Shown piece after piece: positions 1-64,000 of a stretch of DNA of 64,000 bases. The stretch covers positions 154,472-218,471 of the forward strand of contig NZ_BMDH01000002.1 of the NCBI RefSeq assembly GCF_014635685.1, written 5' to 3'. Below the pieces are notes generated by a model. The model searched no databases. It saw nothing but the letters and a program-made list of their open reading frames with translations, and was not told where the DNA came from. Position 1 is the first letter of the stretch, and each line of letters starts with the position of its first letter. The translations under genes were made by a program, and so were the position numbers. The DNA is from Galliscardovia ingluviei. GTDB lineage: Bacteria; Actinomycetota; Actinomycetes; Actinomycetales; Bifidobacteriaceae.

Positions 1-354
1 TGATTCAGCCATACGATCCATAGCCTGCGTGTAGGCTCCATCTTCAGCGACTTCGCCTGTTTGCTCAGCAGTTGGAATTGGCGTTTCACCAGCGCCAGGC
101 ATTTCGAAAGCATAAATATCACGAGCAGCAATATGTAGAGTATTAGCATCATCATCAAAATGTGCAATCAATCGTTCAGCAGCTTTGTCCCACATGCGAT
201 GGTCAATAGGAAAAGCGTGAATAAGGATGATAGGTACTTGAGGCTGCTGTGCTTCTTGTACCTCTTGTACCGCTGACAAAGTATTAGACTGCCTAGCTGC
301 CAATGTTTGTGTGTGATACGTCGTTACGCCAATATCAAAATATTGCTGTGCCAT
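1..354 (-). CDS. alpha/beta hydrolase, N-terminal part (runs off the left edge)
   Basis: An open frame runs from an ATG at 354 to the window edge without a stop, giving 118 residues. After a variable N-terminus of about 40 residues it reads VPIILIHAFPIDHRMW, the first core strand and oxyanion-loop HxF segment typical of alpha/beta hydrolase fold enzymes. The nucleophile elbow and the His/Asp of the triad would lie outside the window, so substrate and activity cannot be stated. The start is 32 bp downstream of the stop of the NUDIX-like gene on the same strand, so the two are probably co-transcribed. Family assignment rests on this one motif and the fold-like spacing. Confidence 0.7.
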   Translation of the reverse strand, partial: MAQQYFDIGVTTYHTQTLAARQSNTLSAVQEVQEAQQPQVPIILIHAFPIDHRMWDKAAERLIAHFDDDANTLHIAARDIYAFEMPGAGETPIPTAEQTGEVAEDGAYTQAMDRMAES

Positions 355-386
355 GTGTCCACCTTCCTATTGCTAGCTTTTACGTA

Positions 387-1094
387 CTATTCTTCAATCC
401 CAAGCCAAGCAAGCGCGCGCTTTAATACAATAGCCTGTCCATTTTCCAATGTTTGTAAGAATGCTGTTGATGCCACAACCTCAGGTCTTGTCCACTCAAC
501 TTCTAATGTTTCATCGCTAGGTTTGCAATCACCCGCAATAGGCACTACATAGCATAACGCTACTGCATGCTGTCGCGGATCGTAGCATTCACTGACGCCG
601 GGGGTTGGAAAATACTGTGCAATAGTGAATGGTTGCAATGCTAAAGGAAGTTGAGGCAATGCAAGCTCTCCGAGGTCTTTAGAAATATTGCGCGCAATAG
701 CCTCCCGAATTGACTCATGAAACAGTATTCTGCCGGAGACAATAGTGCGCTTGACCCCTTCTGCACCGCCAATATTGACACCAGTAAGACCCTCTTCTTC
801 AGTCTCGTCAATGCTCAGCAGCGTGCCAATACGTACTGCACGTCCTAAATCATCAGTTTGTACTGGCACTACTTGCACATAAACAATCGGCATTTGCTTG
901 CGGGCACGCTCAATATCACGAGCATCAAGCCAGCCCGGCGGATTGCCGTCTGCACCGTGAATCAAATCATCCGGAGTAATATTGTCAAATTCTCCACGAC
1001 GACGACCTGCATCGAAATCATCGTCATCTGGTACTTCATCATGTAAAACGCGCATAGTTCCATTATGAGCTATATGCCTCGGTTTCGCTAGCAT
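387..1094 (-). CDS. NUDIX-like (DUF4916-type) protein
   Basis: The 235-residue protein begins with an acidic stretch (residues 15-45). It continues with a conserved core containing PGWLDARDIERARKQMP and IVYVQVVPVQ, followed by RIGTLLSID. This pattern is seen in actinobacterial proteins annotated as NUDIX hydrolase family or DUF4916. A canonical Nudix box (GX5EX7REUXEEXGU) is not evident, so hydrolase activity is doubtful and the substrate is unknown. An alternative start at 1055 (residue 14, MRVLHDE) has a modest GGAACT upstream and may be the true one; the ATG at 1094 has no visible ribosome-binding site. The alpha/beta hydrolase fragment follows 32 bp downstream. Confidence 0.72.
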   Translation of the reverse strand: MLAKPRHIAHNGTMRVLHDEVPDDDDFDAGRRRGEFDNITPDDLIHGADGNPPGWLDARDIERARKQMPIVYVQVVPVQTDDLGRAVRIGTLLSIDETEEEGLTGVNIGGAEGVKRTIVSGRILFHESIREAIARNISKDLGELALPQLPLALQPFTIAQYFPTPGVSECYDPRQHAVALCYVVPIAGDCKPSDETLEVEWTRPEVVASTAFLQTLENGQAIVLKRALAWLGIEE

Positions 1095-1421
1095 CCGTTA
1101 ATGATTTATCACAGAATTTTTTACCGGCTTCGCATACTCCGCACCAAATTAGATCCTACAACGCATAAGCCCAACTGATCTATTGCTCAAAATACATTCG
1201 AGATACATGTGAGACGCATGTGAATACATGTGAGATACCTACCAAAACCCATGTCATGCTGTGAGATGAATTTGCTGTGTATCCTAGCCATCTCACCTGT
1301 AATATGAGATGCTAATACCAATAGGCATTACGTATGTATCAGGCACAAGTGAGCAATACTTGGTCATACAATGACACTTGGTCAGGCGCTATGCGCTTGA
1401 CAACACTATGAAAGGGGAATC
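1095..1421. other. divergent intergenic region
   Basis: This region separates the leftward NUDIX-like gene from trxA and should hold both promoters. It contains a small 11-bp tandem array at 1200-1240 and several near-repeats of TGAGAT. No RNA gene or convincing operator was recognised. Confidence 0.5.
1200..1240. repeat. imperfect 11-bp tandem repeat
   Basis: Three to four head-to-tail copies of GAGATACATGT-like units (GAGATACATGT, GAGACGCATGT, GAATACATGT, GAGATACCT) lie in the trxA upstream region. Its unit is unrelated to the other short arrays in the window. Confidence 0.6.
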
Positions 1422-1742
1422 ATGGCAACACAGGCATTGTCAGCACAGAATTTTGAAGACACCATTACAAAAAACCCTATTGTACTTATTGACTTTTGGG
1501 CAACTTGGTGTGGACCTTGCCGTGCTTTCGGACCAATCTACGAAAAAGCTTCCGGCGAGCACGATGATATTGTATTCGCAAAAGTTGATGTCGATCAAGA
1601 ACAAGCCCTGGCACAATCCGCACAGATTCAAGCAGTACCAACCTTGATGGCATTCAAAGACGGCAAAGTAGTATTCAAGCAGGCAGGTGCTTTGCCAGCA
1701 CCAGCACTTGAAGAGCTAATTGGCAAGATTAAGGCTCTGTAA
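1422..1742 (+). CDS. trxA: thioredoxin
   Basis: This 106-residue cytoplasmic protein has the usual thioredoxin length. It carries the redox-active WCGPCR motif (Cys30 and Cys33) after strand VLIDFWATW and the conserved cis-proline in AVPTL. It would reduce protein disulfides using electrons from thioredoxin reductase, which is not in this window. The ATG is preceded by a good ribosome-binding site (AAAGGGGAATC). The gene stands alone: it is divergent from the NUDIX-like gene and is followed by a strong terminator hairpin. No signal peptide is present, so it is the cytoplasmic rather than a membrane-tethered form. The assignment is firm; whether it is the only thioredoxin of the organism cannot be seen. 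Confidence 0.95.
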   Translation: MATQALSAQNFEDTITKNPIVLIDFWATWCGPCRAFGPIYEKASGEHDDIVFAKVDVDQEQALAQSAQIQAVPTLMAFKDGKVVFKQAGALPAPALEELIGKIKAL

Positions 1743-1833
1743 TTATTTGTGCTTACTTATGGTTACTTGTAGTTACTTGAATGATGTCAGTAACCTGTAA
1801 GCCATTACAATAATCTTAAAAATAAACGATATG

Positions 1834-1878
1834 GAGCTATCTAAGCATATATAGGCTATGTGCTTGGGTAGCTCTTTT
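1834..1878 (+). terminator. intrinsic terminator of trxA
   Basis: GAGCTATCTAAGCA pairs with TGCTTGGGTAGCTC (two or three G-U pairs) around a 13-nt loop and is followed by TTTT. It lies 92 bp after the trxA stop. Confidence 0.8.
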
Positions 1879-1958
1879 GTATTTCGCCTTTGCCTTATAT
1901 CTACCTAGGCACACGTGCGCATGGACTCATATTCGAGAATCCAAATTCAAAAGTCTTA

Positions 1959-1987
1959 TGAATTAGCACGTAAATAAGGCTTATAAT
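1959..1987 (+). promoter_or_regulatory. candidate promoter of the G5-domain gene
   Basis: A perfect -10 hexamer TATAAT lies at 1982-1987, about 90 bp before the start codon. The hexamer 17 bp upstream (TGAATT) is a poor -35, so only the -10 is convincing. Confidence 0.45.
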
Positions 1988-2075
1988 ATCGCCATTCGCA
2001 AGAAATTATTCCGACAGTCGGACAGTAGGACTATGATTGTTGGGAACTGTGTACATGTTGCTTTCAAGGAGAATT

Positions 2076-3101
2076 ATGGCACAACACCGCAAACAGTCAT
2101 CTCTACTTACTAAGATTCGCACACGTCAAGGAGCCGCAATCGCAGCGCTAGCAACCGTGGCAATCTTGGCAACTGGCGGTACTGTGTGGCATGCTGTCAG
2201 TGCTTCACCAGCACAGTCTCCTACAAACGGGATTTCGCAGTATTCAGCGACGGATTCTAGTCAGGTCAATGCGTTTAAGGCAGCTTCCCGTGGTGAATTC
2301 CGTGAAACACTAAACGAAGGTCGTGGTGGCGCAGATGCCAATACTTCATACATCAAAGTCGTAATCAACGGTCAGTCCAAAGTCGTGCTTGGCGTTAATT
2401 TCACCGACGTGAAATCAGTGCTTGATCAAGGCGGCATTACATTAGAGCCAGAGGACACTGTTTCCCCAAGCCTTACCACAAAGGTCACCGAGTCCACAGT
2501 TATTACTATCGAACGTGCTGGGACAACAGTTGAAACCAGCGAATCCGAAATCCCATTCAACACTATCGAAGAGAAAACCGATTCGTTGCCAGAGGGAACT
2601 CGCAAAGTAAAAACAGAAGGCAAGAATGGTGTTATGGAATCCACCAACCTTGTAACCAAGACTGGAAACAATGTGGTGAGCAGCGTGCCATTTAGCGCAT
2701 ATGTTAAGCAGGCTCCAGTTGAGAAGGTTATCCTTGTTGGCACTGGGAAGAAGGTCTCAAGCAACTCTGCAGGTTCCGCATCAGTGAATCTGGGGACCAC
2801 TGCACCTGTGAGCCAAATTCAGCAGGCAGCTCATGATGCTGTTATTGCACGTGGATGGAGCGAAGCTGATTTTACCGCTCTAGTGCAGCTATGGAATCAT
2901 GAAAGCGGTTGGAATCCAAATGCGCTGAATCCGTCTTCTGGTGCGCGAGGCATTCCACAGTGCAATCCAAGCGGCGGACAGTCTTGCCCTGCACTTGGTG
3001 ATTGGCAAGGACAGATTACTTGGGGTCTGAATTATATTGCCGGTCGGTACGGTTCCCCTTCCCATGCGTATAGCGTTTGGCTTTCTCAGCGTTGGTACTA
3101 A
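2076..3101 (+). CDS. secreted G5-domain, transglycosylase-like cell-wall protein
   Basis: The chosen ATG at 2076 (AAGGAGAATT upstream) gives 341 residues; an earlier in-frame start at 2037 lacks a good site. A basic N-terminus and a hydrophobic segment (about residues 20-38) indicate export. Next comes a DUF348-like module (around 85-140), then a G5 domain (around 140-225). The C-terminal 90 residues resemble transglycosylase/aggregation-promoting-factor domains, with the putative catalytic Glu in LWNHESGWNP and the GIPQC and WGLNYIAGRYG segments. This architecture is common in bifidobacterial and Rpf-like wall enzymes that cut peptidoglycan. Peptidoglycan cleavage here is inferred. The gene is monocistronic with a strong terminator. 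Confidence 0.85.
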   Translation: MAQHRKQSSLLTKIRTRQGAAIAALATVAILATGGTVWHAVSASPAQSPTNGISQYSATDSSQVNAFKAASRGEFRETLNEGRGGADANTSYIKVVINGQSKVVLGVNFTDVKSVLDQGGITLEPEDTVSPSLTTKVTESTVITIERAGTTVETSESEIPFNTIEEKTDSLPEGTRKVKTEGKNGVMESTNLVTKTGNNVVSSVPFSAYVKQAPVEKVILVGTGKKVSSNSAGSASVNLGTTAPVSQIQQAAHDAVIARGWSEADFTALVQLWNHESGWNPNALNPSSGARGIPQCNPSGGQSCPALGDWQGQITWGLNYIAGRYGSPSHAYSVWLSQRWY

Positions 3102-3156
3102 TCATCAGGTACTCAGGTACAGTGTGTTTCCTGAGTGAATATGTGATATAGCTTGT

Positions 3157-3189
3157 GCTCTTGAACTCATCGGGTTCAAGAGCTTTTTT
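3157..3189 (+). terminator. intrinsic terminator after the G5-domain gene
   Basis: A perfect 10-bp stem (GCTCTTGAAC with GTTCAAGAGC) around a short loop is followed by TTTTTT, 56 bp downstream of the stop codon. Confidence 0.9.
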
Positions 3190-3465
3190 ATGCTCCCCTA
3201 CATGTGACTATCTTGTCGTCACATATCGTGCACTGAGCCGTACCAAATGCTCCTACCTAGTGTTCTTACGGCTTTTCTTTGCTCACATTGCATCAACGCT
3301 TTTACATCTTCCCCACCTCTTTCATCGCTTTCGTCTCCCATGCTCACCTCACTCCAATGCTCATCTCACTCCCCTTATCCAGCTCAGCCTCCTCATTTCT
3401 TCATCGCCACCACGACTTTCGTCTTCTCCCATCCTTCCCATTGCCCTCTATGACACAAATCTGTC

Positions 3466-3579
3466 GAGTTGTGAAGTGATTAAAGCTCAGTATTCTTATT
3501 CATGACGGTTACTTGCTTGATATTTCGTCAATCCGCTAACTCAGTGTTACAGATGTCTTGCAGCATCACTTCACAACTC
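3466..3579. repeat. inverted-repeat element E1 (114 bp)
   Basis: The left end is GAGTTGTGAAGTGATT (3466-3481). The right end is its inverse with one change (CATCACTTCACAACTC, 3564-3579), enclosing 82 bp. The interior is about 60% identical to that of E2 without gaps, so the two are diverged copies. No coding capacity. Confidence 0.9.
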
Positions 3580-3685
3580 AGAATTCCACTGCTTTCATCA
3601 CCGCTTTATATCTATACCGACCAACTTTTCGCCAATGGACCCCCCCTTCAGCCTCACCTCTTTTCCTCTACCTGAACCATCTGCC

Positions 3686-3799
3686 GAGTTGTGAAGTGAT
3701 TGAAGTTCACTCATCCTATTAGCAGAGATTATTTGCTTGAAATTCCGCCGAACTATTAGCTTAGAGTTACGGACGCTTTATCAAATCACTTCACAACTC
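3686..3799. repeat. inverted-repeat element E2 (114 bp)
   Basis: Perfect 16-bp terminal inverted repeats (3686-3701 and 3784-3799) enclose 82 bp. It lies 106 bp from E1 in the same orientation, judged by the interior (shared TTGCTTGA and GAGTTAC-like blocks). No target-site duplication is visible. Confidence 0.92.
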
Positions 3800-3963
3800 G
3801 ATACTGCGTTATTTACAGCAGAATCTCTCGCTTATTCCGAGAAAAATCAATCCGATAAACACTCATATCCCTGCTAAAGCAACAAACTCACCACGGCATA
3901 GACAAGTACACATTCTCTACAACATGCCTAGAGACACGTTCCCTGCACGCCCCCACACATACA

Positions 3964-3995
3964 AATAGGGCTAGATCGCTTGATCTAGCCCTATT
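3964..3995 (-). terminator. hairpin after pstB
   Basis: A perfect 14-bp stem (AATAGGGCTAGATC with GATCTAGCCCTATT, loop GCTT) lies 34 bp beyond the pstB stop. On the minus strand the stem is followed by TTGTATGTG, a weak U-tract, so it may act as terminator or as a 3' RNA-stabilising hairpin. Confidence 0.7.
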
Positions 3996-4028
3996 CCAAT
4001 CAAAACCATCGATTGAGCAGTACGAACT

Positions 4029-4808
4029 CTATCCAAATCGTCCAGAAATATATCGTTCAGTCTCAGTGTCTTTTGGATTTTCAAAAATCACCTTTGTTTC
4101 GTCCATTTCCACAAGGTGACCAGGTTTTCCTATCTCTTTGAGATTAAAGAACGCCGTATAATCGCTGACTCGAGCAGCCTGCTGCATGTTATGAGTCACA
4201 ATCACAATGGTATAGTCTCGCTTGAGCTCATTGATCAAATCCTCAACAGCCAGTGTGGAAATAGGATCCAACGCAGAACAAGGCTCATCCATAAGCAACA
4301 CTTGAGGGTGCACAGCAACAGCACGGGCAATACACAGACGCTGTTGCTGACCGCCAGAAAGCCCGATGCCAGGTTTATCAAGTCGATCTTTTACTTCATT
4401 CCACAAGTTCGCACCGCGCAGTGCCCACTCTACAAGATCATCAGCATCAGATTTGCTGATTTTCTTGTTATTCAGTCGAACTCCCGCCAACACGTTTTCC
4501 CGAATAGACATGGTCGGGAATGGGTTCGGACGCTGAAACACCATACCCACATCGCGGCGGACAGCAACGGGATCAACATCATCGCCATACAGATTTCGGC
4601 CTTCTAACAGCACTTCTCCCGTCACATGTGCGCCTGGAGTAATCTCGTGCATGCGATCCAGTGTGCGCAATACTGTTGATTTTCCACAACCCGAAGGTCC
4701 AATAAAGGCCGTAACTTTGTTGGCTTGAATATGTATATTCACATCTTCAACAGCAAGAAAATCACCATAGTATACATTCAAATGGTTTACGTCTATACGC
4801 TGTCCCAT
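4029..4808 (-). CDS. pstB: phosphate ABC transporter ATP-binding protein PstB
   Basis: This 259-residue cytoplasmic ATPase powers high-affinity phosphate import with PstS, PstC and PstA. Walker [10 protein letters not shown] is at residues 37-45, the ABC signature LSGGQQQR at 150-157 and Walker B LLMDEP at 171-176, followed by the D-loop and H-loop ([13 protein letters not shown]) characteristic of PstB. The length is normal. The ATG has a good AAAGGAG site. It is the last gene of a leftward pstS-pstC-pstA-pstB operon, 70 bp after pstA. No phoU follows, unlike in many bacteria, so PhoU is encoded elsewhere or absent. The assignment is secure. Confidence 0.97.
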
Positions 4809-4878
4809 GATTCTCCTTTACCAATAACAAATATCTAGTGTAAGTGTTTACGAGTGCAGTATTCTTGTCGCCCTACGC

Positions 4879-6063
4879 CTATTTTTGCGTTTGTACAGCA
4901 AAGATTTTTGCAATCATTCTTCCAATAAAATTCAGCAACATCACTACTATAATCAGCGCCAATGCGGCTGCCCAAGCACGTTCCATAGGAATACTTGACA
5001 CACAAGTGTTAAGAGCATTTGGAGGGCAAGTTGCATTGAGTTTGCTGTATTCCTGATACACGTACACAGGCAATGTGGTCATTTTGCCAGCGAAAGGATT
5101 GAGATTCGTGGATGCGATAAAACCGGCAGTCATCAGCAATGGCGCGGTTTCGCCAACAACGCGAGCAATGGCTAGAATTGCACCAGAAACGATACCTGGC
5201 AACGCTGTGCGCAACACAATACGCACGATGGTCCGTTGTTGGGTAACACCCAGCGCATATGATGCCTCGCGCAGATCATTCGGTACAATTCTCAGCATTT
5301 CTTCCGAGGATTTAACCACAGTAGGAATCATCAATAATGACAAGGCGACCGCGCCAGCAATGCCATTTGTGGATCCTGGACCAAAGACCAGCGTAAACAT
5401 AGAGAAAGCAAACAAACCAGCAACAATGGATGGAATACCGCTCATAACATCGACTAGCAGAGAAATTGCTTTGGCGAACTTACCGTTATGCGAATATTCC
5501 ACAAGATAGACGGCACACATAAGCCCAATCGGAATCGAAATCACCATTGCGGCGAATGTGATTTCAAGCGTTCCAATAAGCGCATGAAGGATGCCGCCAT
5601 AACCTCCGCTAGGTGTCTGATTACCACCAATAACACCATTCATATTATGGGTGAGGAAGTCTAGATTAAACCTGCGAAGCCCGTTACTAAGTACAGTCCA
5701 CAATACTGAAATCAGCGGCACAAGAGCAATGAGAAATGCGATACCGATCAGCACGCGCATTACCAGATCTTTGCGTTTGCGTGAAGCAATATGGGAACGT
5801 GTTGGCTCGAACTTCTCCCAGTTAATCACTGGCATCGAATCTTGCTGGACCATCAACTCATCCCCATTCGAGGCATTTTTCGCTACATTATGAGTTGCAT
5901 CTTGACTTGCAAACTGCAATACATTCTGAGATGTATTGATAGTAGTCTCAGTCTCATGTCGCTGCCCTGATTGCTTCGTCAACATAGACTCCTCGGTTGT
6001 CGGTGTGCTACCTGAAGTGCCTGAAGAGGATTCAGCCCTTGTAGATGGTGTATGAGTAGACAT
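4879..6063 (-). CDS. pstA: phosphate ABC transporter permease PstA, with N-terminal extension
   Basis: The C-terminal 300 residues are a standard PstA permease. They have about six membrane segments and the cytoplasmic EAA-type loop (ASYALGVTQQRTIVRIVLRTALPGI) that contacts PstB. The protein is 394 residues, roughly 95 longer than usual PstA. The extra N-terminus is a polar Ser/Thr/Gln/Asn-rich segment with no hydrophobic stretch and is probably disordered cytoplasmic sequence. The start codon overlaps the pstC stop by one base (TAATG), indicating translational coupling and supporting this start, so the extension is probably real. Confidence 0.93.
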   Translation of the reverse strand: MSTHTPSTRAESSSGTSGSTPTTEESMLTKQSGQRHETETTINTSQNVLQFASQDATHNVAKNASNGDELMVQQDSMPVINWEKFEPTRSHIASRKRKDLVMRVLIGIAFLIALVPLISVLWTVLSNGLRRFNLDFLTHNMNGVIGGNQTPSGGYGGILHALIGTLEITFAAMVISIPIGLMCAVYLVEYSHNGKFAKAISLLVDVMSGIPSIVAGLFAFSMFTLVFGPGSTNGIAGAVALSLLMIPTVVKSSEEMLRIVPNDLREASYALGVTQQRTIVRIVLRTALPGIVSGAILAIARVVGETAPLLMTAGFIASTNLNPFAGKMTTLPVYVYQEYSKLNATCPPNALNTCVSSIPMERAWAAALALIIVVMLLNFIGRMIAKIFAVQTQK

Positions 6064-7031
6064 TACGCACCCACCTTACGAGTAATAGAACGAGCGATTG
6101 CATTAACTGCAAAAGTAATCACAAACAACACCAAACCAGTTGCAATTAACACAGCCACGCCTAAATCATTCGCCTCGGGATATTGGGCCGCGATATTAGC
6201 CGCGATTGTTTGATTTTGTGAAGCTTGGAAAAGTTTAATACTGTAGGAGAGACCTGGAGAAAGAATCATCAACACGGCCATAGTCTCACCAAGAGCACGT
6301 CCCAATGCCAACATTGACGCGGAAATAACGCCGGACATACCGAATGGAAGTACTGCCAGCCGTATCATTTCCCACTTGGTAGCGCCCAAAGCAAGCGCCG
6401 CCTCTTGCTGCAACTTAGGTGCTTGAAGGAAAATATCGCGTGAAAGCGAGGTGATAATCGGCATAATCATTACAGCAAGTACAATGCCTACTGTTGCAAC
6501 AGTGCGTGATGGGTCTGCGACTGGACCAGCAAAAATTGGAATCCAGCCGAATACTGCTGAAATTTGCTTCCAAACTGGAACAATTGCAGGCACTAACACT
6601 AATCCGCCCCACAAGCCATACACTACGGACGGAATTGCAGCTAATAAATCAATAATATAGCTCAAGATTGCAGCAAGGCGCTTAGGGGCATAATGCGAAA
6701 TAAATAGTGCAATACCAATAGATACGAAGAATGCGAATAATAAAGAAATTGCGGAAACTAACACCGTGCCAAACAGCAGAGGTCCAACATAACCCCAAAA
6801 CGTTTGGGCGCCCCCACCCGTGAGATTAGCAATTACGTCTGCTATCTCTTGCTTATTGCCGCCGAGAGCTGGCCACGCGCGTAACCCTAGGAAAATGAAA
6901 ACCGCGGCAAGCGTTGCCAAAATAAGCAATCCACAAAGTTTTGCAATAATGCGGAAAATGGTATCCGCAGCTTTACCACTATGTTCGCTACTGGTTGTCA
7001 TAGTTGGTGCAGCTGTTGTTGCTTCACTCAT
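6063..7031 (-). CDS. pstC: phosphate ABC transporter permease PstC
   Basis: The 322-residue integral membrane protein has about six transmembrane segments. Its EAA loop (EAALALGATKWEMIRLAVLPFGMSGVI) and the motif GRALGETMAVLM are typical of PstC. With PstA it forms the phosphate channel. The ATG at 7031 is chosen because AAGAAGG lies about 8 bases upstream; an in-frame start at 7052 would add seven residues but has no site. It lies 115 bp downstream of pstS and overlaps pstA by one base. Confidence 0.95.
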   Translation of the reverse strand: MSEATTAAPTMTTSSEHSGKAADTIFRIIAKLCGLLILATLAAVFIFLGLRAWPALGGNKQEIADVIANLTGGGAQTFWGYVGPLLFGTVLVSAISLLFAFFVSIGIALFISHYAPKRLAAILSYIIDLLAAIPSVVYGLWGGLVLVPAIVPVWKQISAVFGWIPIFAGPVADPSRTVATVGIVLAVMIMPIITSLSRDIFLQAPKLQQEAALALGATKWEMIRLAVLPFGMSGVISASMLALGRALGETMAVLMILSPGLSYSIKLFQASQNQTIAANIAAQYPEANDLGVAVLIATGLVLFVITFAVNAIARSITRKVGA

Positions 7032-7146
7032 TGCCTGACCTTCTTTCACCAAACTATCCTCTACTCTGAAGTACTATGCCGCGCTCCGACGCGCGCTGAC
7101 GTCCTCTGATATATGTGCTATTCGTATTTCGATGAGATACTGCATA

Positions 7147-8589
7147 TCACAATTTTGATGCGGACTGATTATTTGGACTATCTGGGAGATCTGGAACTGC
7201 CGAGGAAGCTGGGGCCGCCGGAGCTTCGATAGCCTGCACCGATTGCGCAACACGCTCTCGTAAATTATGGGGAAGAGGCGCCGTTCCAGCATTTCGAGAA
7301 GCCAACGCCTGCCCACGCTCACTCGTTATGTAATCAAGCCATACGCGCATAAACTGCGTCGTAGAAGCGTTGCTATACTGCGTGCATGCTATGGCATAGG
7401 AAACCAGAACAATCGGATATGCCCCAGGTTTGTCCGTTGTATGATTTACTTGTACAATCACACGATTATTTTGCGAGCGCTTCTGGTCAATATGCGAATC
7501 TTCGAGTGCCTTCGTTGCCCCTTCTACACTCACTGCAACAGGAGGTTGACTGCTATTAACAGATAATGCAACAGTTGCGAGTTTGCCAATTTGAGAATAA
7601 TCAGCATACCCGATGGTACCCGCAGCTTGTTGTACTGTGGCGACTACACCTGATGTACCCTTGGCACCTTGACCAACATTATTAGGCCAGTTTTCACTCA
7701 AATCATACTGCCATTGTCCGGCTGCGGCATCCTTGAGATAGCTTACAAAATTCAGTGTTGTACCTGATTTATCTGAACGATGCACCACGGTAACTGGCAA
7801 GTCAGGAAGATTAAACTGCGGATTGAGCGCTTGCAAACGACGGTCATTCCAACGAGTAATGGTGCCATTGAATACGTTTGCGAGCGTATTTGCATCCATA
7901 ACAATATGCTGATCTTGCCCCACAACACCTGGAAGATTGACAATCACTGCAATTGGCGAAATCATAACCGGAACATCGAAAGCTTGCCCAACCGCACATA
8001 CGGAAGATGATTGAGCAAGCTGTTCATCGCTGAGCACAGCATCAGAGCCAGCCCAAGCAGACGCACCCATAAGAAAAGTATTGACTCCAGCACCAGATCC
8101 TGAAGGATCATATCCAATAGCAATATCAGTGTTACTCGCTTGGAATCCTGCAATCCACGATTCCATCACTGCCTGCTGCGACGAAGCGCCAGCACCAGAA
8201 AATTCACCTGAGAGGTCAGTATGCGGCGCTAAATCCTGCTGGGTAAGACCAGCACCTTGAGCTTGGGAACGTAAATCCTGTGCGGTTGGGAAGTTATCGC
8301 CGCATGCACTCAAAGCTGGTAATACACCGATTATACAGAGTGCGGCAATAAAGCGCTTTACTCGTGGAACATTTGAGGAAGCGTTACTCACGGTTTTACT
8401 GGGAGTATTGACAACTTTAGGAGTATTAGTTGCGCTAGTGACTTTTGCTGTGTTAGCAGGATTTGCCGTGTTAACAGGACTTGCCGTATCGGCAGTGTTA
8501 ACGATATTAGCGGTGTGAACAGCATTCAAGGTATTAGCAACAGTATTTGCTGGAACTGAGTATTTACTGTGTTTGTTCATCATTTGCAT
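7147..8589 (-). CDS. pstS: phosphate-binding lipoprotein PstS with long Asn/Thr-rich leader
   Basis: From about residue 75 on, the protein has a lipoprotein signal (RVKRFIAALCIIGVLPALSAC) and a PstS fold. Phosphate-contact motifs are visible: GAGASSQQAVMESWI, YDPSGSGAGVN and HRSDKSGTTLNF. It would capture phosphate outside the membrane and deliver it to PstCA. Unusually, about 75 residues rich in Asn, Thr, Ala and Val (repeated NTA/ANT motifs) precede the signal peptide. The start at 8589 is preferred because AGG lies 8 bases upstream; a start at 8682 has no site. If translation really starts this early the n-region is exceptionally long. An internal start nearer the signal peptide was not obvious. 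It heads the pst operon under a PhoP-like box. Confidence 0.93.
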   Translation of the reverse strand: MQMMNKHSKYSVPANTVANTLNAVHTANIVNTADTASPVNTANPANTAKVTSATNTPKVVNTPSKTVSNASSNVPRVKRFIAALCIIGVLPALSACGDNFPTAQDLRSQAQGAGLTQQDLAPHTDLSGEFSGAGASSQQAVMESWIAGFQASNTDIAIGYDPSGSGAGVNTFLMGASAWAGSDAVLSDEQLAQSSSVCAVGQAFDVPVMISPIAVIVNLPGVVGQDQHIVMDANTLANVFNGTITRWNDRRLQALNPQFNLPDLPVTVVHRSDKSGTTLNFVSYLKDAAAGQWQYDLSENWPNNVGQGAKGTSGVVATVQQAAGTIGYADYSQIGKLATVALSVNSSQPPVAVSVEGATKALEDSHIDQKRSQNNRVIVQVNHTTDKPGAYPIVLVSYAIACTQYSNASTTQFMRVWLDYITSERGQALASRNAGTAPLPHNLRERVAQSVQAIEAPAAPASSAVPDLPDSPNNQSASKL

Positions 8590-8916
8590 GAAAAAACCTG
8601 CATGCTGATTATGCTTGAGATTCAGCAACCGAAAAACTCGCATCTTATCCCTTACACACGTAGCTTTCATTACTTCAAGCATAAATCATGGGTTTGGGAA
8701 AGCGTGCAGTTTATATGAACAATAGGTGAACTCTTAGCATAAGTGCTTTTGAGGTGAGTAATTCTGCAGTGTAGCTATACAATTCCATGTGATGCTAATA
8801 CATCATGCGATACTGATACACGGTGTAATATGGATACACCCTGTAATACCGATACTCAACTTGGTAAAACTTCTGAATCACTCCATGCAAAATATTATGC
8901 AAAATATTAGAAAACC
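8590..8916. other. intergenic region between the response regulator and pstS
   Basis: This region contains the pstS regulatory box. Between about 8790 and 8860 there is a degenerate 16-18-bp tandem array (GATGCTAATACATCAT-like units). Nothing coding was seen. Confidence 0.55.
8711..8731 (-). promoter_or_regulatory. PhoP/RegX3-type direct-repeat box upstream of pstS
   Basis: On the minus strand this reads GTTCACCTATT followed directly by GTTCATATAA. These are two 11-nt units starting with GTTCA, the spacing and sequence of actinobacterial PHO boxes. It lies about 120 bp upstream of the pstS start and next to the response-regulator gene. Phosphate-starvation control is inferred. Confidence 0.6.
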
Positions 8917-9738
8917 CTACTCTTGAGACTGCGGAAGGTCAAAACGATAACCAAGTCCGCGCACGGTGGTGATATACTGTGGGCGCGAAGGATTAAGTTC
9001 AATTTTCGCGCGAATCCTTTTGATATGAACATCTAGGGTTTTCGTATCACCGACATAATCAGCACCCCAAATACGCTCAATAAGTTTCGCACGCGTAACA
9101 ACCAAGCCCTTATGACGCATCAAATACTCAAGTAGCTCAAATTCTTTCAGCGGAAATGGCACATCCTGACCGCGGACAGCAACAATATGCCGAGCAGCAT
9201 CTAAGCGAATATTGCCATATTCAAGCACAACTTGGTTATCTGAAGAATCATTGGACAACAACGGTTTAATACCTGTCTGCTCCTGAAATGCAAGTGAGGC
9301 ATCAGAAGCAGTTTCAGCATTCGTTGAAAAACCATGACGGCGCAAAACCGCATGGACACGCGCCAGCAACTCACGAAATGAATATGGCTTGGTCACATAG
9401 TCATCTGCACCGAGTTCAAGACCAAGCACTTTATCAAGTTCACTACCTTTTGCAGAAACAACAATAATTGGTATATGGCTCTGCTTCCTGATGGCTTTGC
9501 ACAGCGAAAGCCCGTCAAGCCCTGGTAACATCACGTCGAGAATGGCAATATCGATGGTGTTATTGAGAAAAATATCGAGACCTTGATCTCCACTTGCCGC
9601 GGTAAGTACCTCGTATCCTTCACGGCGGAATCGGTATGCGAGTGGCTCACGATATGATTCTTCATCTTCAACAATGAGCATGCGAATCGAATGATTGACG
9701 CCGTTTTGGGATGTCTTTGCAGGAACTTGGAAAATCAT
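8917..9738 (-). CDS. OmpR/PhoB-family response regulator (RegX3/PhoP-like)
   Basis: The 273-residue protein has an N-terminal receiver domain with the acidic pair VEDEE, phospho-acceptor Asp68 (DIAILDVMLPG), and Lys117 in DDYVTKP. A winged-helix output domain of the OmpR type occupies residues 165-270, ending VRGLGYRFD. It would bind direct repeats such as the box before pstS when phosphorylated by its partner kinase. A 19-residue tail precedes the usual MLIVEDEE start; GGAGGG lies about 12 bases before the first ATG. The probable partner kinase (11415-12920) is on the same strand but 1.7 kb upstream, separated by an oppositely oriented gene. Phosphate control is inferred from context. Confidence 0.92.
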   Translation of the reverse strand: MIFQVPAKTSQNGVNHSIRMLIVEDEESYREPLAYRFRREGYEVLTAASGDQGLDIFLNNTIDIAILDVMLPGLDGLSLCKAIRKQSHIPIIVVSAKGSELDKVLGLELGADDYVTKPYSFRELLARVHAVLRRHGFSTNAETASDASLAFQEQTGIKPLLSNDSSDNQVVLEYGNIRLDAARHIVAVRGQDVPFPLKEFELLEYLMRHKGLVVTRAKLIERIWGADYVGDTKTLDVHIKRIRAKIELNPSRPQYITTVRGLGYRFDLPQSQE

Positions 9739-10570
9739 ATACTCGCTCGCCCTCCAGTATGTAGCTATGCGGTACGAGATTGTTTACGTCAATGATTATA
9801 GGCACTGTACTGAATATGCGAAATGTACCGTCCGAGAGCTCAATGCAGCATGTGCGAAAACTACATGAGTTCATTCCGTATTTAGAGGCAGCACTAGGCA
9901 TACCAATGATGCGATACCGGATATGGAAACGATGTGATACCAAAATAGAGGCTGGATAGTACCAAACACTATAGCCAGTACGATATCAAACGCAAAAGCT
10001 GGGGAAATCTATGTACAGTTCAAAAAGAACGCCAGTCATATCAACGTACCAGACGCGTCGGATACCGGATATTGGATTTATCTGCCGCTCAGCACAATCA
10101 CAACGAATTTGAGCGCCAAACTATCGATTGTTCCTGTTGGCTACAGCCCGATTGTTCCAGTTTGCAACGGCATGTTTTCTCTCTCTTTCGCGGAGCAAGT
10201 CACGAGTTGTGAAGTGATTGGAAAAGTAATGTGTCACTGCTGTTGACGATGCCCTGCACAAAACCCTACAATTACACGCTTCTGCAATAACACAGTGTGG
10301 TCGAATACAGGCTCTTGAATCGCAATCACTTCACAACTCTGCCTACACGGTGCACAGTCATCTAGGGACTATCATGCAAGTTGCTACGGTATTCCAGCCC
10401 ACCATCACATCACAGATCTTTATCCCCATCACATGCCTTCTACACACCATCACGTGCCTTCTACTCCCACCCCATCCTCCACCCCCTACTCAAACTAATA
10501 GGGGGTATCCAATGGTCAACAACTCCAAAAACTCTTTCAAAACAAGCTCGCCAAACACTAGACTTTCTCT
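9739..10570. other. long divergent intergenic region
   Basis: This 830-bp gap between the response regulator and the DUF559-like gene holds loosely repeated GATACCA-rich sequence (about 9900-10000), element E3, and a C-rich stretch. A hairpin at 10481-10506 (ACCCCCTA with TAGGGGGT) lies just before the DUF559-like gene. No convincing gene was seen. Confidence 0.5.
10204..10339. repeat. inverted-repeat element E3 (136 bp)
   Basis: Perfect 16-bp ends (10204-10219 and 10324-10339) enclose 104 bp. The interior shares a GACGATGCCC block at offset 41 with element E8 (offset 42), so E3 and E8 form a subfamily. It lies between a response regulator and an endonuclease-like gene that interrupts the two-component locus. 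Confidence 0.9.
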
Positions 10571-11443
10571 ATGAATTTTTATGCGAATACACTGCCCATC
10601 GATGGACTGCAATTACAACAGCAGACTCAAACGATGATAGAACGCTGCCTAAAGGCACAAGCCCGCACAAAGCAGCAGCTCATATTCGGCATGCTTACCG
10701 CACTTACTATTCATGGATTAGAATTCCCGCACAACCGTAAAGCACAGCAACACCGCAATACACTTTTTGCCATTGCGCGTAATGCCGCATCACGAACTAG
10801 TCTGAAAGGAGTGCTGTTTAGGGTATGGACTCATCCAATGGGAACAATCCGCCTTGACTGTGGGATAGAAATAACCGATGTATTCACAACACTGATGCAG
10901 GTGGCACAATGGTGCACCCGCATAGAACTCACTGTATTATTTGACCTCGTACAGCGCAGACAACACCAGCTATTGCCTACGTTTTGCCGAGACGCTGCAT
11001 CTTTTCTTGATTCCACTGGGTTGTTACGTGGAAAGTCCAATATTCGGTGGGCACTTGCCCACACGCGCGCCAATACTGATTCCAGTATGGAAACTCGCCT
11101 ACGTTTAGCCCTCACAGTCAAGGGACGATTACCAGAGCCAAATATAAATTTTCGTTTGCAAGATAATACTTCATACGACTATTGGTTCTTGGACCTAGCA
11201 TATCCTCGCCTAAAAATCGCCATTGAATATCAAGGAGGTACTGTTCATAGCACCGCACACCAAGTGCGCAATGATAGCGATAAAATCACGCGTCTCCAGC
11301 TCATGGGATGGCTCTGTCTTACCATCAGCATCCAGCATATACGCACAGAACAAGCAACCGCCACCACAATTCAATGGATTCGAGATATACGCAGAACCAG
11401 ACAACGCGCCTTTGCTAGACGGCACAAGGCAGCAGCACTGTAA
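10571..11443 (+). CDS. DUF559-like protein with Vsr-type endonuclease fold
   Basis: The 290-residue protein ends in a domain resembling DUF559/very-short-patch-repair-like nucleases. It has SSMETRLRLAL, then an acidic residue in WFLDLAYP and the IAIEYQGG strand followed by HSTAHQVRNDSDKITRLQLMGW. The D...ExQ arrangement is compatible with a PD-(D/E)XK active site. The N-terminal half is unassigned. Such proteins are frequent actinobacterial accessory genes, often next to AbiEi-like antitoxins, and their function is unproven. No clear ribosome-binding site precedes this ATG. The 3' end overlaps the convergent kinase gene by 29 bp, and the gene sits between kinase and regulator with element E3, which suggests insertion. 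Confidence 0.75.
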   Translation: MNFYANTLPIDGLQLQQQTQTMIERCLKAQARTKQQLIFGMLTALTIHGLEFPHNRKAQQHRNTLFAIARNAASRTSLKGVLFRVWTHPMGTIRLDCGIEITDVFTTLMQVAQWCTRIELTVLFDLVQRRQHQLLPTFCRDAASFLDSTGLLRGKSNIRWALAHTRANTDSSMETRLRLALTVKGRLPEPNINFRLQDNTSYDYWFLDLAYPRLKIAIEYQGGTVHSTAHQVRNDSDKITRLQLMGWLCLTISIQHIRTEQATATTIQWIRDIRRTRQRAFARRHKAAAL

Positions 11444-12920
11444 CCGTGGTGCCTTCACCTAGGCGCGACCACAAGTCCACTCGACCTCCGGCTTGTTCAA
11501 CCAACTGCTTTACAATTGCAAGACCTAAACCAGATCCTCCAGTATTCCTTGACCTCGCTGGATCCACGCGATAAAACCGCTCAAAAACTCGCATGGTATC
11601 CTCCTTCGGAATACCATCGCCTAAATCTACAACGCGAATTGCGATACAATCCCCATACTTTTCAGTATCAGATTCAACACTGATTGAAACTGTGGTGTAT
11701 GGCGCGGAATATGCAATGGCATTATTAACAATATTGGCAACGATAGTCCGCAAATCCTGTGCTCGAATCGCGACTATCCAACGACAGGAATCATCATCCA
11801 TGCTGTACTGCCGGATAACATGCTGGCCTGCAATATGCTGTCCCGTATCATCGGCAGTGCGCCTAAGTCCAACAGGATGCCCATCCTCCACACATGTAAA
11901 CACCACATGAATATGCTTTGCCTGCGCTTGCACTGCACTGTCATCAATAGCTTGTTGAATTACTTGTACAGCATTACAAACTTCACCAACAACTTCCTTG
12001 CAGTTACAGGCATCTACATTGCTCAAAACAGAATTACTATGTTCAACATTGCCGCCCAAAGGGGCAGATTCACCACTTTCCGCCAATACATCAACGCCAC
12101 CAGCTGTTCCATAGTAAACATCGATGCCAGCGTCAACACTAATGTTACTGTCGCCAACATTCGCGCTCAAATTCGATTCCGCACGCTGACTGCTCGATCT
12201 TGAAATATCAAGAATCTGAGCAACCAAATCCTGCAAACGCCTACTTTCGCGCAAAATACGTGAACTAAAATAATGCACAGCCTCAGTATCATCTTCAACA
12301 TCGGCAAGCGTCTCTGCCAACAAGCTAATAGCACCAATTGGCGTTTTCAACTCGTGTGAGAGATTAGATATCAAATCCTTCTGCATAGTATCCAACTGAT
12401 GCTGATCTCTAACATCACGCGCAACAATCGCACACAAACGCTCAAAACCACAAAATCCCAAATTCAGCACCTGTACCAGCAGCAACCCTTGCGTTCCCTC
12501 AACCGGCTGCTTAATCTGCATGCTTTGCCATTGACAAGCACCACGCTCCACATAATCATTTTCCAACGCCTGCATCACTTGCAGTAGCCCATCATGCAGG
12601 ACGCGGTTTTGTGCCAAAAGCTCGATCTGTTTTGCGCTATCGTTTACAAAAACTATCTCACCATATACATCAGCGACACAAATAGCATCATTACTACGCT
12701 GGATCATCGCATAGGCTATTCGTTCAAAAGCTGCATCATGTAAAGGCTCGGAGACGATGCTTCCTAACTTGCCTATCTTCGACGCATGCTTTGCATGTAC
12801 CCGCTGCAGCAGCGTAAATATGCCGTAACCAGCAAACCCAAGAACTACTACCGCGCATGCAGCGAGCACTATGCTCACCATGCCTATTGAAATACCAGTC
12901 ACAGCACCCCCTACATGCAT
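11415..12920 (-). CDS. membrane sensor histidine kinase (PhoR/SenX3-like)
   Basis: The 501-residue protein has one N-terminal membrane segment (about 10-38), a PAS-like region (65-170), and a HisKA domain with His189 in SNLSHELKTP. A C-terminal HATPase domain carries the N box NIVNNAIAYS, DLGDGIP and GGSGLGLAIVKQ. It resembles SenX3/PhoR kinases, which lack a large extracytoplasmic sensor domain. The HisKA and ATPase domains are separated by about 65 low-complexity residues (roughly 242-308), and a second insertion lies near 347-380, both unusual. A GTG at 12902 behind AGGGGG is an alternative start. It likely phosphorylates the regulator at 8917-9738. Confidence 0.92.
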   Translation of the reverse strand: MHVGGAVTGISIGMVSIVLAACAVVVLGFAGYGIFTLLQRVHAKHASKIGKLGSIVSEPLHDAAFERIAYAMIQRSNDAICVADVYGEIVFVNDSAKQIELLAQNRVLHDGLLQVMQALENDYVERGACQWQSMQIKQPVEGTQGLLLVQVLNLGFCGFERLCAIVARDVRDQHQLDTMQKDLISNLSHELKTPIGAISLLAETLADVEDDTEAVHYFSSRILRESRRLQDLVAQILDISRSSSQRAESNLSANVGDSNISVDAGIDVYYGTAGGVDVLAESGESAPLGGNVEHSNSVLSNVDACNCKEVVGEVCNAVQVIQQAIDDSAVQAQAKHIHVVFTCVEDGHPVGLRRTADDTGQHIAGQHVIRQYSMDDDSCRWIVAIRAQDLRTIVANIVNNAIAYSAPYTTVSISVESDTEKYGDCIAIRVVDLGDGIPKEDTMRVFERFYRVDPARSRNTGGSGLGLAIVKQLVEQAGGRVDLWSRLGEGTTVTVLLPCAV

Positions 12921-13025
12921 TTGCGTGCACTTTATTGCGGTAGTTTGTTATGCAGCCGTCATCATATCTCCGAGCGCCGATCCCAAATATAACAACCATG
13001 GCAACCACAATAATCACATGCAAAA

Positions 13026-14228
13026 CTACTGGAATATCGACAAAAACGGCGAAACAATAGTCGCAAAAACAGTTAGCACCACGAAGAGCATCATCCCCGC
13101 ATTTAGCCAAGCTGTGCGCGCTGCAATGCCTGGCACCAGCTGCCAATCCGCAGGACGTAACTCGATCTTCTTACGATTGCGAACCCACAGCACGATACCA
13201 GCAATAACTAAGCCCAAAATAACCAAGCCATAAATTACATACACTACGCCGCCGCCTTGCATAAGCTCACTGAACTGATCCTTAGCCGACTGCTGATCAT
13301 CAATTACCAAGCTACCTTCATCACCAGCAATCAGCGAAAGCACTGTAGGCACCACGCCGCCCATGAAGTTCACAGCCATATGCAACCAAATCGTGTATTG
13401 AATCTTACCCGTGCGCAAATAAATATACGCCCACATCGCACCCCATGCGAGTGTGTAGAAAAACTGATATGGATTCGCATGCATAAGTGCAAACAGCAGT
13501 GCAGACACCCCAATTGCGAGCGCCTCACCATAGCGATGCAAGCGGTCAATAATCATTTTTCGGAATACAATTTCTTCAACAATTGGAGCCATAAGAACCG
13601 TAATCACCGCATCAATCAGCATGCTTGCAGGCGTAGGATTTGCATACATACTCTCCAAAATGTTGGAATAATTACCGTTTGACAACGAATCAGCAGTCAG
13701 ATTTCCTAAAATACTTCCCGCATACATGAGCGGAATGCCCATAATAAAAATGGTAATCCACCGCTTAGGCGTCATTCGAGCAGCTGGATCATCTGCGCGT
13801 GGGCGGGGAGGGAAAGATGGCACCAGCTGCATAATTAGCAAACACAGTGGAAAACCAACAAAATACTGTGCTCCGGAAGATTCGAGGGTATCGATGATAT
13901 TAACCCATTGCCCTTGCGGCTGGGGGAACCAAAAGTCAATGCCCGCAGAGATTAGTGAATAAAACACTGATGTTGACAGTGTATAAACCAGCAACGCTAA
14001 GCCAATTCGAGAAAACGCTCTGCGCGCAATTTTAAGATTTACTTTCGGATACCAAGCTGCTTGAAAACGCCGCAATTTCAACCGATTTACATACTGTGGC
14101 GCATATCCTATAGGTGCCATATAAGGATTTTGTGAGTACTGACCATCAGAAGGCTGATACTGCCAATTTTGCATCGGGTACTGATTATGGTGATAGGAGG
14201 GCTGTAACCGCTGATCTTCGTGACTCAT
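13026..14228 (-). CDS. CPBP-family intramembrane glutamic protease
   Basis: The 400-residue protein opens with a Gln/Tyr/Pro-rich cytoplasmic tail (residues 1-50) and then has about eight hydrophobic segments. The CPBP (Rce1/CAAX-like) catalytic motifs are present: EEIVFRK (Glu218, Glu219, Arg223), a His at 250 in LMHANPYQF, and HMAVN (His283, Asn287). Family members cleave within or near membranes and may mature peptides or process regulators; the substrate is unknown. The gene is leftward with a 105-bp gap to the kinase gene, so it could be co-transcribed with it. The ATG is preceded by GAAAGGATATG-type sequence. Confidence 0.88.
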   Translation of the reverse strand: MSHEDQRLQPSYHHNQYPMQNWQYQPSDGQYSQNPYMAPIGYAPQYVNRLKLRRFQAAWYPKVNLKIARRAFSRIGLALLVYTLSTSVFYSLISAGIDFWFPQPQGQWVNIIDTLESSGAQYFVGFPLCLLIMQLVPSFPPRPRADDPAARMTPKRWITIFIMGIPLMYAGSILGNLTADSLSNGNYSNILESMYANPTPASMLIDAVITVLMAPIVEEIVFRKMIIDRLHRYGEALAIGVSALLFALMHANPYQFFYTLAWGAMWAYIYLRTGKIQYTIWLHMAVNFMGGVVPTVLSLIAGDEGSLVIDDQQSAKDQFSELMQGGGVVYVIYGLVILGLVIAGIVLWVRNRKKIELRPADWQLVPGIAARTAWLNAGMMLFVVLTVFATIVSPFLSIFQ

Positions 14229-15093
14229 TCATATCCTTTCACCAAATCCATAACCACACTTGTCTCCTGCACGCCATATGTCGGTCGCTCACTAGCTCAC
14301 ACATTTCAACAAGCAGTGCAATGAATATCCATTCATTGTAATTCCTTTCTCCATAGTAGCGATATTTGATGATTTTTGGAACCGAAACGTATGAATCATG
14401 GTGCCAGCATACATGCGTAACAACTCGCTCTCAATCTCAGACTGTCAATACATGGACAGAGCTGACCGTTGAATTACAGGTATTCAAGCGCATTGCTAGC
14501 CGCTATAGGTGCATCGTTACTCAATATGGGTACGGCACCCCCTCCCCCCGAAAAAATCTACAGCAATTACCACGTATGCTCAGATCATTACCCAATGCAG
14601 GCGCATCGTTACTCGATACGTGCAGTTGTGAAGTGATTTCGTTTTGCATATTGCATGAAGCTTACAATCATTGGCGATTTTTCAGTCTTCTTCCTTCTCG
14701 AAAAACCCGGAGCACCCGTCAATCACTTCACAAGTCACAATATGTTCGCATATTCCGCCAATGTCTTTCTTCAACTGCGCATATCCAGAGGCTAAGCACC
14801 ACATAAAACGTAGAACAACCGAATACACCATCAATTCTGATTTCCAACTCAACACGAGACGGCATCCCAAAATCGGTCTTGATACTTCCTGGAAAGTCAG
14901 CATGAAACCATACGAAAACCCCATACAGATACCTGTTCCATTTCCATGCAGACACCTGCTCGACACACATAGCGCAATCTAATTCCGTGCGAAAACTTCA
15001 CCTCAGCAAGCACCAGCTCGGTAGCTTTAGCATAAAAAATCGCGTATGATACACATACAGGAAAGTGGCTGCACATGTAGTTACGAGGGAACA
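14229..15093. other. divergent intergenic region with E4
   Basis: This 865-bp gap separates the CPBP protease gene from the Mbeg1-like gene. It contains element E4 near the middle. The remaining sequence has only short overlapping open frames on both strands without ribosome-binding sites or recognisable domains. Confidence 0.5.
14623..14736. repeat. inverted-repeat element E4 (114 bp)
   Basis: The ends are CAGTTGTGAAGTGATT and AATCACTTCACAAGTC, each with one change from the consensus. The interior is exactly 82 bp, as in E1, E2 and E5, but is not obviously similar in sequence to theirs. Confidence 0.87.
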
Positions 15094-16911
15094 ATGCAAA
15101 ACAGTAGTCGTGAGCAATTCGATAGCGGAAAACAGCGCCATAGGAGTTCTTCCGCATTCCAATTACCGTTTTCCATATTCTCAAATGCCCCGACGAAAAG
15201 CTCAACTAATGAGTTACAGAACTCGTCTCCCGAAAAAGGAACAGGCTCTCCGGACCATAACGGCAGCGCACAAAACGTGACCTCTCGAAGTTCTCGCAAT
15301 GCCACAACACCGTTTGCAGGAAGAGCCACACTACCTGACAATAATCAAAGCCAGCATGCAAATATCCTTGACTATGCTCGAACATTTACACGTTCATTTG
15401 ATTTAAGCCCACTCAATGAGGTCGATATTCTTGTCTTTGCTCAGTTGATGTATCAGCGCATGCCTCAATGTGTGCCTAGAATTTCTGAAACATGTTTGCG
15501 TCAAGAGACACTGCGCAATCGCGTAGCATATGCTACTCAACTGCGCTCGCAACATCGGGCTTCCAAGGCTTTCAATACATTGAAGAACATTTTGTTCCCA
15601 CAATTAGAGGCTGTTCCTCTTCGCACGGTTTCTGCAGCATTACCGCACACCGACTTTGCTTTTGATCAGGGTTTTGCTGGCGTTGCTGGAGTGGATGAAA
15701 CCGAAGAATTACTCCGCACTCTTGCTGTAAATCCGCGTTTTATGGATGTAAAGATTGGCGCCTATGTCGATATTCTTGACTCCAATCAAGAAACGCAGTT
15801 CGCAGCGGCAGCGTTTATTCTGCCATCAGCCGCACAACAAAACCAACGGTTATTACCTTTGTCAACGAGTGCCACACAGACTAAACCTACTCTTCTGATT
15901 GTGTTTCGCGGTACCGATAGCTCTTTTATCGGCTGGAAAGAAGATTTTAATATGTCTTTTCAGTACCCAGTGCCTGCGCAAGAGCATGCTGCACAGTATA
16001 TTAACCGTCTTGGTAACCTCTATAAACGCTATGCGCTTATTACTGCTGGCCACTCGAAAGGCGGTAATTTGGCGGTTTATGCCGCGCTTCATGCTGATAC
16101 AGAAATACAGCAGCGTATTTCACACGTTTTTTCATTAGATGGTCCAGGTTTTCCTAAGGAAGTGGTTACTGGTCCTTCGTATGCCGCAATCGAACACAAG
16201 ATTACAAAAATCGTTCCTGAAACATCAATTGTCGGCATGATTTTTGACACTCCAGAACAATGTAAGGTAGTCAAATCATCAGAATCTGGCATTATGCAAC
16301 ATCTGGCATTTAGTTGGCAAATTGATGCTCAGGCTTTGCTCCAAGCACAATTCCCAACAAACACAGCGTTCGGAGGTATTTCAGAGGCAGACTCTGCAAC
16401 AATTGACGCCTCCACCCGATCAGGGGTTCAACAAACCACAAAGAACGCAAAAAAACATAAGGTTTCAACAGACACTAAAGAAAGATTGCAAAATCGGAAT
16501 CAGGAACCGCATTTCATTTTCTTGCCGCATGTTGATTCCACCTCACGATTCTTTAGTGCATCATTGCATGAGTGGTTAGAGCAGCTTCCGAATACCAAAC
16601 GCGAACAAGTTATCGATAGCATGTTTAGCGTATTACAAGCAAGCGGCGTGCAGTCGTTCATGCAGTTGCCAAGCAAACTTAATAAAGCTATCCCCCATAT
16701 GCTTGAGGCTTGGCAGGAGCTCTCCAAAGATGATAAAGACCATATTATCGAGGCTTTCACGCTTTTTGCTCAAACTGCGTGGCAACAGCGCAATGTGCTG
16801 CAGAACACTGCATCTCATAGTGACAACTCCAGCAGTGCTAGTTCCGATAATATATCCGGAAATTCTAAAGCTGCTGCAACGAGCAACATAATGCCTCATA
16901 GCGATGCATAG
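15094..16911 (+). CDS. Mbeg1-like (DUF2974) alpha/beta hydrolase
   Basis: The start at 15094 is chosen for its CGAGGGA site, giving 605 residues. After a polar Ser/Asn-rich N-terminus of about 90 residues there is a DUF2974-like lipase domain. LLIVFRGTDSSFIGWKEDF forms the oxyanion region, and GHSKGGNLAVYAA carries the predicted nucleophile Ser (about residue 321), followed by FSLDGPGF. The enzyme class is serine lipase/esterase-like, and the substrate is unknown. The C-terminal 200 residues are polar with a moderately conserved helical part (FLPHVDSTSRFFSASLHEWLE onward). There is no signal peptide, so it is probably cytoplasmic. Confidence 0.87.
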   Translation: MQNSSREQFDSGKQRHRSSSAFQLPFSIFSNAPTKSSTNELQNSSPEKGTGSPDHNGSAQNVTSRSSRNATTPFAGRATLPDNNQSQHANILDYARTFTRSFDLSPLNEVDILVFAQLMYQRMPQCVPRISETCLRQETLRNRVAYATQLRSQHRASKAFNTLKNILFPQLEAVPLRTVSAALPHTDFAFDQGFAGVAGVDETEELLRTLAVNPRFMDVKIGAYVDILDSNQETQFAAAAFILPSAAQQNQRLLPLSTSATQTKPTLLIVFRGTDSSFIGWKEDFNMSFQYPVPAQEHAAQYINRLGNLYKRYALITAGHSKGGNLAVYAALHADTEIQQRISHVFSLDGPGFPKEVVTGPSYAAIEHKITKIVPETSIVGMIFDTPEQCKVVKSSESGIMQHLAFSWQIDAQALLQAQFPTNTAFGGISEADSATIDASTRSGVQQTTKNAKKHKVSTDTKERLQNRNQEPHFIFLPHVDSTSRFFSASLHEWLEQLPNTKREQVIDSMFSVLQASGVQSFMQLPSKLNKAIPHMLEAWQELSKDDKDHIIEAFTLFAQTAWQQRNVLQNTASHSDNSSSASSDNISGNSKAAATSNIMPHSDA

Positions 16912-17067
16912 TCGGTAATTGTTGAAGCGCTAAATGCTATGCTATGCGCTTGATGCAAGAATGTAGCGTTAGGATGAACTTCGCTATACATTTGCCATAA
17001 CCTTTAATACATACCTCAAGTACTGCAAACACTACATATGGAATGCAAGAAATTAGAGATAACACCA

Positions 17068-18558
17068 ATGAACACAAATACACATACCCCAACCACAGCC
17101 GCGCCGACACAAGCGAACAATACTTCACAAAGTCAAAACACCATGCGACTTGAACATGACTGCATCGGAACAAAGCAAGTCCCCGATTCAGTGTACTGGG
17201 GCATTCACACCCAGCGAGCCATCGAAAACTTCCCTGTAAGCGGCATCACAGATGGCGAGCATCCCGTCATGATTCAAGCGTTTGCAACAATCAAACGCGC
17301 GTGTGCACTAGCAAATCATGACCTTGGACTGCTTACTGAGCAGCAGGCACAAGCTATTACTACCGCGTGCCAAGAAATTGAACAAGGCAAGCTCCTTGAT
17401 CAGTTCCCTATTGATGTATTGCAGGGTGGCGCCGGCACTTCGCTTAACATGAATATGAATGAGGTAATTGCTAATCGAGCCTTGGAGATACTGAACCAGC
17501 CACGCGGCGCATATGAGTATATTCATCCGAATGATGACGTCAATAAATCGCAATCTACTAATGATACCTATCCAGCGGCAAGTAAACTGGCCATTATCCG
17601 AGCTATCGAACCTTCGATTGCTGAATGTGAGCATTTAGCCAACGCATTCCACACTCTTGCAGACAAGCATATTGAAGACATTACTATCGGCAGAACACAG
17701 CTGCAAGATGCTGTACCTATGACGTTTGGGCAAGAATTCCATGCATTTGCGACAATGCTAAAATCCGACATAGCCATGTTACGCGCGGTAATTCCACATT
17801 TATGCACGCTGAATTTAGGCGCCACCGCTATTGGCACAGGTATTTGCGCAGACCTGCGGTTTAGAAAAGAAGCCACACAGCAACTCGCTCGTATTACACA
17901 ACTACCTATCCGCGCAGCCTCTGACCCAGTTGCGGCAGTCACCGATATGAGCTCATATATGCATACGGCAGACGCTCTGCAAACCCTTGCTATGCACCTG
18001 AAAAAGGCAGCTGATGACTTGAGGCTGCTGAACTCTGGTCCTGCTTCTGGCTTTGGAGAGCTGACTGTGCCTGCACGTCAAGCGGGTTCCAGCATTATGC
18101 CAGCAAAAGTAAATCCAGTTATCCCTGAGTGCGTCAATCAATGCTGTTTCATGACATTTGGCATGCATACCACAGTAACTTGGGCCTGCAGTGAGGGGCA
18201 ATTACAGCTCAATGCTTTTGACCCGGTGATTGTTCATACTATTTTGCAATCTATTGATATGCTGACTCGCGCAATGAGCATCTTTCGCACGCACTGTGTG
18301 GAAGGCATCACTGTGCATCGTGATATTGGTGAACAACATGCGCAAATGTCTCCTGCAATCGCAACCGCGCTTAATCCATACATCGGTTACGAGGAAGCGA
18401 GCGCAATCGCTAAACAGGCTGCCGCACAACGCAAAAGCGTACGCAATATCGCTGCCGAGAGTACTAATCTTTCCTCCCAAGAGCTTGATAATATCCTCGA
18501 TCCTATTGCGCTTTCTCGGGGTTTAGGGCAGACTTGCCGTGAACATCAAGAGTCGTAG
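17068..18558 (+). CDS. aspA: aspartate ammonia-lyase
   Basis: This fumarase/aspartase superfamily enzyme converts aspartate reversibly to fumarate and ammonia. The N-terminal aspartase-like run MRLEHDCIGTKQVP and the substrate loop signature GSSIMPAKVNP (about residue 340) are present, together with NMNMNEVIANRA and KSQSTNDTYP. Fumarase is the alternative; the N-terminal pattern and TQRAIENFPVSG favour aspartase. The first 26 residues from the chosen start are Thr/Pro/Ala/Asn-rich and unlike the family. The start at 17068 has TTAGAGAT upstream, whereas an in-frame ATG at 17038 has none. The gene appears monocistronic. Confidence 0.9.
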   Translation: MNTNTHTPTTAAPTQANNTSQSQNTMRLEHDCIGTKQVPDSVYWGIHTQRAIENFPVSGITDGEHPVMIQAFATIKRACALANHDLGLLTEQQAQAITTACQEIEQGKLLDQFPIDVLQGGAGTSLNMNMNEVIANRALEILNQPRGAYEYIHPNDDVNKSQSTNDTYPAASKLAIIRAIEPSIAECEHLANAFHTLADKHIEDITIGRTQLQDAVPMTFGQEFHAFATMLKSDIAMLRAVIPHLCTLNLGATAIGTGICADLRFRKEATQQLARITQLPIRAASDPVAAVTDMSSYMHTADALQTLAMHLKKAADDLRLLNSGPASGFGELTVPARQAGSSIMPAKVNPVIPECVNQCCFMTFGMHTTVTWACSEGQLQLNAFDPVIVHTILQSIDMLTRAMSIFRTHCVEGITVHRDIGEQHAQMSPAIATALNPYIGYEEASAIAKQAAAQRKSVRNIAAESTNLSSQELDNILDPIALSRGLGQTCREHQES

Positions 18559-19103
18559 AGCATGTGCTGTTTTGGCTTCGTCTTGTCAGGAGGCACTCGG
18601 CTAAAATCCACTGACATGTCACCCTTTCCTCTGACTAATGCCTCTCGTATAGCAACGAGGGGCACTTCATATGCGAAATGAAACATATTGAAGTGTCCTA
18701 ACCCGCGTTTCCCCTTTTCGTGCAGTCGAGTGCGGTCAGGTGCATTCGATTGCACTCGAGCGCAGTCAATTGTGCTCCACTCTCGAGTTGTGAAGTGATT
18801 GCGTCTAACATTCGCTTATACGCTACTATGGTTCGTTATAATTCCAAGCTTTCATATTCATACATAATGCGATATCGAAAATAATCACTTCACAACTGCG
18901 TATAGCCTTACAGATATAAACAGATACGAGAGGAGCCGAGAAATCGAAACGATGCGCACAGTGTTACCGCTACCACTACAATGGCAATAAACTATAACAA
19001 TGCATGTGCTAATGCAGGATGCATTACAAAGAACATGTCCGACGCGTATAACAATGCATATAACTACACATACAACGACACATCAAACGACAAGGAGCAA
19101 ACT
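18559..19103. other. intergenic region with E5 and palindromic sequence
   Basis: This 545-bp stretch between aspA and the MscS gene contains E5. Just left of it, a run of related GCAGTCGAGTGC and GCACTCGAGCGC words (about 18722-18775) can pair over roughly 12 bases with two mismatches. The region 18981-19103 is open in the MscS frame but is considered untranslated because the best start is at 19104. Confidence 0.5.
18785..18898. repeat. inverted-repeat element E5 (114 bp)
   Basis: A perfect left end (18785-18800) and a right end with one change at the last base (AATCACTTCACAACTG, 18883-18898) enclose 82 bp, matching E1, E2 and E4 in length. Confidence 0.9.
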
Positions 19104-19937
19104 GTGCAACAACTTATCGATGACCCACTACTCTGGCTGCAAGCACACGCAGCAAGTATTATTTTCCTCATCATTGTTGTTGCCGCAGCAGCCCTTATTA
19201 CTAAAGCCACATCACGTATGCTGCAAATGCTGCTTGACAAGTCACATATACCAAGCGCCTCAATTTTCATTAATATCGTGCGCGTACTCATTTGGGTGTT
19301 TGCCGCAGCAATTGTGTTACAGCCGGTGTTTGGTATTAATCCGACAACACTTGTTACTGCGCTTGGTGTTGGCGGCATTGCAGTGTCGTTTGGCTTAAAA
19401 GACACAATTGCTAATATTGTCAGCGGCTTTGGTCTGATGCTAGGCAAAGTGTTACAGCCTGGAGACTTGGTCACTATCCAGGGGGTTACCGGCACGGTCA
19501 AAGATGTTACTTGGCGACACACTATTGTTATCGACCGCTCTGGCATGGAAATGTGGGTACCAAATTCAGTATTGAACACCACGGCGCTAGAAAAATTACC
19601 AGCCGCGAATGAGGCTATGATTTTAGTCCCGTTTGTGGCGCGCGGCACTAAACTCGATAATATGAGTATCGACGAACTGGCTCAATACATTACGGATCTT
19701 GTCAATACACAGACGCAAGATGTGATGCTGCCTGGCAACCCTGCGTTAGTTAAGTTCACTGGTTTTAGCCCATACGGCATTACAGGAAATGTAATGGCTT
19801 TTGCCAAACAAGGCATGTTTTTGTCAACAATGCAAGACCGCGTAACACGTGCCCTAGCCGGACAAGGGTTCTTAGTACAGGACGCCGCTGGCACAAGCGA
19901 TGAATCAAGCGCAAACTCAGCCGAATTGGAGGCATAA
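19104..19937 (+). CDS. small-conductance mechanosensitive channel (MscS family)
   Basis: The 277-residue form begins at GTG 19104, which follows a strong AAGGAGCAAACT site. An upstream ATG at 18981 is in frame but has no site and would add an Asn/Tyr-rich tail. Three hydrophobic segments (to about residue 90) are followed by the pore-lining TM3-like helix, ALGVGGIAVSFGLKDTIANIVSG. The beta domain follows with PGDLVTIQGVTGTVKDVTWRHT and WVPNSVL. MscS channels open under hypo-osmotic tension to release solutes. The stop overlaps the start of the acetyltransferase gene by one base, so the two are translationally coupled. Confidence 0.92.
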   Translation: MQQLIDDPLLWLQAHAASIIFLIIVVAAAALITKATSRMLQMLLDKSHIPSASIFINIVRVLIWVFAAAIVLQPVFGINPTTLVTALGVGGIAVSFGLKDTIANIVSGFGLMLGKVLQPGDLVTIQGVTGTVKDVTWRHTIVIDRSGMEMWVPNSVLNTTALEKLPAANEAMILVPFVARGTKLDNMSIDELAQYITDLVNTQTQDVMLPGNPALVKFTGFSPYGITGNVMAFAKQGMFLSTMQDRVTRALAGQGFLVQDAAGTSDESSANSAELEA

Positions 19938-20449
19938 TGCATATTCGTCCCGCACAGCATAGTGATATTGATGAGCTTATTCGCCTGCTGCATCAAGTAG
20001 AAGATGTGCACTATCAGGCTCGACCTGACTTGTTTGTGCAAGGTGGCATTAAGCATTTCCCTCACGAATTAGAGCAACTGCTTACAGACCCAAATCAGCC
20101 AATTTTCGTCGCGGTGGCTGACAATGAGGATAGCGGCAAAACTCCACTACACCAGCAAACACAGGGCGAACATATTCTTGGTTATGCGATGTGCATATGG
20201 CATCACCACGACGGTTCGCACGCACTAGCGCAAGAGCTTTCGCTGCATATTGACGACTTATGCGTTGATCAGGAAGCTCGAGGATTAGGAGTAGGTACTG
20301 CCCTATATCGTCATGTGCGGGAGGTTGCGAGCGAGGCTGGCGCTCGCCGTATCACGCTTAATGTATGGGAGGGCAATCCTAAGGCACAGGCTTTCTATGA
20401 TCATCTTGGGTTTAGAGCTTTTAGCCATAATCTAGAGCAATTGCTGTAG
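19937..20449 (+). CDS. GNAT-family N-acetyltransferase
   Basis: The 170-residue single-domain protein has the GNAT acetyl-CoA motif EARGLGVGTALYRHV (about residues 115-130). C-terminal elements RRITLNVWEGNPKAQAFYDHLGFRAF are also typical. It transfers an acetyl group from acetyl-CoA to an amine; the acceptor cannot be deduced. Its ATG overlaps the stop of the MscS gene by one base (TAATG) behind TTGGAGG. The pairing with a mechanosensitive channel is noted but a functional link is unproven. Confidence 0.88.
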   Translation: MHIRPAQHSDIDELIRLLHQVEDVHYQARPDLFVQGGIKHFPHELEQLLTDPNQPIFVAVADNEDSGKTPLHQQTQGEHILGYAMCIWHHHDGSHALAQELSLHIDDLCVDQEARGLGVGTALYRHVREVASEAGARRITLNVWEGNPKAQAFYDHLGFRAFSHNLEQLL

Positions 20450-20471
20450 GTAGCTATAGGCAAGGGGTTTT

Positions 20472-20565
20472 GATTCAGCGGATTCAGCAGATTAAGCAGA
20501 TTAAGCGGGCTCAGTAAGTAAATTCCGTCGATTCCGTTGATTCCGTAAAATCAGCAGACTCAGCA
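20472..20565. repeat. imperfect 9-bp tandem array
   Basis: About ten 9-bp units in two blocks (GATTCAGCG/GATTAAGCA, then GATTCCGTT/GATTCCGTA, then AAATCAGCA/GACTCAGCA), with a 4-bp break at 20517-20520. It starts 22 bp after the acetyltransferase stop, in the convergent gap before the dehydratase gene. Confidence 0.7.
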
Positions 20566-20631
20566 GTGCCCCTACCCCAGATTCGTTAATATTCCTGCCT
20601 AGATTCCCTATCGCCTCTGTCTAGTGCTACT

Positions 20632-21714
20632 CTAGTGTCCTTGCAACTGGTATGAGCGCTCTGTTGCCGCTTTATCATGGATCCACCATTCCTGATGCGA
20701 TGCATACCAAGCGATTGTGCGCTCTATTTGCTCCTCAAATTGAGTATGCTGCGGATGCCACCCAAGCTCCCGCTCAATTTTCGAAGCATCCAATGCGTAT
20801 CTCCTGTCTGCACCTGGACGATCTGCGACATGCTCAAAATCATGCTCATCCTTACCCATACAAGTAAGTATTAAACGCAATACATCTAGGTTGCTGTGCT
20901 CACCGTTTGCCCCAATAAGGTAGGTTTCACCAAGTTTTCCACGAGTGAGTACTGCCCATACTGCTGCACAGTGATCATCAACGGCAATCCAATCTCGCAC
21001 TGCGAGCCCTGCGCCATATAACTTTGCCGGGCGTCCAGTTAATATATTCGTTATTTGTCGCGGAATAAATTTTTCTACATGTTGGTAGGGTCCAAAATTA
21101 TTCGAACAATTCGAGATAGTGACTGGCACACCATATGTACGAAACCATGAACGGACTAAATGGTCACTCGCAGCTTTAGACGCCGCATATGGGCTTGACG
21201 GTCTGTATGGGCTGTGTTCGGTAAACTTTTCAGGAGAGTCAAGCGACAAATCGCCGTATACTTCATCTGTAGAAATATGGTGAAATCGAATGTGATGTTT
21301 CCGCACTGCTTGTAGTAGCACAGCCGTGCCGGTAACATTCGTTTGCAAAAATGGCATCGGATCCGCAATAGCATTATCATTATGTGATTCCGCTGCGAAA
21401 TGTACGACTGCGTCTATTGGAGCAATAGGGCGTCCATCGTAAGTTCGCTTACCGGGTTGAGCAAGTATCTGCTCCACTAACTGCGCATCACAAATATCGC
21501 CATGAATAAAGGTATATCGAGACTCATCGCACCCTTTGAGGGAACTTCGTCTGCCAGCATAGGTCAGCGCATCTAGCACAGTGATATATACTTCTGGGTG
21601 ATTTTTCATCACCCAATGCACAAAATTCGCACCAATAAATCCAGCACCGCCAGTTACCAAAATATGCTGAGGTTTGCATAAATCGTAAGGAACGTGTTGA
21701 TTCTGCGACTGCAT
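20632..21714 (-). CDS. rfbB: dTDP-glucose 4,6-dehydratase
   Basis: This 360-residue extended short-chain dehydrogenase has the NAD-binding motif VTGGAGFIGANFVHWV at the N-terminus, the active-site YAASKAASDHLV (Tyr-x3-Lys), and family motifs HISTDEVYGDL and NNFGPYQHVEKFIP. It dehydrates dTDP-glucose to the 4-keto-6-deoxy sugar on the route to dTDP-L-rhamnose. The ATG at 21714 has GGAGAG seven bases upstream; an earlier in-frame start at 21762 has none. The other rhamnose genes (rmlA, rmlC, rmlD) are not in this window. It stands at the edge of the surface-polysaccharide region, convergent with the acetyltransferase and divergent from a glycosyltransferase gene. Confidence 0.94.
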   Translation of the reverse strand: MQSQNQHVPYDLCKPQHILVTGGAGFIGANFVHWVMKNHPEVYITVLDALTYAGRRSSLKGCDESRYTFIHGDICDAQLVEQILAQPGKRTYDGRPIAPIDAVVHFAAESHNDNAIADPMPFLQTNVTGTAVLLQAVRKHHIRFHHISTDEVYGDLSLDSPEKFTEHSPYRPSSPYAASKAASDHLVRSWFRTYGVPVTISNCSNNFGPYQHVEKFIPRQITNILTGRPAKLYGAGLAVRDWIAVDDHCAAVWAVLTRGKLGETYLIGANGEHSNLDVLRLILTCMGKDEHDFEHVADRPGADRRYALDASKIERELGWHPQHTQFEEQIERTIAWYASHQEWWIHDKAATERSYQLQGH

Positions 21715-21922
21715 TGCTGTACTCTCCACAATTGCGCTACTGTATCGTATACTTATGAACAATATAGCGTGCTCGTTATGACATAACTACTAAGGCAATC
21801 GAATGACATGCCGCGGCTCATACTTGCTGCGCTACCACGCGGATATTGATAAACATAACGTCTGCTAAGAGACTAAATTGCATAGGCGGACATAGATAGA
21901 ACACGAAATAAGGTGGCTTTTC

Positions 21923-23875
21923 ATGGCTTCAACACCACAAGCACAGACACAAGCACAAACGCAGGAACAAACACAAGCACAACAGCAAGCACAACAGCAA
22001 CCACACGCTGCAGATCCGCGTGTGAAAATTTTCGTTAGTGTCCATAAGCCATCGCAACTAGTAGAAGGTACTTGCTTCTACCCTGTACATGTGGGCAGTA
22101 CCCTTACTGACAAGGAACTCTCAGGAACCTTGCGCGATGATATCGGCGAGAATATTTCTGAGCGTAACCCTCGCTATTGTGAACTTACTGCACAGTACTG
22201 GGCATGGAAAAATGTAGATGCTGATTATTACGGGTTCTGTCACTATCGTCGATATTTTGATTTTTCTGGCGTCCGTCACCAAGAGAACGATTATGGCGAA
22301 ATTCTTGACACGTATATAACTGACGAGACAATCAAACGTTATGGCTTGGATGATGAGCATGTGTTGTCGAATGTCGCTGGCTGGGATGTGATTACCACAC
22401 CATATAACGATGTGCGCAAGATGGATGGTTTCTCTTCTTTGAAAGATCATTGGAATGCGGATGACCACCTGCAATTGCATGATTTGCGTCATATGTATGA
22501 TATTTTGGTCAATGCATACCCTGATTATCAGCCCGACGCGGATGCAGTATTGAATGGCACTAAGGCTGCTTTTTGCAATATGTTTATTATGCGTAAGGAG
22601 ATTTTCCACGACTACTGCCAGTGGCTTTTTCCTTTGCTTGATGCTTTTGATCAGACTGCGGATATGTCAACCGCTGATGTGCAAAGACTGCGTACCGTCG
22701 GTCATCTTTCTGAGCGACTACTCAACATCTATTTGGCACACCAACAGCGCATCGGTAAACAGTGGCGTATTAAGCAGCTTCAATGCGTACACTTCACACA
22801 TCCCGAGCCAATTGAGACGCTTAATCCACTTGATATAAATCCACGATATACCATACCGATTGTCTTAGCAGCAGATGATGCATATGTGCCTATGCTAGCC
22901 ACGACTATCCATTCTATACTGAGTAATGCAGACACAGAGTATTACTACGATTTTATCGTGTTGCATCGTAATATTTCTGTGCAAAATCAAAATACACTTT
23001 CCTCATTTGTTAGTAGAGCAAAGCATGCCTCCATCCGTTTCTATGATGTGCAACGGATAATTGAAAACTACGTGCTTGATACCAACAATCCACATATCAG
23101 CATAGAAACCTATTACCGCTTTATTATTCAAGATATTTTACCATTCTATAAAAAAGTCTTGTATTTAGACTGCGATTTGATAGTAAACGCTGATATTGCA
23201 ACGCTCTATGCTACTGATATTAAGAACTATTGTTTGGCTGCGGTAAAAGATATTGATTTTACTGGCACGCTGGCTATGAAGGATGGTAAGAGAAAACAGT
23301 ACACCGATACTGTTTTGCATATGAACAATGGGTTTAATTACTTCCAAGCTGGAGTAATGCTACTGAATCTTGACGAGCTGCGCATGTTGCATACTGTTGA
23401 AGAATGGCTTGCTATGTCTACAGATACGGCATACATTTACAACGATCAGGATATCTTAAATATGGAGTGTGAAGGAAAGGTACTCTACCTTGATGCGCGT
23501 TGGAATGTGATGCACGATTGTGCTGGTCGAGTCGATGGGGTGTTTGCGTTTGCTCCTGCTGAGGATTTCTTAGCATATCAGCAAGCACGCCGCGATCCAA
23601 GTATTGTGCATTATGCTGGTTTTGAAAAGCCTTGGAAGAATCCATGGTGTGATTTTGGTCCGTTGTACTGGCATTATGCTCAGCAGACACCGTTCTCAGT
23701 GCAACTCATCGCTATGCTGGCTGGGATACAGAAGCCTAAGCCTATTCAACATCATGATCGCGCAATTGCTGAGGATAGCCCATTGCGCAAATACGGTGAT
23801 ATTCTAGCTCCTACTGGTTCGAAACAGCGTGAGATCGCAAAGGTGATAGTGCGAAAAATGCGTGGTAGAAAATAG
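21923..23875 (+). CDS. two-domain glycosyltransferase (DUF4422 + GT8)
   Basis: The 650-residue protein starts with a Gln/Ala/Thr-rich tail (residues 1-30). Residues 33-300 form a DUF4422 domain (YCELTAQYWAWKNVDADYYGFCHYRRYF). From about 310 there is a GT8 domain (IPIVLAADDAYVPMLATTIHSIL) with the metal-binding DxD at DCD (about residue 415). GT8 enzymes transfer sugars from nucleotide donors with retention; DUF4422 is also found in predicted glycosyltransferases. It is cytoplasmic. The same two domains form the C-terminal two-thirds of the 1015-residue protein at 32912-35959, and both end in near-identical basic VRKxRGRK tails, so they are paralogues. AAGGTGG precedes the ATG. Donor and acceptor are unknown. 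Confidence 0.87.
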   Translation: MASTPQAQTQAQTQEQTQAQQQAQQQPHAADPRVKIFVSVHKPSQLVEGTCFYPVHVGSTLTDKELSGTLRDDIGENISERNPRYCELTAQYWAWKNVDADYYGFCHYRRYFDFSGVRHQENDYGEILDTYITDETIKRYGLDDEHVLSNVAGWDVITTPYNDVRKMDGFSSLKDHWNADDHLQLHDLRHMYDILVNAYPDYQPDADAVLNGTKAAFCNMFIMRKEIFHDYCQWLFPLLDAFDQTADMSTADVQRLRTVGHLSERLLNIYLAHQQRIGKQWRIKQLQCVHFTHPEPIETLNPLDINPRYTIPIVLAADDAYVPMLATTIHSILSNADTEYYYDFIVLHRNISVQNQNTLSSFVSRAKHASIRFYDVQRIIENYVLDTNNPHISIETYYRFIIQDILPFYKKVLYLDCDLIVNADIATLYATDIKNYCLAAVKDIDFTGTLAMKDGKRKQYTDTVLHMNNGFNYFQAGVMLLNLDELRMLHTVEEWLAMSTDTAYIYNDQDILNMECEGKVLYLDARWNVMHDCAGRVDGVFAFAPAEDFLAYQQARRDPSIVHYAGFEKPWKNPWCDFGPLYWHYAQQTPFSVQLIAMLAGIQKPKPIQHHDRAIAEDSPLRKYGDILAPTGSKQREIAKVIVRKMRGRK

Positions 23876-23899
23876 TCTCGGCAAATATGTATATAGCTC

Positions 23900-23941
23900 G
23901 TGTGGGTGTGCTGCATCCTTGATCCTTAGACACATCCACAC
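23900..23941. terminator. hairpin in convergent gap
   Basis: GTGTGGGTGTG pairs with CACATCCACAC (one G-U pair) around a 20-nt loop between two converging genes. No U-run follows on either side, so termination is only a possibility. Confidence 0.35.
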
Positions 23942-23974
23942 AGCATATATGCACTTATACGCATCGTATACACA

Positions 23975-25756
23975 CTATCTACAACTAAACCTATACAACT
24001 TCCACTGCTCTCCACGGGGCGCTAAATGAGAGTAGTCCTGCACAGGTTGGAGTACTCCCTTATCGACATATGAGTTGATTATTTGCTCGTCATGGAATGG
24101 GTCGTATTGCTCTTTAAAAGTGAACATTTGTAAACTCGGCGCCTGTTGACCCATGTCGAGGAAATACTCTTCGCCTTGCTGGCTAATTGGACATACGGTC
24201 TGCTCTACTTGCTGCGGATCACCTGAGGCGAATGCACGCTCCACTTGCCCAAAAATTGCACCATTTTTCTCTGCCTTAGGGTTATAAATTGGGTACAACA
24301 TATCAGTTCCAAAAGCAGCAGTACCATACATAGACCCATTGAGCGGATCCGCAATTACAACATCATCAGTATCAACACGCTGTGCTACATCAGCAAGTAC
24401 TCGATATTTCTGTGTAGTCATTTGTTCGTGTGGATTGTCGTTATGCAATGACGTATTGTCTATAAGCGTATTGCGCAGATCCGTGCGTAGCGGATTCGCC
24501 ACTTGACCTACAAGGCATATGCTACAGATCATAAATACCGCTATGCCACAAACTACCTGACGCCAAGCCAAGCGTTCTATTGTTGCACCATACCAGAGCA
24601 CACTTAACGTATAGGAAAACAGTATGATAAAGAGTAGAGGCAGCATAGTAATAGGTCTAGTTTCTCCGCGATACCATACTGCAGTAACAATATTGGCAAA
24701 CCATCCAGTAACTGCTGCAGAGCATACATACACAGTTGATACAGCAATAACGAGAATACCAATTGCTACACTCTCTCGCCTAACAGAGTTGTTCACGCTT
24801 TTCGTTGCATGGCGTAAATACCATGGTGCAATGATGACAATACCTACAGCACCGATAGCTACCATTGCCACAAGTATTCCCGCAGGCCCCGCAATATTAT
24901 CCGTTACTAGCACGCCAATACTTGCTGGTAGTGTGCGCGTAGGGACAAAAGTATGAAACCAGCTACTTGGATTAAAGTATCTACTAGACTGATAATGTGT
25001 CGTCATATAGGCAAATAATGCTACTGCTCCGGCAGCACATACACCGAGCATACCCAGTATATATTTCAGTGATAATTTCACCACAATAAATGGGACAATA
25101 AACAGCAACCAAGTAAATGCAATGCGTGGATGCGCAAATAGGCACACAGCCATCATGACAAGATTAGCAATAATAAACCGCATTGAGCGAAGATTGTCAA
25201 GAAGTCTCAGCGATACATACAGCCAAAGCGGAAGTATTGAAGTTGCCATACCAAAAGCAATAAGCGGCCCAGCATTAAGCATCCAGTAGGGGTGGCTTGG
25301 TGAGCTTATTGCAAAAACTGGGATGCAGATAGCCATGATGCAGGCAAATAGATTCGAATCAACGAATTGCTTCCTCGTCCAATATGAGGCAAGCAATTGG
25401 CAACCAAATGGCCAGATAATGCCTGAAATTGCAATCCAAACGGTATTAAATGCTCCAATAATGCTCAGCTTGATACCGCATAGTGAAGCAAGTTTGACTA
25501 GACCGGCAACCAGTACGTGAAAAAACGGCGGATAGTACTCGTCATTGGGCCAAAGCCTAGCTGCAGCAGGCAATCCCTCATCTAGGATTTTTCGCACAAA
25601 ATAGTAGTGCGCTGGGGCATCAATTTGCTGGATCGGATACGTCCACATAGCTGCAGTGTGCGGAAACCACAGCACAACTATTGTGAATGCAGCACCAACG
25701 CCGAGCAAGCAGCATAAGCAATATGCAATCTTGCTGCTTTGCAAACGTCCTATCAT
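23975..25756 (-). CDS. polytopic membrane protein, DUF6541-like
   Basis: The 593-residue protein has about 11-13 hydrophobic segments. An extracytoplasmic loop carries the conserved-looking stretch QIDAPAHYYFVRKILDEG and DEYYPPFFHVLVAG, followed by a soluble C-terminal region of about 150 residues. This layout resembles DUF6541 proteins that accompany actinobacterial wall-polysaccharide genes and GT-C type transferases. Transferase activity is inferred only. The ATG has GGGGATT upstream. It lies 45 bp from the next upstream membrane protein gene, on the same strand, so the two probably form one transcript. Confidence 0.72.
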   Translation of the reverse strand: MIGRLQSSKIAYCLCCLLGVGAAFTIVVLWFPHTAAMWTYPIQQIDAPAHYYFVRKILDEGLPAAARLWPNDEYYPPFFHVLVAGLVKLASLCGIKLSIIGAFNTVWIAISGIIWPFGCQLLASYWTRKQFVDSNLFACIMAICIPVFAISSPSHPYWMLNAGPLIAFGMATSILPLWLYVSLRLLDNLRSMRFIIANLVMMAVCLFAHPRIAFTWLLFIVPFIVVKLSLKYILGMLGVCAAGAVALFAYMTTHYQSSRYFNPSSWFHTFVPTRTLPASIGVLVTDNIAGPAGILVAMVAIGAVGIVIIAPWYLRHATKSVNNSVRRESVAIGILVIAVSTVYVCSAAVTGWFANIVTAVWYRGETRPITMLPLLFIILFSYTLSVLWYGATIERLAWRQVVCGIAVFMICSICLVGQVANPLRTDLRNTLIDNTSLHNDNPHEQMTTQKYRVLADVAQRVDTDDVVIADPLNGSMYGTAAFGTDMLYPIYNPKAEKNGAIFGQVERAFASGDPQQVEQTVCPISQQGEEYFLDMGQQAPSLQMFTFKEQYDPFHDEQIINSYVDKGVLQPVQDYSHLAPRGEQWKLYRFSCR

Positions 25757-25801
25757 AGTAATCCCCTAAATTGAAATCTACGCATGCCTGTCTGATAGAA
25801 C

Positions 25802-27610
25802 TTATTCGCAAGCTCTCTTAACAGTTTCTCGCTCCTGTACCAACACAGAAAGTAAACAAAGCACTACAGGAATGCCAAATACTACAGACATTGCATAACG
25901 CATGGCTTCAATACTACCTGAATTTGAGGTAACCCATAAGAAGAGATATGACACTATAAACGGTATAATTGCTACGCCATAGGTCAGGCGCTGTCGCTTG
26001 TTTCCCCAGCTGACAAACACGAAGCTGAATAATAATACCGTAATCCATGTAGTCCACAAAGCGCGTGAAAACAGTGTAGAACCGAGTGCCGTGCCGTTGA
26101 TCCACAATATAATGTCTTGCAACAGACGAGCAAAGCGCTTGTCATTATTAGATAATCCTAAATCAGCTGCTCTTGCAAACTCTTCAAACTGCTGAGAAGA
26201 TGCATCAAAAGTTGTTCCCTCAGCATACACCTGCATTAGATACGCATTCTTCCATTCTTGAGGAAGTTGCGTATGCGGCAACGTGAACCACGATGATTCC
26301 ATCCCAAGCCAAGCTTCCAGATATGCTTTTGGATAGAGTGTTATGCCCCGAGTCCACTGTTGCATAAATGCTTGTAAATGTGCTTGTTTTTCGCTATTCC
26401 AAGAATTGCCTTTAATATAGTCTCCATTAAATTGCACATAACGAGATGCCACATCGTCACCTAAAAGATCGGTAACCGCTTTTTTGAAATCAGGATCAAC
26501 ATTTGAAACAGTGGTAACAACACGAGCTGCTTGCATAAATGGCACCACGAGCATCTCTTGCTTCCCACCGGGTGCAATATGAAATGCTGGGAAAATAAGT
26601 GCAACAAGTACCACTTGCACAAGCACAGCACTTGCTAGAATCCCAGCCATAAGAGCCTTGATCTGCTTACCATGAATTGCAAGAAGAGCAATTACTGCTG
26701 TGAGTGCAATAATATAAATACCGGTTTTTTTCGTAAGCACCATGAGTATTGATTCAAAGATTACAGCGTAAACAAGCCACTTTGAAAGCTTAATTTTCTT
26801 ACATATAATCAGTGAACAGTGCGTAAAAAATAGAAGAAAAACAGGTATAAATAGTGAATCTTTTACCATACCAATAGAGAAAATTGGTATAAAAGGAACA
26901 AGCGCGATAATTACATAGAGCCATGTTAAGAGGCTTAGTGAAGCTCCAGCATTGTACCAAGTCTTAAGCATACATGTTACTGCACAAGTGGTGACAAGTG
27001 ACTGAACCAAGGTATAGAGAAACACTCCAAAATTCCCTGAATGCATAACATTGCCCAATTGAACGAAAGCATTGAAAATAAGCGAATCAAATACTGGATG
27101 ATGATCTGTGATTTGACCTGAAGAAATTACATTAGGCAGTCCGTGCATTTGCAAGAGTTGCGTTAGTGTATCGAACCAAATAATTCCCGGATACAGCAAA
27201 ATGATGTACGGCACCCATGCTAGCCAAAGCACAGCCCATGATGTAATGAACCCCTTGCGAGTGGTGTTGCATAGCATTGCTCGGATAGCACGTTGAATAC
27301 GCGAAAAGCATCCTCGTAGATGCGAAGTCGTGGTATGTGCGCCATCCGCAGTAGCTGCAGCATCATCTATGTCGCTATCCACATCACCGCGACCCCTAGC
27401 AGTACCGCTAACCACATGCAGCACAGCCTTCCTACCAAAGTGAATAAAAGCAATGCCGAGTGCTGCATAGAACAAAATGTGGAATGGCAAACGCATGTTG
27501 AACTGAATTGCATTATCTACTGCTACTGCTTCACTGAGAGCAGCAATAAGACCAAGGAGCAACCCAAGCACCAAGCAACTTACGCGTTGTAGTGTTATGC
27601 GTTTACCCAT
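25802..27610 (-). CDS. polytopic membrane protein, DUF6020-like
   Basis: The ATG at 27610 follows GGGTGGATTC and gives about 602 residues; a TTG six codons earlier is less likely. The protein has roughly 12 membrane segments, a charged cytoplasmic loop near residues 60-100, and a hallmark extracytoplasmic loop, YPGIIWFDTLTQL then DHHPVFDSLIFN. This pattern is seen in DUF6020 proteins of Gram-positive bacteria, which resemble lipid-linked-sugar-using GT-C enzymes. Precise function is unknown. It lies upstream of the DUF6541-like gene and downstream of a GT2 gene, all leftward, suggesting a role in glycan assembly. Confidence 0.72.
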   Translation of the reverse strand: MGKRITLQRVSCLVLGLLLGLIAALSEAVAVDNAIQFNMRLPFHILFYAALGIAFIHFGRKAVLHVVSGTARGRGDVDSDIDDAAATADGAHTTTSHLRGCFSRIQRAIRAMLCNTTRKGFITSWAVLWLAWVPYIILLYPGIIWFDTLTQLLQMHGLPNVISSGQITDHHPVFDSLIFNAFVQLGNVMHSGNFGVFLYTLVQSLVTTCAVTCMLKTWYNAGASLSLLTWLYVIIALVPFIPIFSIGMVKDSLFIPVFLLFFTHCSLIICKKIKLSKWLVYAVIFESILMVLTKKTGIYIIALTAVIALLAIHGKQIKALMAGILASAVLVQVVLVALIFPAFHIAPGGKQEMLVVPFMQAARVVTTVSNVDPDFKKAVTDLLGDDVASRYVQFNGDYIKGNSWNSEKQAHLQAFMQQWTRGITLYPKAYLEAWLGMESSWFTLPHTQLPQEWKNAYLMQVYAEGTTFDASSQQFEEFARAADLGLSNNDKRFARLLQDIILWINGTALGSTLFSRALWTTWITVLLFSFVFVSWGNKRQRLTYGVAIIPFIVSYLFLWVTSNSGSIEAMRYAMSVVFGIPVVLCLLSVLVQERETVKRACE

Positions 27611-27696
27611 GAATCCACCCAGAATCAATCTACTTTTCAGACAAAGTTCTACCCAAAGAATAAGCTATTGTGCTTACTTGCTTTCTCTGCTTACTT

Positions 27697-28686
27697 TTAG
27701 CCTAGCGCTGGCATGGGCTTCCAGTTAGGATCGTGCATAAGTGCATGAGAATCTTTCCAACCGCGATATATTTGCTTGATGCCAGTGCGCAAATTTTTGC
27801 GATCTACAGCTACTAAGCGAATGACTTCTTTTGCTGCTGTGGCAGCAGTGCCGAGGGCAAAAATTACTGGATTGTAGTCACCATATAGTTTGAAATACTG
27901 CGCCATATACCCACGATTGCGCATAATATGATAGCGGTTCATATCTGACGTAGAGTTCAGCTGGCGAAGTCCTGCAATATCCCAATTACCGATTTCACGA
28001 GTACGGCGAAGAATACGATCTTGAATCACAATTGGCTTAGTAACTTTTGAAGCACGGTAGCCATACATGGTGTCATCCCAGTAGATAAAGAATCGTGGGT
28101 CTGGGAAGCCAATCTGGTCTACAATATTGCGCTTGAACAGCCCGCCTTCAAAGCATAACGTATTCATTGGACGATAGCCACGAGCGTCAAATGCTGCTGG
28201 AGCAATAGGGTTTGGAATGCCGAGCGGGACAAGGAATTGGTACTGCCAGTAGAATGGGCCGCCATCATAGTCGAAGCGTGAGCCTTGAATCACCTCGTAC
28301 TTCTTGGTCCAAGGAGCTAGTCGGTCTATGCTTTCAGGCAGGACTGCAACATCGTCGTCCATAACCCAGAACCATTGCGCACCAAGTTCATAAGCACGCT
28401 TGACTCCAGCACTAAAGCCACCTGCACCGCCAAGATTATCAGTTTGAGGAGCATAGATTACTCGAGAAGTATTGCCTTGCGCGTCAGGCTCAGTTTCGCC
28501 CCACTGCTCGTCAAGTTTCTTACCTAAAGCCTCAACCATAGTTTGGGTTTGTTCGCTGTGCTCATTGTCTACGATGATAATGCGCCATGGTGCTTGGGTA
28601 AGCTGCTCAAATGATGCAAAGAGCACTTTCAATAGTTCTTGGCGTTTAAAAGTCACTACGCAGATTGCCAACTTCTCGATATTCAT
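27697..28686 (-). CDS. GT2 glycosyltransferase, GlfT-like
   Basis: The 329-residue cytoplasmic or membrane-associated enzyme begins LAICVVTFKRQELLKVLFAS. It has the GT2 donor-binding motif WFWVMDDDVAVLP (DDD) and a later WDDTMYGYR that may hold the catalytic acid, followed by IGNWDIAGLRQ. The organisation and the adjacent UDP-galactopyranose mutase gene suggest a galactofuranosyltransferase of the GlfT type. Rhamnosyltransferases of the same family are an alternative. The ATG is immediately downstream of AGGAGT; a TTG six codons upstream was considered less likely. It follows glf by about 150 bp with a possible hairpin between. Confidence 0.87.
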   Translation of the reverse strand: MNIEKLAICVVTFKRQELLKVLFASFEQLTQAPWRIIIVDNEHSEQTQTMVEALGKKLDEQWGETEPDAQGNTSRVIYAPQTDNLGGAGGFSAGVKRAYELGAQWFWVMDDDVAVLPESIDRLAPWTKKYEVIQGSRFDYDGGPFYWQYQFLVPLGIPNPIAPAAFDARGYRPMNTLCFEGGLFKRNIVDQIGFPDPRFFIYWDDTMYGYRASKVTKPIVIQDRILRRTREIGNWDIAGLRQLNSTSDMNRYHIMRNRGYMAQYFKLYGDYNPVIFALGTAATAAKEVIRLVAVDRKNLRTGIKQIYRGWKDSHALMHDPNWKPMPALG

Positions 28687-28721
28687 ACTCCTATATTGGC
28701 ACAACCCGCGGAATAGCTACT

Positions 28722-28798
28722 ACAAAATACAAAAATGCAAAAGCCTCACACGAGCAGCATCTAATTCTCCAGTTCGATGGAGGCACTCATATGAGGCT
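28722..28798 (-). terminator. hairpin between glf and the GT2 gene
   Basis: On the minus strand AGCCTCA and TGAGGCT pair around a long, partly structured loop and are followed by TTTTGCATTTTTG. It may terminate or attenuate the glf transcript. Confidence 0.5.
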
Positions 28799-28834
28799 AT
28801 ATACAGCACTTGAAGTTCTTGTGAATCTACTCCA

Positions 28835-30046
28835 CTACTCCTTGCCTGCAAGCATTGGTTCAATCGTGCGCTCAAAAGATGCAAGAGCAGTAGCAATCAC
28901 CTGATGCATGTCGTAATACTTGTACGTACCCAAACGACCACCAAATACCACATTCGGCTCTTGGTCAGCAAGCTCACTATACGTTTCATAAAGTGATTTG
29001 TCAGATTCCGTGTTGATTGGGTAGTATGGCTCATCCTCACGGCTGGCGAAGCGACTATACTCTTCCCATACCACGGTCTTATCAGGATTCTGCTGTGCGC
29101 GACGTTCTGGATTAAAATTCTTAAACTCAATAGCTCGAGTGTAAGGCACATCGCTATCCGCAAAGTTCATCACAGGGCAGCCAAAATGATCGCCTTCATC
29201 GTAGCGACGCTCTACAAAATCAACGGTGCGCCACTTCAATTCACCGTGAGAATAGTTAAAATAGCGGTCAATCGGACCGGTATACACTACTGGCACGCGA
29301 CCTACCAGTGCGCTCTTATTCCAAGGCTGAGACTCGTCAAAGAAATCCACACCCAGCTTAACTTCGATACGAGGGTCATCAATCATACGCTCAAACCAAG
29401 CAGTATAGCCATCAGTTGGCAACCCTTCCCAAGTATCCTTGAAATAGCGTGAATCGTAGTTGAAGCGCACTGGAAGTCTAGAAATAATAGAAGCAGGAAG
29501 CTCAGTTGGATCAGTTTGCCACTGCTTCGCCGTGTAATTCTTGATAAATGCTTCATACAGAGGGCGACCGATTAAGCTAATGCCTTTATCATTCAAATTC
29601 TGAGGATCTTTACCAGCAAGCTCACCTGCCTGCTCATCAATTAAAGCCTTTGCCTCAGCTGGAGTATACGATGCGCGGAAGAACTGATTGACTGTGCCCA
29701 AGTTGATTGGCAGAGGGAACACTTCCCCGTTATGCGTGGTATACACGCGATGCACATAGTTCGTGAATGTAGTGAAACGGTTGACATACTTCCACACCAC
29801 TTCGCTGGAAGTGTGGAACAGGTGAGCACCATACTTGTGAATTTCTGCGCCAGTTTCCTTATCGAAATAGCTGTACGCATTGCCACCAATATGGTCACGC
29901 ACGTCAAGCATTACAACGCGAGCGCCGGTTTTTTCAACAGCCTGCTGCGCAACGGTAAGTCCAAACAGACCAGCGCCAACAATTACTAAATCAGGAAGCT
30001 GATCATCAGTGAGTGGTTCACCCGCTGCTACTACTTTTTCTGCCAT
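28835..30046 (-). CDS. glf: UDP-galactopyranose mutase
   Basis: This 403-residue flavoenzyme interconverts UDP-galactopyranose and UDP-galactofuranose. The N-terminal FAD-binding motif VIVGAGLFGLTVAQ and family blocks HIGGNAY, HKYGAHLFHT, NYDSRYF and VFGGRLGTYKYYDMHQ are all present, and the length is typical. The ATG at 30046 has AAGGAG at good spacing; a GTG six codons upstream is in frame. It provides the donor for galactofuranose incorporation, in keeping with the GlfT-like enzyme downstream. Confidence 0.97.
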   Translation of the reverse strand: MAEKVVAAGEPLTDDQLPDLVIVGAGLFGLTVAQQAVEKTGARVVMLDVRDHIGGNAYSYFDKETGAEIHKYGAHLFHTSSEVVWKYVNRFTTFTNYVHRVYTTHNGEVFPLPINLGTVNQFFRASYTPAEAKALIDEQAGELAGKDPQNLNDKGISLIGRPLYEAFIKNYTAKQWQTDPTELPASIISRLPVRFNYDSRYFKDTWEGLPTDGYTAWFERMIDDPRIEVKLGVDFFDESQPWNKSALVGRVPVVYTGPIDRYFNYSHGELKWRTVDFVERRYDEGDHFGCPVMNFADSDVPYTRAIEFKNFNPERRAQQNPDKTVVWEEYSRFASREDEPYYPINTESDKSLYETYSELADQEPNVVFGGRLGTYKYYDMHQVIATALASFERTIEPMLAGKE

Positions 30047-30293
30047 ACAATCTCCTTCGCACACTATACATATATATTTCGCAAGCTGTACGCGCTGTCA
30101 TACACACATGATGCATACCTTCATGCGCATATCGGGCAATGTGCTACATGCTATCCCGATAAATACCCATTATTGATGCTAATACTATCCCAACAGCGGG
30201 ATTTGAGTGATACTCTATTATTTTAAGCAATAATGAAAATTATATAATAATAAACTACGATTACTCCAATAATTCACTTCATAGTACAGCTAG

Positions 30294-31472
30294 TTAACTG
30301 GTCCTAGCAATGGTTTTATCTGTATTCTGTCCGTCATTTACCTCCTTCAACTTAAAGTCACATTGGAGTATGTTTGTCTTCCCATTGGGAATTTCAAAGG
30401 AAATACGCTCACTTTTCTGAATAATAGGCAGTAAAGAATTACGTGCCGCAGTTTCAGCAGTAAATCGATAATTGATACTTGTCGTCGCAAGTTGGTTATT
30501 TGTTGTTTGATCCACTTCTGCAAGGTTAAATTCAATTATTAACGCATCAGCAATCAGAATAGATATCCAACTGTCTTTTAGAGAAAAAACTGCATGAGCC
30601 TTGTGTACAACTTCATCACCGTGAAGAAAAACAACATCAAGACTTCGCTCCGGATGTATTAACCTACCCATTTCTGTAATACTAGAAACATCTACAGCCC
30701 CCGGAATCGCACTCAGATCAAAATCTGCAGGAATTATTGTACCAACAGGAGCGACCATTATTCTCAGCGAAGTCACTAGATCTTCTTCCGTGGCTACAAC
30801 TTGTTCTTCCCATGCAGACTTATCTATATTCAACTTGAATTGCTTATCAAGAACAGTAATCATCTTCAAAAGGTTGACGATAAGAACAGCTAATGTACTG
30901 AAGAATGCTGTACCAGCAAAATATCGATCCCTATAAGAAAGACTTAGAGCTTTAGCCTTGTTTCCTTTAGGATCGGCATGAACTAAATCTGAATACAACC
31001 AAGCTTCACCTATTAATAAATCTGATAAAGGTTCAGATTCTGGAACATTCTCTTTATCGAATCTTTGAATTGTATATGACTTCCCATGATTTTTATCTCG
31101 CAAGTTATGAAATGTTTCTTGGCAAGATTGTAAGCATTGATTTTCATCCTCATCCAACTGACGATCACCAAGCAACATTTCTATTGAACGAAATACTTTA
31201 TCAAGATAAACAGGTTCTGATTCGAGAATGCATGGTCTCGTACGAGCAGCAAGTGATTCAAAGATCTCTTGTTCAGGCATTATATACCTCATCTGAGGAG
31301 AATATCCCTCTTTGTGACGAAGGGTAAATGAAGGATTCATGTATTTCAAAACAGATTGATTCTGGACTAATGAATGAGCCTCAACACGACGTGCTCTTAT
31401 CACAAATCGGCGCAAAATATCTCGTGCCTCAGTATCATTTGTGGGACCGAGCGCCTTCTGTTGTCTCTTCAT
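30294..31472 (-). CDS. hypothetical protein, AT-rich gene
   Basis: I do not recognise this 392-residue protein. It is mostly soluble, with one hydrophobic stretch near residues 190-215 (TLAVLIVNLLKMI) and a basic N-terminus (MKRQQKAL). The second half is beta-rich in appearance and contains VVFLHGDEVVHKAHAVFSLKD. Base composition is lower in GC than that of the glf and GT genes beside it. AGGAAGAG lies upstream of the ATG at 31472, which is preferred over an ATG at 31493. It is separated from glf by about 250 bp and from the acyltransferase gene by a hairpin, so it may be an independently acquired gene within the polysaccharide locus. Confidence 0.7.
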   Translation of the reverse strand: MKRQQKALGPTNDTEARDILRRFVIRARRVEAHSLVQNQSVLKYMNPSFTLRHKEGYSPQMRYIMPEQEIFESLAARTRPCILESEPVYLDKVFRSIEMLLGDRQLDEDENQCLQSCQETFHNLRDKNHGKSYTIQRFDKENVPESEPLSDLLIGEAWLYSDLVHADPKGNKAKALSLSYRDRYFAGTAFFSTLAVLIVNLLKMITVLDKQFKLNIDKSAWEEQVVATEEDLVTSLRIMVAPVGTIIPADFDLSAIPGAVDVSSITEMGRLIHPERSLDVVFLHGDEVVHKAHAVFSLKDSWISILIADALIIEFNLAEVDQTTNNQLATTSINYRFTAETAARNSLLPIIQKSERISFEIPNGKTNILQCDFKLKEVNDGQNTDKTIARTS

Positions 31473-31683
31473 TGAGTTACTCTTCCTTGACATCGAGTAC
31501 TTTCTTAGTTGAGCGATTTACATTGAATTGTATTTTACCGCCAATAATCAAACATATGTTCGAATTGCTTATAGCTGAATCAGTGAAAATCTAGCCGCTA
31601 CTTAGACGCTATCCATGGAATGGCATCTTCACAAACCATCCTTAAGTAAACACCGTGTAGCAACTTATACAATTCTAGATTTT

Positions 31684-31712
31684 GTGGGTGATATGACTCT
31701 CATATCACCCAC
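31684..31712. terminator. perfect 13-bp hairpin
   Basis: GTGGGTGATATGA pairs with TCATATCACCCAC around CTC, 15 bp beyond the acyltransferase stop. A TTTTCTC follows on the plus strand only. On the minus strand it would form a 3'-end hairpin without a strong U-tract. Confidence 0.6.
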
Positions 31713-31726
31713 TTTTCTCAAATACG

Positions 31727-32836
31727 TCATTTTGCCAAGATCAACCATCTGAGTTTTTGTGATCTTGCAAGTATTGCGCAAACGAAATAGCATACAACTA
31801 TCGTTATTGCACTAAATAACACCGGTGTCCATAATCTGTTAAATGTGCTAGGAAAGTGCTTCTCTAAGGGAAGGATTATCAACATGTGCATAAGGAATAT
31901 TCCAAAAGAATATCTGGATAAGTTTGTTACTAATGAACTAAATACTCCCAACTTTACTACTCGATACAAAACTAAGAAGATGCATACAGCAACTAGCGGC
32001 AAAGTGAAGAATGAGTACCAGATTGGTCCTTCCACACCTCGACTAAATAGAAAATTCTGATATAATACAGTACCGATAAAAGCCGAAACTGCAAAGATAA
32101 CTAGTAAGATAGTAATTACTGCTTCTCTTCTACTCGAATAAGTACTTAACTTCAAAGACAAGCTCTTAGCTAGAAATCCCAACACGACATAAATACCATA
32201 TATACCACCGCTGAATGGAAAACTAACTTGTGAAATAATTTCAGTATTAAAAGAGAAAATATTTTCGTCTAGATATTGGATGGTAGGGACTATAAATACG
32301 TAGCAATAAGCTGCGGTTGTAATAATTGACAATGCCTTATTACTAACACTATGGATACCAATTGACACAAAAGGCAATAAAACATATATTCCTATAATCA
32401 TTGGTATATACCATGCCTGTGCCATATTAACTGGAGCAATCAATAACGCTCTAGCTAAATAGCCAAACACGGAGAAAGTATGTTGATAAAAGATACAGTC
32501 AAAAACTTCATATAAGAGAATCCAAAACTGCCATGCGATGATTAATGGTAACAGATTTTTACGGTAAAACTGCAAGACTCCTTTACCATTATCTCCTGAA
32601 AAATCTCTATCTAATAATAGATACCCTGTCAGCATAAGAAACAGTGGTACTCCCAATCTTCCAAAAGTGAAAAAAGAAATCTCAATTAATCGGTGTAACA
32701 GCGGCATGTTATTTAGATAACTTGAGTTATAGTGTGTCGAATATTCCGTAGCATGATTAAACACCACACAAATAATCGCAAAACTACGTATCACATCAAG
32801 TTGGAATATTCGTTTCACGCTCGTCATAATAACCAC
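31727..32836 (-). CDS. acyltransferase 3 family membrane protein
   Basis: The 369-residue protein has about ten membrane segments. The acyltransferase-3 pattern is present at the N-terminus: QLDVIRSFAIICVVFNHA, then SFFTFGRLGVPLFLMLTGYLLL. Members such as OafA and WecH transfer acetyl or other acyl groups to exported sugars. Here it probably decorates the polysaccharide made by the cluster. GTG at 32836 has AGGG five bases upstream; an ATG at 32827 is the alternative. It lies 75 bp after the large glycosyltransferase gene and is probably the last gene of the wzm-wzt operon. AT-rich. Confidence 0.88.
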   Translation of the reverse strand: MVIMTSVKRIFQLDVIRSFAIICVVFNHATEYSTHYNSSYLNNMPLLHRLIEISFFTFGRLGVPLFLMLTGYLLLDRDFSGDNGKGVLQFYRKNLLPLIIAWQFWILLYEVFDCIFYQHTFSVFGYLARALLIAPVNMAQAWYIPMIIGIYVLLPFVSIGIHSVSNKALSIITTAAYCYVFIVPTIQYLDENIFSFNTEIISQVSFPFSGGIYGIYVVLGFLAKSLSLKLSTYSSRREAVITILLVIFAVSAFIGTVLYQNFLFSRGVEGPIWYSFFTLPLVAVCIFLVLYRVVKLGVFSSLVTNLSRYSFGIFLMHMLIILPLEKHFPSTFNRLWTPVLFSAITIVVCYFVCAILARSQKLRWLILAK

Positions 32837-32911
32837 TCATTCCCTTTTACTACTCATGTAACAGCATGACAGGGTTGATACAGATAAACCTACAACATAA
32901 AAACCATCATA

Positions 32912-35900
32912 TTACTTGCGACCGCGTAACTTGCGCACTATCGCTTTTGCGGCTTCTCGCTGAGGAGAACCAAGTGGCGCAATTGGATCGATAACCTTAC
33001 GTAGAGGGTTCTGCTCCCCGATAGCATTCTCATGTAGGATCTGTCGCTTGCTTGCTGGACGGAAGTTCTCATGCTCAATTTTCTTGAGTAACCGCTCATA
33101 GAATGGCGTTTGGCGAGCATAACGCCAGTAATAGCTTGCAAAATCGCAATCTGGGTTCTTCCATGGCTTCTCAAATCCAGCATAATGGATGATTAGAGGA
33201 TTTTGACGTGATGCTTGGTACGCATCAAAAGCACTATTTGGCGCATACGAGAACACGTTTGCTACTCGATTAGCACAGTCGTGCATCACGTTCCAATTCC
33301 AATCAAGATACTCTACCCTGCCTTCACAGCAGACGTTGAGTACATCTTGATCGTTGTAAATGTAATCAGGGTTAGATGCAAACTCAAGCCATTGCGTAAT
33401 GGAATACTGTTCTCGCATTGCCTTGGTATTAAGTACCAACACGCCTGCTTGGAAGTACTCATAAGGATTCTTCATGCCCAGCACTTCGCGATTGTACTCT
33501 AGGCGGTTGCCATCTTTCATATTGAGATTGCCAAGGAAGTCAATATCTCGAACCGCTGCAAGCAGGTTATCGCCAAGCTGAGTATCAAAAAGCTCAGCAA
33601 TATTGCCGTTAATGACGATGTCTGAATCAAGATACAGCACCTTGTCGTAGAAAGGCAACACTTCTTGGATGAGGAATCGATAGTAGGTTTCCACGCTAAT
33701 ATGCTCGTTATTGGTCGATAGCTCTACGCCAGAGACCAGACGATCAACATTAATGAAACGAAGTTCCATATTGTCAAACTGCTTTTTGAAAAATTCTTTC
33801 AACCGCTGCTGCTTAGCCCAAGTGATATTGCTCTGAAGCACTACGACATCATAGAAGCGTGAGGAATCAGCATTAGCCATTGCCGAGTACATTGTAGTAG
33901 CAAGTTGAGGTACGTAATTATCGTCCGCTGCAAACACTACAGGAACAATAGAAGCAGGGTTATCAACAGTCAAAAGCTCTTCTATCTGCTCTTGTGGCGC
34001 TGGCGACGTGAAATGCACGCACTGAAGCTCTTTGGTCTTCCATCCTGCGCCAATACGCTTATGATGAAGTAAATAAATATTGAGTAGTCGTTCAGCTAAA
34101 TGTCCAGGAGTGCGCAGCGCTTCCTTGCTGTACCGTGACATGTCAGTTCTGCGCTCAAATTCTTCCAGCAGTGGGAAGAGCCATTCGCAGTAGTCTTGGA
34201 AGATTTCCTTGCGCATGATGAACATATTGCAGAAGCATGACTGGTGCCCGTTTAAGAAAGCAATGGCATCCTGCTTGTATGCTGGTTGCAGCTCGCACAC
34301 AATGTCATACATACGATGCAAGTCTTCGTCAATGAGCTTTGGCGCAGCTTCCCATACTTCTTTCGGTGTGCCATGTCCCTCGATAATTTTTCGTAAATCA
34401 CCAAATCTCGTTGTGATAACGTCATACCCCTCGATGGAGTTACGTATAGTTTCATCATCAAGACCATACTTAGCGATAGCTTTCGCATCAATATAGTCAT
34501 CCATGATCTCACCGTACGCATTCTCCTTGTAGTCTGTCGAGGAGAAATTAAAGTAACGGCGATAATGGCAGAATCCATAGTAGTCTGCATCAACATTCTT
34601 CCAAGCCCAGTATTGAGTAGTCAGCTCACAGTACATAGGGTTCTTATCGGCAATGTTTTCTCCAGCATCATCTTGCAACGCCCAAGAAAGGCGCTGCGTC
34701 TTAGATCCAACTTGTACAGGCTGAAGAATACTGCCATCAGGAATATCCACTTCTTTATGCGTGGTTACAAAAATGCGGATAGGTTGGTTGGAATATGCAC
34801 TAATTTTCTCTCTTTGAATCATAGCTCTCTCTAAATCTTTACTATGTTGTATTGCCAAACTTCTATTTTCAACTGATTGACGATCAACGTACACAACTTT
34901 TGAAATATCAATTTGTTTTATTAATTCTTTATACAAATCAATTAATTGTAGATTGTCATCAATGTCATGTAACTGTTTTCCTGATGTTAACTCGTGAAAT
35001 GTCTTATATGTAGCATCTCTAAGGTAACGATACAACTCCCAGTAAATGTCACTATCCGTAAAGTGCTCCTGTGCGTATGCTATTGCTTCTTTCTTTAATG
35101 AAAGATCAACACAATCATTCCATTCATTAAGAGAGTGCTGAACAAGTTTCTTATGAATCGCATGGTACACTTCAGTTAGTTCTACAGCATCGTTATCTGT
35201 TTTATTAATAAAATCCATGCACAAGCTATCTGCCATACTATCTTGCTGACAGATATACTCGTAGTCTTTTGCCGAAAGGCTATCTATACTCGATACACCT
35301 CGATCTAAATGATAGATGTAATACTGCGAGTTAGCCAGAGCTTTATATGATTTTGCAAAATATGCTATGACGAAGAAGGTATACAAATCTTCTGAACGAA
35401 CTAAATATTGTTCGTCAATATATTCTGTAATTCCACGAATTAATGATCCTCTAAAGATTTTGTGTGCTAAATTCCAATCAAAACCATTTTGTCCAAACGC
35501 AATTCGAAGTATTTCTGGTGAGCACAGAGTGCGCGGGATAGGATTCATAAATGATTCCATTCCAGCTACTGTTTTTTCTTCCAGTGTGTCTGCTACCACT
35601 TTAATACCGAAATGAAGTATATCTACATCTGACAGATGCACCTCATTCATCAGCTTGCTTAGTACGCCTTGTGTGAACTCGTCATCGGGATCAATGAATG
35701 TGACGTACTTCCCAGTTGAAGACTCAATTCCTCTCTTCCTTGCGATAAGCGTGCCACAGTTTTGCTCTAATGCAATAACTTTGATTCGAGAGTCTCGATT
35801 AGCCATCTCATAAGCTACGTTTAATGAGTTGTCACTACTGCCGTCATCAACAATAACTATTTCAAAATCATCAAAATCTTGATCCTGAATAGACTGAACA

Positions 35901-35959
35901 CATGCAGGCAAAAAATCACGCTTGTTATATACAGGAATAATAATCGAAAGCTCAGCCAT
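32912..35959 (-). CDS. three-domain glycosyltransferase (GT2 + DUF4422 + GT8)
   Basis: The 1015-residue protein joins three glycosyltransferase-like modules. Residues 1-230 are a GT2 domain (LSIIIPVYNKRDFLPACVQSI, IVIVDDGSSDNS, DPDDEF), followed by a helical linker to about 390. A DUF4422 domain spans about 393-650 (YCELTTQYWAWKNVDADYYGFCHYRRYF), and a GT8 domain begins at about 667, with DxD at YLDSDIV (about residue 778). The last two modules match the 650-residue protein at 21923-23875. The N-terminal part of the gene is visibly more AT-rich than the rest, suggesting a fusion. The gene starts 15 bp after the Wzt-like ATPase stop. It probably adds two or more sugars per repeat; linkages are unknown. 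Confidence 0.88.
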   Translation of the reverse strand: MAELSIIIPVYNKRDFLPACVQSIQDQDFDDFEIVIVDDGSSDNSLNVAYEMANRDSRIKVIALEQNCGTLIARKRGIESSTGKYVTFIDPDDEFTQGVLSKLMNEVHLSDVDILHFGIKVVADTLEEKTVAGMESFMNPIPRTLCSPEILRIAFGQNGFDWNLAHKIFRGSLIRGITEYIDEQYLVRSEDLYTFFVIAYFAKSYKALANSQYYIYHLDRGVSSIDSLSAKDYEYICQQDSMADSLCMDFINKTDNDAVELTEVYHAIHKKLVQHSLNEWNDCVDLSLKKEAIAYAQEHFTDSDIYWELYRYLRDATYKTFHELTSGKQLHDIDDNLQLIDLYKELIKQIDISKVVYVDRQSVENRSLAIQHSKDLERAMIQREKISAYSNQPIRIFVTTHKEVDIPDGSILQPVQVGSKTQRLSWALQDDAGENIADKNPMYCELTTQYWAWKNVDADYYGFCHYRRYFNFSSTDYKENAYGEIMDDYIDAKAIAKYGLDDETIRNSIEGYDVITTRFGDLRKIIEGHGTPKEVWEAAPKLIDEDLHRMYDIVCELQPAYKQDAIAFLNGHQSCFCNMFIMRKEIFQDYCEWLFPLLEEFERRTDMSRYSKEALRTPGHLAERLLNIYLLHHKRIGAGWKTKELQCVHFTSPAPQEQIEELLTVDNPASIVPVVFAADDNYVPQLATTMYSAMANADSSRFYDVVVLQSNITWAKQQRLKEFFKKQFDNMELRFINVDRLVSGVELSTNNEHISVETYYRFLIQEVLPFYDKVLYLDSDIVINGNIAELFDTQLGDNLLAAVRDIDFLGNLNMKDGNRLEYNREVLGMKNPYEYFQAGVLVLNTKAMREQYSITQWLEFASNPDYIYNDQDVLNVCCEGRVEYLDWNWNVMHDCANRVANVFSYAPNSAFDAYQASRQNPLIIHYAGFEKPWKNPDCDFASYYWRYARQTPFYERLLKKIEHENFRPASKRQILHENAIGEQNPLRKVIDPIAPLGSPQREAAKAIVRKLRGRK

Positions 35960-35974
35960 AATGTAACCTTTTCG

Positions 35975-37243
35975 TTATACTTGCATGGTTTCTACTAAGG
36001 AAACGCTCATGGATCTATCGTTTATCAGTGCATAGTTGTTGGTATTTTTTGAATCTCTGATTGCAAAAATAAGTGAATTACTATTGTTTGTGAATGCAAT
36101 CATCTCAGTTTTCTCACTATCGGACAATGTCAACCGTCTTAGCGTGCAGAAAACTTTATATTCACCATCATTAAAAAGATGCAGTGGCATGGAGAATCGA
36201 ACAATATGGTGTCCTTGAGGTACCTTAAATGTGTCAGGGCCAGAATCGTATGGAATACCTCCACGTTTAATATCATTCAATGAAATTGCAATATACCCAT
36301 CATTATGCCCATACATATATTCAATTTCAAATATAAAGTCTGATGAAGATTGAGCTACTGTTGGAGATACAGGATTTATCCTTAAAATTGGGACTTCTTT
36401 ATTTAATCCTTCTGGATAGACGTCAAGCTTCTCAGTATTTTGGTCGGCACTATCTTTTGAGTTCTCTCGCTTTAAATTCTCGAGTGTATAACGATCGGCG
36501 ACATCGTTTTTATCACCGCTTGCGATAATCTCACCATCTTTAATTAAGATAGCTTTATTGCAATAGCGCTTTACCGCATCCATAGAATGCGTAACCAAAA
36601 TCACTGTCTTGGTAGGGTCCTTCTTTATCTCAGCAAAGAAGTTATCGCACTTACGTTGGAATGCTTCATCGCCCACTGCAAGCACTTCATCAAGTACAAG
36701 AATATCTCCCTGTGCTTTAATTGCTACTGAGAATGCTAACCTTACCTGCATGCCAGAGGAATAGTTCTTGAGTTTTTGATCCATGAACTCTTCTAGCTCG
36801 GCAAATTCTACAATGTCATCATACATGGCATCAATCTCATCACGTGAGAAACCAAGCAGCGCACCGTTGAGATAGACATTTTCTCTACCAGTAAGTTCAG
36901 GATTGAACCCAACACCAAGCTCGATAAATGGCACCAGTTTGCCATTCACCATCACGCTTCCTTTTTCAGGAACGTAAATCTGCGAAATAATTTTTAGAAG
37001 TGTGGATTTTCCAGAACCATTTCTACCTACGATTCCAAAAAAATCACCTTGATGTACTTCAAAGTTGATATCTTTGAGCACTTTTTGCTCAGTATACCCT
37101 TTAATGCCTTTAGTCCAATTCAGGAATGCCATTTTAAGACCTGTGGCTTGCTCCGTAGGAAGCCTGAATGACTTTGCTACATGGTCAATTTTAAGTACTA
37201 CTGGACGTTCAGCCTCTGCTTGCGTCATTTCGTTCGCTACCAT
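35975..37243 (-). CDS. polysaccharide ABC exporter ATPase (Wzt/TagH-like) with C-terminal domain
   Basis: The 422-residue protein has Walker A GRNGSGKST (residues 73-81), the signature YSSGMQVRL, and Walker B ILVLDEVLAVGD, as in O-antigen and teichoic-acid exporters. From about residue 270 there is a beta-rich domain (EVPILRINPVSP and IVRFSMPLHLFNDGEYKV) resembling the Wzt carbohydrate-binding domain that recognises the finished glycan terminus. Such a domain predicts export of a chain with a specific end. The start overlaps the permease stop by one base (TAATG). It works with the permease at 37243-38076. Confidence 0.93.
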   Translation of the reverse strand: MVANEMTQAEAERPVVLKIDHVAKSFRLPTEQATGLKMAFLNWTKGIKGYTEQKVLKDINFEVHQGDFFGIVGRNGSGKSTLLKIISQIYVPEKGSVMVNGKLVPFIELGVGFNPELTGRENVYLNGALLGFSRDEIDAMYDDIVEFAELEEFMDQKLKNYSSGMQVRLAFSVAIKAQGDILVLDEVLAVGDEAFQRKCDNFFAEIKKDPTKTVILVTHSMDAVKRYCNKAILIKDGEIIASGDKNDVADRYTLENLKRENSKDSADQNTEKLDVYPEGLNKEVPILRINPVSPTVAQSSSDFIFEIEYMYGHNDGYIAISLNDIKRGGIPYDSGPDTFKVPQGHHIVRFSMPLHLFNDGEYKVFCTLRRLTLSDSEKTEMIAFTNNSNSLIFAIRDSKNTNNYALINDRSMSVSLVETMQV

Positions 37244-38076
37244 TAGAGTACCTCCGCAAACTTTGCGCTATTCTTCCTAAATACTGCGACACCAATCCAA
37301 AGTAAAATAATCGAAGCGAGATATGGGAGTACATTAATCAATGGATTATGAATCATCGTCCAAACCGTTGGTACATACTCCGGAGACAGCAAATTATGAC
37401 GAACATCCATAATTACTTGAGTGCTAGGGTTTAGCATGATGATCTTTGCAGCCCAAGCAAATTCAGGGTTCTTGGTAATCATGGAAATTGGGTAAATAAT
37501 AGGTGTCGCATAGAACAGCGCTTGCAACACTACTTCCCAAATATGTGCAACATCGCGGAAATACACATACAGCGTGCCAAGAAGAAGCGCAAATCCAAGA
37601 GCAATAATATACAGTTGGAGAATATTAAAAGGCACTAACAGTATGCGCCAAGTGTAATGTGCATGAGCAAAGAAGCCGAAAGCAATAACTACAAGCAAAT
37701 TAATGCTCAGCGAAATCATCGACCCCATAGTTGTAGAGGCCACAATAATGTAGTTCGGGAAATGAATCTTACGAAGCAAATCCCCTCGATCTACAATTGC
37801 TCGCATACCCATGCTGGTGGATTCTGAGAAGAAATTCCACAAGCAGGTGCCACAAAGCAATGAAATTGGGAATGTTGGCGTGCCATCCGTGAACTTCAAG
37901 AAGCGTACAAAGACTACATACATCACAGCAAACAGCATCAGTGGTTTGACTACTGACCAGAGCATTCCAAGGAATGATCCTTGGTAACGTAGCTGGAAAT
38001 CTGTCTTTACCAGCTCACGAAACACCACCATTGCGTAGCGGTATCTACTTTGCAAACGCTTTACTACATTCTTCAC
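37243..38076 (-). CDS. polysaccharide ABC exporter permease (Wzm/TagG-like)
   Basis: This 277-residue ABC-2 type permease has six predicted membrane segments. It begins with the typical cytoplasmic LVKTDFQLRYQGSFLGMLWSVVKPL and contains DRGDLLRKIHFPNYI and YVYFRDVAHIWEVVLQALFYATPIIYP, the latter characteristic of Wzm/TagG transporters. It forms the channel through which the undecaprenyl-linked glycan is flipped out. It is the first gene of the leftward wzm-wzt-GT-acyltransferase operon, about 175 bp downstream of the LTA-synthase-like gene and after its terminator. Confidence 0.94.
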   Translation of the reverse strand: MKNVVKRLQSRYRYAMVVFRELVKTDFQLRYQGSFLGMLWSVVKPLMLFAVMYVVFVRFLKFTDGTPTFPISLLCGTCLWNFFSESTSMGMRAIVDRGDLLRKIHFPNYIIVASTTMGSMISLSINLLVVIAFGFFAHAHYTWRILLVPFNILQLYIIALGFALLLGTLYVYFRDVAHIWEVVLQALFYATPIIYPISMITKNPEFAWAAKIIMLNPSTQVIMDVRHNLLSPEYVPTVWTMIHNPLINVLPYLASIILLWIGVAVFRKNSAKFAEVL

Positions 38077-38166
38077 AGTTAAACAATCTTACTGCAACGG
38101 CTTGAACTCGACTTCTGTCTAATAGACCAATTTAATTGCTGAAATATCTCTCCTTCGATAAAAGAA

Positions 38167-38230
38167 TTAAAAAAGCCTTTGTGCTTGCTAACACCCACGA
38201 ATATTACCAAGCACAAAGGCAATAGCTCAT
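38167..38230 (-). terminator. intrinsic terminator of the LTA-synthase-like gene
   Basis: A 13-bp perfect stem (GCCTTTGTGCTTG with CAAGCACAAAGGC) around a 30-nt loop is followed on the minus strand by TTTTTTAATTC. It separates this gene from the wzm operon. Confidence 0.88.
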
Positions 38231-38250
38231 AATTCAACCTAGCTTTATTA

Positions 38251-40074
38251 CTAACTTTGCTTATTATTCAACAACTTATCAACGTAGAATTGACTATACA
38301 ATGAAGTTTCTTTATCTACAGTATCTTTACCATCGCGTTCAATAAGTGTTTGTTTATTGGATGCTAAATTCGTGCCCAAAGCCAATCGATTACCTTGGAT
38401 TTTCACACCCAGAGATGACAAAATAGTTGGGAAATAATCCCAAGAAGCATACTGACGATCTCTCAACTTAAAATGTCGCTCAGGAAAATCAGCATTAATA
38501 AACGCATTAAATGTAGTACGCTCATACTTCGGATCCCAATCCTTGAAGAAATTCACATCCATGGAAAGATGATCGCCAGTCACCACAATCGTAGTATCCG
38601 GACCAAATGGCTGAGCTTGAATCCATTGAATAAGGTCGACAATTTGCTTTTGCGAGTTAAAAATCACGTTAGCATACTGCTTACCAAACTTGTCTTGGGT
38701 TTCCGGTTCCACAAAACCATCAGGGAAATGTGTATCAGCATTTTCCATCATCAAGTTAAAAGGCTTACCCTCACTAGCAAGACGAGTCATTTCCTGCTTA
38801 GCATAGTCATACAACTTATTATCTTCAAAGCCCCACCACACATTATAATCCTGTGGAATCAAACCATGCTCACGCGCATATTTCACATCAAAAATAGTTT
38901 GTACGCCATGATTCTGGTAAAAAGCGTCAAGACCACCGAAATGCGCATCGGCTCCAAACATAATAGTTTGGTTGTAGCCCTCTTTGGCAAGAATATCGGT
39001 ATAACCAGTAGCCCCAGGCAAGAACCTGCCGTCAAGCCCGTAACTATTTTGAGTACCAGGAGCTTTCAAAGGAATACCAAAATTCATATTGGTCATACCA
39101 GCCACACTCCAACTCGTACCATAAATTTGATGAGGACCACCAAAAGGCTTATCAGTATGAGAGAAATGAACTCCGGTATTGGCAAGTTCCATTAAATTGG
39201 GCATTAGATTTTCATCCATATACCCACCATTTTGCTTATCTAAATATGATGTCTCCGCCGATTCAAAATAAATATGCACCAAATTGCGCTTATGCTTAGG
39301 AAAAGTAAGTTTCACACTCGTAGGATCAACATAATTATCTTGCACATACTCACTTTTTACCATATATGATTGTGCTATCTCTTTTGCGTGCAAATGCTTA
39401 TATGCATATAAACAGCCACCAATACATATAGCGAATGATAGTGGAATAACAATCATCTGGCGGATTTTGCGCGTAATCCACACTTTCTTCTCAAAACCAA
39501 AACCTAATTTAGCTGGTACAACAAGTAGATAGGTTAGGATAAATATTACGAGGAAAAGAAGAAACACTGGACGTGAATACAAATCACGCATAGAGTCTTC
39601 ATTAGCGCCGCCTACAGGAGAAGCAAAATTAAATAGAAATTGCTCAGGTGTCATTACTCCATAAAAGTCTTGGAACCACCATGATCCGATTCCTGCAAAT
39701 GCGCCAATAGCCGCTGCAATCACTGCAACTACCATAACTACAATACGCCATGGGGAAAGATGAGCATGGTCAGGTTCCAAGCGGATAAAACCAACCATTG
39801 CTGCCTTAATGGTTAGAAATAGTAATCCAATAAGGATAGCTAGTATGACGTACTTCCACCAATAAGGAGTAATATATGCACCTGGATCGACGATATAGTC
39901 TCTTGAAAATACAAAGCGCAGCACAAATAATGCAGCAAAATTCACAAGCAATATATCAGAGATGATGATACCGAGAATATGCAAAGCACCTCTTGTGCGC
40001 GAGATGAAAATATCACCGAGTGCAATTATGAGTCCGCAAAGAACCCAAATGCTCAGCATGGCGACTATTGCCAT
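38251..40074 (-). CDS. LTA-synthase/MdoB-like phosphoglycerol-type transferase
   Basis: The 607-residue protein has five N-terminal membrane segments (to about residue 240). A large extracytoplasmic sulfatase-fold domain follows, with HIYFESAETSYL, YGTSWSVAGM (likely Thr nucleophile) and VTGDHLSMD (metal ligands). Family members transfer phosphoglycerol from phosphatidylglycerol onto glycolipids, teichoic acids or glucans. In this cluster it may decorate the exported polysaccharide with glycerol phosphate; the acceptor is inferred. The ATG at 40074 has GAAAGG seven bases upstream; a GTG eight codons earlier is less likely. Confidence 0.9.
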   Translation of the reverse strand: MAIVAMLSIWVLCGLIIALGDIFISRTRGALHILGIIISDILLVNFAALFVLRFVFSRDYIVDPGAYITPYWWKYVILAILIGLLFLTIKAAMVGFIRLEPDHAHLSPWRIVVMVVAVIAAAIGAFAGIGSWWFQDFYGVMTPEQFLFNFASPVGGANEDSMRDLYSRPVFLLFLVIFILTYLLVVPAKLGFGFEKKVWITRKIRQMIVIPLSFAICIGGCLYAYKHLHAKEIAQSYMVKSEYVQDNYVDPTSVKLTFPKHKRNLVHIYFESAETSYLDKQNGGYMDENLMPNLMELANTGVHFSHTDKPFGGPHQIYGTSWSVAGMTNMNFGIPLKAPGTQNSYGLDGRFLPGATGYTDILAKEGYNQTIMFGADAHFGGLDAFYQNHGVQTIFDVKYAREHGLIPQDYNVWWGFEDNKLYDYAKQEMTRLASEGKPFNLMMENADTHFPDGFVEPETQDKFGKQYANVIFNSQKQIVDLIQWIQAQPFGPDTTIVVTGDHLSMDVNFFKDWDPKYERTTFNAFINADFPERHFKLRDRQYASWDYFPTILSSLGVKIQGNRLALGTNLASNKQTLIERDGKDTVDKETSLYSQFYVDKLLNNKQS

Positions 40075-40279
40075 TTGTTTACCTTTCTTCAATCTCACCT
40101 AATTCGTGTATCGAAGACAAAAGTCTATGACTTATATACTGTACAACTAACTGCATATAGCGTGGTATTACGTACCGCAAATTTGCTACCTAAACATTTC
40201 AGCTTTCACTTTTGATATTACTTCAAATACATGCTGTGCTCTAAACTTGTGAAAGTATATCTACTCAAAGGTACAGGGA

Positions 40280-42805
40280 ATGTTGAAGAAACGTAATAAC
40301 TATTTGTATTTGATAACTGGCACTGTTTCTGTGTTGATGCTGACTACTATTCTGTTATGCCTCCATACATATCCATTTGGCGATAAATTGTTTTTATGGG
40401 CAGATGCTGATCAAAATCTAGGCTTTTATTCTTATCTAAGAACTCTCACAGAGGGCAATAACATTTTCTACTCCTTAAATGGAGTCTTTGGCAGCAGTGA
40501 ATTTTCATCATTGGCATTCTTTGCTTTTAGTCCTTTCAATATACTTTTTATCCTTTTCCCAACACACTTTATTGCTGTAACTCATTTTGTCGCATATTCA
40601 AAAATTATCCTCAGTTCAATAACTTTTCTGTATTTCCTCAATCAGATTGAACCTAAGTACTATAGAGTAGCAAAAGTACTGTTATCCATTTCATACGCTT
40701 TTATGGGATACACCATATTCTATGGATGGCATGCCGCTTGGCTTGATGCTGTAATGGTCTTACCTCTTATTGTTGCAGGTCTTTATAAGCTCGTTTATGA
40801 AGAGGAATATCTACTCTATATTTTCTCACTTGCATATGGAATTATTGCACAGTATTATCTTGGTTTTATGCTTGGAGTTGCCTCCATTATATTTTTCTGT
40901 TTCCTCTTATTTATTCGCTTCGCTCCTCAAACAAAGACATACAAAGCTTTTTTCGTGAGATCAAAAGATACCTTATTAATGTATTGCTGTTCGACAATAA
41001 TTGCAGTTTGTATTAGTTCAATAGTACTCATACCAGCATTTCTTGGGATCCCGAATTTTAGAAAAGTCTCCCCACTTTCACAATTCACTGAGATGGGATT
41101 CCCACGATCACCATTTGATATTCTCTCCGGCATTTTCACTGGACAACAGAATACATTATGGGGTAATTCGCCAATAATATACATAGGTATTCTTCCTATA
41201 ACACTTGTTGTAATGTATTTCCTAAATACCTCTGTTACAAAGATTGAAAAGATTGGATTTGCAGTATTATTATTTGTAATATCTTTTAGTTTTCTTAATT
41301 CTTTTATCAATCTATTCTGGCATGGATTGAGTCAAAACTCATGGTTCAATTATCGCTACTCTTTCATCATGAGTTTTCTATTGCTCTATATTGCATTTGA
41401 AAGTATACGTAACCTTCACCTCGAAGAACTACCTACTCTCTTTGCAAAAGCTTTTACTTTTGTACTCATTTTCTTCCTTGCTGTGATAGCTTTTGTACCA
41501 GGAAAAAATAAAGGACTCCTATTAACTTGGGATATTATTAGTCTCGGTTTAGTCCTATTGATAGTCCTATATACTTCTAGCAAAACCGCTGAAAGTAATT
41601 CAAATATACTCGTGATTACTGTCACTGCGCAAATAATAGCCAGTCTGTTGTTAAATAGTGTTGCAATTGTTCAGCAACAAAATCAACAAACATTAACATG
41701 GTTTGAGCGGGAAAATAAGTTATTTGCTCGAATTAAAGATTATGCACAACAAGCATCTCCTCTTTATCGAGTAGAAACTGTCAATCAGACTACCCGAACT
41801 AATGCTCATTTTTACAATTATCATGGCATAACAAACTATTCGTCGGCTGAAAATAAACAGGTTGTAGAGTTCGCAAAGCAGCTCGGTATGATCAGTGACT
41901 GGATGCAAGCAGGCTATAACTCAAATATGCCATTTTCTGCAGAAAGCCTAGTCGGACTTAAATATATTCTTACTGATAACCCCCATAATAAGCCATACGA
42001 ACTTGTAAAAAATATTAATAACAAATATGCGATATATGAAAATCCATACACGTTACCAATTTTTTTCGAGCAAAACACAATAAAGGATTTTAATACAGAA
42101 AATCCTTTTGTTACTATCAATACAATCTATAATACCCTTGACAGCAATAGTGAGACTATTTTTAATAAGAATATTTATTCCATTGAACGGAGTCAGTCTT
42201 CACAAGACGGTGAGAATGTTCTTAATACATACATTGCTACAATAAAAGTTGATCATTCTGGTTCTGTCTATATGTTCATACCAAAAAATGCACACTCCAT
42301 TACTATTCAAAAGGACGATAAAGAAGAGGCACTCAGTACACATACTTTTGAAGAAACATACTATCTGGGTCAATATGATGCTGGTGAAACTATTCAAGTC
42401 TCAATAACTCTCGAAAATCAAGAATTGACAAAGGATAATTTCACAAGTTACACCGAAAATGCAGAGGCTGTGAAAAACGTTTTACGTGATGTAAAGAAAG
42501 ATGTCAAACTTGAGGAAAAATCAAGCTCAAAGTTTGATATCGAGTACACCGGTTCAAGCAAATACTTGTCCATGACTATACCATTCGATGAATCTTGGAC
42601 CATCACCGATAACGGCAAGCGGGTGCAACCTGTACAAAACTGGAATGTATTCATGTCAATTCCATTAGATCAGTCAAATAATACCCACCATATTGAGATG
42701 AAATACACCCCAAGAGGACTTAAGCTTAGCATCGTATTCTTCTCGCTTGGTATCGCTGGACTGGTAGGAATGCTAATTTATACAAGACGAACACGTAAAA
42801 AGTAA
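40280..42805 (+). CDS. YfhO-family membrane protein (GT-C-like)
   Basis: The 841-residue protein has about 12-14 membrane segments with the YfhO-type motifs FLWADADQNLGFYSYLRTL, SLNGVFGSSEF and GYTIFYGWHAAWLDA. A C-terminal extracytoplasmic beta-rich region (residues 560-800) and a last membrane anchor follow. YfhO proteins transfer sugars from lipid carriers to wall polymers such as lipoteichoic acid. The gene is markedly AT-rich and is the only rightward gene in this part of the cluster. AAAGGTACAGGGA precedes the ATG. A perfect 18-bp terminator follows. Confidence 0.86.
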   Translation: MLKKRNNYLYLITGTVSVLMLTTILLCLHTYPFGDKLFLWADADQNLGFYSYLRTLTEGNNIFYSLNGVFGSSEFSSLAFFAFSPFNILFILFPTHFIAVTHFVAYSKIILSSITFLYFLNQIEPKYYRVAKVLLSISYAFMGYTIFYGWHAAWLDAVMVLPLIVAGLYKLVYEEEYLLYIFSLAYGIIAQYYLGFMLGVASIIFFCFLLFIRFAPQTKTYKAFFVRSKDTLLMYCCSTIIAVCISSIVLIPAFLGIPNFRKVSPLSQFTEMGFPRSPFDILSGIFTGQQNTLWGNSPIIYIGILPITLVVMYFLNTSVTKIEKIGFAVLLFVISFSFLNSFINLFWHGLSQNSWFNYRYSFIMSFLLLYIAFESIRNLHLEELPTLFAKAFTFVLIFFLAVIAFVPGKNKGLLLTWDIISLGLVLLIVLYTSSKTAESNSNILVITVTAQIIASLLLNSVAIVQQQNQQTLTWFERENKLFARIKDYAQQASPLYRVETVNQTTRTNAHFYNYHGITNYSSAENKQVVEFAKQLGMISDWMQAGYNSNMPFSAESLVGLKYILTDNPHNKPYELVKNINNKYAIYENPYTLPIFFEQNTIKDFNTENPFVTINTIYNTLDSNSETIFNKNIYSIERSQSSQDGENVLNTYIATIKVDHSGSVYMFIPKNAHSITIQKDDKEEALSTHTFEETYYLGQYDAGETIQVSITLENQELTKDNFTSYTENAEAVKNVLRDVKKDVKLEEKSSSKFDIEYTGSSKYLSMTIPFDESWTITDNGKRVQPVQNWNVFMSIPLDQSNNTHHIEMKYTPRGLKLSIVFFSLGIAGLVGMLIYTRRTRKK

Positions 42806-42808
42806 TAG

Positions 42809-42850
42809 AAATAGTAGAGTCGCAGAAAATTCTGCGACTCTACTATTTCT
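42809..42850. terminator. bidirectional intrinsic terminator
   Basis: A perfect 18-bp stem (AAATAGTAGAGTCGCAGA with TCTGCGACTCTACTATTT) with a 4-base loop sits between the converging YfhO-like and GH25 genes. A/T-rich arms give U-tracts on both strands. Confidence 0.93.
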
Positions 42851-42858
42851 TTCTTCAA

Positions 42859-45231
42859 CTACCCTCTACCAGTTATCATATCAAAGTAATGATTTCGACC
42901 CCATTGCGGAACATATGCCCACCCATGTGCCATAGCACCAGTCACTGGATCGAAGTAATACCACGAGCCATCATAGCGTTGCAAACCTTTAACCATGATG
43001 CCAGTATATGTATCGTACCTCACCCATTTTGAACCTTTGGTAAGGTATACATCACCGTATTGCATGGCGCCAGTCTGGCTATCGAATAAATACCAGCCAG
43101 TATGTTCTTTATCATAGTCAACATACTGTTCGCCGTACATCATCTGCCCGCTATTCCAGTTGTAGTATACCCATTTGCCACCACTTGACTGTACATACTT
43201 CATTCCGCGAGCCATGGTTCCGTAATAGGTATCGAAGTAATACCAGTGACCATCAATCTGAGCCTCACCATACGTAATAGCACCAGAACTCGGATTGTAA
43301 TATACCCTACGCCCATCAGCAAGAGTCTTCCAACCACGCGCCATAGTACCATCTGGGTTAAGGAGATACCACTTCCCACTGTACGGGTCTTGGAACTCTC
43401 TGTTACGAAGCATCGTTCCATTCGAGTACCAATACCAATTATTCCCATTCGATACCCAACCGGTACCCTGAGCATTCAATTGATTTGTTCTTATCAACCT
43501 GAATTTTTGGTTGTCACCGCCATTTGCTGCCCAAAGATTAATGAGCGTAGTTGGATTTTTATCTCCGTTTGGTATGTCAATCACCTTGTTTTTATTGCCC
43601 GCATACGTTGAAGCAATTAGATAGCTGCCATCACTAGTTTTATACAGCATCCATTGCTGGTTACTCCCACCATTACTCGAAAATTGTATTACGGGAGTTC
43701 CATTGCGAGAAGAAGGCCCAGCTGCATCCAATACTAATCCTGAATGTACCGCTTTAATTTGATAGTTGCCATTGCCTAGATGCTTGATATGGAATTTTTG
43801 ATTACTACCATTATTAAACGGATAAATATCTAACCGTGTATTAGCTTCCTTACTCGCGCCATATACATCGAGGTATCGGTTATCATAAACGGAAGCAATA
43901 TAATAGTCTCCTTCTGGGATACTACTATCTTTTGTACCGAGTGAGTCAAGGCTCTTACCGTCATGATCAGGAACTTGCGATGCTGACAAATTCTTTACAC
44001 CAAACGCATTCAAATCGACATGCCCATTGATGCCGGCAACATAGCCGGTTGAAGTGTACTGCCAACCGCGTTTATTTGTTGCAGTCTCAAAACCAGCACG
44101 AGCACCATAGCTTGCTACCCACCCCACGCGATTACGAATACTTGCACGATTCAAAGAGCTATTAATATAGCTGGTATATGAGTAGACCTGCCCGTCGTAG
44201 CCTGCACCACGAACAATATTCATCCATGTGTCAACAATTGACGCATACACATCTGGATTGGTGGGTACGTGATGCCCTTTCCAAGTCCAATTCTCTAAGT
44301 CATAGAATACTGGATATCCAAGCGTTCCAGGATATACCCCCGCTTGACGCATCAGATTTACGATATCGTTAGCCTCTGCACGAGCAGTATTCGCATCATA
44401 AGAATATGAATACGAGTAAATACCAAATGGAATGCCGAGTCGCTTGCATTCCTGAATATTGCGCAATCCCCACTTATCGTAGCCATTACCCCACCCGTAG
44501 CTAATGCGGATAATCGCACCTTCTACGCCGGATGCTTTGGCTCGATTCCAATCGATATATCCTTGATGCTCAGAGACATCAATTACACCCTTCGCATCTT
44601 GGATATACGGGTTGCCTTGACGCTCGAAGAACGCGGGGCGTCCTCCATACGATCCCCAGTACGCACCGTACGAATTATTTTGTAAAGCCGCCAAGCGCAC
44701 ATTTCCCTGAGCTTGATGCTCAACTTGCACAGCTGGACGTGCAGATGCAGTCTCATCATAGGTATTCATTGCACTTGCAGCATTAGTGTTATGTCCATCT
44801 TGCTGCTCTACAGCCTCACGCACAGTTCCCACATCAACAGGTATAAACTTCTGTCCGTCAGTTTTTGCTAATGGATCCGCAGGCTTATCCTCAGTTCCCA
44901 CAATTTTCGGGTCAGTAACTTCTTGACCGGTTTCTATATCTTGCACCGTACCATCTTTTGAAACAGTAAGATCCTTTGATATCACTGTTGCATCAGCTGG
45001 AATATTGGAACTAACCTCATCCGGTAATCCAACTCGTGGGTTCTCAGGCATTGAATCAGGATCTTCTTGTTCAGCTGCATGGTGTGTGCTTATTGATTGC
45101 TGATACGTGCTCTCAGAGTTGACTAAACCATTGATATCATCTGCAATCTTCATAGCTGAAATTGAACTTACAGTCAAAGGAATCGAAATAACCAGCGCAA
45201 TTAATTTAACCAAAGCCTGCATATCAACCAC
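42859..45231 (-). CDS. secreted GH25 lysozyme with ricin-type lectin and cell-wall-binding repeats
   Basis: The 790-residue modular exoprotein has a signal peptide (about 1-27) and a polar linker to about 210. A GH25 muramidase domain follows (about 213-407; GVIDVSEHQGYIDW, YPVFYDLENW with the acidic catalytic residues). Next is a ricin-type beta-trefoil domain (about 440-580) with repeated NQKF/NQQW motifs. About eight aromatic cell-wall-binding repeats (590-790; WYYFDPVTGAMAHG type) complete it. It would cut peptidoglycan glycan strands while anchored to wall polymers. The start may be GTG 45231 or ATG 45222 (MQALVKL); both have weak sites. Transcription starts after the terminator of the GtrB-like gene, so it has its own promoter. 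Confidence 0.93.
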   Translation of the reverse strand: MVDMQALVKLIALVISIPLTVSSISAMKIADDINGLVNSESTYQQSISTHHAAEQEDPDSMPENPRVGLPDEVSSNIPADATVISKDLTVSKDGTVQDIETGQEVTDPKIVGTEDKPADPLAKTDGQKFIPVDVGTVREAVEQQDGHNTNAASAMNTYDETASARPAVQVEHQAQGNVRLAALQNNSYGAYWGSYGGRPAFFERQGNPYIQDAKGVIDVSEHQGYIDWNRAKASGVEGAIIRISYGWGNGYDKWGLRNIQECKRLGIPFGIYSYSYSYDANTARAEANDIVNLMRQAGVYPGTLGYPVFYDLENWTWKGHHVPTNPDVYASIVDTWMNIVRGAGYDGQVYSYTSYINSSLNRASIRNRVGWVASYGARAGFETATNKRGWQYTSTGYVAGINGHVDLNAFGVKNLSASQVPDHDGKSLDSLGTKDSSIPEGDYYIASVYDNRYLDVYGASKEANTRLDIYPFNNGSNQKFHIKHLGNGNYQIKAVHSGLVLDAAGPSSRNGTPVIQFSSNGGSNQQWMLYKTSDGSYLIASTYAGNKNKVIDIPNGDKNPTTLINLWAANGGDNQKFRLIRTNQLNAQGTGWVSNGNNWYWYSNGTMLRNREFQDPYSGKWYLLNPDGTMARGWKTLADGRRVYYNPSSGAITYGEAQIDGHWYYFDTYYGTMARGMKYVQSSGGKWVYYNWNSGQMMYGEQYVDYDKEHTGWYLFDSQTGAMQYGDVYLTKGSKWVRYDTYTGIMVKGLQRYDGSWYYFDPVTGAMAHGWAYVPQWGRNHYFDMITGRG

Positions 45232-45338
45232 GTTTCTCAGTAATTTCCCAATCCGATTGAGTCATCTTTGCTAACCACACTTTTAGCATAACCTTTACAT
45301 AAGGAGTTTATTATACTCTATCTATTTGCTCTTGTATA

Positions 45339-45368
45339 TAAAAAGAGCGATGAAATACATCGCTCAAA
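45339..45368 (-). terminator. intrinsic terminator of the GtrB-like gene
   Basis: GAGCGATG pairs with CATCGCTC around 5 bases. On the minus strand it is followed by TTTTTATATAC, 26 bp after the stop codon. Confidence 0.85.
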
Positions 45369-45390
45369 ATCAAATACACTTAACTTATAC

Positions 45391-46365
45391 TTAAATTTTC
45401 TTCTCTAAAATATATCGAGGGCGATCTTTCACTTCTTCATAAATTTTGCCGATATATGTACCAACAACACCTAGGGAAGTCAGCAGCATTCCACCTAAAA
45501 TCCAAATAGAGCACATGATGGAACCCCATCCAGCAACCGAGTGACCAGAGAACACAGACACTAAAGTGTAAATAAACATGACGATGCCGATAATCACAGA
45601 TGCCATGCCCATACCAGTTATGATGGATAATGGCTTCTTAGAAAATGATGTGATACCATCTAGCGCGAACGAAATCATCTTCTTCAGCGGATATTTTGAC
45701 TCACCTGCAGCGCGCGTGCCACGCTTATAAAATACTTTGGCAGTTTTAAATCCGAGTGAAGGGACAATCCCACGCAAGAAAAGGTTTACTTCGCGATATT
45801 GCGAGAGTGCATCTAATGCGCATAAACTCATTAAACGAAAATCTGCGTGATCTGGAATGGTCTCTGTACCCATCGCACTCATGAGTTTATAAAAAGCGTG
45901 CGCAGTCCCACGCTTGAATGCAGTGTCTGTTTCACGGTTATCGCGCACACCGTACACAATTTGCGCACCCTGTTTGTATTCTTCGAGCATTTTGTCTATT
46001 GCATTAGGATCGTCCTGTAAATCAGCATCCATTGATACAGCACAATCAACCTTTGCTTCACGCGCAGTCATCAACCCAGCAAATAACGCATTTTGATGCC
46101 CTTTATTATGTGCAAGTTTAACTCCGTGGAAAGTATTCGGCTCTTGCTCATGAAGTTGTTCAATAAGTCTCCATGTATTATCACGCGAGCCATCATCCAC
46201 GAACAACACGTGACTTTGTTCAGTAATAATACCCTTAGCAATAAGAGCGTTTAGTTTTTCAAGCAATACTCCAGCCGTAATTTCAAGTACCGCTTCTTCG
46301 TTATAGCACGGCACTACAATTGCCAACTTTGGTTGAGTTGACGGTTCAGCTGATAACGCGCTCAT
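45391..46365 (-). CDS. GtrB/DPM1-like polyprenyl-phosphate glycosyltransferase
   Basis: The 324-residue protein has a GT2 domain (AIVVPCYNEEAVLE, VLFVDDGSRDNTW, SMDADLQDDP) and two C-terminal membrane helices (about 235-300). It ends GTYIGKIYEEVKDRPRYILE, the layout of GtrB, CsbB and related enzymes. These load a single sugar onto undecaprenyl phosphate for use by membrane GT-C enzymes outside the cell. It may feed the YfhO-like or DUF6020/DUF6541-like proteins nearby. The ATG at 46365 has AGGAGC upstream; an in-frame ATG at 46380 is less likely. Confidence 0.93.
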   Translation of the reverse strand: MSALSAEPSTQPKLAIVVPCYNEEAVLEITAGVLLEKLNALIAKGIITEQSHVLFVDDGSRDNTWRLIEQLHEQEPNTFHGVKLAHNKGHQNALFAGLMTAREAKVDCAVSMDADLQDDPNAIDKMLEEYKQGAQIVYGVRDNRETDTAFKRGTAHAFYKLMSAMGTETIPDHADFRLMSLCALDALSQYREVNLFLRGIVPSLGFKTAKVFYKRGTRAAGESKYPLKKMISFALDGITSFSKKPLSIITGMGMASVIIGIVMFIYTLVSVFSGHSVAGWGSIMCSIWILGGMLLTSLGVVGTYIGKIYEEVKDRPRYILEKKI

Positions 46366-46514
46366 AGATCTGCTCCTCATTACTTATACCCAACTCTTAT
46401 TTATACCAGCTTTGTGTGATATTTCTTTATCTACAAGCTGGTTTCACATCAGTTTTTCGCAAATTCAACATGCTCGAGACACAAGTACAGAAGCATGAAA
46501 TACAGACATCTATC

Positions 46515-46669
46515 GAGTTGTGAAGTGATTTCTATTAAGTCATACATCTCCTATTACAGACAGCACAAACCAACCCTCATAAAACATTGAAAAATAAAGA
46601 AAAACCGCCATATCAATTTCACTTTATTCATAGCCCACCAATATGCTCACGTAAATCACTTCACAACTC
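46515..46669. repeat. inverted-repeat element E6 (155 bp)
   Basis: Perfect 16-bp ends (46515-46530 and 46654-46669) enclose 123 bp. It matches E7 at all but one base (A versus G) in the same orientation; the identity extends to flanking ATC and AACATAAG. It lies just downstream of the PIN toxin gene. Confidence 0.95.
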
Positions 46670-46795
46670 AACATAAGCCATCTCCACAGCGCGCCAAAAG
46701 CACAATACTGCAGAGCAAAATTATTAAAGTGATAAAACATAAACCACCCATAACCCAAGATAGAGAGAGTGGTTAAAACTAAATAGATGTGCAGA

Positions 46796-47359
46796 CTACG
46801 CTTCCCATCGCACTTTCAGCGGTAAATATATCTCTCGAGCAAAATTTGGCAGACCACTCCTCTGCAGTACAGCACATAATTCTTCAGGCTGTTGCGGATA
46901 CTTCTTATAGCCTAATAATGCTTCGAAACAGATATTTATCACTACGCTCGGCTCTAGATCTAGAGTATCACACAAGAAATTATCAGGAGTTACTACCTCG
47001 ATATTCAGCTTTTCTGTGCTCTCAAGAGGGAAATCTTTAACATTAAAAGTAACAATGGTGTTAGCAGGTGAATGACTTGCTGCAGCAAGCACATGCTTGT
47101 CTTCATCGCTACACTCCATAGTTTCAATTAGATTTTCATAATCAGAAACCAATGAAGCTGGAAAGAATTCACGCATAACATTCACTCGTTTTCTAGCTTT
47201 TTCATCGCCAATCTTATCTGATAGCACTCGTTCTAATTCAAGCAACACATCTTCAGACCAGAAAGGTACGAAAATCTTTCGCTCAGCACAACGAAGTAGT
47301 ATGTCACAAACAACTTCTCCATAGAGAGTGCATGTATCCAAAAACACTGAAAACGCCAT
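46796..47359 (-). CDS. PIN-domain ribonuclease toxin
   Basis: The 187-residue protein has a PIN (PIN_3-like) fold with acidic residues in the expected places: Asp8 in VFLDTCTLYG, Glu41 in VLLELERVL, Asp85/Asp87 in CSDEDKHVLAAA, and Asp109 in FNVKDF. PIN toxins are Mg-dependent RNases that cut tRNA, rRNA or mRNA when freed from an antitoxin. The C-terminus extends about 60 residues past the PIN core and is unassigned. It starts 2 bp after the upstream HTH gene, the arrangement of an antitoxin-toxin operon. The pair is flanked by nearly identical 155-bp elements. Confidence 0.88.
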   Translation of the reverse strand: MAFSVFLDTCTLYGEVVCDILLRCAERKIFVPFWSEDVLLELERVLSDKIGDEKARKRVNVMREFFPASLVSDYENLIETMECSDEDKHVLAAASHSPANTIVTFNVKDFPLESTEKLNIEVVTPDNFLCDTLDLEPSVVINICFEALLGYKKYPQQPEELCAVLQRSGLPNFAREIYLPLKVRWEA

Positions 47360-47361
47360 AC

Positions 47362-47832
47362 TTAACCCCTGATCAGCGGGTTATCAACTGTATCTAACGG
47401 ATTCGTATTAGCTGATAAATCAGACATAGCGAGCATAAAATTATTATGTTGCTTCGCGCTATATGTTTCTACATCTTTCAAATACACTCTACGATGCCGA
47501 CCCACTTTAACAAACGGAATCTCGTTTTCTTCAAGTAACTTTACAAAAGTCGGTCGCGAAATCCCCAGCAAATCCGCAGCTTGTTGTGTAGTTAACTGCG
47601 TTTCTGACGACGATAAAAAGACAGCTTTCCCCTGACGAAGCCTCCGTGCAGCTTCTACTAGCAATTCTGCAAGCTCCTTTGGGAGGATAATAGAATCTTT
47701 CCCAGGAATATTTATCTCAGCATACGCAGCATCATTCTCAGTAAGCAGATTAACAATATCTTCAAACTGACTTCTATCACTATTATTCGGATAGCGGGTA
47801 ATAACATCCCTATCTAATACTTGTGTTCCCAT
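47362..47832 (-). CDS. HTH (excisionase-type) antitoxin partner of the PIN toxin
   Basis: The 156-residue protein has an excisionase/MerR-like helix-turn-helix at about residues 80-125: TTQQAADLLGISRPTFVKLL, then IPFVKVGRHRRVYLKDVE. Such proteins pair with PIN_3 toxins and probably repress their own operon while neutralising the toxin. The N-terminal 70 residues may hold the dimer or toxin-binding part. The ATG at 47832 has a strong GGAGGT site; an earlier start at 47883 has none. It is the first gene of the leftward two-gene operon. Confidence 0.87.
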   Translation of the reverse strand: MGTQVLDRDVITRYPNNSDRSQFEDIVNLLTENDAAYAEINIPGKDSIILPKELAELLVEAARRLRQGKAVFLSSSETQLTTQQAADLLGISRPTFVKLLEENEIPFVKVGRHRRVYLKDVETYSAKQHNNFMLAMSDLSANTNPLDTVDNPLIRG

Positions 47833-47924
47833 CGATTTTACCTCCACACTATTTACTCTATTCGAAATATTCGAAAATTGCAATCCCCTGCATATTTAAC
47901 TTCGGAATATTACCTACATGAATC

Positions 47925-48079
47925 GAGTTGTGAAGTGATTTCTATTAAGTCATACATCTCCTATTACAGACGGCACAAACCAACCCTCATAAAACATTGA
48001 AAAATAAAGAAAAACCGCCATATCAATTTCACTTTATTCATAGCCCACCAATATGCTCACGTAAATCACTTCACAACTC
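47925..48079. repeat. inverted-repeat element E7 (155 bp)
   Basis: Perfect 16-bp ends (47925-47940 and 48064-48079) enclose 123 bp. It is a direct copy of E6, 1410 bp away, differing at one base. It lies about 93 bp upstream of the antitoxin start, so it could include or influence the promoter of the operon. Confidence 0.95.
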
Positions 48080-48371
48080 AACATAAGACCCAGAAAGATA
48101 TCTTCGCCCTAGGAAATCAACGCAAACGGCTCACAACCGACCTAAGTAAAATGATCCACCACAAAATACAATTACTTCGACCACAACGTCACAATCAATA
48201 TCAAGCCCACAAAAACCAACTAATTCCAGCAATTTGAACGTTCTATTAACGGATTATCATAAATCCTATTGATGAATTTGCATAAACTCTGGCATATAGA
48301 CAGAAAAAGCGGTTGCCCTACATACTAGAGCAACCGCATACCATGTCTCACACTAAGGTGAAATTTAAGTA
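48080..48371. other. intergenic region right of E7
   Basis: About 220 bp of A-rich sequence without recognisable genes is followed by the terminator of the amino-acid transporter operon. Confidence 0.45.
48303..48340 (-). terminator. intrinsic terminator of the amino-acid transporter operon
   Basis: GCGGTTGC pairs with GCAACCGC around 13 bases. On the minus strand it is followed by TTTTTCTG, about 35 bp beyond the binding-protein stop. Confidence 0.85.
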
Positions 48372-49268
48372 TTACAACTTGCCGCCTTCTACCACGATGT
48401 CATCTGGATTAGTCTGATCACCGAATACAGGCTTCAATGTTTCGTCATAATCCTTGTGGAAGAAGTTCTCTTCAGCTAGCTTATCAATCTCGGAATTAAT
48501 GTAGTCGAGCATTTCCTTATTGCCCTTCTGCACAGCAGGAGCAATAGCGCTCGTCTCACCCAAATCCGTAATACCAACAGCGAAGCCCTTGTTGGCCTTA
48601 GCCCACGCCAACACCTCAGTATTATCCGTACTGAATGCGTCACCACGACCATCGAGCAAAGCATTATATGCATCAGCATACTGGTCATACTTGAGCAGCT
48701 TCACCTCAGGATGCTCTTTCTCAAAGTATGTTTCAGCAGTAGTGCCCTTCGCAATAATCAGCGTCTTACCCTTAAGCTGACTGACATCGGTAATCTCAGC
48801 AGATTCAGGAGATACCACACCAAGAGCCACCTTCATATATGGCTTGGCGAAATCAACTTTTTCTTCGCGCTCAGGGGTGACAGTAAAGTTTGCCAAAGTG
48901 ATATCAACCTTGTTGGAGCTCAGCACATCCACACGAGCTGCAGGATCAACACCCGTGTACTCCACCTTTACGCCCAAATCCTTAGCAAGGCGTTCAGCGA
49001 ATACCACATCGTATCCCTGATACTTACCATCCTGATCCACGTATCCGAATGGTGCTTTATCAGAAAATACTGCAACTTTAAGCACACCAGACTTTTTAAT
49101 TTCATCGAGAGTGCGCGCTTTCACTGCAGTTCCTGAAGTAGAAGCACTACTATCTTTGGCATCGCTTGGTAGGCTGGCACTTGGACCGCAAGCTGCCACA
49201 GCAACGCTCATCGTCAATGCACCAAGTGCCGCAACAACTGTTCTTACAACTTTTTTCGTAATATTCAT
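48372..49268 (-). CDS. polar amino-acid ABC transporter substrate-binding lipoprotein
   Basis: The 298-residue protein has a lipoprotein signal ending VAVAAC (lipidated Cys27). A family-3 solute-binding domain follows: SGVLKVAVFSDKAPFGYVD, YQGYDVVFAERLAKDLGVKVEY, LANFTVTPEREEKVDFAKPY. It probably binds glutamate, glutamine or aspartate; the exact ligand is not determinable. It is the last gene of a leftward permease-permease-ATPase-binding protein set, with a 189-bp gap before it that could hold its own promoter. AGGAGAGC precedes the ATG. Confidence 0.93.
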   Translation of the reverse strand: MNITKKVVRTVVAALGALTMSVAVAACGPSASLPSDAKDSSASTSGTAVKARTLDEIKKSGVLKVAVFSDKAPFGYVDQDGKYQGYDVVFAERLAKDLGVKVEYTGVDPAARVDVLSSNKVDITLANFTVTPEREEKVDFAKPYMKVALGVVSPESAEITDVSQLKGKTLIIAKGTTAETYFEKEHPEVKLLKYDQYADAYNALLDGRGDAFSTDNTEVLAWAKANKGFAVGITDLGETSAIAPAVQKGNKEMLDYINSEIDKLAEENFFHKDYDETLKPVFGDQTNPDDIVVEGGKL

Positions 49269-49457
49269 AGCTCTCCTCCATACGCTTGCACATACATGCA
49301 GGCGTCCCTAGTTACTCGTTACTCTACAAGTATTAGAACAATTAAAAATAAAATGTATATGCTATTGATAATCTGCCATCAATTACAGCATTGCGCTTTT
49401 ACAACAACTACAACAACACTCGCTCATAGGAACCTCCTGTTCAGCTGTGCCTTTAGG

Positions 49458-50306
49458 TTACGCTTGGTCATCAAGATTTTGCGCATGATGACCACGTTCA
49501 AAAGCAAAAGTGTGTAAGAACTGCCGTGCACGCTCTGTTTGTGGATGGGTAAAGAATGCTTCTGCATCATCAGACTGCTCTACCAACTTGCCGCCATCAA
49601 GCAAAACAATCCTGTCTGCTACTGCCCTTGCAAAAGCCATTTCATGGGTGACAATCATCATAGTAAGCCCTTGGTCAGCGAGCTCTACAATCACGTCAAG
49701 CACTTCACGCACCATTTCGGGGTCGAGCGCTGCAGTAACTTCGTCAAACAGCATAATACGAGGATGCATAATTAATGCACGGCAAATTGCCACGCGCTGA
49801 CGCTGACCGCCAGAAAGCTCATGAGGCCAAGCATCTTTACGATCAGCAAGCCCTACGCGCTCAAGCAGGCGCATAGCTTCTGCAGTAGCATCTTCCTTAC
49901 TGCGCTTATGCACCAACATCGGCGCCATAATAATATTGCCGAGCACGGTTTTATTAGGGAATAGATCATAGCTTTGGAACACCATGCCCACATCATGGCG
50001 GTCAAGTGGCTTACCATCCATCAAAATTTGCCCACCTTGCATGGATTCCAAGCCTGCCACAGTGCGCAATAGCGTTGATTTACCAGAACCAGATGGCCCT
50101 AAAATAACCATAACCTTACCGGCTGGCACATCCAGAGAAATCCCATTCAATACCGGATGATCACTATGAGGATACTGCTTCACTAAACCCTGTATTTGCA
50201 ATCCGCCAGCTTGATTGATTCGCGTATCGCTTGCTGCACTATTACTATTATGTGCATCAACATCCACGGGTACTACAGGTACTGCTTCTTGTCGCTGATC
50301 AGTCAT
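49458..50306 (-). CDS. polar amino-acid ABC transporter ATP-binding protein
   Basis: The 282-residue ATPase has Walker A GPSGSGKST, the Q-loop GMVFQSYDLFP, signature LSGGQRQR, Walker B IMLFDEVTAALDP and the H-loop VTHEM. These match the GlnQ/GluA subgroup. An N-terminal polar segment of about 35 residues precedes the domain. The ATG at 50306 has AAGGTGG upstream and overlaps the preceding permease gene by 8 bp. Two residues at the Walker B end read DEV instead of the usual DEP, as in some actinobacterial GluA-type proteins. Confidence 0.95.
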   Translation of the reverse strand: MTDQRQEAVPVVPVDVDAHNSNSAASDTRINQAGGLQIQGLVKQYPHSDHPVLNGISLDVPAGKVMVILGPSGSGKSTLLRTVAGLESMQGGQILMDGKPLDRHDVGMVFQSYDLFPNKTVLGNIIMAPMLVHKRSKEDATAEAMRLLERVGLADRKDAWPHELSGGQRQRVAICRALIMHPRIMLFDEVTAALDPEMVREVLDVIVELADQGLTMMIVTHEMAFARAVADRIVLLDGGKLVEQSDDAEAFFTHPQTERARQFLHTFAFERGHHAQNLDDQA

Positions 50307-50976
50307 CGTGATTCCACCTTTGCTCAAGTCGTCGAGCCACAATCGACAGTGGCCAGCACACAATAAAGTACATAAAGAAAATTACTCCATAAATCCACAG
50401 TGCGCCATCTGGATATTGGAATCGGTTTGCATCAATAATCTGCTGTCCTACTTTAATTACTTCTACAACACCAAGCAGCACAGCCAACGATGTAGTTTTT
50501 ACGATACGTGTTGCCAAATTCACGCTTGCAGGCAACATACGGCGCAGCGCTTGCGGCAGAATTACATGAGTAAATGTTTGCCAAGGATTAAGCCCTAGCA
50601 TTTGCGCCGATTCATACTGTGAGCGAGGAATAGAAGTTAATGCGCCGCGCACCAAATCGCCCAATTCGGCGCCGCCCCACAGCACAAACACGACCACGCA
50701 TGCTGCAGTAGCGTCTAAATTTAATCCCCAGGCTCGTGAAAAACCATAGAAAGCGATAAACAGCAGTGCCAACTGCGGCATAATGCGAATAAACTCTAAG
50801 TACAGCCGCATAATCCAACGCACTACACGCACTCGTGAAGTCATTAGCCAGCCAACAATAAGCCCCACTGGAACCGACAAACCCACGGATACCAGCGCAA
50901 TCCACGCCGTTACCCACAGACCTTGGAGCAGACGCAACCATACACTTGTCTGCAAAAGCAACTCAGCGCCGTGCAT
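50299..50976 (-). CDS. polar amino-acid ABC transporter permease (second)
   Basis: The 225-residue His/Glu/Gln/Arg-type permease has about five membrane segments. Its cytoplasmic EAA loop is SAQMLGLNPWQTFTHVILPQALRRMLP. The ATG at 50976 has GGAGGTTTGACT upstream. It overlaps the first permease gene by 14 bp and the ATPase gene by 8 bp, so the three are translationally coupled. It pairs with the permease at 50963-51616. Confidence 0.94.
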   Translation of the reverse strand: MHGAELLLQTSVWLRLLQGLWVTAWIALVSVGLSVPVGLIVGWLMTSRVRVVRWIMRLYLEFIRIMPQLALLFIAFYGFSRAWGLNLDATAACVVVFVLWGGAELGDLVRGALTSIPRSQYESAQMLGLNPWQTFTHVILPQALRRMLPASVNLATRIVKTTSLAVLLGVVEVIKVGQQIIDANRFQYPDGALWIYGVIFFMYFIVCWPLSIVARRLEQRWNHDD

Positions 50977-51616
50977 AGTCAAACCTCCGTTCCAAAATCG
51001 TGCCAATAATAGAAATTGGGAGCAAAATCACCAGATATGTGATAATGAGCAACGTCAAGGCTTCATACGTGTCGTACGTCATACCCATCAAGTCGCGCGT
51101 CACATACATCACATCAGCAAGAGCAATTGCTGAAACTACAGACGACTCTTTCACCAAGAAAATCACATTAGCAACCACGCCAGGGATAGCAGTGGACAGT
51201 GCCTGAGGAATTTGCACATGACTCAAGGTTTGTATGCGTGTCAATCCCAACATCTGAGCAGATTCAAGCTGTACTCGCGGTACGGCATCAAAACCGCCAC
51301 GTAATGCCTCAGCCATATACGAACCGCCCAAGAACGCCAAGCCTACAATGGCACATGCTTGAGCAGAAAGGACGACACCAAGCTTCGGCAAACCAAAATA
51401 GATAAAGTACAACTGCACAAGCAGTGGCGTATTTCTACTGAGTTCCACATATACGCGCACAATTTGGCGCAATACTGGCACATGCGCAGATTCAACTGCC
51501 GCGCATACCAGACCCACCGCTAAAGCAAGAAGCACTCCGAAAAAAGATATGTAGATTGTCATGAGTGCTGCATTTGCAAAAAACGGCGCGTACTGTGCAA
51601 TGAAACTCCAGTTCAC
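50963..51616 (-). CDS. polar amino-acid ABC transporter permease (first)
   Basis: The 217-residue permease has about five membrane segments, the RNTPLLVQLYFIYFGLPKLGV block typical of glutamate/glutamine systems, and EAA loop SAQMLGLTRIQTLSHVQIPQALSTAIPG. It is the first gene of the transporter operon. AAGGGGCGATC-like sequence precedes the ATG. Confidence 0.94.
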   Translation of the reverse strand: MNWSFIAQYAPFFANAALMTIYISFFGVLLALAVGLVCAAVESAHVPVLRQIVRVYVELSRNTPLLVQLYFIYFGLPKLGVVLSAQACAIVGLAFLGGSYMAEALRGGFDAVPRVQLESAQMLGLTRIQTLSHVQIPQALSTAIPGVVANVIFLVKESSVVSAIALADVMYVTRDLMGMTYDTYEALTLLIITYLVILLPISIIGTILERRFDYARR

Positions 51617-51936
51617 AGATCGCCCCTTCCAATATCAGCTTCACACATCGTAGCGGAAACCCATGTATGTGTGCACACATTTTTCATATTCACGGCGAAA
51701 ATTCGCTATATGCATAACTTATGACGCATTATTGAATATGAGTTACATGCGAATCTTGCGCCTGTTGAGTGCCTGCTAAATACCTACCGAGTGTCTATCG
51801 AATGCCTACCAAGTGTCTACCGTTAACCACTAGGGACCTTAGAGCGTCCCAAGTACCTATGTGCCATACCAAGTACCTATATGGCATACCAAATACCTAT
51901 ATGGCATACCAAATACCTATATGGCATACCAAATAC
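51617..51936. other. intergenic region with degenerate repeats
   Basis: This 320-bp region lies between the leftward transporter operon and the mntH 3' end. It should hold the transporter promoter at its left. From about 51760 it becomes a degenerate repeat (GTGTCTACC/AATGCCTACC-like words) that sharpens into the 20-bp tandem array at 51851. Confidence 0.55.
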
Positions 51937-51940
51937 CTAT
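51851..51940. repeat. 20-bp tandem array (4.5 units)
   Basis: Units AAGTACCTATGTGCCATACC, AAGTACCTATATGGCATACC and two identical AAATACCTATATGGCATACC are followed by a half unit. The mntH stop codon lies inside the last partial unit (51937-51939). Confidence 0.93.
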
Positions 51941-53160
51941 TGAATACCCAACACAGTAAGCACAATCAACACCATATTAAGCCCAACTACCGCCACAACA
52001 ATGGCAGCAAATACCAGCGCTGTCCACTTGCCATTAGCCCATTTTCCCATTATTGCAGTATTTCTGGTATAGCGGGCCAGCGGAATAATAGCAAACGGAA
52101 TACCAATCGAAAGTATTGCCTGTCCCACAACTAAAGCCTGCGTAGGGTCAATACCCACAGCAAGTATCACAAGCGCCGGCACCAAGGTGATAATCCTACA
52201 CACCCACATCGGCACAGTAATATGACATAGTCCACGCACAATTTCCTGCCCCGCATATGTACCAACCGAAGTACTTGCCAAACTTGAAGCCAGCAAACCA
52301 ACTGCAAACAAACATGCCACTGCAGGACCAAAAGCATGCAATATTGCCTGATACGCACCCTCAAGCGTATCCGTACCCTGAACACCAAACAGCGTGTGAG
52401 CGGCAATAAGCAACAGCAGCAAATTCACACTTCCAGCAATAATCAGTGCCCATAGCACATCAATTTTCGTACCAAAGAGTTCTTTCGCAACTGGAGGGCG
52501 CTCAGCATGGTAATGATCATTTACCAATGTGGAATGCAAATAAATTGCGTGCGGCATTACCGTAGCCCCTAGAATGGAGCTTGCTAACAACACCGACTGC
52601 GCGTCTGCAAATCGTGGCACTAGCCCAGATAACACACGCTCAGCGGGAGGTGGATCTAAAAATGCACCTGCAACAAAACCAATCGTAATAATAAGCAGCA
52701 AACCAATAACGGCCCATTCAAATTGCCGCTGTGTTTTATGCCCTTGCAACATCAATAGTACAGAAGAAACCACACCAATAATAATGCCACCTGCAATAAG
52801 TGGAAGACCAAACAGCAATTGCAATGCCACGGCTCCACCAATAACCTCTGCTAAATCGGTAACAATAGCTACTACCTCAGCTTGCGCCACAAATAGCACG
52901 CGAGCGCTGAAACTTAAGCGCGACCCGAGCAAATATGGCAGTGAATGCCCGGTAACAATCCCTAGTTTTGCCGACTGATATTGGATAAACACACTCATCG
53001 CGTTCGCCAGTACCAACACCCACACCAGCAAATACCCGTACTGCGCACCGGCACTTAGATTTGCGGAGACATTACCAGGATCTACGTATGCTACTGCGGC
53101 AACGAATGCCGGTCCAAGTATCGTCGCTAATGTTCGTATGCGCGAGCGAAGTCGTGCCAT
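51937..53160 (-). CDS. mntH: Nramp-family Mn2+/Fe2+:H+ symporter MntH
   Basis: The 407-residue protein has about 11 membrane segments. Metal-binding TM1 AYVDPGN and TM6 TVMPHAIYLHSTLV are both intact, with the family block QAEVVAIVTDLAEVIGGA. It imports divalent manganese, and possibly iron, driven by protons. The ATG at 53160 has TTGGGGTG upstream; the frame is open for 38 more codons but that part is Cys-rich and lacks a site. The stop codon is within a 20-bp tandem repeat, so the C-terminal residues may vary between strains. Confidence 0.95.
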   Translation of the reverse strand: MARLRSRIRTLATILGPAFVAAVAYVDPGNVSANLSAGAQYGYLLVWVLVLANAMSVFIQYQSAKLGIVTGHSLPYLLGSRLSFSARVLFVAQAEVVAIVTDLAEVIGGAVALQLLFGLPLIAGGIIIGVVSSVLLMLQGHKTQRQFEWAVIGLLLIITIGFVAGAFLDPPPAERVLSGLVPRFADAQSVLLASSILGATVMPHAIYLHSTLVNDHYHAERPPVAKELFGTKIDVLWALIIAGSVNLLLLLIAAHTLFGVQGTDTLEGAYQAILHAFGPAVACLFAVGLLASSLASTSVGTYAGQEIVRGLCHITVPMWVCRIITLVPALVILAVGIDPTQALVVGQAILSIGIPFAIIPLARYTRNTAIMGKWANGKWTALVFAAIVVAVVGLNMVLIVLTVLGIQ

Positions 53161-53535
53161 AGCTATCACCCCAATGCGCCACCTGAGTTGTTTGCTGCAA
53201 CTGAATTCATACACCGTCTCATTACAGTCACATGCGCAGGCGTATTCACACATTCCTGTGTTCAGTTCACACATTTGAATGTGTTTGACTATCTAGCCGA
53301 TGTTCTACACCTGTAATATGTCGTATAGATTACGAGTTAGAACACTATATGTTGGGGTAGATATTTTATAGAAAACTACATATAGTGTTTGCAATAGCTT
53401 GCATGTACAGCGTGTTGCCCATGCGCCATACTCGGAGATACTGCTAAATCAGTTAATACAAACCTGTCATACAACCAACCTGCTATACAACGAATCTATT
53501 ATCCAAAAAATACACTGTTACAAAACATTAAAGTT
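53161..53535. other. intergenic region upstream of mntH
   Basis: This 375-bp region between the nuclease gene and mntH contains a long inverted repeat (53341-53389). No gene was recognised; the mntH promoter should lie here. Confidence 0.5.
53341..53389. repeat. 12-bp inverted repeat upstream of mntH
   Basis: AACACTATATGT (53341-53352) and ACATATAGTGTT (53378-53389) are perfect inverses separated by 25 bp, about 180 bp upstream of the mntH start. They could be paired operator half-sites or an RNA hairpin. No U-run follows, so a terminator is unlikely. Confidence 0.6.
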
Positions 53536-54270
53536 CTACTGCTTGGGCACTTCTTGATTCGGGCAAGTATGCAACACCTGCAACATAGCCGTACGCTCAC
53601 GAGAAGTTACCGACAACCCGTATTTCGCTTTCACACCAATCTGACGAGCCACGTATGCACAATCAAATTGAGTATTTTCCGGCAACCAATCAGCAGCGTT
53701 AGCATCCCCTTTAGCCTCATTAGCAGGACCATCAACTGCCAGCAGATTATAAGGGTCGTTCGCTAGCAAATTTCTTTTATGCGTATCCCATGTATCCGCA
53801 CCAGAACGCCACGCATCATTAAGAGCTACCACATGGTCAATTTGCACACGAGCACTGGTAGACTGCCCGCGTTTGAACTCTATTGTTTTGCCAGTATATG
53901 GGTCATGCAATATACCAGCATTGACTTTACAGTGTTCAGCATTAGCATATTGCACATTCGTTAAATCACGCGCAAGAATATCATTGCGCGCATCGCAACC
54001 ATTCCCATCAAAGTCATATTCGCGGAAGCCAAACAATGCGCGCTGGTAGCGAGATTGAGGTTTGCGATTGTCCACTACTTGAAGCGTATCTAACGTCTCA
54101 GCAGCATCGCCGACTGCGCTATATTCTCCTGCTGCCTGCCCAAGCGTGGTATTGAATTTGGGTAATACAAAAGCCAGCGTGACGCCAATCATTACTGCCA
54201 GCACCAGCAATATCAAAAAGCGTTCTATAGGAGTTTTACCAGAAAACCGCCGTACTCTTCGCCTTGCCAC
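53536..54270 (-). CDS. secreted or membrane-anchored HNH nuclease (DUF1524-like)
   Basis: The 244-residue protein has a basic N-terminus and one hydrophobic segment (about 17-37), indicating export or anchoring. The remainder resembles the GmrSD C-terminal/DUF1524 HNH domain: GNGCDARNDILARDL, then QIDHVVALNDAWRSGA with the first His, and NLLAVDGPANEAKGDANAADWLP. Secreted members of this family are common in actinobacteria and may degrade extracellular DNA. It is probably a single-gene transcript. Confidence 0.88.
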   Translation of the reverse strand: MARRRVRRFSGKTPIERFLILLVLAVMIGVTLAFVLPKFNTTLGQAAGEYSAVGDAAETLDTLQVVDNRKPQSRYQRALFGFREYDFDGNGCDARNDILARDLTNVQYANAEHCKVNAGILHDPYTGKTIEFKRGQSTSARVQIDHVVALNDAWRSGADTWDTHKRNLLANDPYNLLAVDGPANEAKGDANAADWLPENTQFDCAYVARQIGVKAKYGLSVTSRERTAMLQVLHTCPNQEVPKQ

Positions 54271-54332
54271 CTATACTCCCAACATATTTCAAACTGCTGT
54301 ATGAGCTTCACCATAGCTAGCGCAGAAAGTCC

Positions 54333-55187
54333 TTAGCTATAGGAGAAGGTCATGGGATCATGTCCTGCACGAGTTGGTCCATCAAGCGCATCAATAGCAG
54401 CAATCTCATCAGCCGTCAACGCAAAATCGAAAATAGAACCGTTTTCAATCTGCCGACTTTGATGCGTTGATTTAGGAATAATAATAATGCCATGCTCAAT
54501 ATGCCAACGCAAAATAACCTGAGCCACACTCACCTGATGAGCCTGAGCAATCTCTTCAAGCAGACCTCCGCCAGCCTGTAAGTCAGCACCGCGAGCCATC
54601 GGTGAATATGCTTCAACAGCAATATCATGCGCTCGACAGAACTTAACAACCTCTCGTTGCTGCCAAGTAGGATGCAACTCAATTTGATTAACAGTAGGCC
54701 AGCAACCAGTCTCATTATGCAAACGCTCTAAGTGTTCTGGTAAGAAATTACATACACCGAGCGTGCGCACTTTACCCGCATCCCGCAACTGTAAGAAGGC
54801 TTTCCATGTCTGAGTGCTGCGCCAGTCAAATGGTGTTGGCCAGTGAATCATGTACATATCCACATAGTCTGTTTGCAAATAGCCCAGCTGCCTATCAAAA
54901 GCCCGAAGCGCACTGTCATACCCCTGCTCAGAGTCACGCAATTTTGTGGTAATAAAGACTTCCTTGCGTGCTTGACCATGGGCAAAACCATTACGCACTA
55001 ACGCATCCCCAACACCTTGCTCATTACCGTAACCAGCAGCAGTGTCAATATGTCGATAACCAACTGCCAGTGCGTCACTAACTACATCAGCAGTGGCATC
55101 ATTATCGATACGTAAGACGCCAAGACCAAGCTGTGGAATGCGCACCCCATCAGAAAGTTCAATATCTGGAATTGGTCCAAAACTCAT
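54333..55187 (-). CDS. aldo/keto reductase
   Basis: The 284-residue NADPH-dependent reductase has the catalytic tetrad in HIDTAAGYGNE (Asp and Tyr), ITTKL (Lys) and MIHWP (His). The nicotinamide-phosphate motif IIPKSTHQSRQIEN is near the C-terminus. It belongs to the 2,5-diketogluconate reductase-like subgroup, which reduces diverse aldehydes and ketones; the physiological substrate is unknown. AAGGAGTAATA precedes the ATG. Confidence 0.94.
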   Translation of the reverse strand: MSFGPIPDIELSDGVRIPQLGLGVLRIDNDATADVVSDALAVGYRHIDTAAGYGNEQGVGDALVRNGFAHGQARKEVFITTKLRDSEQGYDSALRAFDRQLGYLQTDYVDMYMIHWPTPFDWRSTQTWKAFLQLRDAGKVRTLGVCNFLPEHLERLHNETGCWPTVNQIELHPTWQQREVVKFCRAHDIAVEAYSPMARGADLQAGGGLLEEIAQAHQVSVAQVILRWHIEHGIIIIPKSTHQSRQIENGSIFDFALTADEIAAIDALDGPTRAGHDPMTFSYS

Positions 55188-55287
55188 TATTACTCCTTGC
55201 CACTACCTTCAACATTAAGCGATACCTGACCGGTAAGAGCACCATACATTACGCTGCACCGACCAATCTACAGTCGAGCATTATGCT

Positions 55288-56025
55288 CTATGACTGCATA
55301 GGCACACCATGCTGCGCCACCCAAGCATGCATAGACACCGCTGCAGCAGCACCCGCATTTATCGATCGCACTGAACCATACTGAGAAATATGCACTACAT
55401 CGTCCGCCATCTCAAGTGCAGCGCTACTTAACCCAGGACCTTCTGCACCAAACAACAACAGACAGTGCTTCGGGAATTGATAGGTTTCCAGAGGAATAGA
55501 GCCGGGAACAATGTCCATAGCAATCACTTTGGCATCAGCATACTTCGCATCAAGCGCAGGATTGTGCTCCTGTTTCCATTGCGTAATAAGCGATTCAATC
55601 GTTGGCACATGCTCCACATGCTGGTAAAGCTCCGTCATCAGAGAGCCGCGTCGATTCCATTTATGCGGACCCACAATGTATACGCGCCCTGCACCAAAAG
55701 CGTTGGCACTTCGTACCATAGACCCTAAATTAAAATCGTGTGTCCAATTTTCTACAGCAACATCAAAACTATGACGCCCACGCTGATCCAAATCTTGCTT
55801 AATTGCATCTACGCTCAAATACCGATAGCGGTCGAGCACATTACGCCTATCACCGTGTTCGATAAGCTCAGTATCATAGCGCTCATCAAAATTTGCCGGA
55901 TCACCACGCCTGTCCGGTCGAGGTCGATGCGGATACACCTCAGCCCACGGACCTAATCCAACTTCACGCCACACCGGTTCATCAGATTCAAGCGCTGCCT
56001 GCGTTACCGGATGCATTTGCCGCAC
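55288..56025 (-). CDS. SpoU/TrmH-family RNA 2'-O-methyltransferase
   Basis: The protein has the three SPOUT motifs: NWTHDFNLGSMVRSANAFGAG (motif 1), LLLFGAEGPGLS (motif 2) and SVRSINAGAAAAVSMHAW (motif 3). It would methylate a ribose in tRNA or rRNA using S-adenosylmethionine; the target is not determinable. GTG at 56025 is preferred because GGAG lies 6 bases upstream; a TTG at 56037 and an ATG at 56016 are alternatives. The N-terminal 70 residues are an extension seen in actinobacterial relatives. Confidence 0.9.
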   Translation of the reverse strand: MRQMHPVTQAALESDEPVWREVGLGPWAEVYPHRPRPDRRGDPANFDERYDTELIEHGDRRNVLDRYRYLSVDAIKQDLDQRGRHSFDVAVENWTHDFNLGSMVRSANAFGAGRVYIVGPHKWNRRGSLMTELYQHVEHVPTIESLITQWKQEHNPALDAKYADAKVIAMDIVPGSIPLETYQFPKHCLLLFGAEGPGLSSAALEMADDVVHISQYGSVRSINAGAAAAVSMHAWVAQHGVPMQS

Positions 56026-56102
56026 AGCAATCTCCAATCAGCTAATCGATTCCCACTTATCATTCTTATCATTGCATACGCTATTCAAGCGTTTACACTT
56101 GC

Positions 56103-56945
56103 CTAATCGCGCAATTGCTGCTCATCAAAAACGCGAATAAATGGCAATACTTGGCTGGAACCATCTACAGGACTAACTACCTCAATATTCGGCTCAGTCA
56201 TATCCACACCGCCTACAAGAGCGGCAATACCAACAATATGCGCACCCTCATGCTCAATAATGCTTAAATCTAACCCGAGCTCATTACCGTTGCGCAAAGT
56301 AACTAACGACGATGTTTGCACATAGGATTTTTCACTTAGCCAAGCGTCGAGCATAAGCACGTGCTTGCCTGCAATACTTGGACCTTTAATAGAGGGGAAT
56401 ACAAAGTCCATCATAAAAGCGTCTAAATCTTCTCCACGCATCGATGCGGCATGTACCATAGCACAAGCCATTGGGAGTGCTGCCGTAGTCAAAGCACCGA
56501 CAGCATCAAAATCGCCAACACTTAAGCCCTGATCCTCTAATGTATCCAACAGTGCATGCCCAATAAGCCCAGAAGCATGATGATCGAGTGATAACGAAAG
56601 TAACTCGCTAAAAGCGCGGTCATGTAGCTCTTCACGCACCATTGGTTCGAGCTGACCACGCGCATCAAAAAATCCTTCAGAAGCGCCGAAATCAATAAAC
56701 TCACTTGCCGAAGTTGCGCCGTCATCTGTGCCTGATGCAGATGCAGAGACAGCCGCTTGTGCTCCTCGTGCTCCAGTTTTGCGAAATGCTCCAACTGTGG
56801 TTGATGTCTCATGTGAACATGCATGAGCATCACCATGGTCGTGATGATCATGATGATGCTCATGTTCATGTGCTGCATGCTCGTTATGCATGCTTTCGTG
56901 CTCTAGAGTACTCATGTGCTCAAGACTAGCGATGTGTCTCGTCAA
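56103..56945 (-). CDS. phosphoribosyltransferase-like protein with His-rich N-terminus
   Basis: Residues 20-45 are extremely rich in His, with Asp and Glu interspersed (HEHEHHHDHHDHGDAHAC), suggesting metal binding. An Ala/Ser/Thr-rich linker follows. From about residue 80 on the protein looks like an orotate-PRTase-type fold: GPSIAGKHVLMLDAWLSEKS sits where the PRPP loop would be, but the usual acidic DD pair is not intact, so catalysis is doubtful. Role unknown. The frame starts with a TTG at 56945; an ATG at 56915 (MSTLEHESM) is possible. It lies 33 bp after clpB on the same strand and is probably co-transcribed. Confidence 0.65.
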   Translation of the reverse strand: MTRHIASLEHMSTLEHESMHNEHAAHEHEHHHDHHDHGDAHACSHETSTTVGAFRKTGARGAQAAVSASASGTDDGATSASEFIDFGASEGFFDARGQLEPMVREELHDRAFSELLSLSLDHHASGLIGHALLDTLEDQGLSVGDFDAVGALTTAALPMACAMVHAASMRGEDLDAFMMDFVFPSIKGPSIAGKHVLMLDAWLSEKSYVQTSSLVTLRNGNELGLDLSIIEHEGAHIVGIAALVGGVDMTEPNIEVVSPVDGSSQVLPFIRVFDEQQLRD

Positions 56946-56978
56946 ACACTAGCTACACTATTCGCACATGTTTTGCTA

Positions 56979-59687
56979 TTAAGCTGCAGTATTAGTGCCA
57001 GTAGTATCTGCCGACTCGCTAATAATTGGGTCACTTGACCATGCGCTGAGTTCCAAATGTTCTCCGCCGGTTTGATCCACAAGCACGGTGTCACCATCAT
57101 GTACCTTGCCAGCAAGCAACATGCGAGCTAATTGGTCGCCAACCTCAGTCTGTACCAAACGACGCAATGGACGAGCACCAAACGCTGGATCATACCCAGC
57201 ATCAGCAAGCCACTGACGAGCAGAATCAGTAACATCTAAGGTAATGCGACGATCAGAAAGTCTACGAGCCACCTGATCAACCTGAATATCAACAATTTGC
57301 GCCAACTCATCGCGAGTTAATGGATGGAAGATCACTAGATCATCCAAACGATTGATGAATTCTGGCTTGAATTGACGATGAACAGCATCCAACACGGCGT
57401 TGCGCTTTTGGTCAGCATCTAATTGACCGTCCACTAGGAATTGTGAACCCAAATTAGAGGTCATAATCAAAATAGTGTTCTTAAAGTCCACTGTACGTCC
57501 TTGACCATCAGTCAAACGACCATCGTCAAGCACCTGCAAGAGCACATCGAACACTTCTGGATTAGCTTTCTCAATCTCATCAAACAGCACTACCGAATAT
57601 GGACGACGACGCACTGCCTCAGTCAGCTGACCACCCTCTTCATAACCAACATAGCCAGGAGCCGCACCGATTAAACGAGATACCGAAGCCTTTTCCATAT
57701 ACTCGCTCATATCAATACGCACCATAGCTTTGTCGTCGTCAAAGAGGAAGTCTGCCAAGGCTTTCGCCAATTCAGTCTTACCTACACCAGTCGGACCCAA
57801 GAATAGGAATGAACCAGTTGGACGATTTGGATCAGCAATACCTGCACGCGAGCGCCGCACTGCATCAGAGACATCGGCAATAGCTTCCTTCTGACCGATA
57901 ACGCGCTTGCCAAGCATCTCTTCCATATGCAGCAGCTTCTCATTTTCACCTTGCATCAAGCGTCCAACCGGAATTCCTGTCCAGTCAGAGACAATTTCTG
58001 CAATAGAATCTGCATCCACATGATCTGGAACCATTGGCTCGGACTCATTGGTGGTCGAATTAGCTTGCGCAGCATGAGCCTCATCGGCAGAAGTAGAAGC
58101 AGATGCAGCATCAGAACCAGCAGCAGAGTCGCTTTGTTCTGCAAGAGCTAATTCCTTTTGTATTGCTGGAATTTCTCCATACAGAATTCGACTTGCCTTT
58201 TCAAGATCACCTTCGCGCGTTGCCTTATCAGCTTCTACGCGCTTGGCGTCAAGTTGAGCACGCAAATCACCGACCTTGTTATGACCTTCCTTTTCAGCAT
58301 TCCAGCGTGCTTGCAATCCAGACAAACGTTCGCGGGTATTTGCTAGGTCAGCCTGCAGCTTTTCCAGACGTTCCTTAGAAGCTGGATCTTCTGCTTTTTT
58401 CAGCTGCATTTCTTCCATTTCAAGACGGGTTACTTTGCGCTGTAATTCGTCAATCTCTTCCGGCTGCGAATCTAATTCCATACGCAGATGTGCTGCGGCC
58501 TCATCGACCAAATCAATGGCCTTATCTGGCAATTGCCTTCCAGAAATATAGCGGTGTGACAGTGTTGCTGCCGCTACTAGCGCATCATCGCCAATAGTGA
58601 CCTTATGATGTGCTTCATAGCGTTGCTTTAAACCACGTAGAATAGCAATAGTATCTTCTACACTTGGCTCACCTACGTACACTTGCTGGAAACGACGCTC
58701 CAAAGCTGGGTCTTTTTCAATATTTTCACGGTACTCATCAAGTGTGGTAGCACCAATTAACCGTAGTTCACCACGAGCTAGCATTGGTTTAAGCATATTG
58801 CCAGCATCCATTGAACCTTCTGCAGCTCCCGCGCCAACAATAGTGTGCAGCTCATCGATAAAGGTTATGACTTCACCATTGGAACGCTTAATTTCTTCAA
58901 GAACTGACTTTAAGCGTTCCTCAAAGTCTCCACGATATTTCGAGCCTGCTACCATCGAACTCATATCTAGCGCAATAAGTCGCTTATTTTGCAAGCTGCT
59001 TGGCACATCTCCTGCAATAATTCGTTGTGCAAGACCTTCTACAACAGCTGTTTTACCAACGCCAGGCTCACCAATTAGTACTGGATTGTTCTTGGTACGA
59101 CGGCTCAAAATCTGTATAACGCGGCGAATTTCTCGATCTCTGCCAATTACTGGATCGAGCTTTCCTTCCTTAGCGCGCGCTGTAAGATCAGTGGAATACT
59201 TTTCTAGTGCCTTATAATTACCTTCTGCATCTGGGCTAGTTACTTTAGCGCCACCGCGAATGCCAGGCACTGCTTTACGCAAATCCTGAGCACTGACATG
59301 ATACTTACGCAAAATATCTGCAGTAGTGTTCGTCCCTGCAGCAAGAGCAATGAGCAAATGCTCAGTAGATACGTATTCATCACCCATGGTACGCATTTCC
59401 TGCTCTGCTTGGGCAATAACTTGGGTAAGCTGTCGGCTGGCTTGTGGTTGCGATGTAGTACTACCGCTTGCGCTTGGTAATGCTACTAGCGCATTGCGTA
59501 CTGCGGCTCCAATAGCTTGTGTATCTGCTCCTACAGCTTGCAGTAAACCTGCTACCACGCCTTCTTGTTGGCGTAGTAATGCGTCCATCAAATGTAATGT
59601 TTCGACTTGCGCATTCCCCGCAGCTGATGCGCTTTGAATAGCATCACCTATGGCTTCTTGGGCAAGTCGAGTGAAATTCTGTTCCAT
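56979..59687 (-). CDS. clpB: ATP-dependent disaggregase ClpB
   Basis: The 902-residue Hsp100 chaperone has two Clp_N repeats (1-145), AAA domain 1 with Walker A GEPGVGKT (about 206), the coiled-coil middle domain (about 400-515), and AAA domain 2 with Walker A GPTGVGKT (about 629), ending in the ClpB D2-small domain. It resolves protein aggregates with DnaK. It is about 40 residues longer than usual because of an Ala/Ser/Thr-rich insertion (about 516-555) between the middle domain and AAA2. GAGGAGG precedes the ATG. A HAIR operator lies about 115 bp upstream, predicting control by HspR. Confidence 0.97.
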
Positions 59688-59801
59688 AATGCCTCCTCAT
59701 GCAATCCAAGAGGTCTCCATCGCATGTATACACGGTTTCACTTCTTGAATCTTCACGTTCTGCAATACATAACCTTGAGGGGCATCAATTTATTCCCAAA
59801 A

Positions 59802-59822
59802 CTTGAGCTAGTTTGACTCAAG
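59802..59822 (-). promoter_or_regulatory. HAIR operator (HspR binding site) of clpB
   Basis: CTTGAGC-N7-ACTCAAG matches the HAIR consensus CTTGAGT-N7-ACTCAAG with one deviation, about 115 bp upstream of the clpB start. A nearby half site (CTTGAGG at 59774) may assist. HspR regulation is inferred from the actinobacterial precedent. Confidence 0.8.
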
Positions 59823-59879
59823 TTTTTACATTCGCTCTGAATTCCTCCTACAAACCCAGTCTCAAACACCCCAACTACC

Positions 59880-60025
59880 GAGTTGTGAAGTGATTGAACA
59901 CGAGTGAGTAACTGTTCCACAGACGATGCCCAGAAGCATCGTTGAAAATACTGCAACTTTTACAGTACGAGCATCAGTGCAAATAGCAGCGCATACAACA
60001 TTACTTACACATCACTTCACAACTC
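59880..60025. repeat. inverted-repeat element E8 (146 bp)
   Basis: A perfect left end (59880-59895) and a right end with one change (CATCACTTCACAACTC, 60010-60025) enclose 114 bp. The right end covers the last codons and stop of the nucleoside hydrolase gene. It is related to E3 by GACGATGCCC at the same offset. The right flank ACATAAG resembles those of E6 and E7. Confidence 0.9.
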
Positions 60026-61265
60026 GACATAAGCCAAGCACAGCATCAATAATCTCATCAACAGCATGCTGCGCATCAACTTGCACTGCCACCTGCGTGC
60101 GCGGATGAGCATTGCGCACTTGAGCAGGATCTCCAATAGTTCTGCCTCGAAAACCTGCACCCACACCGGTACGTGTTTCAACTTTCATCCCCAGTGGTAA
60201 GCAAGTAACCACACCAGGTTCCACAGCAACAAGTGCCGCAAGTGGATCATGCAACGGAGAACCTTGCGCAAAAAGCGGATCACTCGCTTCATTGGCTTCA
60301 ATATAAAACTTCAGTGTTTGCGCCAGCATCTTCCCCAACTTGCTACCAGCATCAGCAAAAGCACGCATATGCTCCCGCGTGAGCAAACATTGATGGGTCA
60401 CATCGAGACCAACCATTGTCACCGAGGCGCCAGAGTGGAATACAACATCAGCAGATTCAGGGTCTTGGAATATATTAGTTTCACAAATTAGATCGTAGCA
60501 ATTGCCCTCTTGTGTAAGCGAACCACCCATCAGCACCAACTTCATCTGCTGTGCAATATCTGGAGCTTGTTCTAACGCTTCGGCAATATCAGTCAAAGGA
60601 CCAGTTGCCAAAATAGTTACTTGGTCACCATAACGCCGCACTGTATCGATAATCGCTTGCACTCCATCGTGCAGCACAAAGCCACACTGTTTGCTGGCAT
60701 AAGTAGTCCATGACTGCATATCTGTTTGGTATTGAATCTGCCTATGCGCTAATCGTGGATCATCAGGCTGGACGCGCTCACCGCCAAGAGATAGCACACC
60801 AACTTGGGAGGATTCGATAGCTTGCACTGCAGGCGCGGTGGCAGAAGTATTAGCGTACATATTAGCGGACGAATTAGCAGAAGTATCAGCTCCGCTGTGT
60901 GAATTTGCAGCACTCTGCGCACGCACACTCTCCCAGCACACATTACCCAGACCATTAGCACCATGAAAGCGAGCGCAACCAGCATCAACAGCAAATCCCT
61001 GTGCCCACCGAGGAGCAGCAAGTCCAGCATACACTGGGATTTCAGTACCACCGCAAGCATCAAGTACTGTACGTGAGTTGCGCATGGCATCTGTGGCTAA
61101 CACATTGCCATAGGTTCCCACACATCCCAATAACTGCACCCGCCCAGCACGCTGTAATGCCATAAGTAAGCACAACGCTAAAGTATCATCAATACCCGTG
61201 TCCATATCTGCAAGAATGCACACCGGTTGCGTGCCTGAATTATCTACAGCATTATTTGTTATCAT
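60012..61265 (-). CDS. inosine/uridine-preferring nucleoside hydrolase family protein
   Basis: The 417-residue enzyme has the calcium-binding N-terminal motif ILADMDTGIDDTLAL (D-x-D-x3-DD) and later family blocks LATGPLTDIAEAL and LMGGSLTQEGN. A His appears in DVTHQCLLT. It would split nucleosides to base and ribose for salvage. It is longer than typical members because of an Ala/Asn/Ser-rich insertion (about residues 112-155). The ATG at 61265 has GGGGAG upstream; the frame opens at 61316. The 3' end is formed by the terminal repeat of element E8, which supplies the stop codon. Confidence 0.91.
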   Translation of the reverse strand: MITNNAVDNSGTQPVCILADMDTGIDDTLALCLLMALQRAGRVQLLGCVGTYGNVLATDAMRNSRTVLDACGGTEIPVYAGLAAPRWAQGFAVDAGCARFHGANGLGNVCWESVRAQSAANSHSGADTSANSSANMYANTSATAPAVQAIESSQVGVLSLGGERVQPDDPRLAHRQIQYQTDMQSWTTYASKQCGFVLHDGVQAIIDTVRRYGDQVTILATGPLTDIAEALEQAPDIAQQMKLVLMGGSLTQEGNCYDLICETNIFQDPESADVVFHSGASVTMVGLDVTHQCLLTREHMRAFADAGSKLGKMLAQTLKFYIEANEASDPLFAQGSPLHDPLAALVAVEPGVVTCLPLGMKVETRTGVGAGFRGRTIGDPAQVRNAHPRTQVAVQVDAQHAVDEIIDAVLGLCRVVK

Positions 61266-61415
61266 CCCGCTCACTCCCCTCTTGTGAACTGCATAGCTAA
61301 TCAAGTGCCCACACATTCCATATACTATGGCGTTATGCGGGCACTGGATGAAGTGGATAGATTAGCTAGAGCCTGCAGACCTTACATCTTAATCCGCATA
61401 GTTTTGCACCTATCG

Positions 61416-61480
61416 GAATGCATTACACGAATGCATTACATGAACACACTACTTGAATGCACTACACGGACACATTACTT
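61416..61480. repeat. 13-bp tandem array (5 units)
   Basis: Five units: GAATGCATTACAC, GAATGCATTACAT, GAACACACTACTT, GAATGCACTACAC and GGACACATTACTT. The stop codon of the NMT1/THI5-like gene (61475-61477) lies in the last unit. Confidence 0.9.
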
Positions 61481-62560
61481 GAATGAAGGTGCAAGTTCTT
61501 GCGCACTCAGCAGGAACTTATCGGTAGAAAGCGTTTGCACCTGTGGTACCGTGTCTACCACCTTACCTGCAGCATCAGTAAACACCTTTGCCTGCGCCAA
61601 GAAGTCAATATACTGCTGCGAACCAGACACATCATTCGTACCTAAGGTAAAGCTGCCCTGTTTCATGGCATTCATATCGCCCCAATACGCTCCATCAACA
61701 ATGGTATGCATACTGCGCTTAACAAAAGCCAGATCTAAATTCGCTTCTGGCGCTTCATCCACTAAGATTTTCGCAGCTTCATCAGGGTGTTCATAGGCAT
61801 ACGCATAGCCGCGCTGTGTCGCCTGGGTGAATTTGCGTACCAGTTCTGGGTTTTGCTTTGCTGTTTTACTATTAGTAATCACACCGATAGTGTCAGCATT
61901 GCCCGGCACCCCATAATCAGGCTCGGTAAAGCAACGCAATTGCGGCCCATTCATTTCAGCTTGCACACCTTCCCATGTGGCATAGAATCCACCAAAATCA
62001 GCTTTGCCACTGGAGAGCGTTTGGAATGTCGATGTACCGACGGTGACTTTATCAAACTCACCTTTACCGCCATCGTGTTCAATCATGCGCTTAATCACAG
62101 CATCCGATTCATTAGAACCAAATGTTGCAAAAGTTTTGCCGTCAAAATCTTTTGGTCTGGTAATAGCAGTATTTGATTGCAGCGAGCACCAAATAGCACT
62201 TGGCTTTTGTTGTACTTGTAATACTTGCAGTAGTTGCGCGTCCTTGGTACTGGCTATAGAAACATTTGTGAGATTAGATAGTGCAAAATCAGCATTACCA
62301 CTATTCACTGCCTGCTCAGCACCTGCTTGAGCTACTGCAACAATATCGGGCTGCAGCCCAGCTTTGGCATAATATCCTAAATGTTTGGCAACGTAGACAC
62401 CAATATGGTTAGTGTCTGGTGCCCAAGAAAGCATAAACGTTACTTTTTTCAACCCATGTTGTTCACTCTGCGCTGCGCTCGAAGAGCATGCTGCCAACGA
62501 AAATGGTAAACAAGCTGCTAATACCGTGCACAATATTGCACGCCAATATCGCTTTTGCAT
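61475..62560 (-). CDS. NMT1/THI5-like substrate-binding lipoprotein
   Basis: The 361-residue protein has a lipoprotein signal ending SLAAC (Cys25) and an NMT1/THI5-like periplasmic-binding domain: VTFMLSWAPDTNHIGVYVAKHLGYYAKAGL, then ALSNLTNVSIAS. Relatives bind thiamine precursors (ThiY), riboflavin or nucleobase-related ligands. The ATG at 62560 (AGGGATTCC upstream) is preferred over earlier in-frame starts. No permease or ATPase gene adjoins it, so its transporter partners lie elsewhere. A nucleoside hydrolase gene lies downstream on the same strand. No TPP riboswitch was recognised in its leader. Confidence 0.88.
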   Translation of the reverse strand: MQKRYWRAILCTVLAACLPFSLAACSSSAAQSEQHGLKKVTFMLSWAPDTNHIGVYVAKHLGYYAKAGLQPDIVAVAQAGAEQAVNSGNADFALSNLTNVSIASTKDAQLLQVLQVQQKPSAIWCSLQSNTAITRPKDFDGKTFATFGSNESDAVIKRMIEHDGGKGEFDKVTVGTSTFQTLSSGKADFGGFYATWEGVQAEMNGPQLRCFTEPDYGVPGNADTIGVITNSKTAKQNPELVRKFTQATQRGYAYAYEHPDEAAKILVDEAPEANLDLAFVKRSMHTIVDGAYWGDMNAMKQGSFTLGTNDVSGSQQYIDFLAQAKVFTDAAGKVVDTVPQVQTLSTDKFLLSAQELAPSFK

Positions 62561-62666
62561 GGAATCCCTAGTTCCTTCACTCATGTACTGTATCTGGGAA
62601 GCCACACAATTTGCAATAGATACAGTATGAGGATTGCAAATTGCTCCGTCCCTGCCCCCATAGACC

Positions 62667-62706
62667 ACAAAAACGTGCAGGCATGGTAGAACCACACGCT
62701 GCACGC
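62667..62706 (-). terminator. intrinsic terminator of the FAH-family gene
   Basis: CGTGCAG pairs with CTGCACG, with an inner TGGT/ACCA helix. On the minus strand it is followed by GTTTTTGTG, about 50 bp beyond the stop. Confidence 0.75.
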
Positions 62707-62756
62707 CTATTCCTGTGGACTATAGTTTGCCACACATGGATTTGGCTGGGGTTATT

Positions 62757-63572
62757 TTAGCCACGAACCACTACATTACGCAACTGCCCGATACCTTCCA
62801 CGCTCACCACAGCCTCGTCTCCTGGATGCAACGAACCTGTAGCGTTTGGCGTTCCTGTCAAAATAACATCTCCTGGAAGCAACGTGCTGAACTGTGAAAT
62901 TGCGGCAATCTGCTGAGGAATTGAATGAATCAGATGAGCAGTAGTGCCACTTGCTTCAGGAACTACTTCACCATTTAAGCTAAAACCAATGCGAGCATCT
63001 GTGTAATCAAGTTCAGTCTCAATCCAAGGGCCGAGTGGGCAAGCCGTGTCAAATCCCTTAGCACGTGTCCACATTGGATCTGACATTTGCAAATCGCGTA
63101 AAGTCACATCGTTGGTGCAAGTGTAGCCGAGCACATAATCCATAGCACGCTCGACCGGAACATATTTTGCAATACGCCCGATTACAACAGCTACTTCCGG
63201 CTCAAAATTCATATCGTTGGAATATGAAGGGAACACAATAGGATCGTCTGGACCGATAACTGCCGTGGATGGTTTGGTGAAAATCATCATTTCGCCAGGT
63301 TTTGGAGTAGCTGTGGTTAAATGGTGCTCATCCATGTATTGGGCATGTGCTTGATAGTTTTTTGCAAGTCCGAAAATTTTTGACGGAATAATTGGTGCAA
63401 GCAAACGCACACCTTCTGCGTCCAAAGCATAGCGTTCACCTGTTGGATGAACTTGTCCTGCTGCCAGAGGGAAGCCATCTAATGCTACTAAATAATCTTT
63501 GCCTTCATATTCGTCAGTCTGCACAAAGGCATAACGAACATTGTCATTAAGGGAAAACCGTGCAATTCTCAT
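62757..63572 (-). CDS. fumarylacetoacetate hydrolase family enzyme
   Basis: The 271-residue protein has the FAH core: KIFGLAKNYQAHAQYM, FTKPSTAVIGPDDPI, FEPEVAVVIG (metal-binding Glu pair) and GDVILTGTPNATG near the C-terminus. Family members cleave or decarboxylate beta-keto acids in aromatic or acylpyruvate breakdown; the substrate is unknown here. The ATG at 63572 has no ribosome-binding site but lies six bases after TACACT, so a leaderless transcript is possible. It ends before a terminator hairpin. Confidence 0.93.
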   Translation of the reverse strand: MRIARFSLNDNVRYAFVQTDEYEGKDYLVALDGFPLAAGQVHPTGERYALDAEGVRLLAPIIPSKIFGLAKNYQAHAQYMDEHHLTTATPKPGEMMIFTKPSTAVIGPDDPIVFPSYSNDMNFEPEVAVVIGRIAKYVPVERAMDYVLGYTCTNDVTLRDLQMSDPMWTRAKGFDTACPLGPWIETELDYTDARIGFSLNGEVVPEASGTTAHLIHSIPQQIAAISQFSTLLPGDVILTGTPNATGSLHPGDEAVVSVEGIGQLRNVVVRG

Positions 63573-63585
63573 AATCACAGTGTAG
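63573..63585 (-). promoter_or_regulatory. candidate -10 for a leaderless FAH-family transcript
   Basis: On the minus strand TACACT is followed by GTGATT and then the ATG. This places the predicted transcription start at or next to the start codon. The -35 region is weak. Confidence 0.4.
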
Positions 63586-63663
63586 CGATATGCCCATATC
63601 AGCATCGACTACAGGGCTACATGAATCTATTTTTACGCACTCAGCGCAGAGCATGTGAGCCAA

Positions 63664-64000
63664 TTATATAAAATCACGAGCGCCAAATAATGCCGTTCCA
63701 ACGCGCACCAAAGTTGAACCTTCTGCAATCGCATACTGCAAATCACCACTCATACCCATAGATAGGGTCTGCGCATGCTCAGTGCCGTGTTCTTTGGATG
63801 CGAGCACTTGGTCGCGCAAAGATTGTAGATGAGCAAAGCCAGCACGAATCGTGCGCCCATCATCAACATGCGCACCAATCGTCATAAACCCTTGTAGTTG
63901 CAGTCCTTCGCACTGTGCAATAGCATATGCGATATCCAGTGCTTCCTGTGGATCACAGCCAGATTTTGATACTTCGCCAGATTCGTTCACTTCCAGTAGC
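63664..64000 (-). CDS. YggS-family pyridoxal phosphate homeostasis protein, C-terminal part
   Basis: The frame is open to the right edge (LLEVNESGEVSKSG...). It ends in the YggS/PROSC signature GMSGDLQYAIAEGSTLVRVGTALFGAR, including the phosphate-binding SMGMSGD and the RVGTALFG strand. Relatives bind pyridoxal phosphate and regulate its supply without being classical enzymes. The N-terminus with the PLP lysine is outside the window. GLQLQGFMTIGAH matches the family central strand. Confidence 0.93.
   Translation of the reverse strand, partial: LLEVNESGEVSKSGCDPQEALDIAYAIAQCEGLQLQGFMTIGAHVDDGRTIRAGFAHLQSLRDQVLASKEHGTEHAQTLSMGMSGDLQYAIAEGSTLVRVGTALFGARDFI

Follow-up and report, generated by a model that had tools for sequence, protein, structure and literature searches.

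WbbM, the bifunctional O-antigen polymerase of Klebsiella pneumoniae O2a, has a GT111 module followed by a GT8 module. Its structure reportedly goes back to Clarke 2020. Chemical descriptions of galactofuranose (Galf)-containing wall polysaccharides of bifidobacteria reportedly date from the 1990s (Tone-Shimokawa 1996, Nagaoka 1996), and strains reported to have such polysaccharides include B. longum subsp. infantis ATCC 15697 and B. catenulatum YIT 4016; a literature search found, among the matches listed, no paper naming a polymerase for them. DUF4422 corresponds to GT111, a galactofuranosyltransferase family according to PMC12269835. The same paper describes PamA of Kingella kingae, a single GT111 protein whose gene neighbours that of a UDP-Galp mutase, in likeness to the present locus. 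PamA differs in having one module only, the K. kingae galactan being made by a separate GT2 synthase.

Three further points come from PMC11231755. The Klebsiella O12 polymerase-terminator WbbB has an extra N-terminal glycosyltransferase (GT), which adds Kdo, ahead of two C-terminal GTs; described terminators carry a coiled-coil ruler, and the matching Wzt has a carbohydrate-binding-type domain. The Klebsiella O1/O2 transporter is said there to be without a carbohydrate-binding module. Finally, the WbdA polymerase has one GT module per linkage, and ABC-dependent O-antigen pathways place one or two adapter sugars ahead of the polymerase (PMC11231755).

The stretch analyzed, called the window, is 64,000 nucleotides of Galliscardovia ingluviei DNA. 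Its relevant features are collected in Table 1.

Table 1. Features of the polysaccharide locus (window coordinates; role assignments are predictions).
Feature	Coordinates	Strand	Basis
Gene of the three-module GT2-GT111-GT8 protein (fusion), 1015 aa	32912..35959	-	ORF + Pfam
Exchangeable N-terminal half, residues 1-385: GT2 catalytic domain + helical region	34805..35959	-	Pfam (Glycos_transf_2, residues 5-132, E 1e-32), alignment
DUF4422 = GT111 module, residues 395-633, predicted UDP-Galf transferase	34061..34777	-	Pfam (E 4e-67), WbbM 6u4b match
GT8 module, residues 674-935, predicted UDP-Galp transferase, DSD 778-780	33155..33940	-	Pfam (Glyco_transf_8, E 5e-41), LgtC 1g9r Z 29.6
Basic C-terminal tail, residues 960-1015	32915..33082	-	Alignment
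Two-module paralogue GT111-GT8, 650 aa, plain WbbM architecture	21923..23875	+	Pfam, alignment
GT2, weak GlfT1 (galactofuranosyltransferase) similarity	27697..28704	-	NCBIfam, 67 bits vs model cut-off 330
UDP-galactopyranose mutase (Glf)	28835..30064	-	TIGR00031 over cut-off
Family 3 acyltransferase, candidate for O-acetylation, 75 nt after fusion gene	31727..32836	-	Pfam
wzt, ATPase with C-terminal beta domain as in carbohydrate-binding Wzt proteins	35975..37243	-	Pfam, alignment, model
wzm, ABC-2 permease of polysaccharide export	37243..38076	-	Pfam
Phosphoglycerol-transferase-like membrane protein, Sulfatase domain	38251..40098	-	Pfam over cut-off; NCBIfam below cut-off
YfhO-family membrane protein, possible post-export glycosylation	40280..42805	+	Pfam
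PgfS/GtrB-like polyprenyl-phosphate sugar synthase	45391..46380	-	Profile match, below cut-off

The original prediction of three transferase domains in a single chain is borne out by Pfam, which finds GT2, DUF4422 and GT8 in the fusion. The paralogue has DUF4422 (residues 35–274) and GT8 (312–573) and no other Pfam domain; these two proteins hold the two DUF4422 matches of the whole genome. That they match, basic C-terminal end included, had also been claimed; they share 53% identity across 624 residues, and the tail recurs in varying form in most alignment rows. Residues 1–385 of the fusion align with the entire free-standing GT2 protein, about 400 aa long, of other species.

Among solved structures, both proteins have their best relative in WbbM (6u4b), which matches residues 389–959 of the fusion (E 1e-97) and 31–595 of the paralogue (E 2e-97). 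The structural prediction proposed as a check gave a confident AlphaFold model (mean pLDDT 92.4, pTM 0.79), the GT111-GT8 half of which matches 6u4b (VIA Z 36.1 over 551 residues, rmsd 8.8). The PDB comparison samples residues 1–318 and 668–956 well, and of its 50 structure rows 6u4b alone covers the GT111 module proper. The GT2 region of the model (residues 1 to about 319) aligns with GalT1 and with the wall teichoic acid glycosyltransferases TarS, TarP and RmlT at Z 24–25. Identity to the latter three is low (15–20%), and a common GT2 fold is no proof of an equal role. The donor of the GT2 module is not readable from sequence, and the nearest solved folds have differing donors. Its acidic residues D39, D90-x-D92, D93 and D191 are invariant in 44/44 aligned fusions (of 51 at hand, the window included); Asp191 is taken to be the catalytic position. 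In GT111 and GT8, all listed positions, among them the DxD, are the same in 59/59 rows, Ser779 and Tyr926 excepted.

The likeness to WbbM extends to module order, to near full-length homology (with the paralogue and with fusion residues 389–963) and to the gene neighbourhood, where ABC transporter and UDP-Galp mutase genes are present. wzm, wzt and the fusion gene are adjacent, with gaps of −1 nt (wzm/wzt) and 15 nt (wzt/fusion). The locus holds the genome's one Glf match and, among the matches listed, its one Wzm match. The differences are that the fusion has three GT modules through its extra N-terminal GT2 half, whereas the paralogue has exactly two; that the basic tail of the fusion falls beyond the part aligned with WbbM; that the host is Gram-positive; and that Wzt carries a C-terminal beta domain. 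This domain (residues about 285–421) is aligned in 15/15 Bifidobacterium/Arcanobacterium rows, and the model of Wzt aligns with full-length A. aeolicus Wzt (7k2t), which is of the carbohydrate-binding type, at Z 29.8 (rmsd 7.9, model residues 15–407). Export thus departs from the prototype set by WbbM, and the chain may carry a cap.

We consider it probable that the fusion works in the cytoplasm, associated with the membrane, as a WbbM-type polysaccharide polymerase, and that its exchangeable N-terminal GT2 supplies a third sugar. By analogy with WbbM, GT111 would transfer Galf, using UDP-Galf that the Glf of the locus provides, and GT8 would add Galp from UDP-Galp, the two alternating on a lipid-linked acceptor. 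The sugar contributed by the GT2 module would either branch off the chain or take a third place in its backbone, and Wzm/Wzt would export the chain. The paralogue may make plain galactan or a second block. The earlier suggestion of a processive repeat-unit builder thus stands as a multi-module polymerase whose last two modules are of the WbbM type, by domains and the 6u4b match. To our knowledge, none of the GT2-GT111-GT8 fusions has a reported enzyme activity or glycan structure.

The distribution of the fusion was examined in 189 Bifidobacteriaceae genomes, 18 of which carry it (in a nineteenth it is cut off). The two-module form is present in 15/18 carriers vs 4/171 others (Fisher 5e-16, kinship ignored), and wzm at ≥70% identity in 18/18 carriers vs at least 16/171 others, one of them partial (3e-16, kinship ignored). 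Among the best 80 of 303 matches, 50 of 76 named loci have the fusion: 30 in Coriobacteriia, 18 in Actinomycetes, one in Clostridia and one unassigned. The idea that such a protein is unusual in Gram-positive wall loci finds no support in these counts. In the same set, wzm lies within 10 kb of the two-module form in 32/40 named loci and of the fusion in only 16/50, contig ends not being corrected for.

Comparison of relatives shows exchange of the front GT2 part between species, with the predicted chain-building part kept. In B. boum and B. thermophilum, the GT111-GT8 parts are 97% identical and the GT2 parts 50%; in B. ruminantium and B. pongonis, the values are 97% and 49%. In both pairs, nucleotide identity rises stepwise at residue ~376–380, the domain boundary. 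Compared with 14 others, the window fusion has 26–37% identity in the GT2 half and 55–72% in the polymerase half. In the GT2 tree, made without long branches L131 and L137, the window fusion and those of B. primatium, B. rousetti and B. moraviense group together (98/92), in turn joined by 12 free GT2 genes (100/100), although these genes had been picked by similarity to the window GT2 (over 100 bits), which favours that grouping. The window GT2 is apart from 45 other fused GT2s. In a 66-row tree keeping two long Firmicutes branches, the four were not resolved as their own group. The AU test, with groups named after a tree had been seen, rejects a single clade of all fused GT2s (p 4e-6). For GT111-GT8, with 27 of 94 rows used, it rejects a clade of the same four fusions (p 2.3e-5) and the rousetti–moraviense grouping (p 9.5e-6). 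In these two species pairs, the end domains of Wzt also differ, with 34% identity between B. boum and B. thermophilum and 24% between B. ruminantium and B. pongonis.

How the fusion arose has been read differently. The GT2 part was claimed to be more AT-rich, and it is: the coding part for residues 1–392 has GC 0.36 and GC3 0.30, compared with 0.45 and 0.47 for GT111 and 0.44 and 0.46 for GT8, a GC3 difference reached in 0/10000 permutations. This composition was the basis for supposing that a foreign AT-rich GT2 had recently joined an ordinary two-module protein in this lineage, and the distinct history of the GT2 also speaks for it. We regard such an origin as highly improbable. Neighbours in the same gene run are comparably AT-rich (GC3 0.32 for the acyltransferase, 0.34 for wzt, 0.29 for the ORF at 30294–31493). 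GC3 is lower in GT2 than in the rest in 49/50 fusions of the named loci (best 80 of 303; cut-off fusion L110 excluded), the gap of 0.169 in the window being the sixth largest; the argument from AT-richness therefore fails. The architecture also occurs across the family and in the 50 named loci, mostly of two classes, and the window polymerase half falls within a Bifidobacterium set fused in 14/15 rows (SH-aLRT 96). Distribution, GT111-GT8 tree and GC3 pattern thus led us to reject a recent fusion. A fusion both widespread and uniform in composition had been named beforehand as contrary evidence; it is widespread, and its composition is not uniform. Phylogeny of the parts upheld a separate history for GT2, one that came about by exchange on an older fusion architecture. 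On the GT111-GT8 tree, the fused state switches at least seven times, five of them forced by well-supported branches, which means that fusion, and its loss or re-fusion, happened repeatedly; a single simple event does not describe the fusion. It is tempting to suppose that a free upstream GT2 gene joined the polymerase through loss of the old fused GT2, as 13/50 named fusions adjoin a free GT2 gene (best 80 of 303) and the window GT2 resembles most of these. This proposal may be true but was not kept: the four fused GT2s of this kind make up a separate clade next to the free ones, a pattern that exchange between fusions would explain equally well.

Other roles for the GT2 module fare less well than addition of a third sugar. 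A WbbB-type chain terminator matched to the Wzt domain is unlikely, though it would fit the module order described for WbbB, the alignment of Wzt with 7k2t, and the divergence of both GT2 and Wzt domain in pairs with 97%-identical polymerases. In the fusion model (mean pLDDT 92), the longest helix between the GT2 and polymerase halves has 31 residues (360–390), and an extended coiled coil is absent there. The N-terminal module is Glycos_transf_2 by Pfam, unlike the Kdo-adding module of WbbB. Moreover, covariation of GT2 and Wzt-domain distances, with polymerase and ATPase distances removed, was not found across 15 strains having fusion and Wzt (partial r 0.08, p 0.28) or the 11 left without near-duplicates (partial r −0.08, p 0.64), and the matched terminator was rejected for this reason. 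Slightly less likely again is an initiating or adapter transferase, placing the first sugar on a lipid-linked primer that GT111-GT8 then extends. Adapter sugars are part of such pathways, lipid-primer candidates lie outside the window (two PF00953 matches and one PF02397 match in the genome), and no adapter enzyme was assigned in this analysis. However, one would expect an adapter step to stay conserved across varying polymers, and the GT2 half varies more than the rest of the protein; a second GT2 also lies at the locus, beside glf. A non-catalytic scaffold or docking domain would tolerate module turnover, and nothing supports it directly; the invariant acidic residues and the very confident model make it very improbable.

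Under the preferred reading, a polymerase with a third-sugar GT2, the GT2 half would be replaced across species by recombination at the GT2/GT111 boundary; thus, the third sugar would vary on a constant galactan-making frame. The fusion and its paralogue are a concrete candidate pair for the polymerase of bifidobacterial galactofuranose polysaccharides. An exchangeable GT2 on a near-constant polymerase amounts to natural domain-swap experiments: the polymerases of the two species pairs differ almost only in the GT2 half, so that the role of the third module should be readable by glycan comparison.

More tentatively, these loci may belong to a Gram-positive galactan system of Bifidobacteria and Coriobacteriia that relies on ABC export and on polymerases of the WbbM type, often two per genome in bifidobacteria. 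GT2 and the carbohydrate-binding end of Wzt would be interchangeable cassettes, and two polymerases might yield a block copolymer. Swaps at the module boundary could then re-tailor the surface glycan among close gut species, much like a serotype switch, with the galactan frame kept.

Pfam places glycosyltransferase family 2 (GT2), DUF4422 (GT111, a predicted UDP-Galf transferase) and GT8 domains in one reading frame, as the original prediction had it. The expected match of its last two modules to a separate protein is borne out as well, at 53% identity across 624 residues, tail included. The two proteins, hereafter the fusion and the two-module paralogue, are the genome's only DUF4422 matches. 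The best solved match of both is WbbM, the GT111-GT8 polymerase of Klebsiella O2a galactan (PDB 6u4b; E 1e-97 for the fusion, 2e-97 for the paralogue). An AlphaFold model of the fusion (59 sequences; mean pLDDT 92.4, pTM 0.79) aligns to 6u4b with Z 36.1 over 551 residues; as the rmsd is 8.8, the two halves of the fusion may sit at a different angle than in 6u4b. The GT8 part of the model matches LgtC (Z 29.6), and residues 1 to about 319 match GalT1, TarS, TarP and RmlT (Z 24-25). The key acidic residues of GT2 are conserved in 44 of 44 fusions aligned, those of GT8 are conserved too, and 14 selected positions in GT111 show no variation across 59 of 59 alignment rows. The 6u4b match, the model alignments and the conserved residues together indicate that the 650-residue protein follows the WbbM plan, and that the fusion follows the same plan with a GT2 half added. 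The fusion is a real, well-formed three-module polymerase.

Location and modules of the fusion and its paralogue
Feature	Position	Strand or unit	Basis
Fusion gene, GT2-DUF4422-GT8	32912-35959	minus	ORF, 1015 residues
Modules of the fusion	Glycos_transf_2 5-132, DUF4422 395-633, Glyco_transf_8 674-935	residues	Pfam
Paralogue, DUF4422 and GT8 only	21923-23875	+	Pfam, 650 aa

The fusion had been called unusual in Gram-positive wall glycan loci. That description does not hold: it is present in 18 of 189 genomes of the Bifidobacteriaceae (frame of 1010-1188 aa, match along the whole query, architecture checked) and in 50 named loci, one each, among the best 80 of 303 relatives, which lie in 76 loci. 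A nineteenth family fusion, in G117, is truncated and stands outside the count, and six frames of 1105-1214 aa with a GT111 match only were excluded. The named fusions come from Coriobacteriia (30), Actinomycetes (18) and Clostridia (1), with one unassigned. Two-module frames, called by length (641-687 or 633-666 aa) and query coverage, occur in 19 of the 189 genomes, and 15 genomes have both forms (Fisher 5e-16, kinship ignored); the named sample has 40 such proteins in 35 loci. Some match to wzm, the ABC exporter permease gene, is found in 186 of 189 genomes; a match sharing 70% identity or more with the window's gene is found in 18 of 18 fusion carriers versus 16 of 171 others (one partial). 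In the named sample, contig ends ignored, wzm lies within 10 kb of 32 of 40 two-module genes and 16 of 50 fusions. In four Firmicutes loci (L118, L120, L121, L125), wzm, the ATPase gene wzt, GT111-GT8 and the UDP-galactopyranose mutase gene glf are consecutive. In two Bifidobacterium loci, L108 and L119, the wzm shares 71% identity with that of the window, and no wzt adjoins it among the matches listed.

On a 94-row GT111-GT8 tree, the fused label requires 7 changes against a shuffled mean of 31. As well-supported branches force 5 of these, the fused state, while strongly clustered on the tree, has arisen or disappeared repeatedly. L047 (G108) has a 641-aa two-module protein nested in the fused Bifidobacterium set, and so has probably lost its GT2 half. 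L068, a short contig binned as Eggerthellaceae, is probably mis-binned; its fusion nests in Bifidobacterium beside B. subtile. In the Bifidobacteriaceae loci L057-L062, frames of 1105-1214 aa, interrupted by locus ends as fetched, have GT111 near the N-terminus, no GT8 match and a GT2-like stretch downstream. A further instance of paired polymerases is found in L126, L129, L132, L135 and L138 (Saccharibacteria, Firmicutes), with two GT111-GT8 genes per locus, adjacent or a few kb apart.

The GT2 part had been described as AT-rich and the fusion, on that ground, as recent. The composition stands (GC3 0.30 versus 0.47 for the rest) and the recency does not: GC3 is lower in GT2 in 49 of 50 fusions (49 named plus the window's; mean difference 0.069), which makes it a general property and not an indication of a recent event in this genome. 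The window's difference, 0.169, is the sixth largest of the 50, and the low GC3 is most marked in several Bifidobacterium.

The N-terminal half of the fusion is the equivalent of a complete protein, about 400 residues long, that elsewhere stands free; the alignment extends past the catalytic domain to take in the helical ELYRxxRDxAY region. Such a free GT2 gene adjoins 13 named fusions in the best 80 of 303 relatives. On a 66-row GT2 tree, the fusions of the window, B. primatium, B. rousetti, B. moraviense and Eubacterium plexicaudatum group with 13 free GT2 genes (100/100), which were chosen by similarity to the window's GT2, a choice that favours this grouping; the remaining 45 fused GT2s, along with 3 free ones, stand apart. 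The window and the three Bifidobacterium are not resolved as their own group on that tree. With two long branches removed (64 rows), these four form a clade (98/92), itself within a clade with 12 free GT2 genes (100/100). On the GT111-GT8 tree, B. rousetti instead joins B. amazonense and B. miconis (100/99), and B. moraviense joins B. vespertilionis (100/99). The 64-row tree rejects the grouping of every fused GT2 in a single clade (p 4e-6), and the GT111-GT8 tree rejects a clade of the four (p 2.3e-5); these AU values are optimistic, since the groups were picked after the trees were seen.

The clearest cases of exchange, independent of any tree, are two species pairs, both with the commoner GT2 type. 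Polymerase halves are 97% identical in B. boum/B. thermophilum and in B. ruminantium/B. pongonis, and GT2 halves 50% and 49%. In both, identity computed in windows shows a step near residues 376-380. In B. ruminantium/B. pongonis, nucleotide identity is 0.33 in one window, 0.81 in the next, and then 95.5% for 7.5 kb; the step in B. boum/B. thermophilum is softer, preceded by a 0.71-0.80 patch at residues 276-325. The sets searched hold no near-identical partner of the window fusion, the best polymerase half being 70-72% identical.

In the window, the wzm and wzt genes share one base, the fusion begins 15 nt after wzt, and an acyltransferase gene lies 75 nt beyond the fusion. The genome's one UDP-Galp mutase match is in the same stretch. 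A locus GT2 is weakly like GlfT1, under the NCBIfam cut-off. A YfhO protein and, below NCBIfam cut-offs, phosphoglycerol-transferase-like and PgfS-like membrane proteins could decorate the exported chain. Within the gene run, a 399-aa protein (30294-31493, minus) is unmatched in Pfam at a threshold as loose as E 0.5 and has, among the matches listed, no tblastn match of at least 60 bits in the 76 named loci. The locus also has a GH25 lysozyme fused to a ricin-type lectin and choline-binding-type repeats (42859-45231, minus); beside it, a PIN-domain protein adjoins an HTH_17 helix-turn-helix protein in a toxin-antitoxin-like pair (46796-47883, minus).

By analogy with WbbM, the polymerase half is predicted to add Galf and Galp in turn, and GT2 is predicted to add a third sugar. 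Tone-Shimokawa reportedly described, in 1996, a B. infantis wall polysaccharide in which Galf and Galp alternate, as in Klebsiella O2a. The main rival is that GT2 is a terminator, as in O12 WbbB. The window's Wzt does have a C-terminal beta domain, as a terminator system would suggest; its model (mean pLDDT 79) aligns over residues 15-407 to full-length Aquifex aeolicus Wzt (7k2t; Z 29.8, rmsd 7.9). The Klebsiella O1/O2 transporter, in contrast, is without a carbohydrate-binding module, according to PMC11231755. The Wzt domain also differs in the same two species pairs as GT2, being only 34% and 24% identical where polymerase halves are 97% identical, which speaks for a terminator. Against it, GT2 and the Wzt domain do not covary over 15 strains, and the fusion model is missing the coiled coil. 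In general, this domain (Wzt, 35975-37243 in the window; also L065/L070 and L105/L106 of the species pairs) is far more variable than the ATPase part.

In Klebsiella, WbbM makes the O2a region and WbbY the O1 region, according to PMC11231755; by that likeness, the window's two polymerases may make two blocks.

Among the literature matches listed, from a search with most subscription papers outside it, no title concerns a GT2-GT111-GT8 protein or a bifidobacterial Galf-galactan polymerase. The fusion itself is ordinary on two counts: it is found widely across its lineage, and it is based on an enzyme already known. What is new is the extra GT2 half, the exchange of GT2 where the domains meet, and the assignment of a WbbM-type system to gut bacteria that are Gram-positive.
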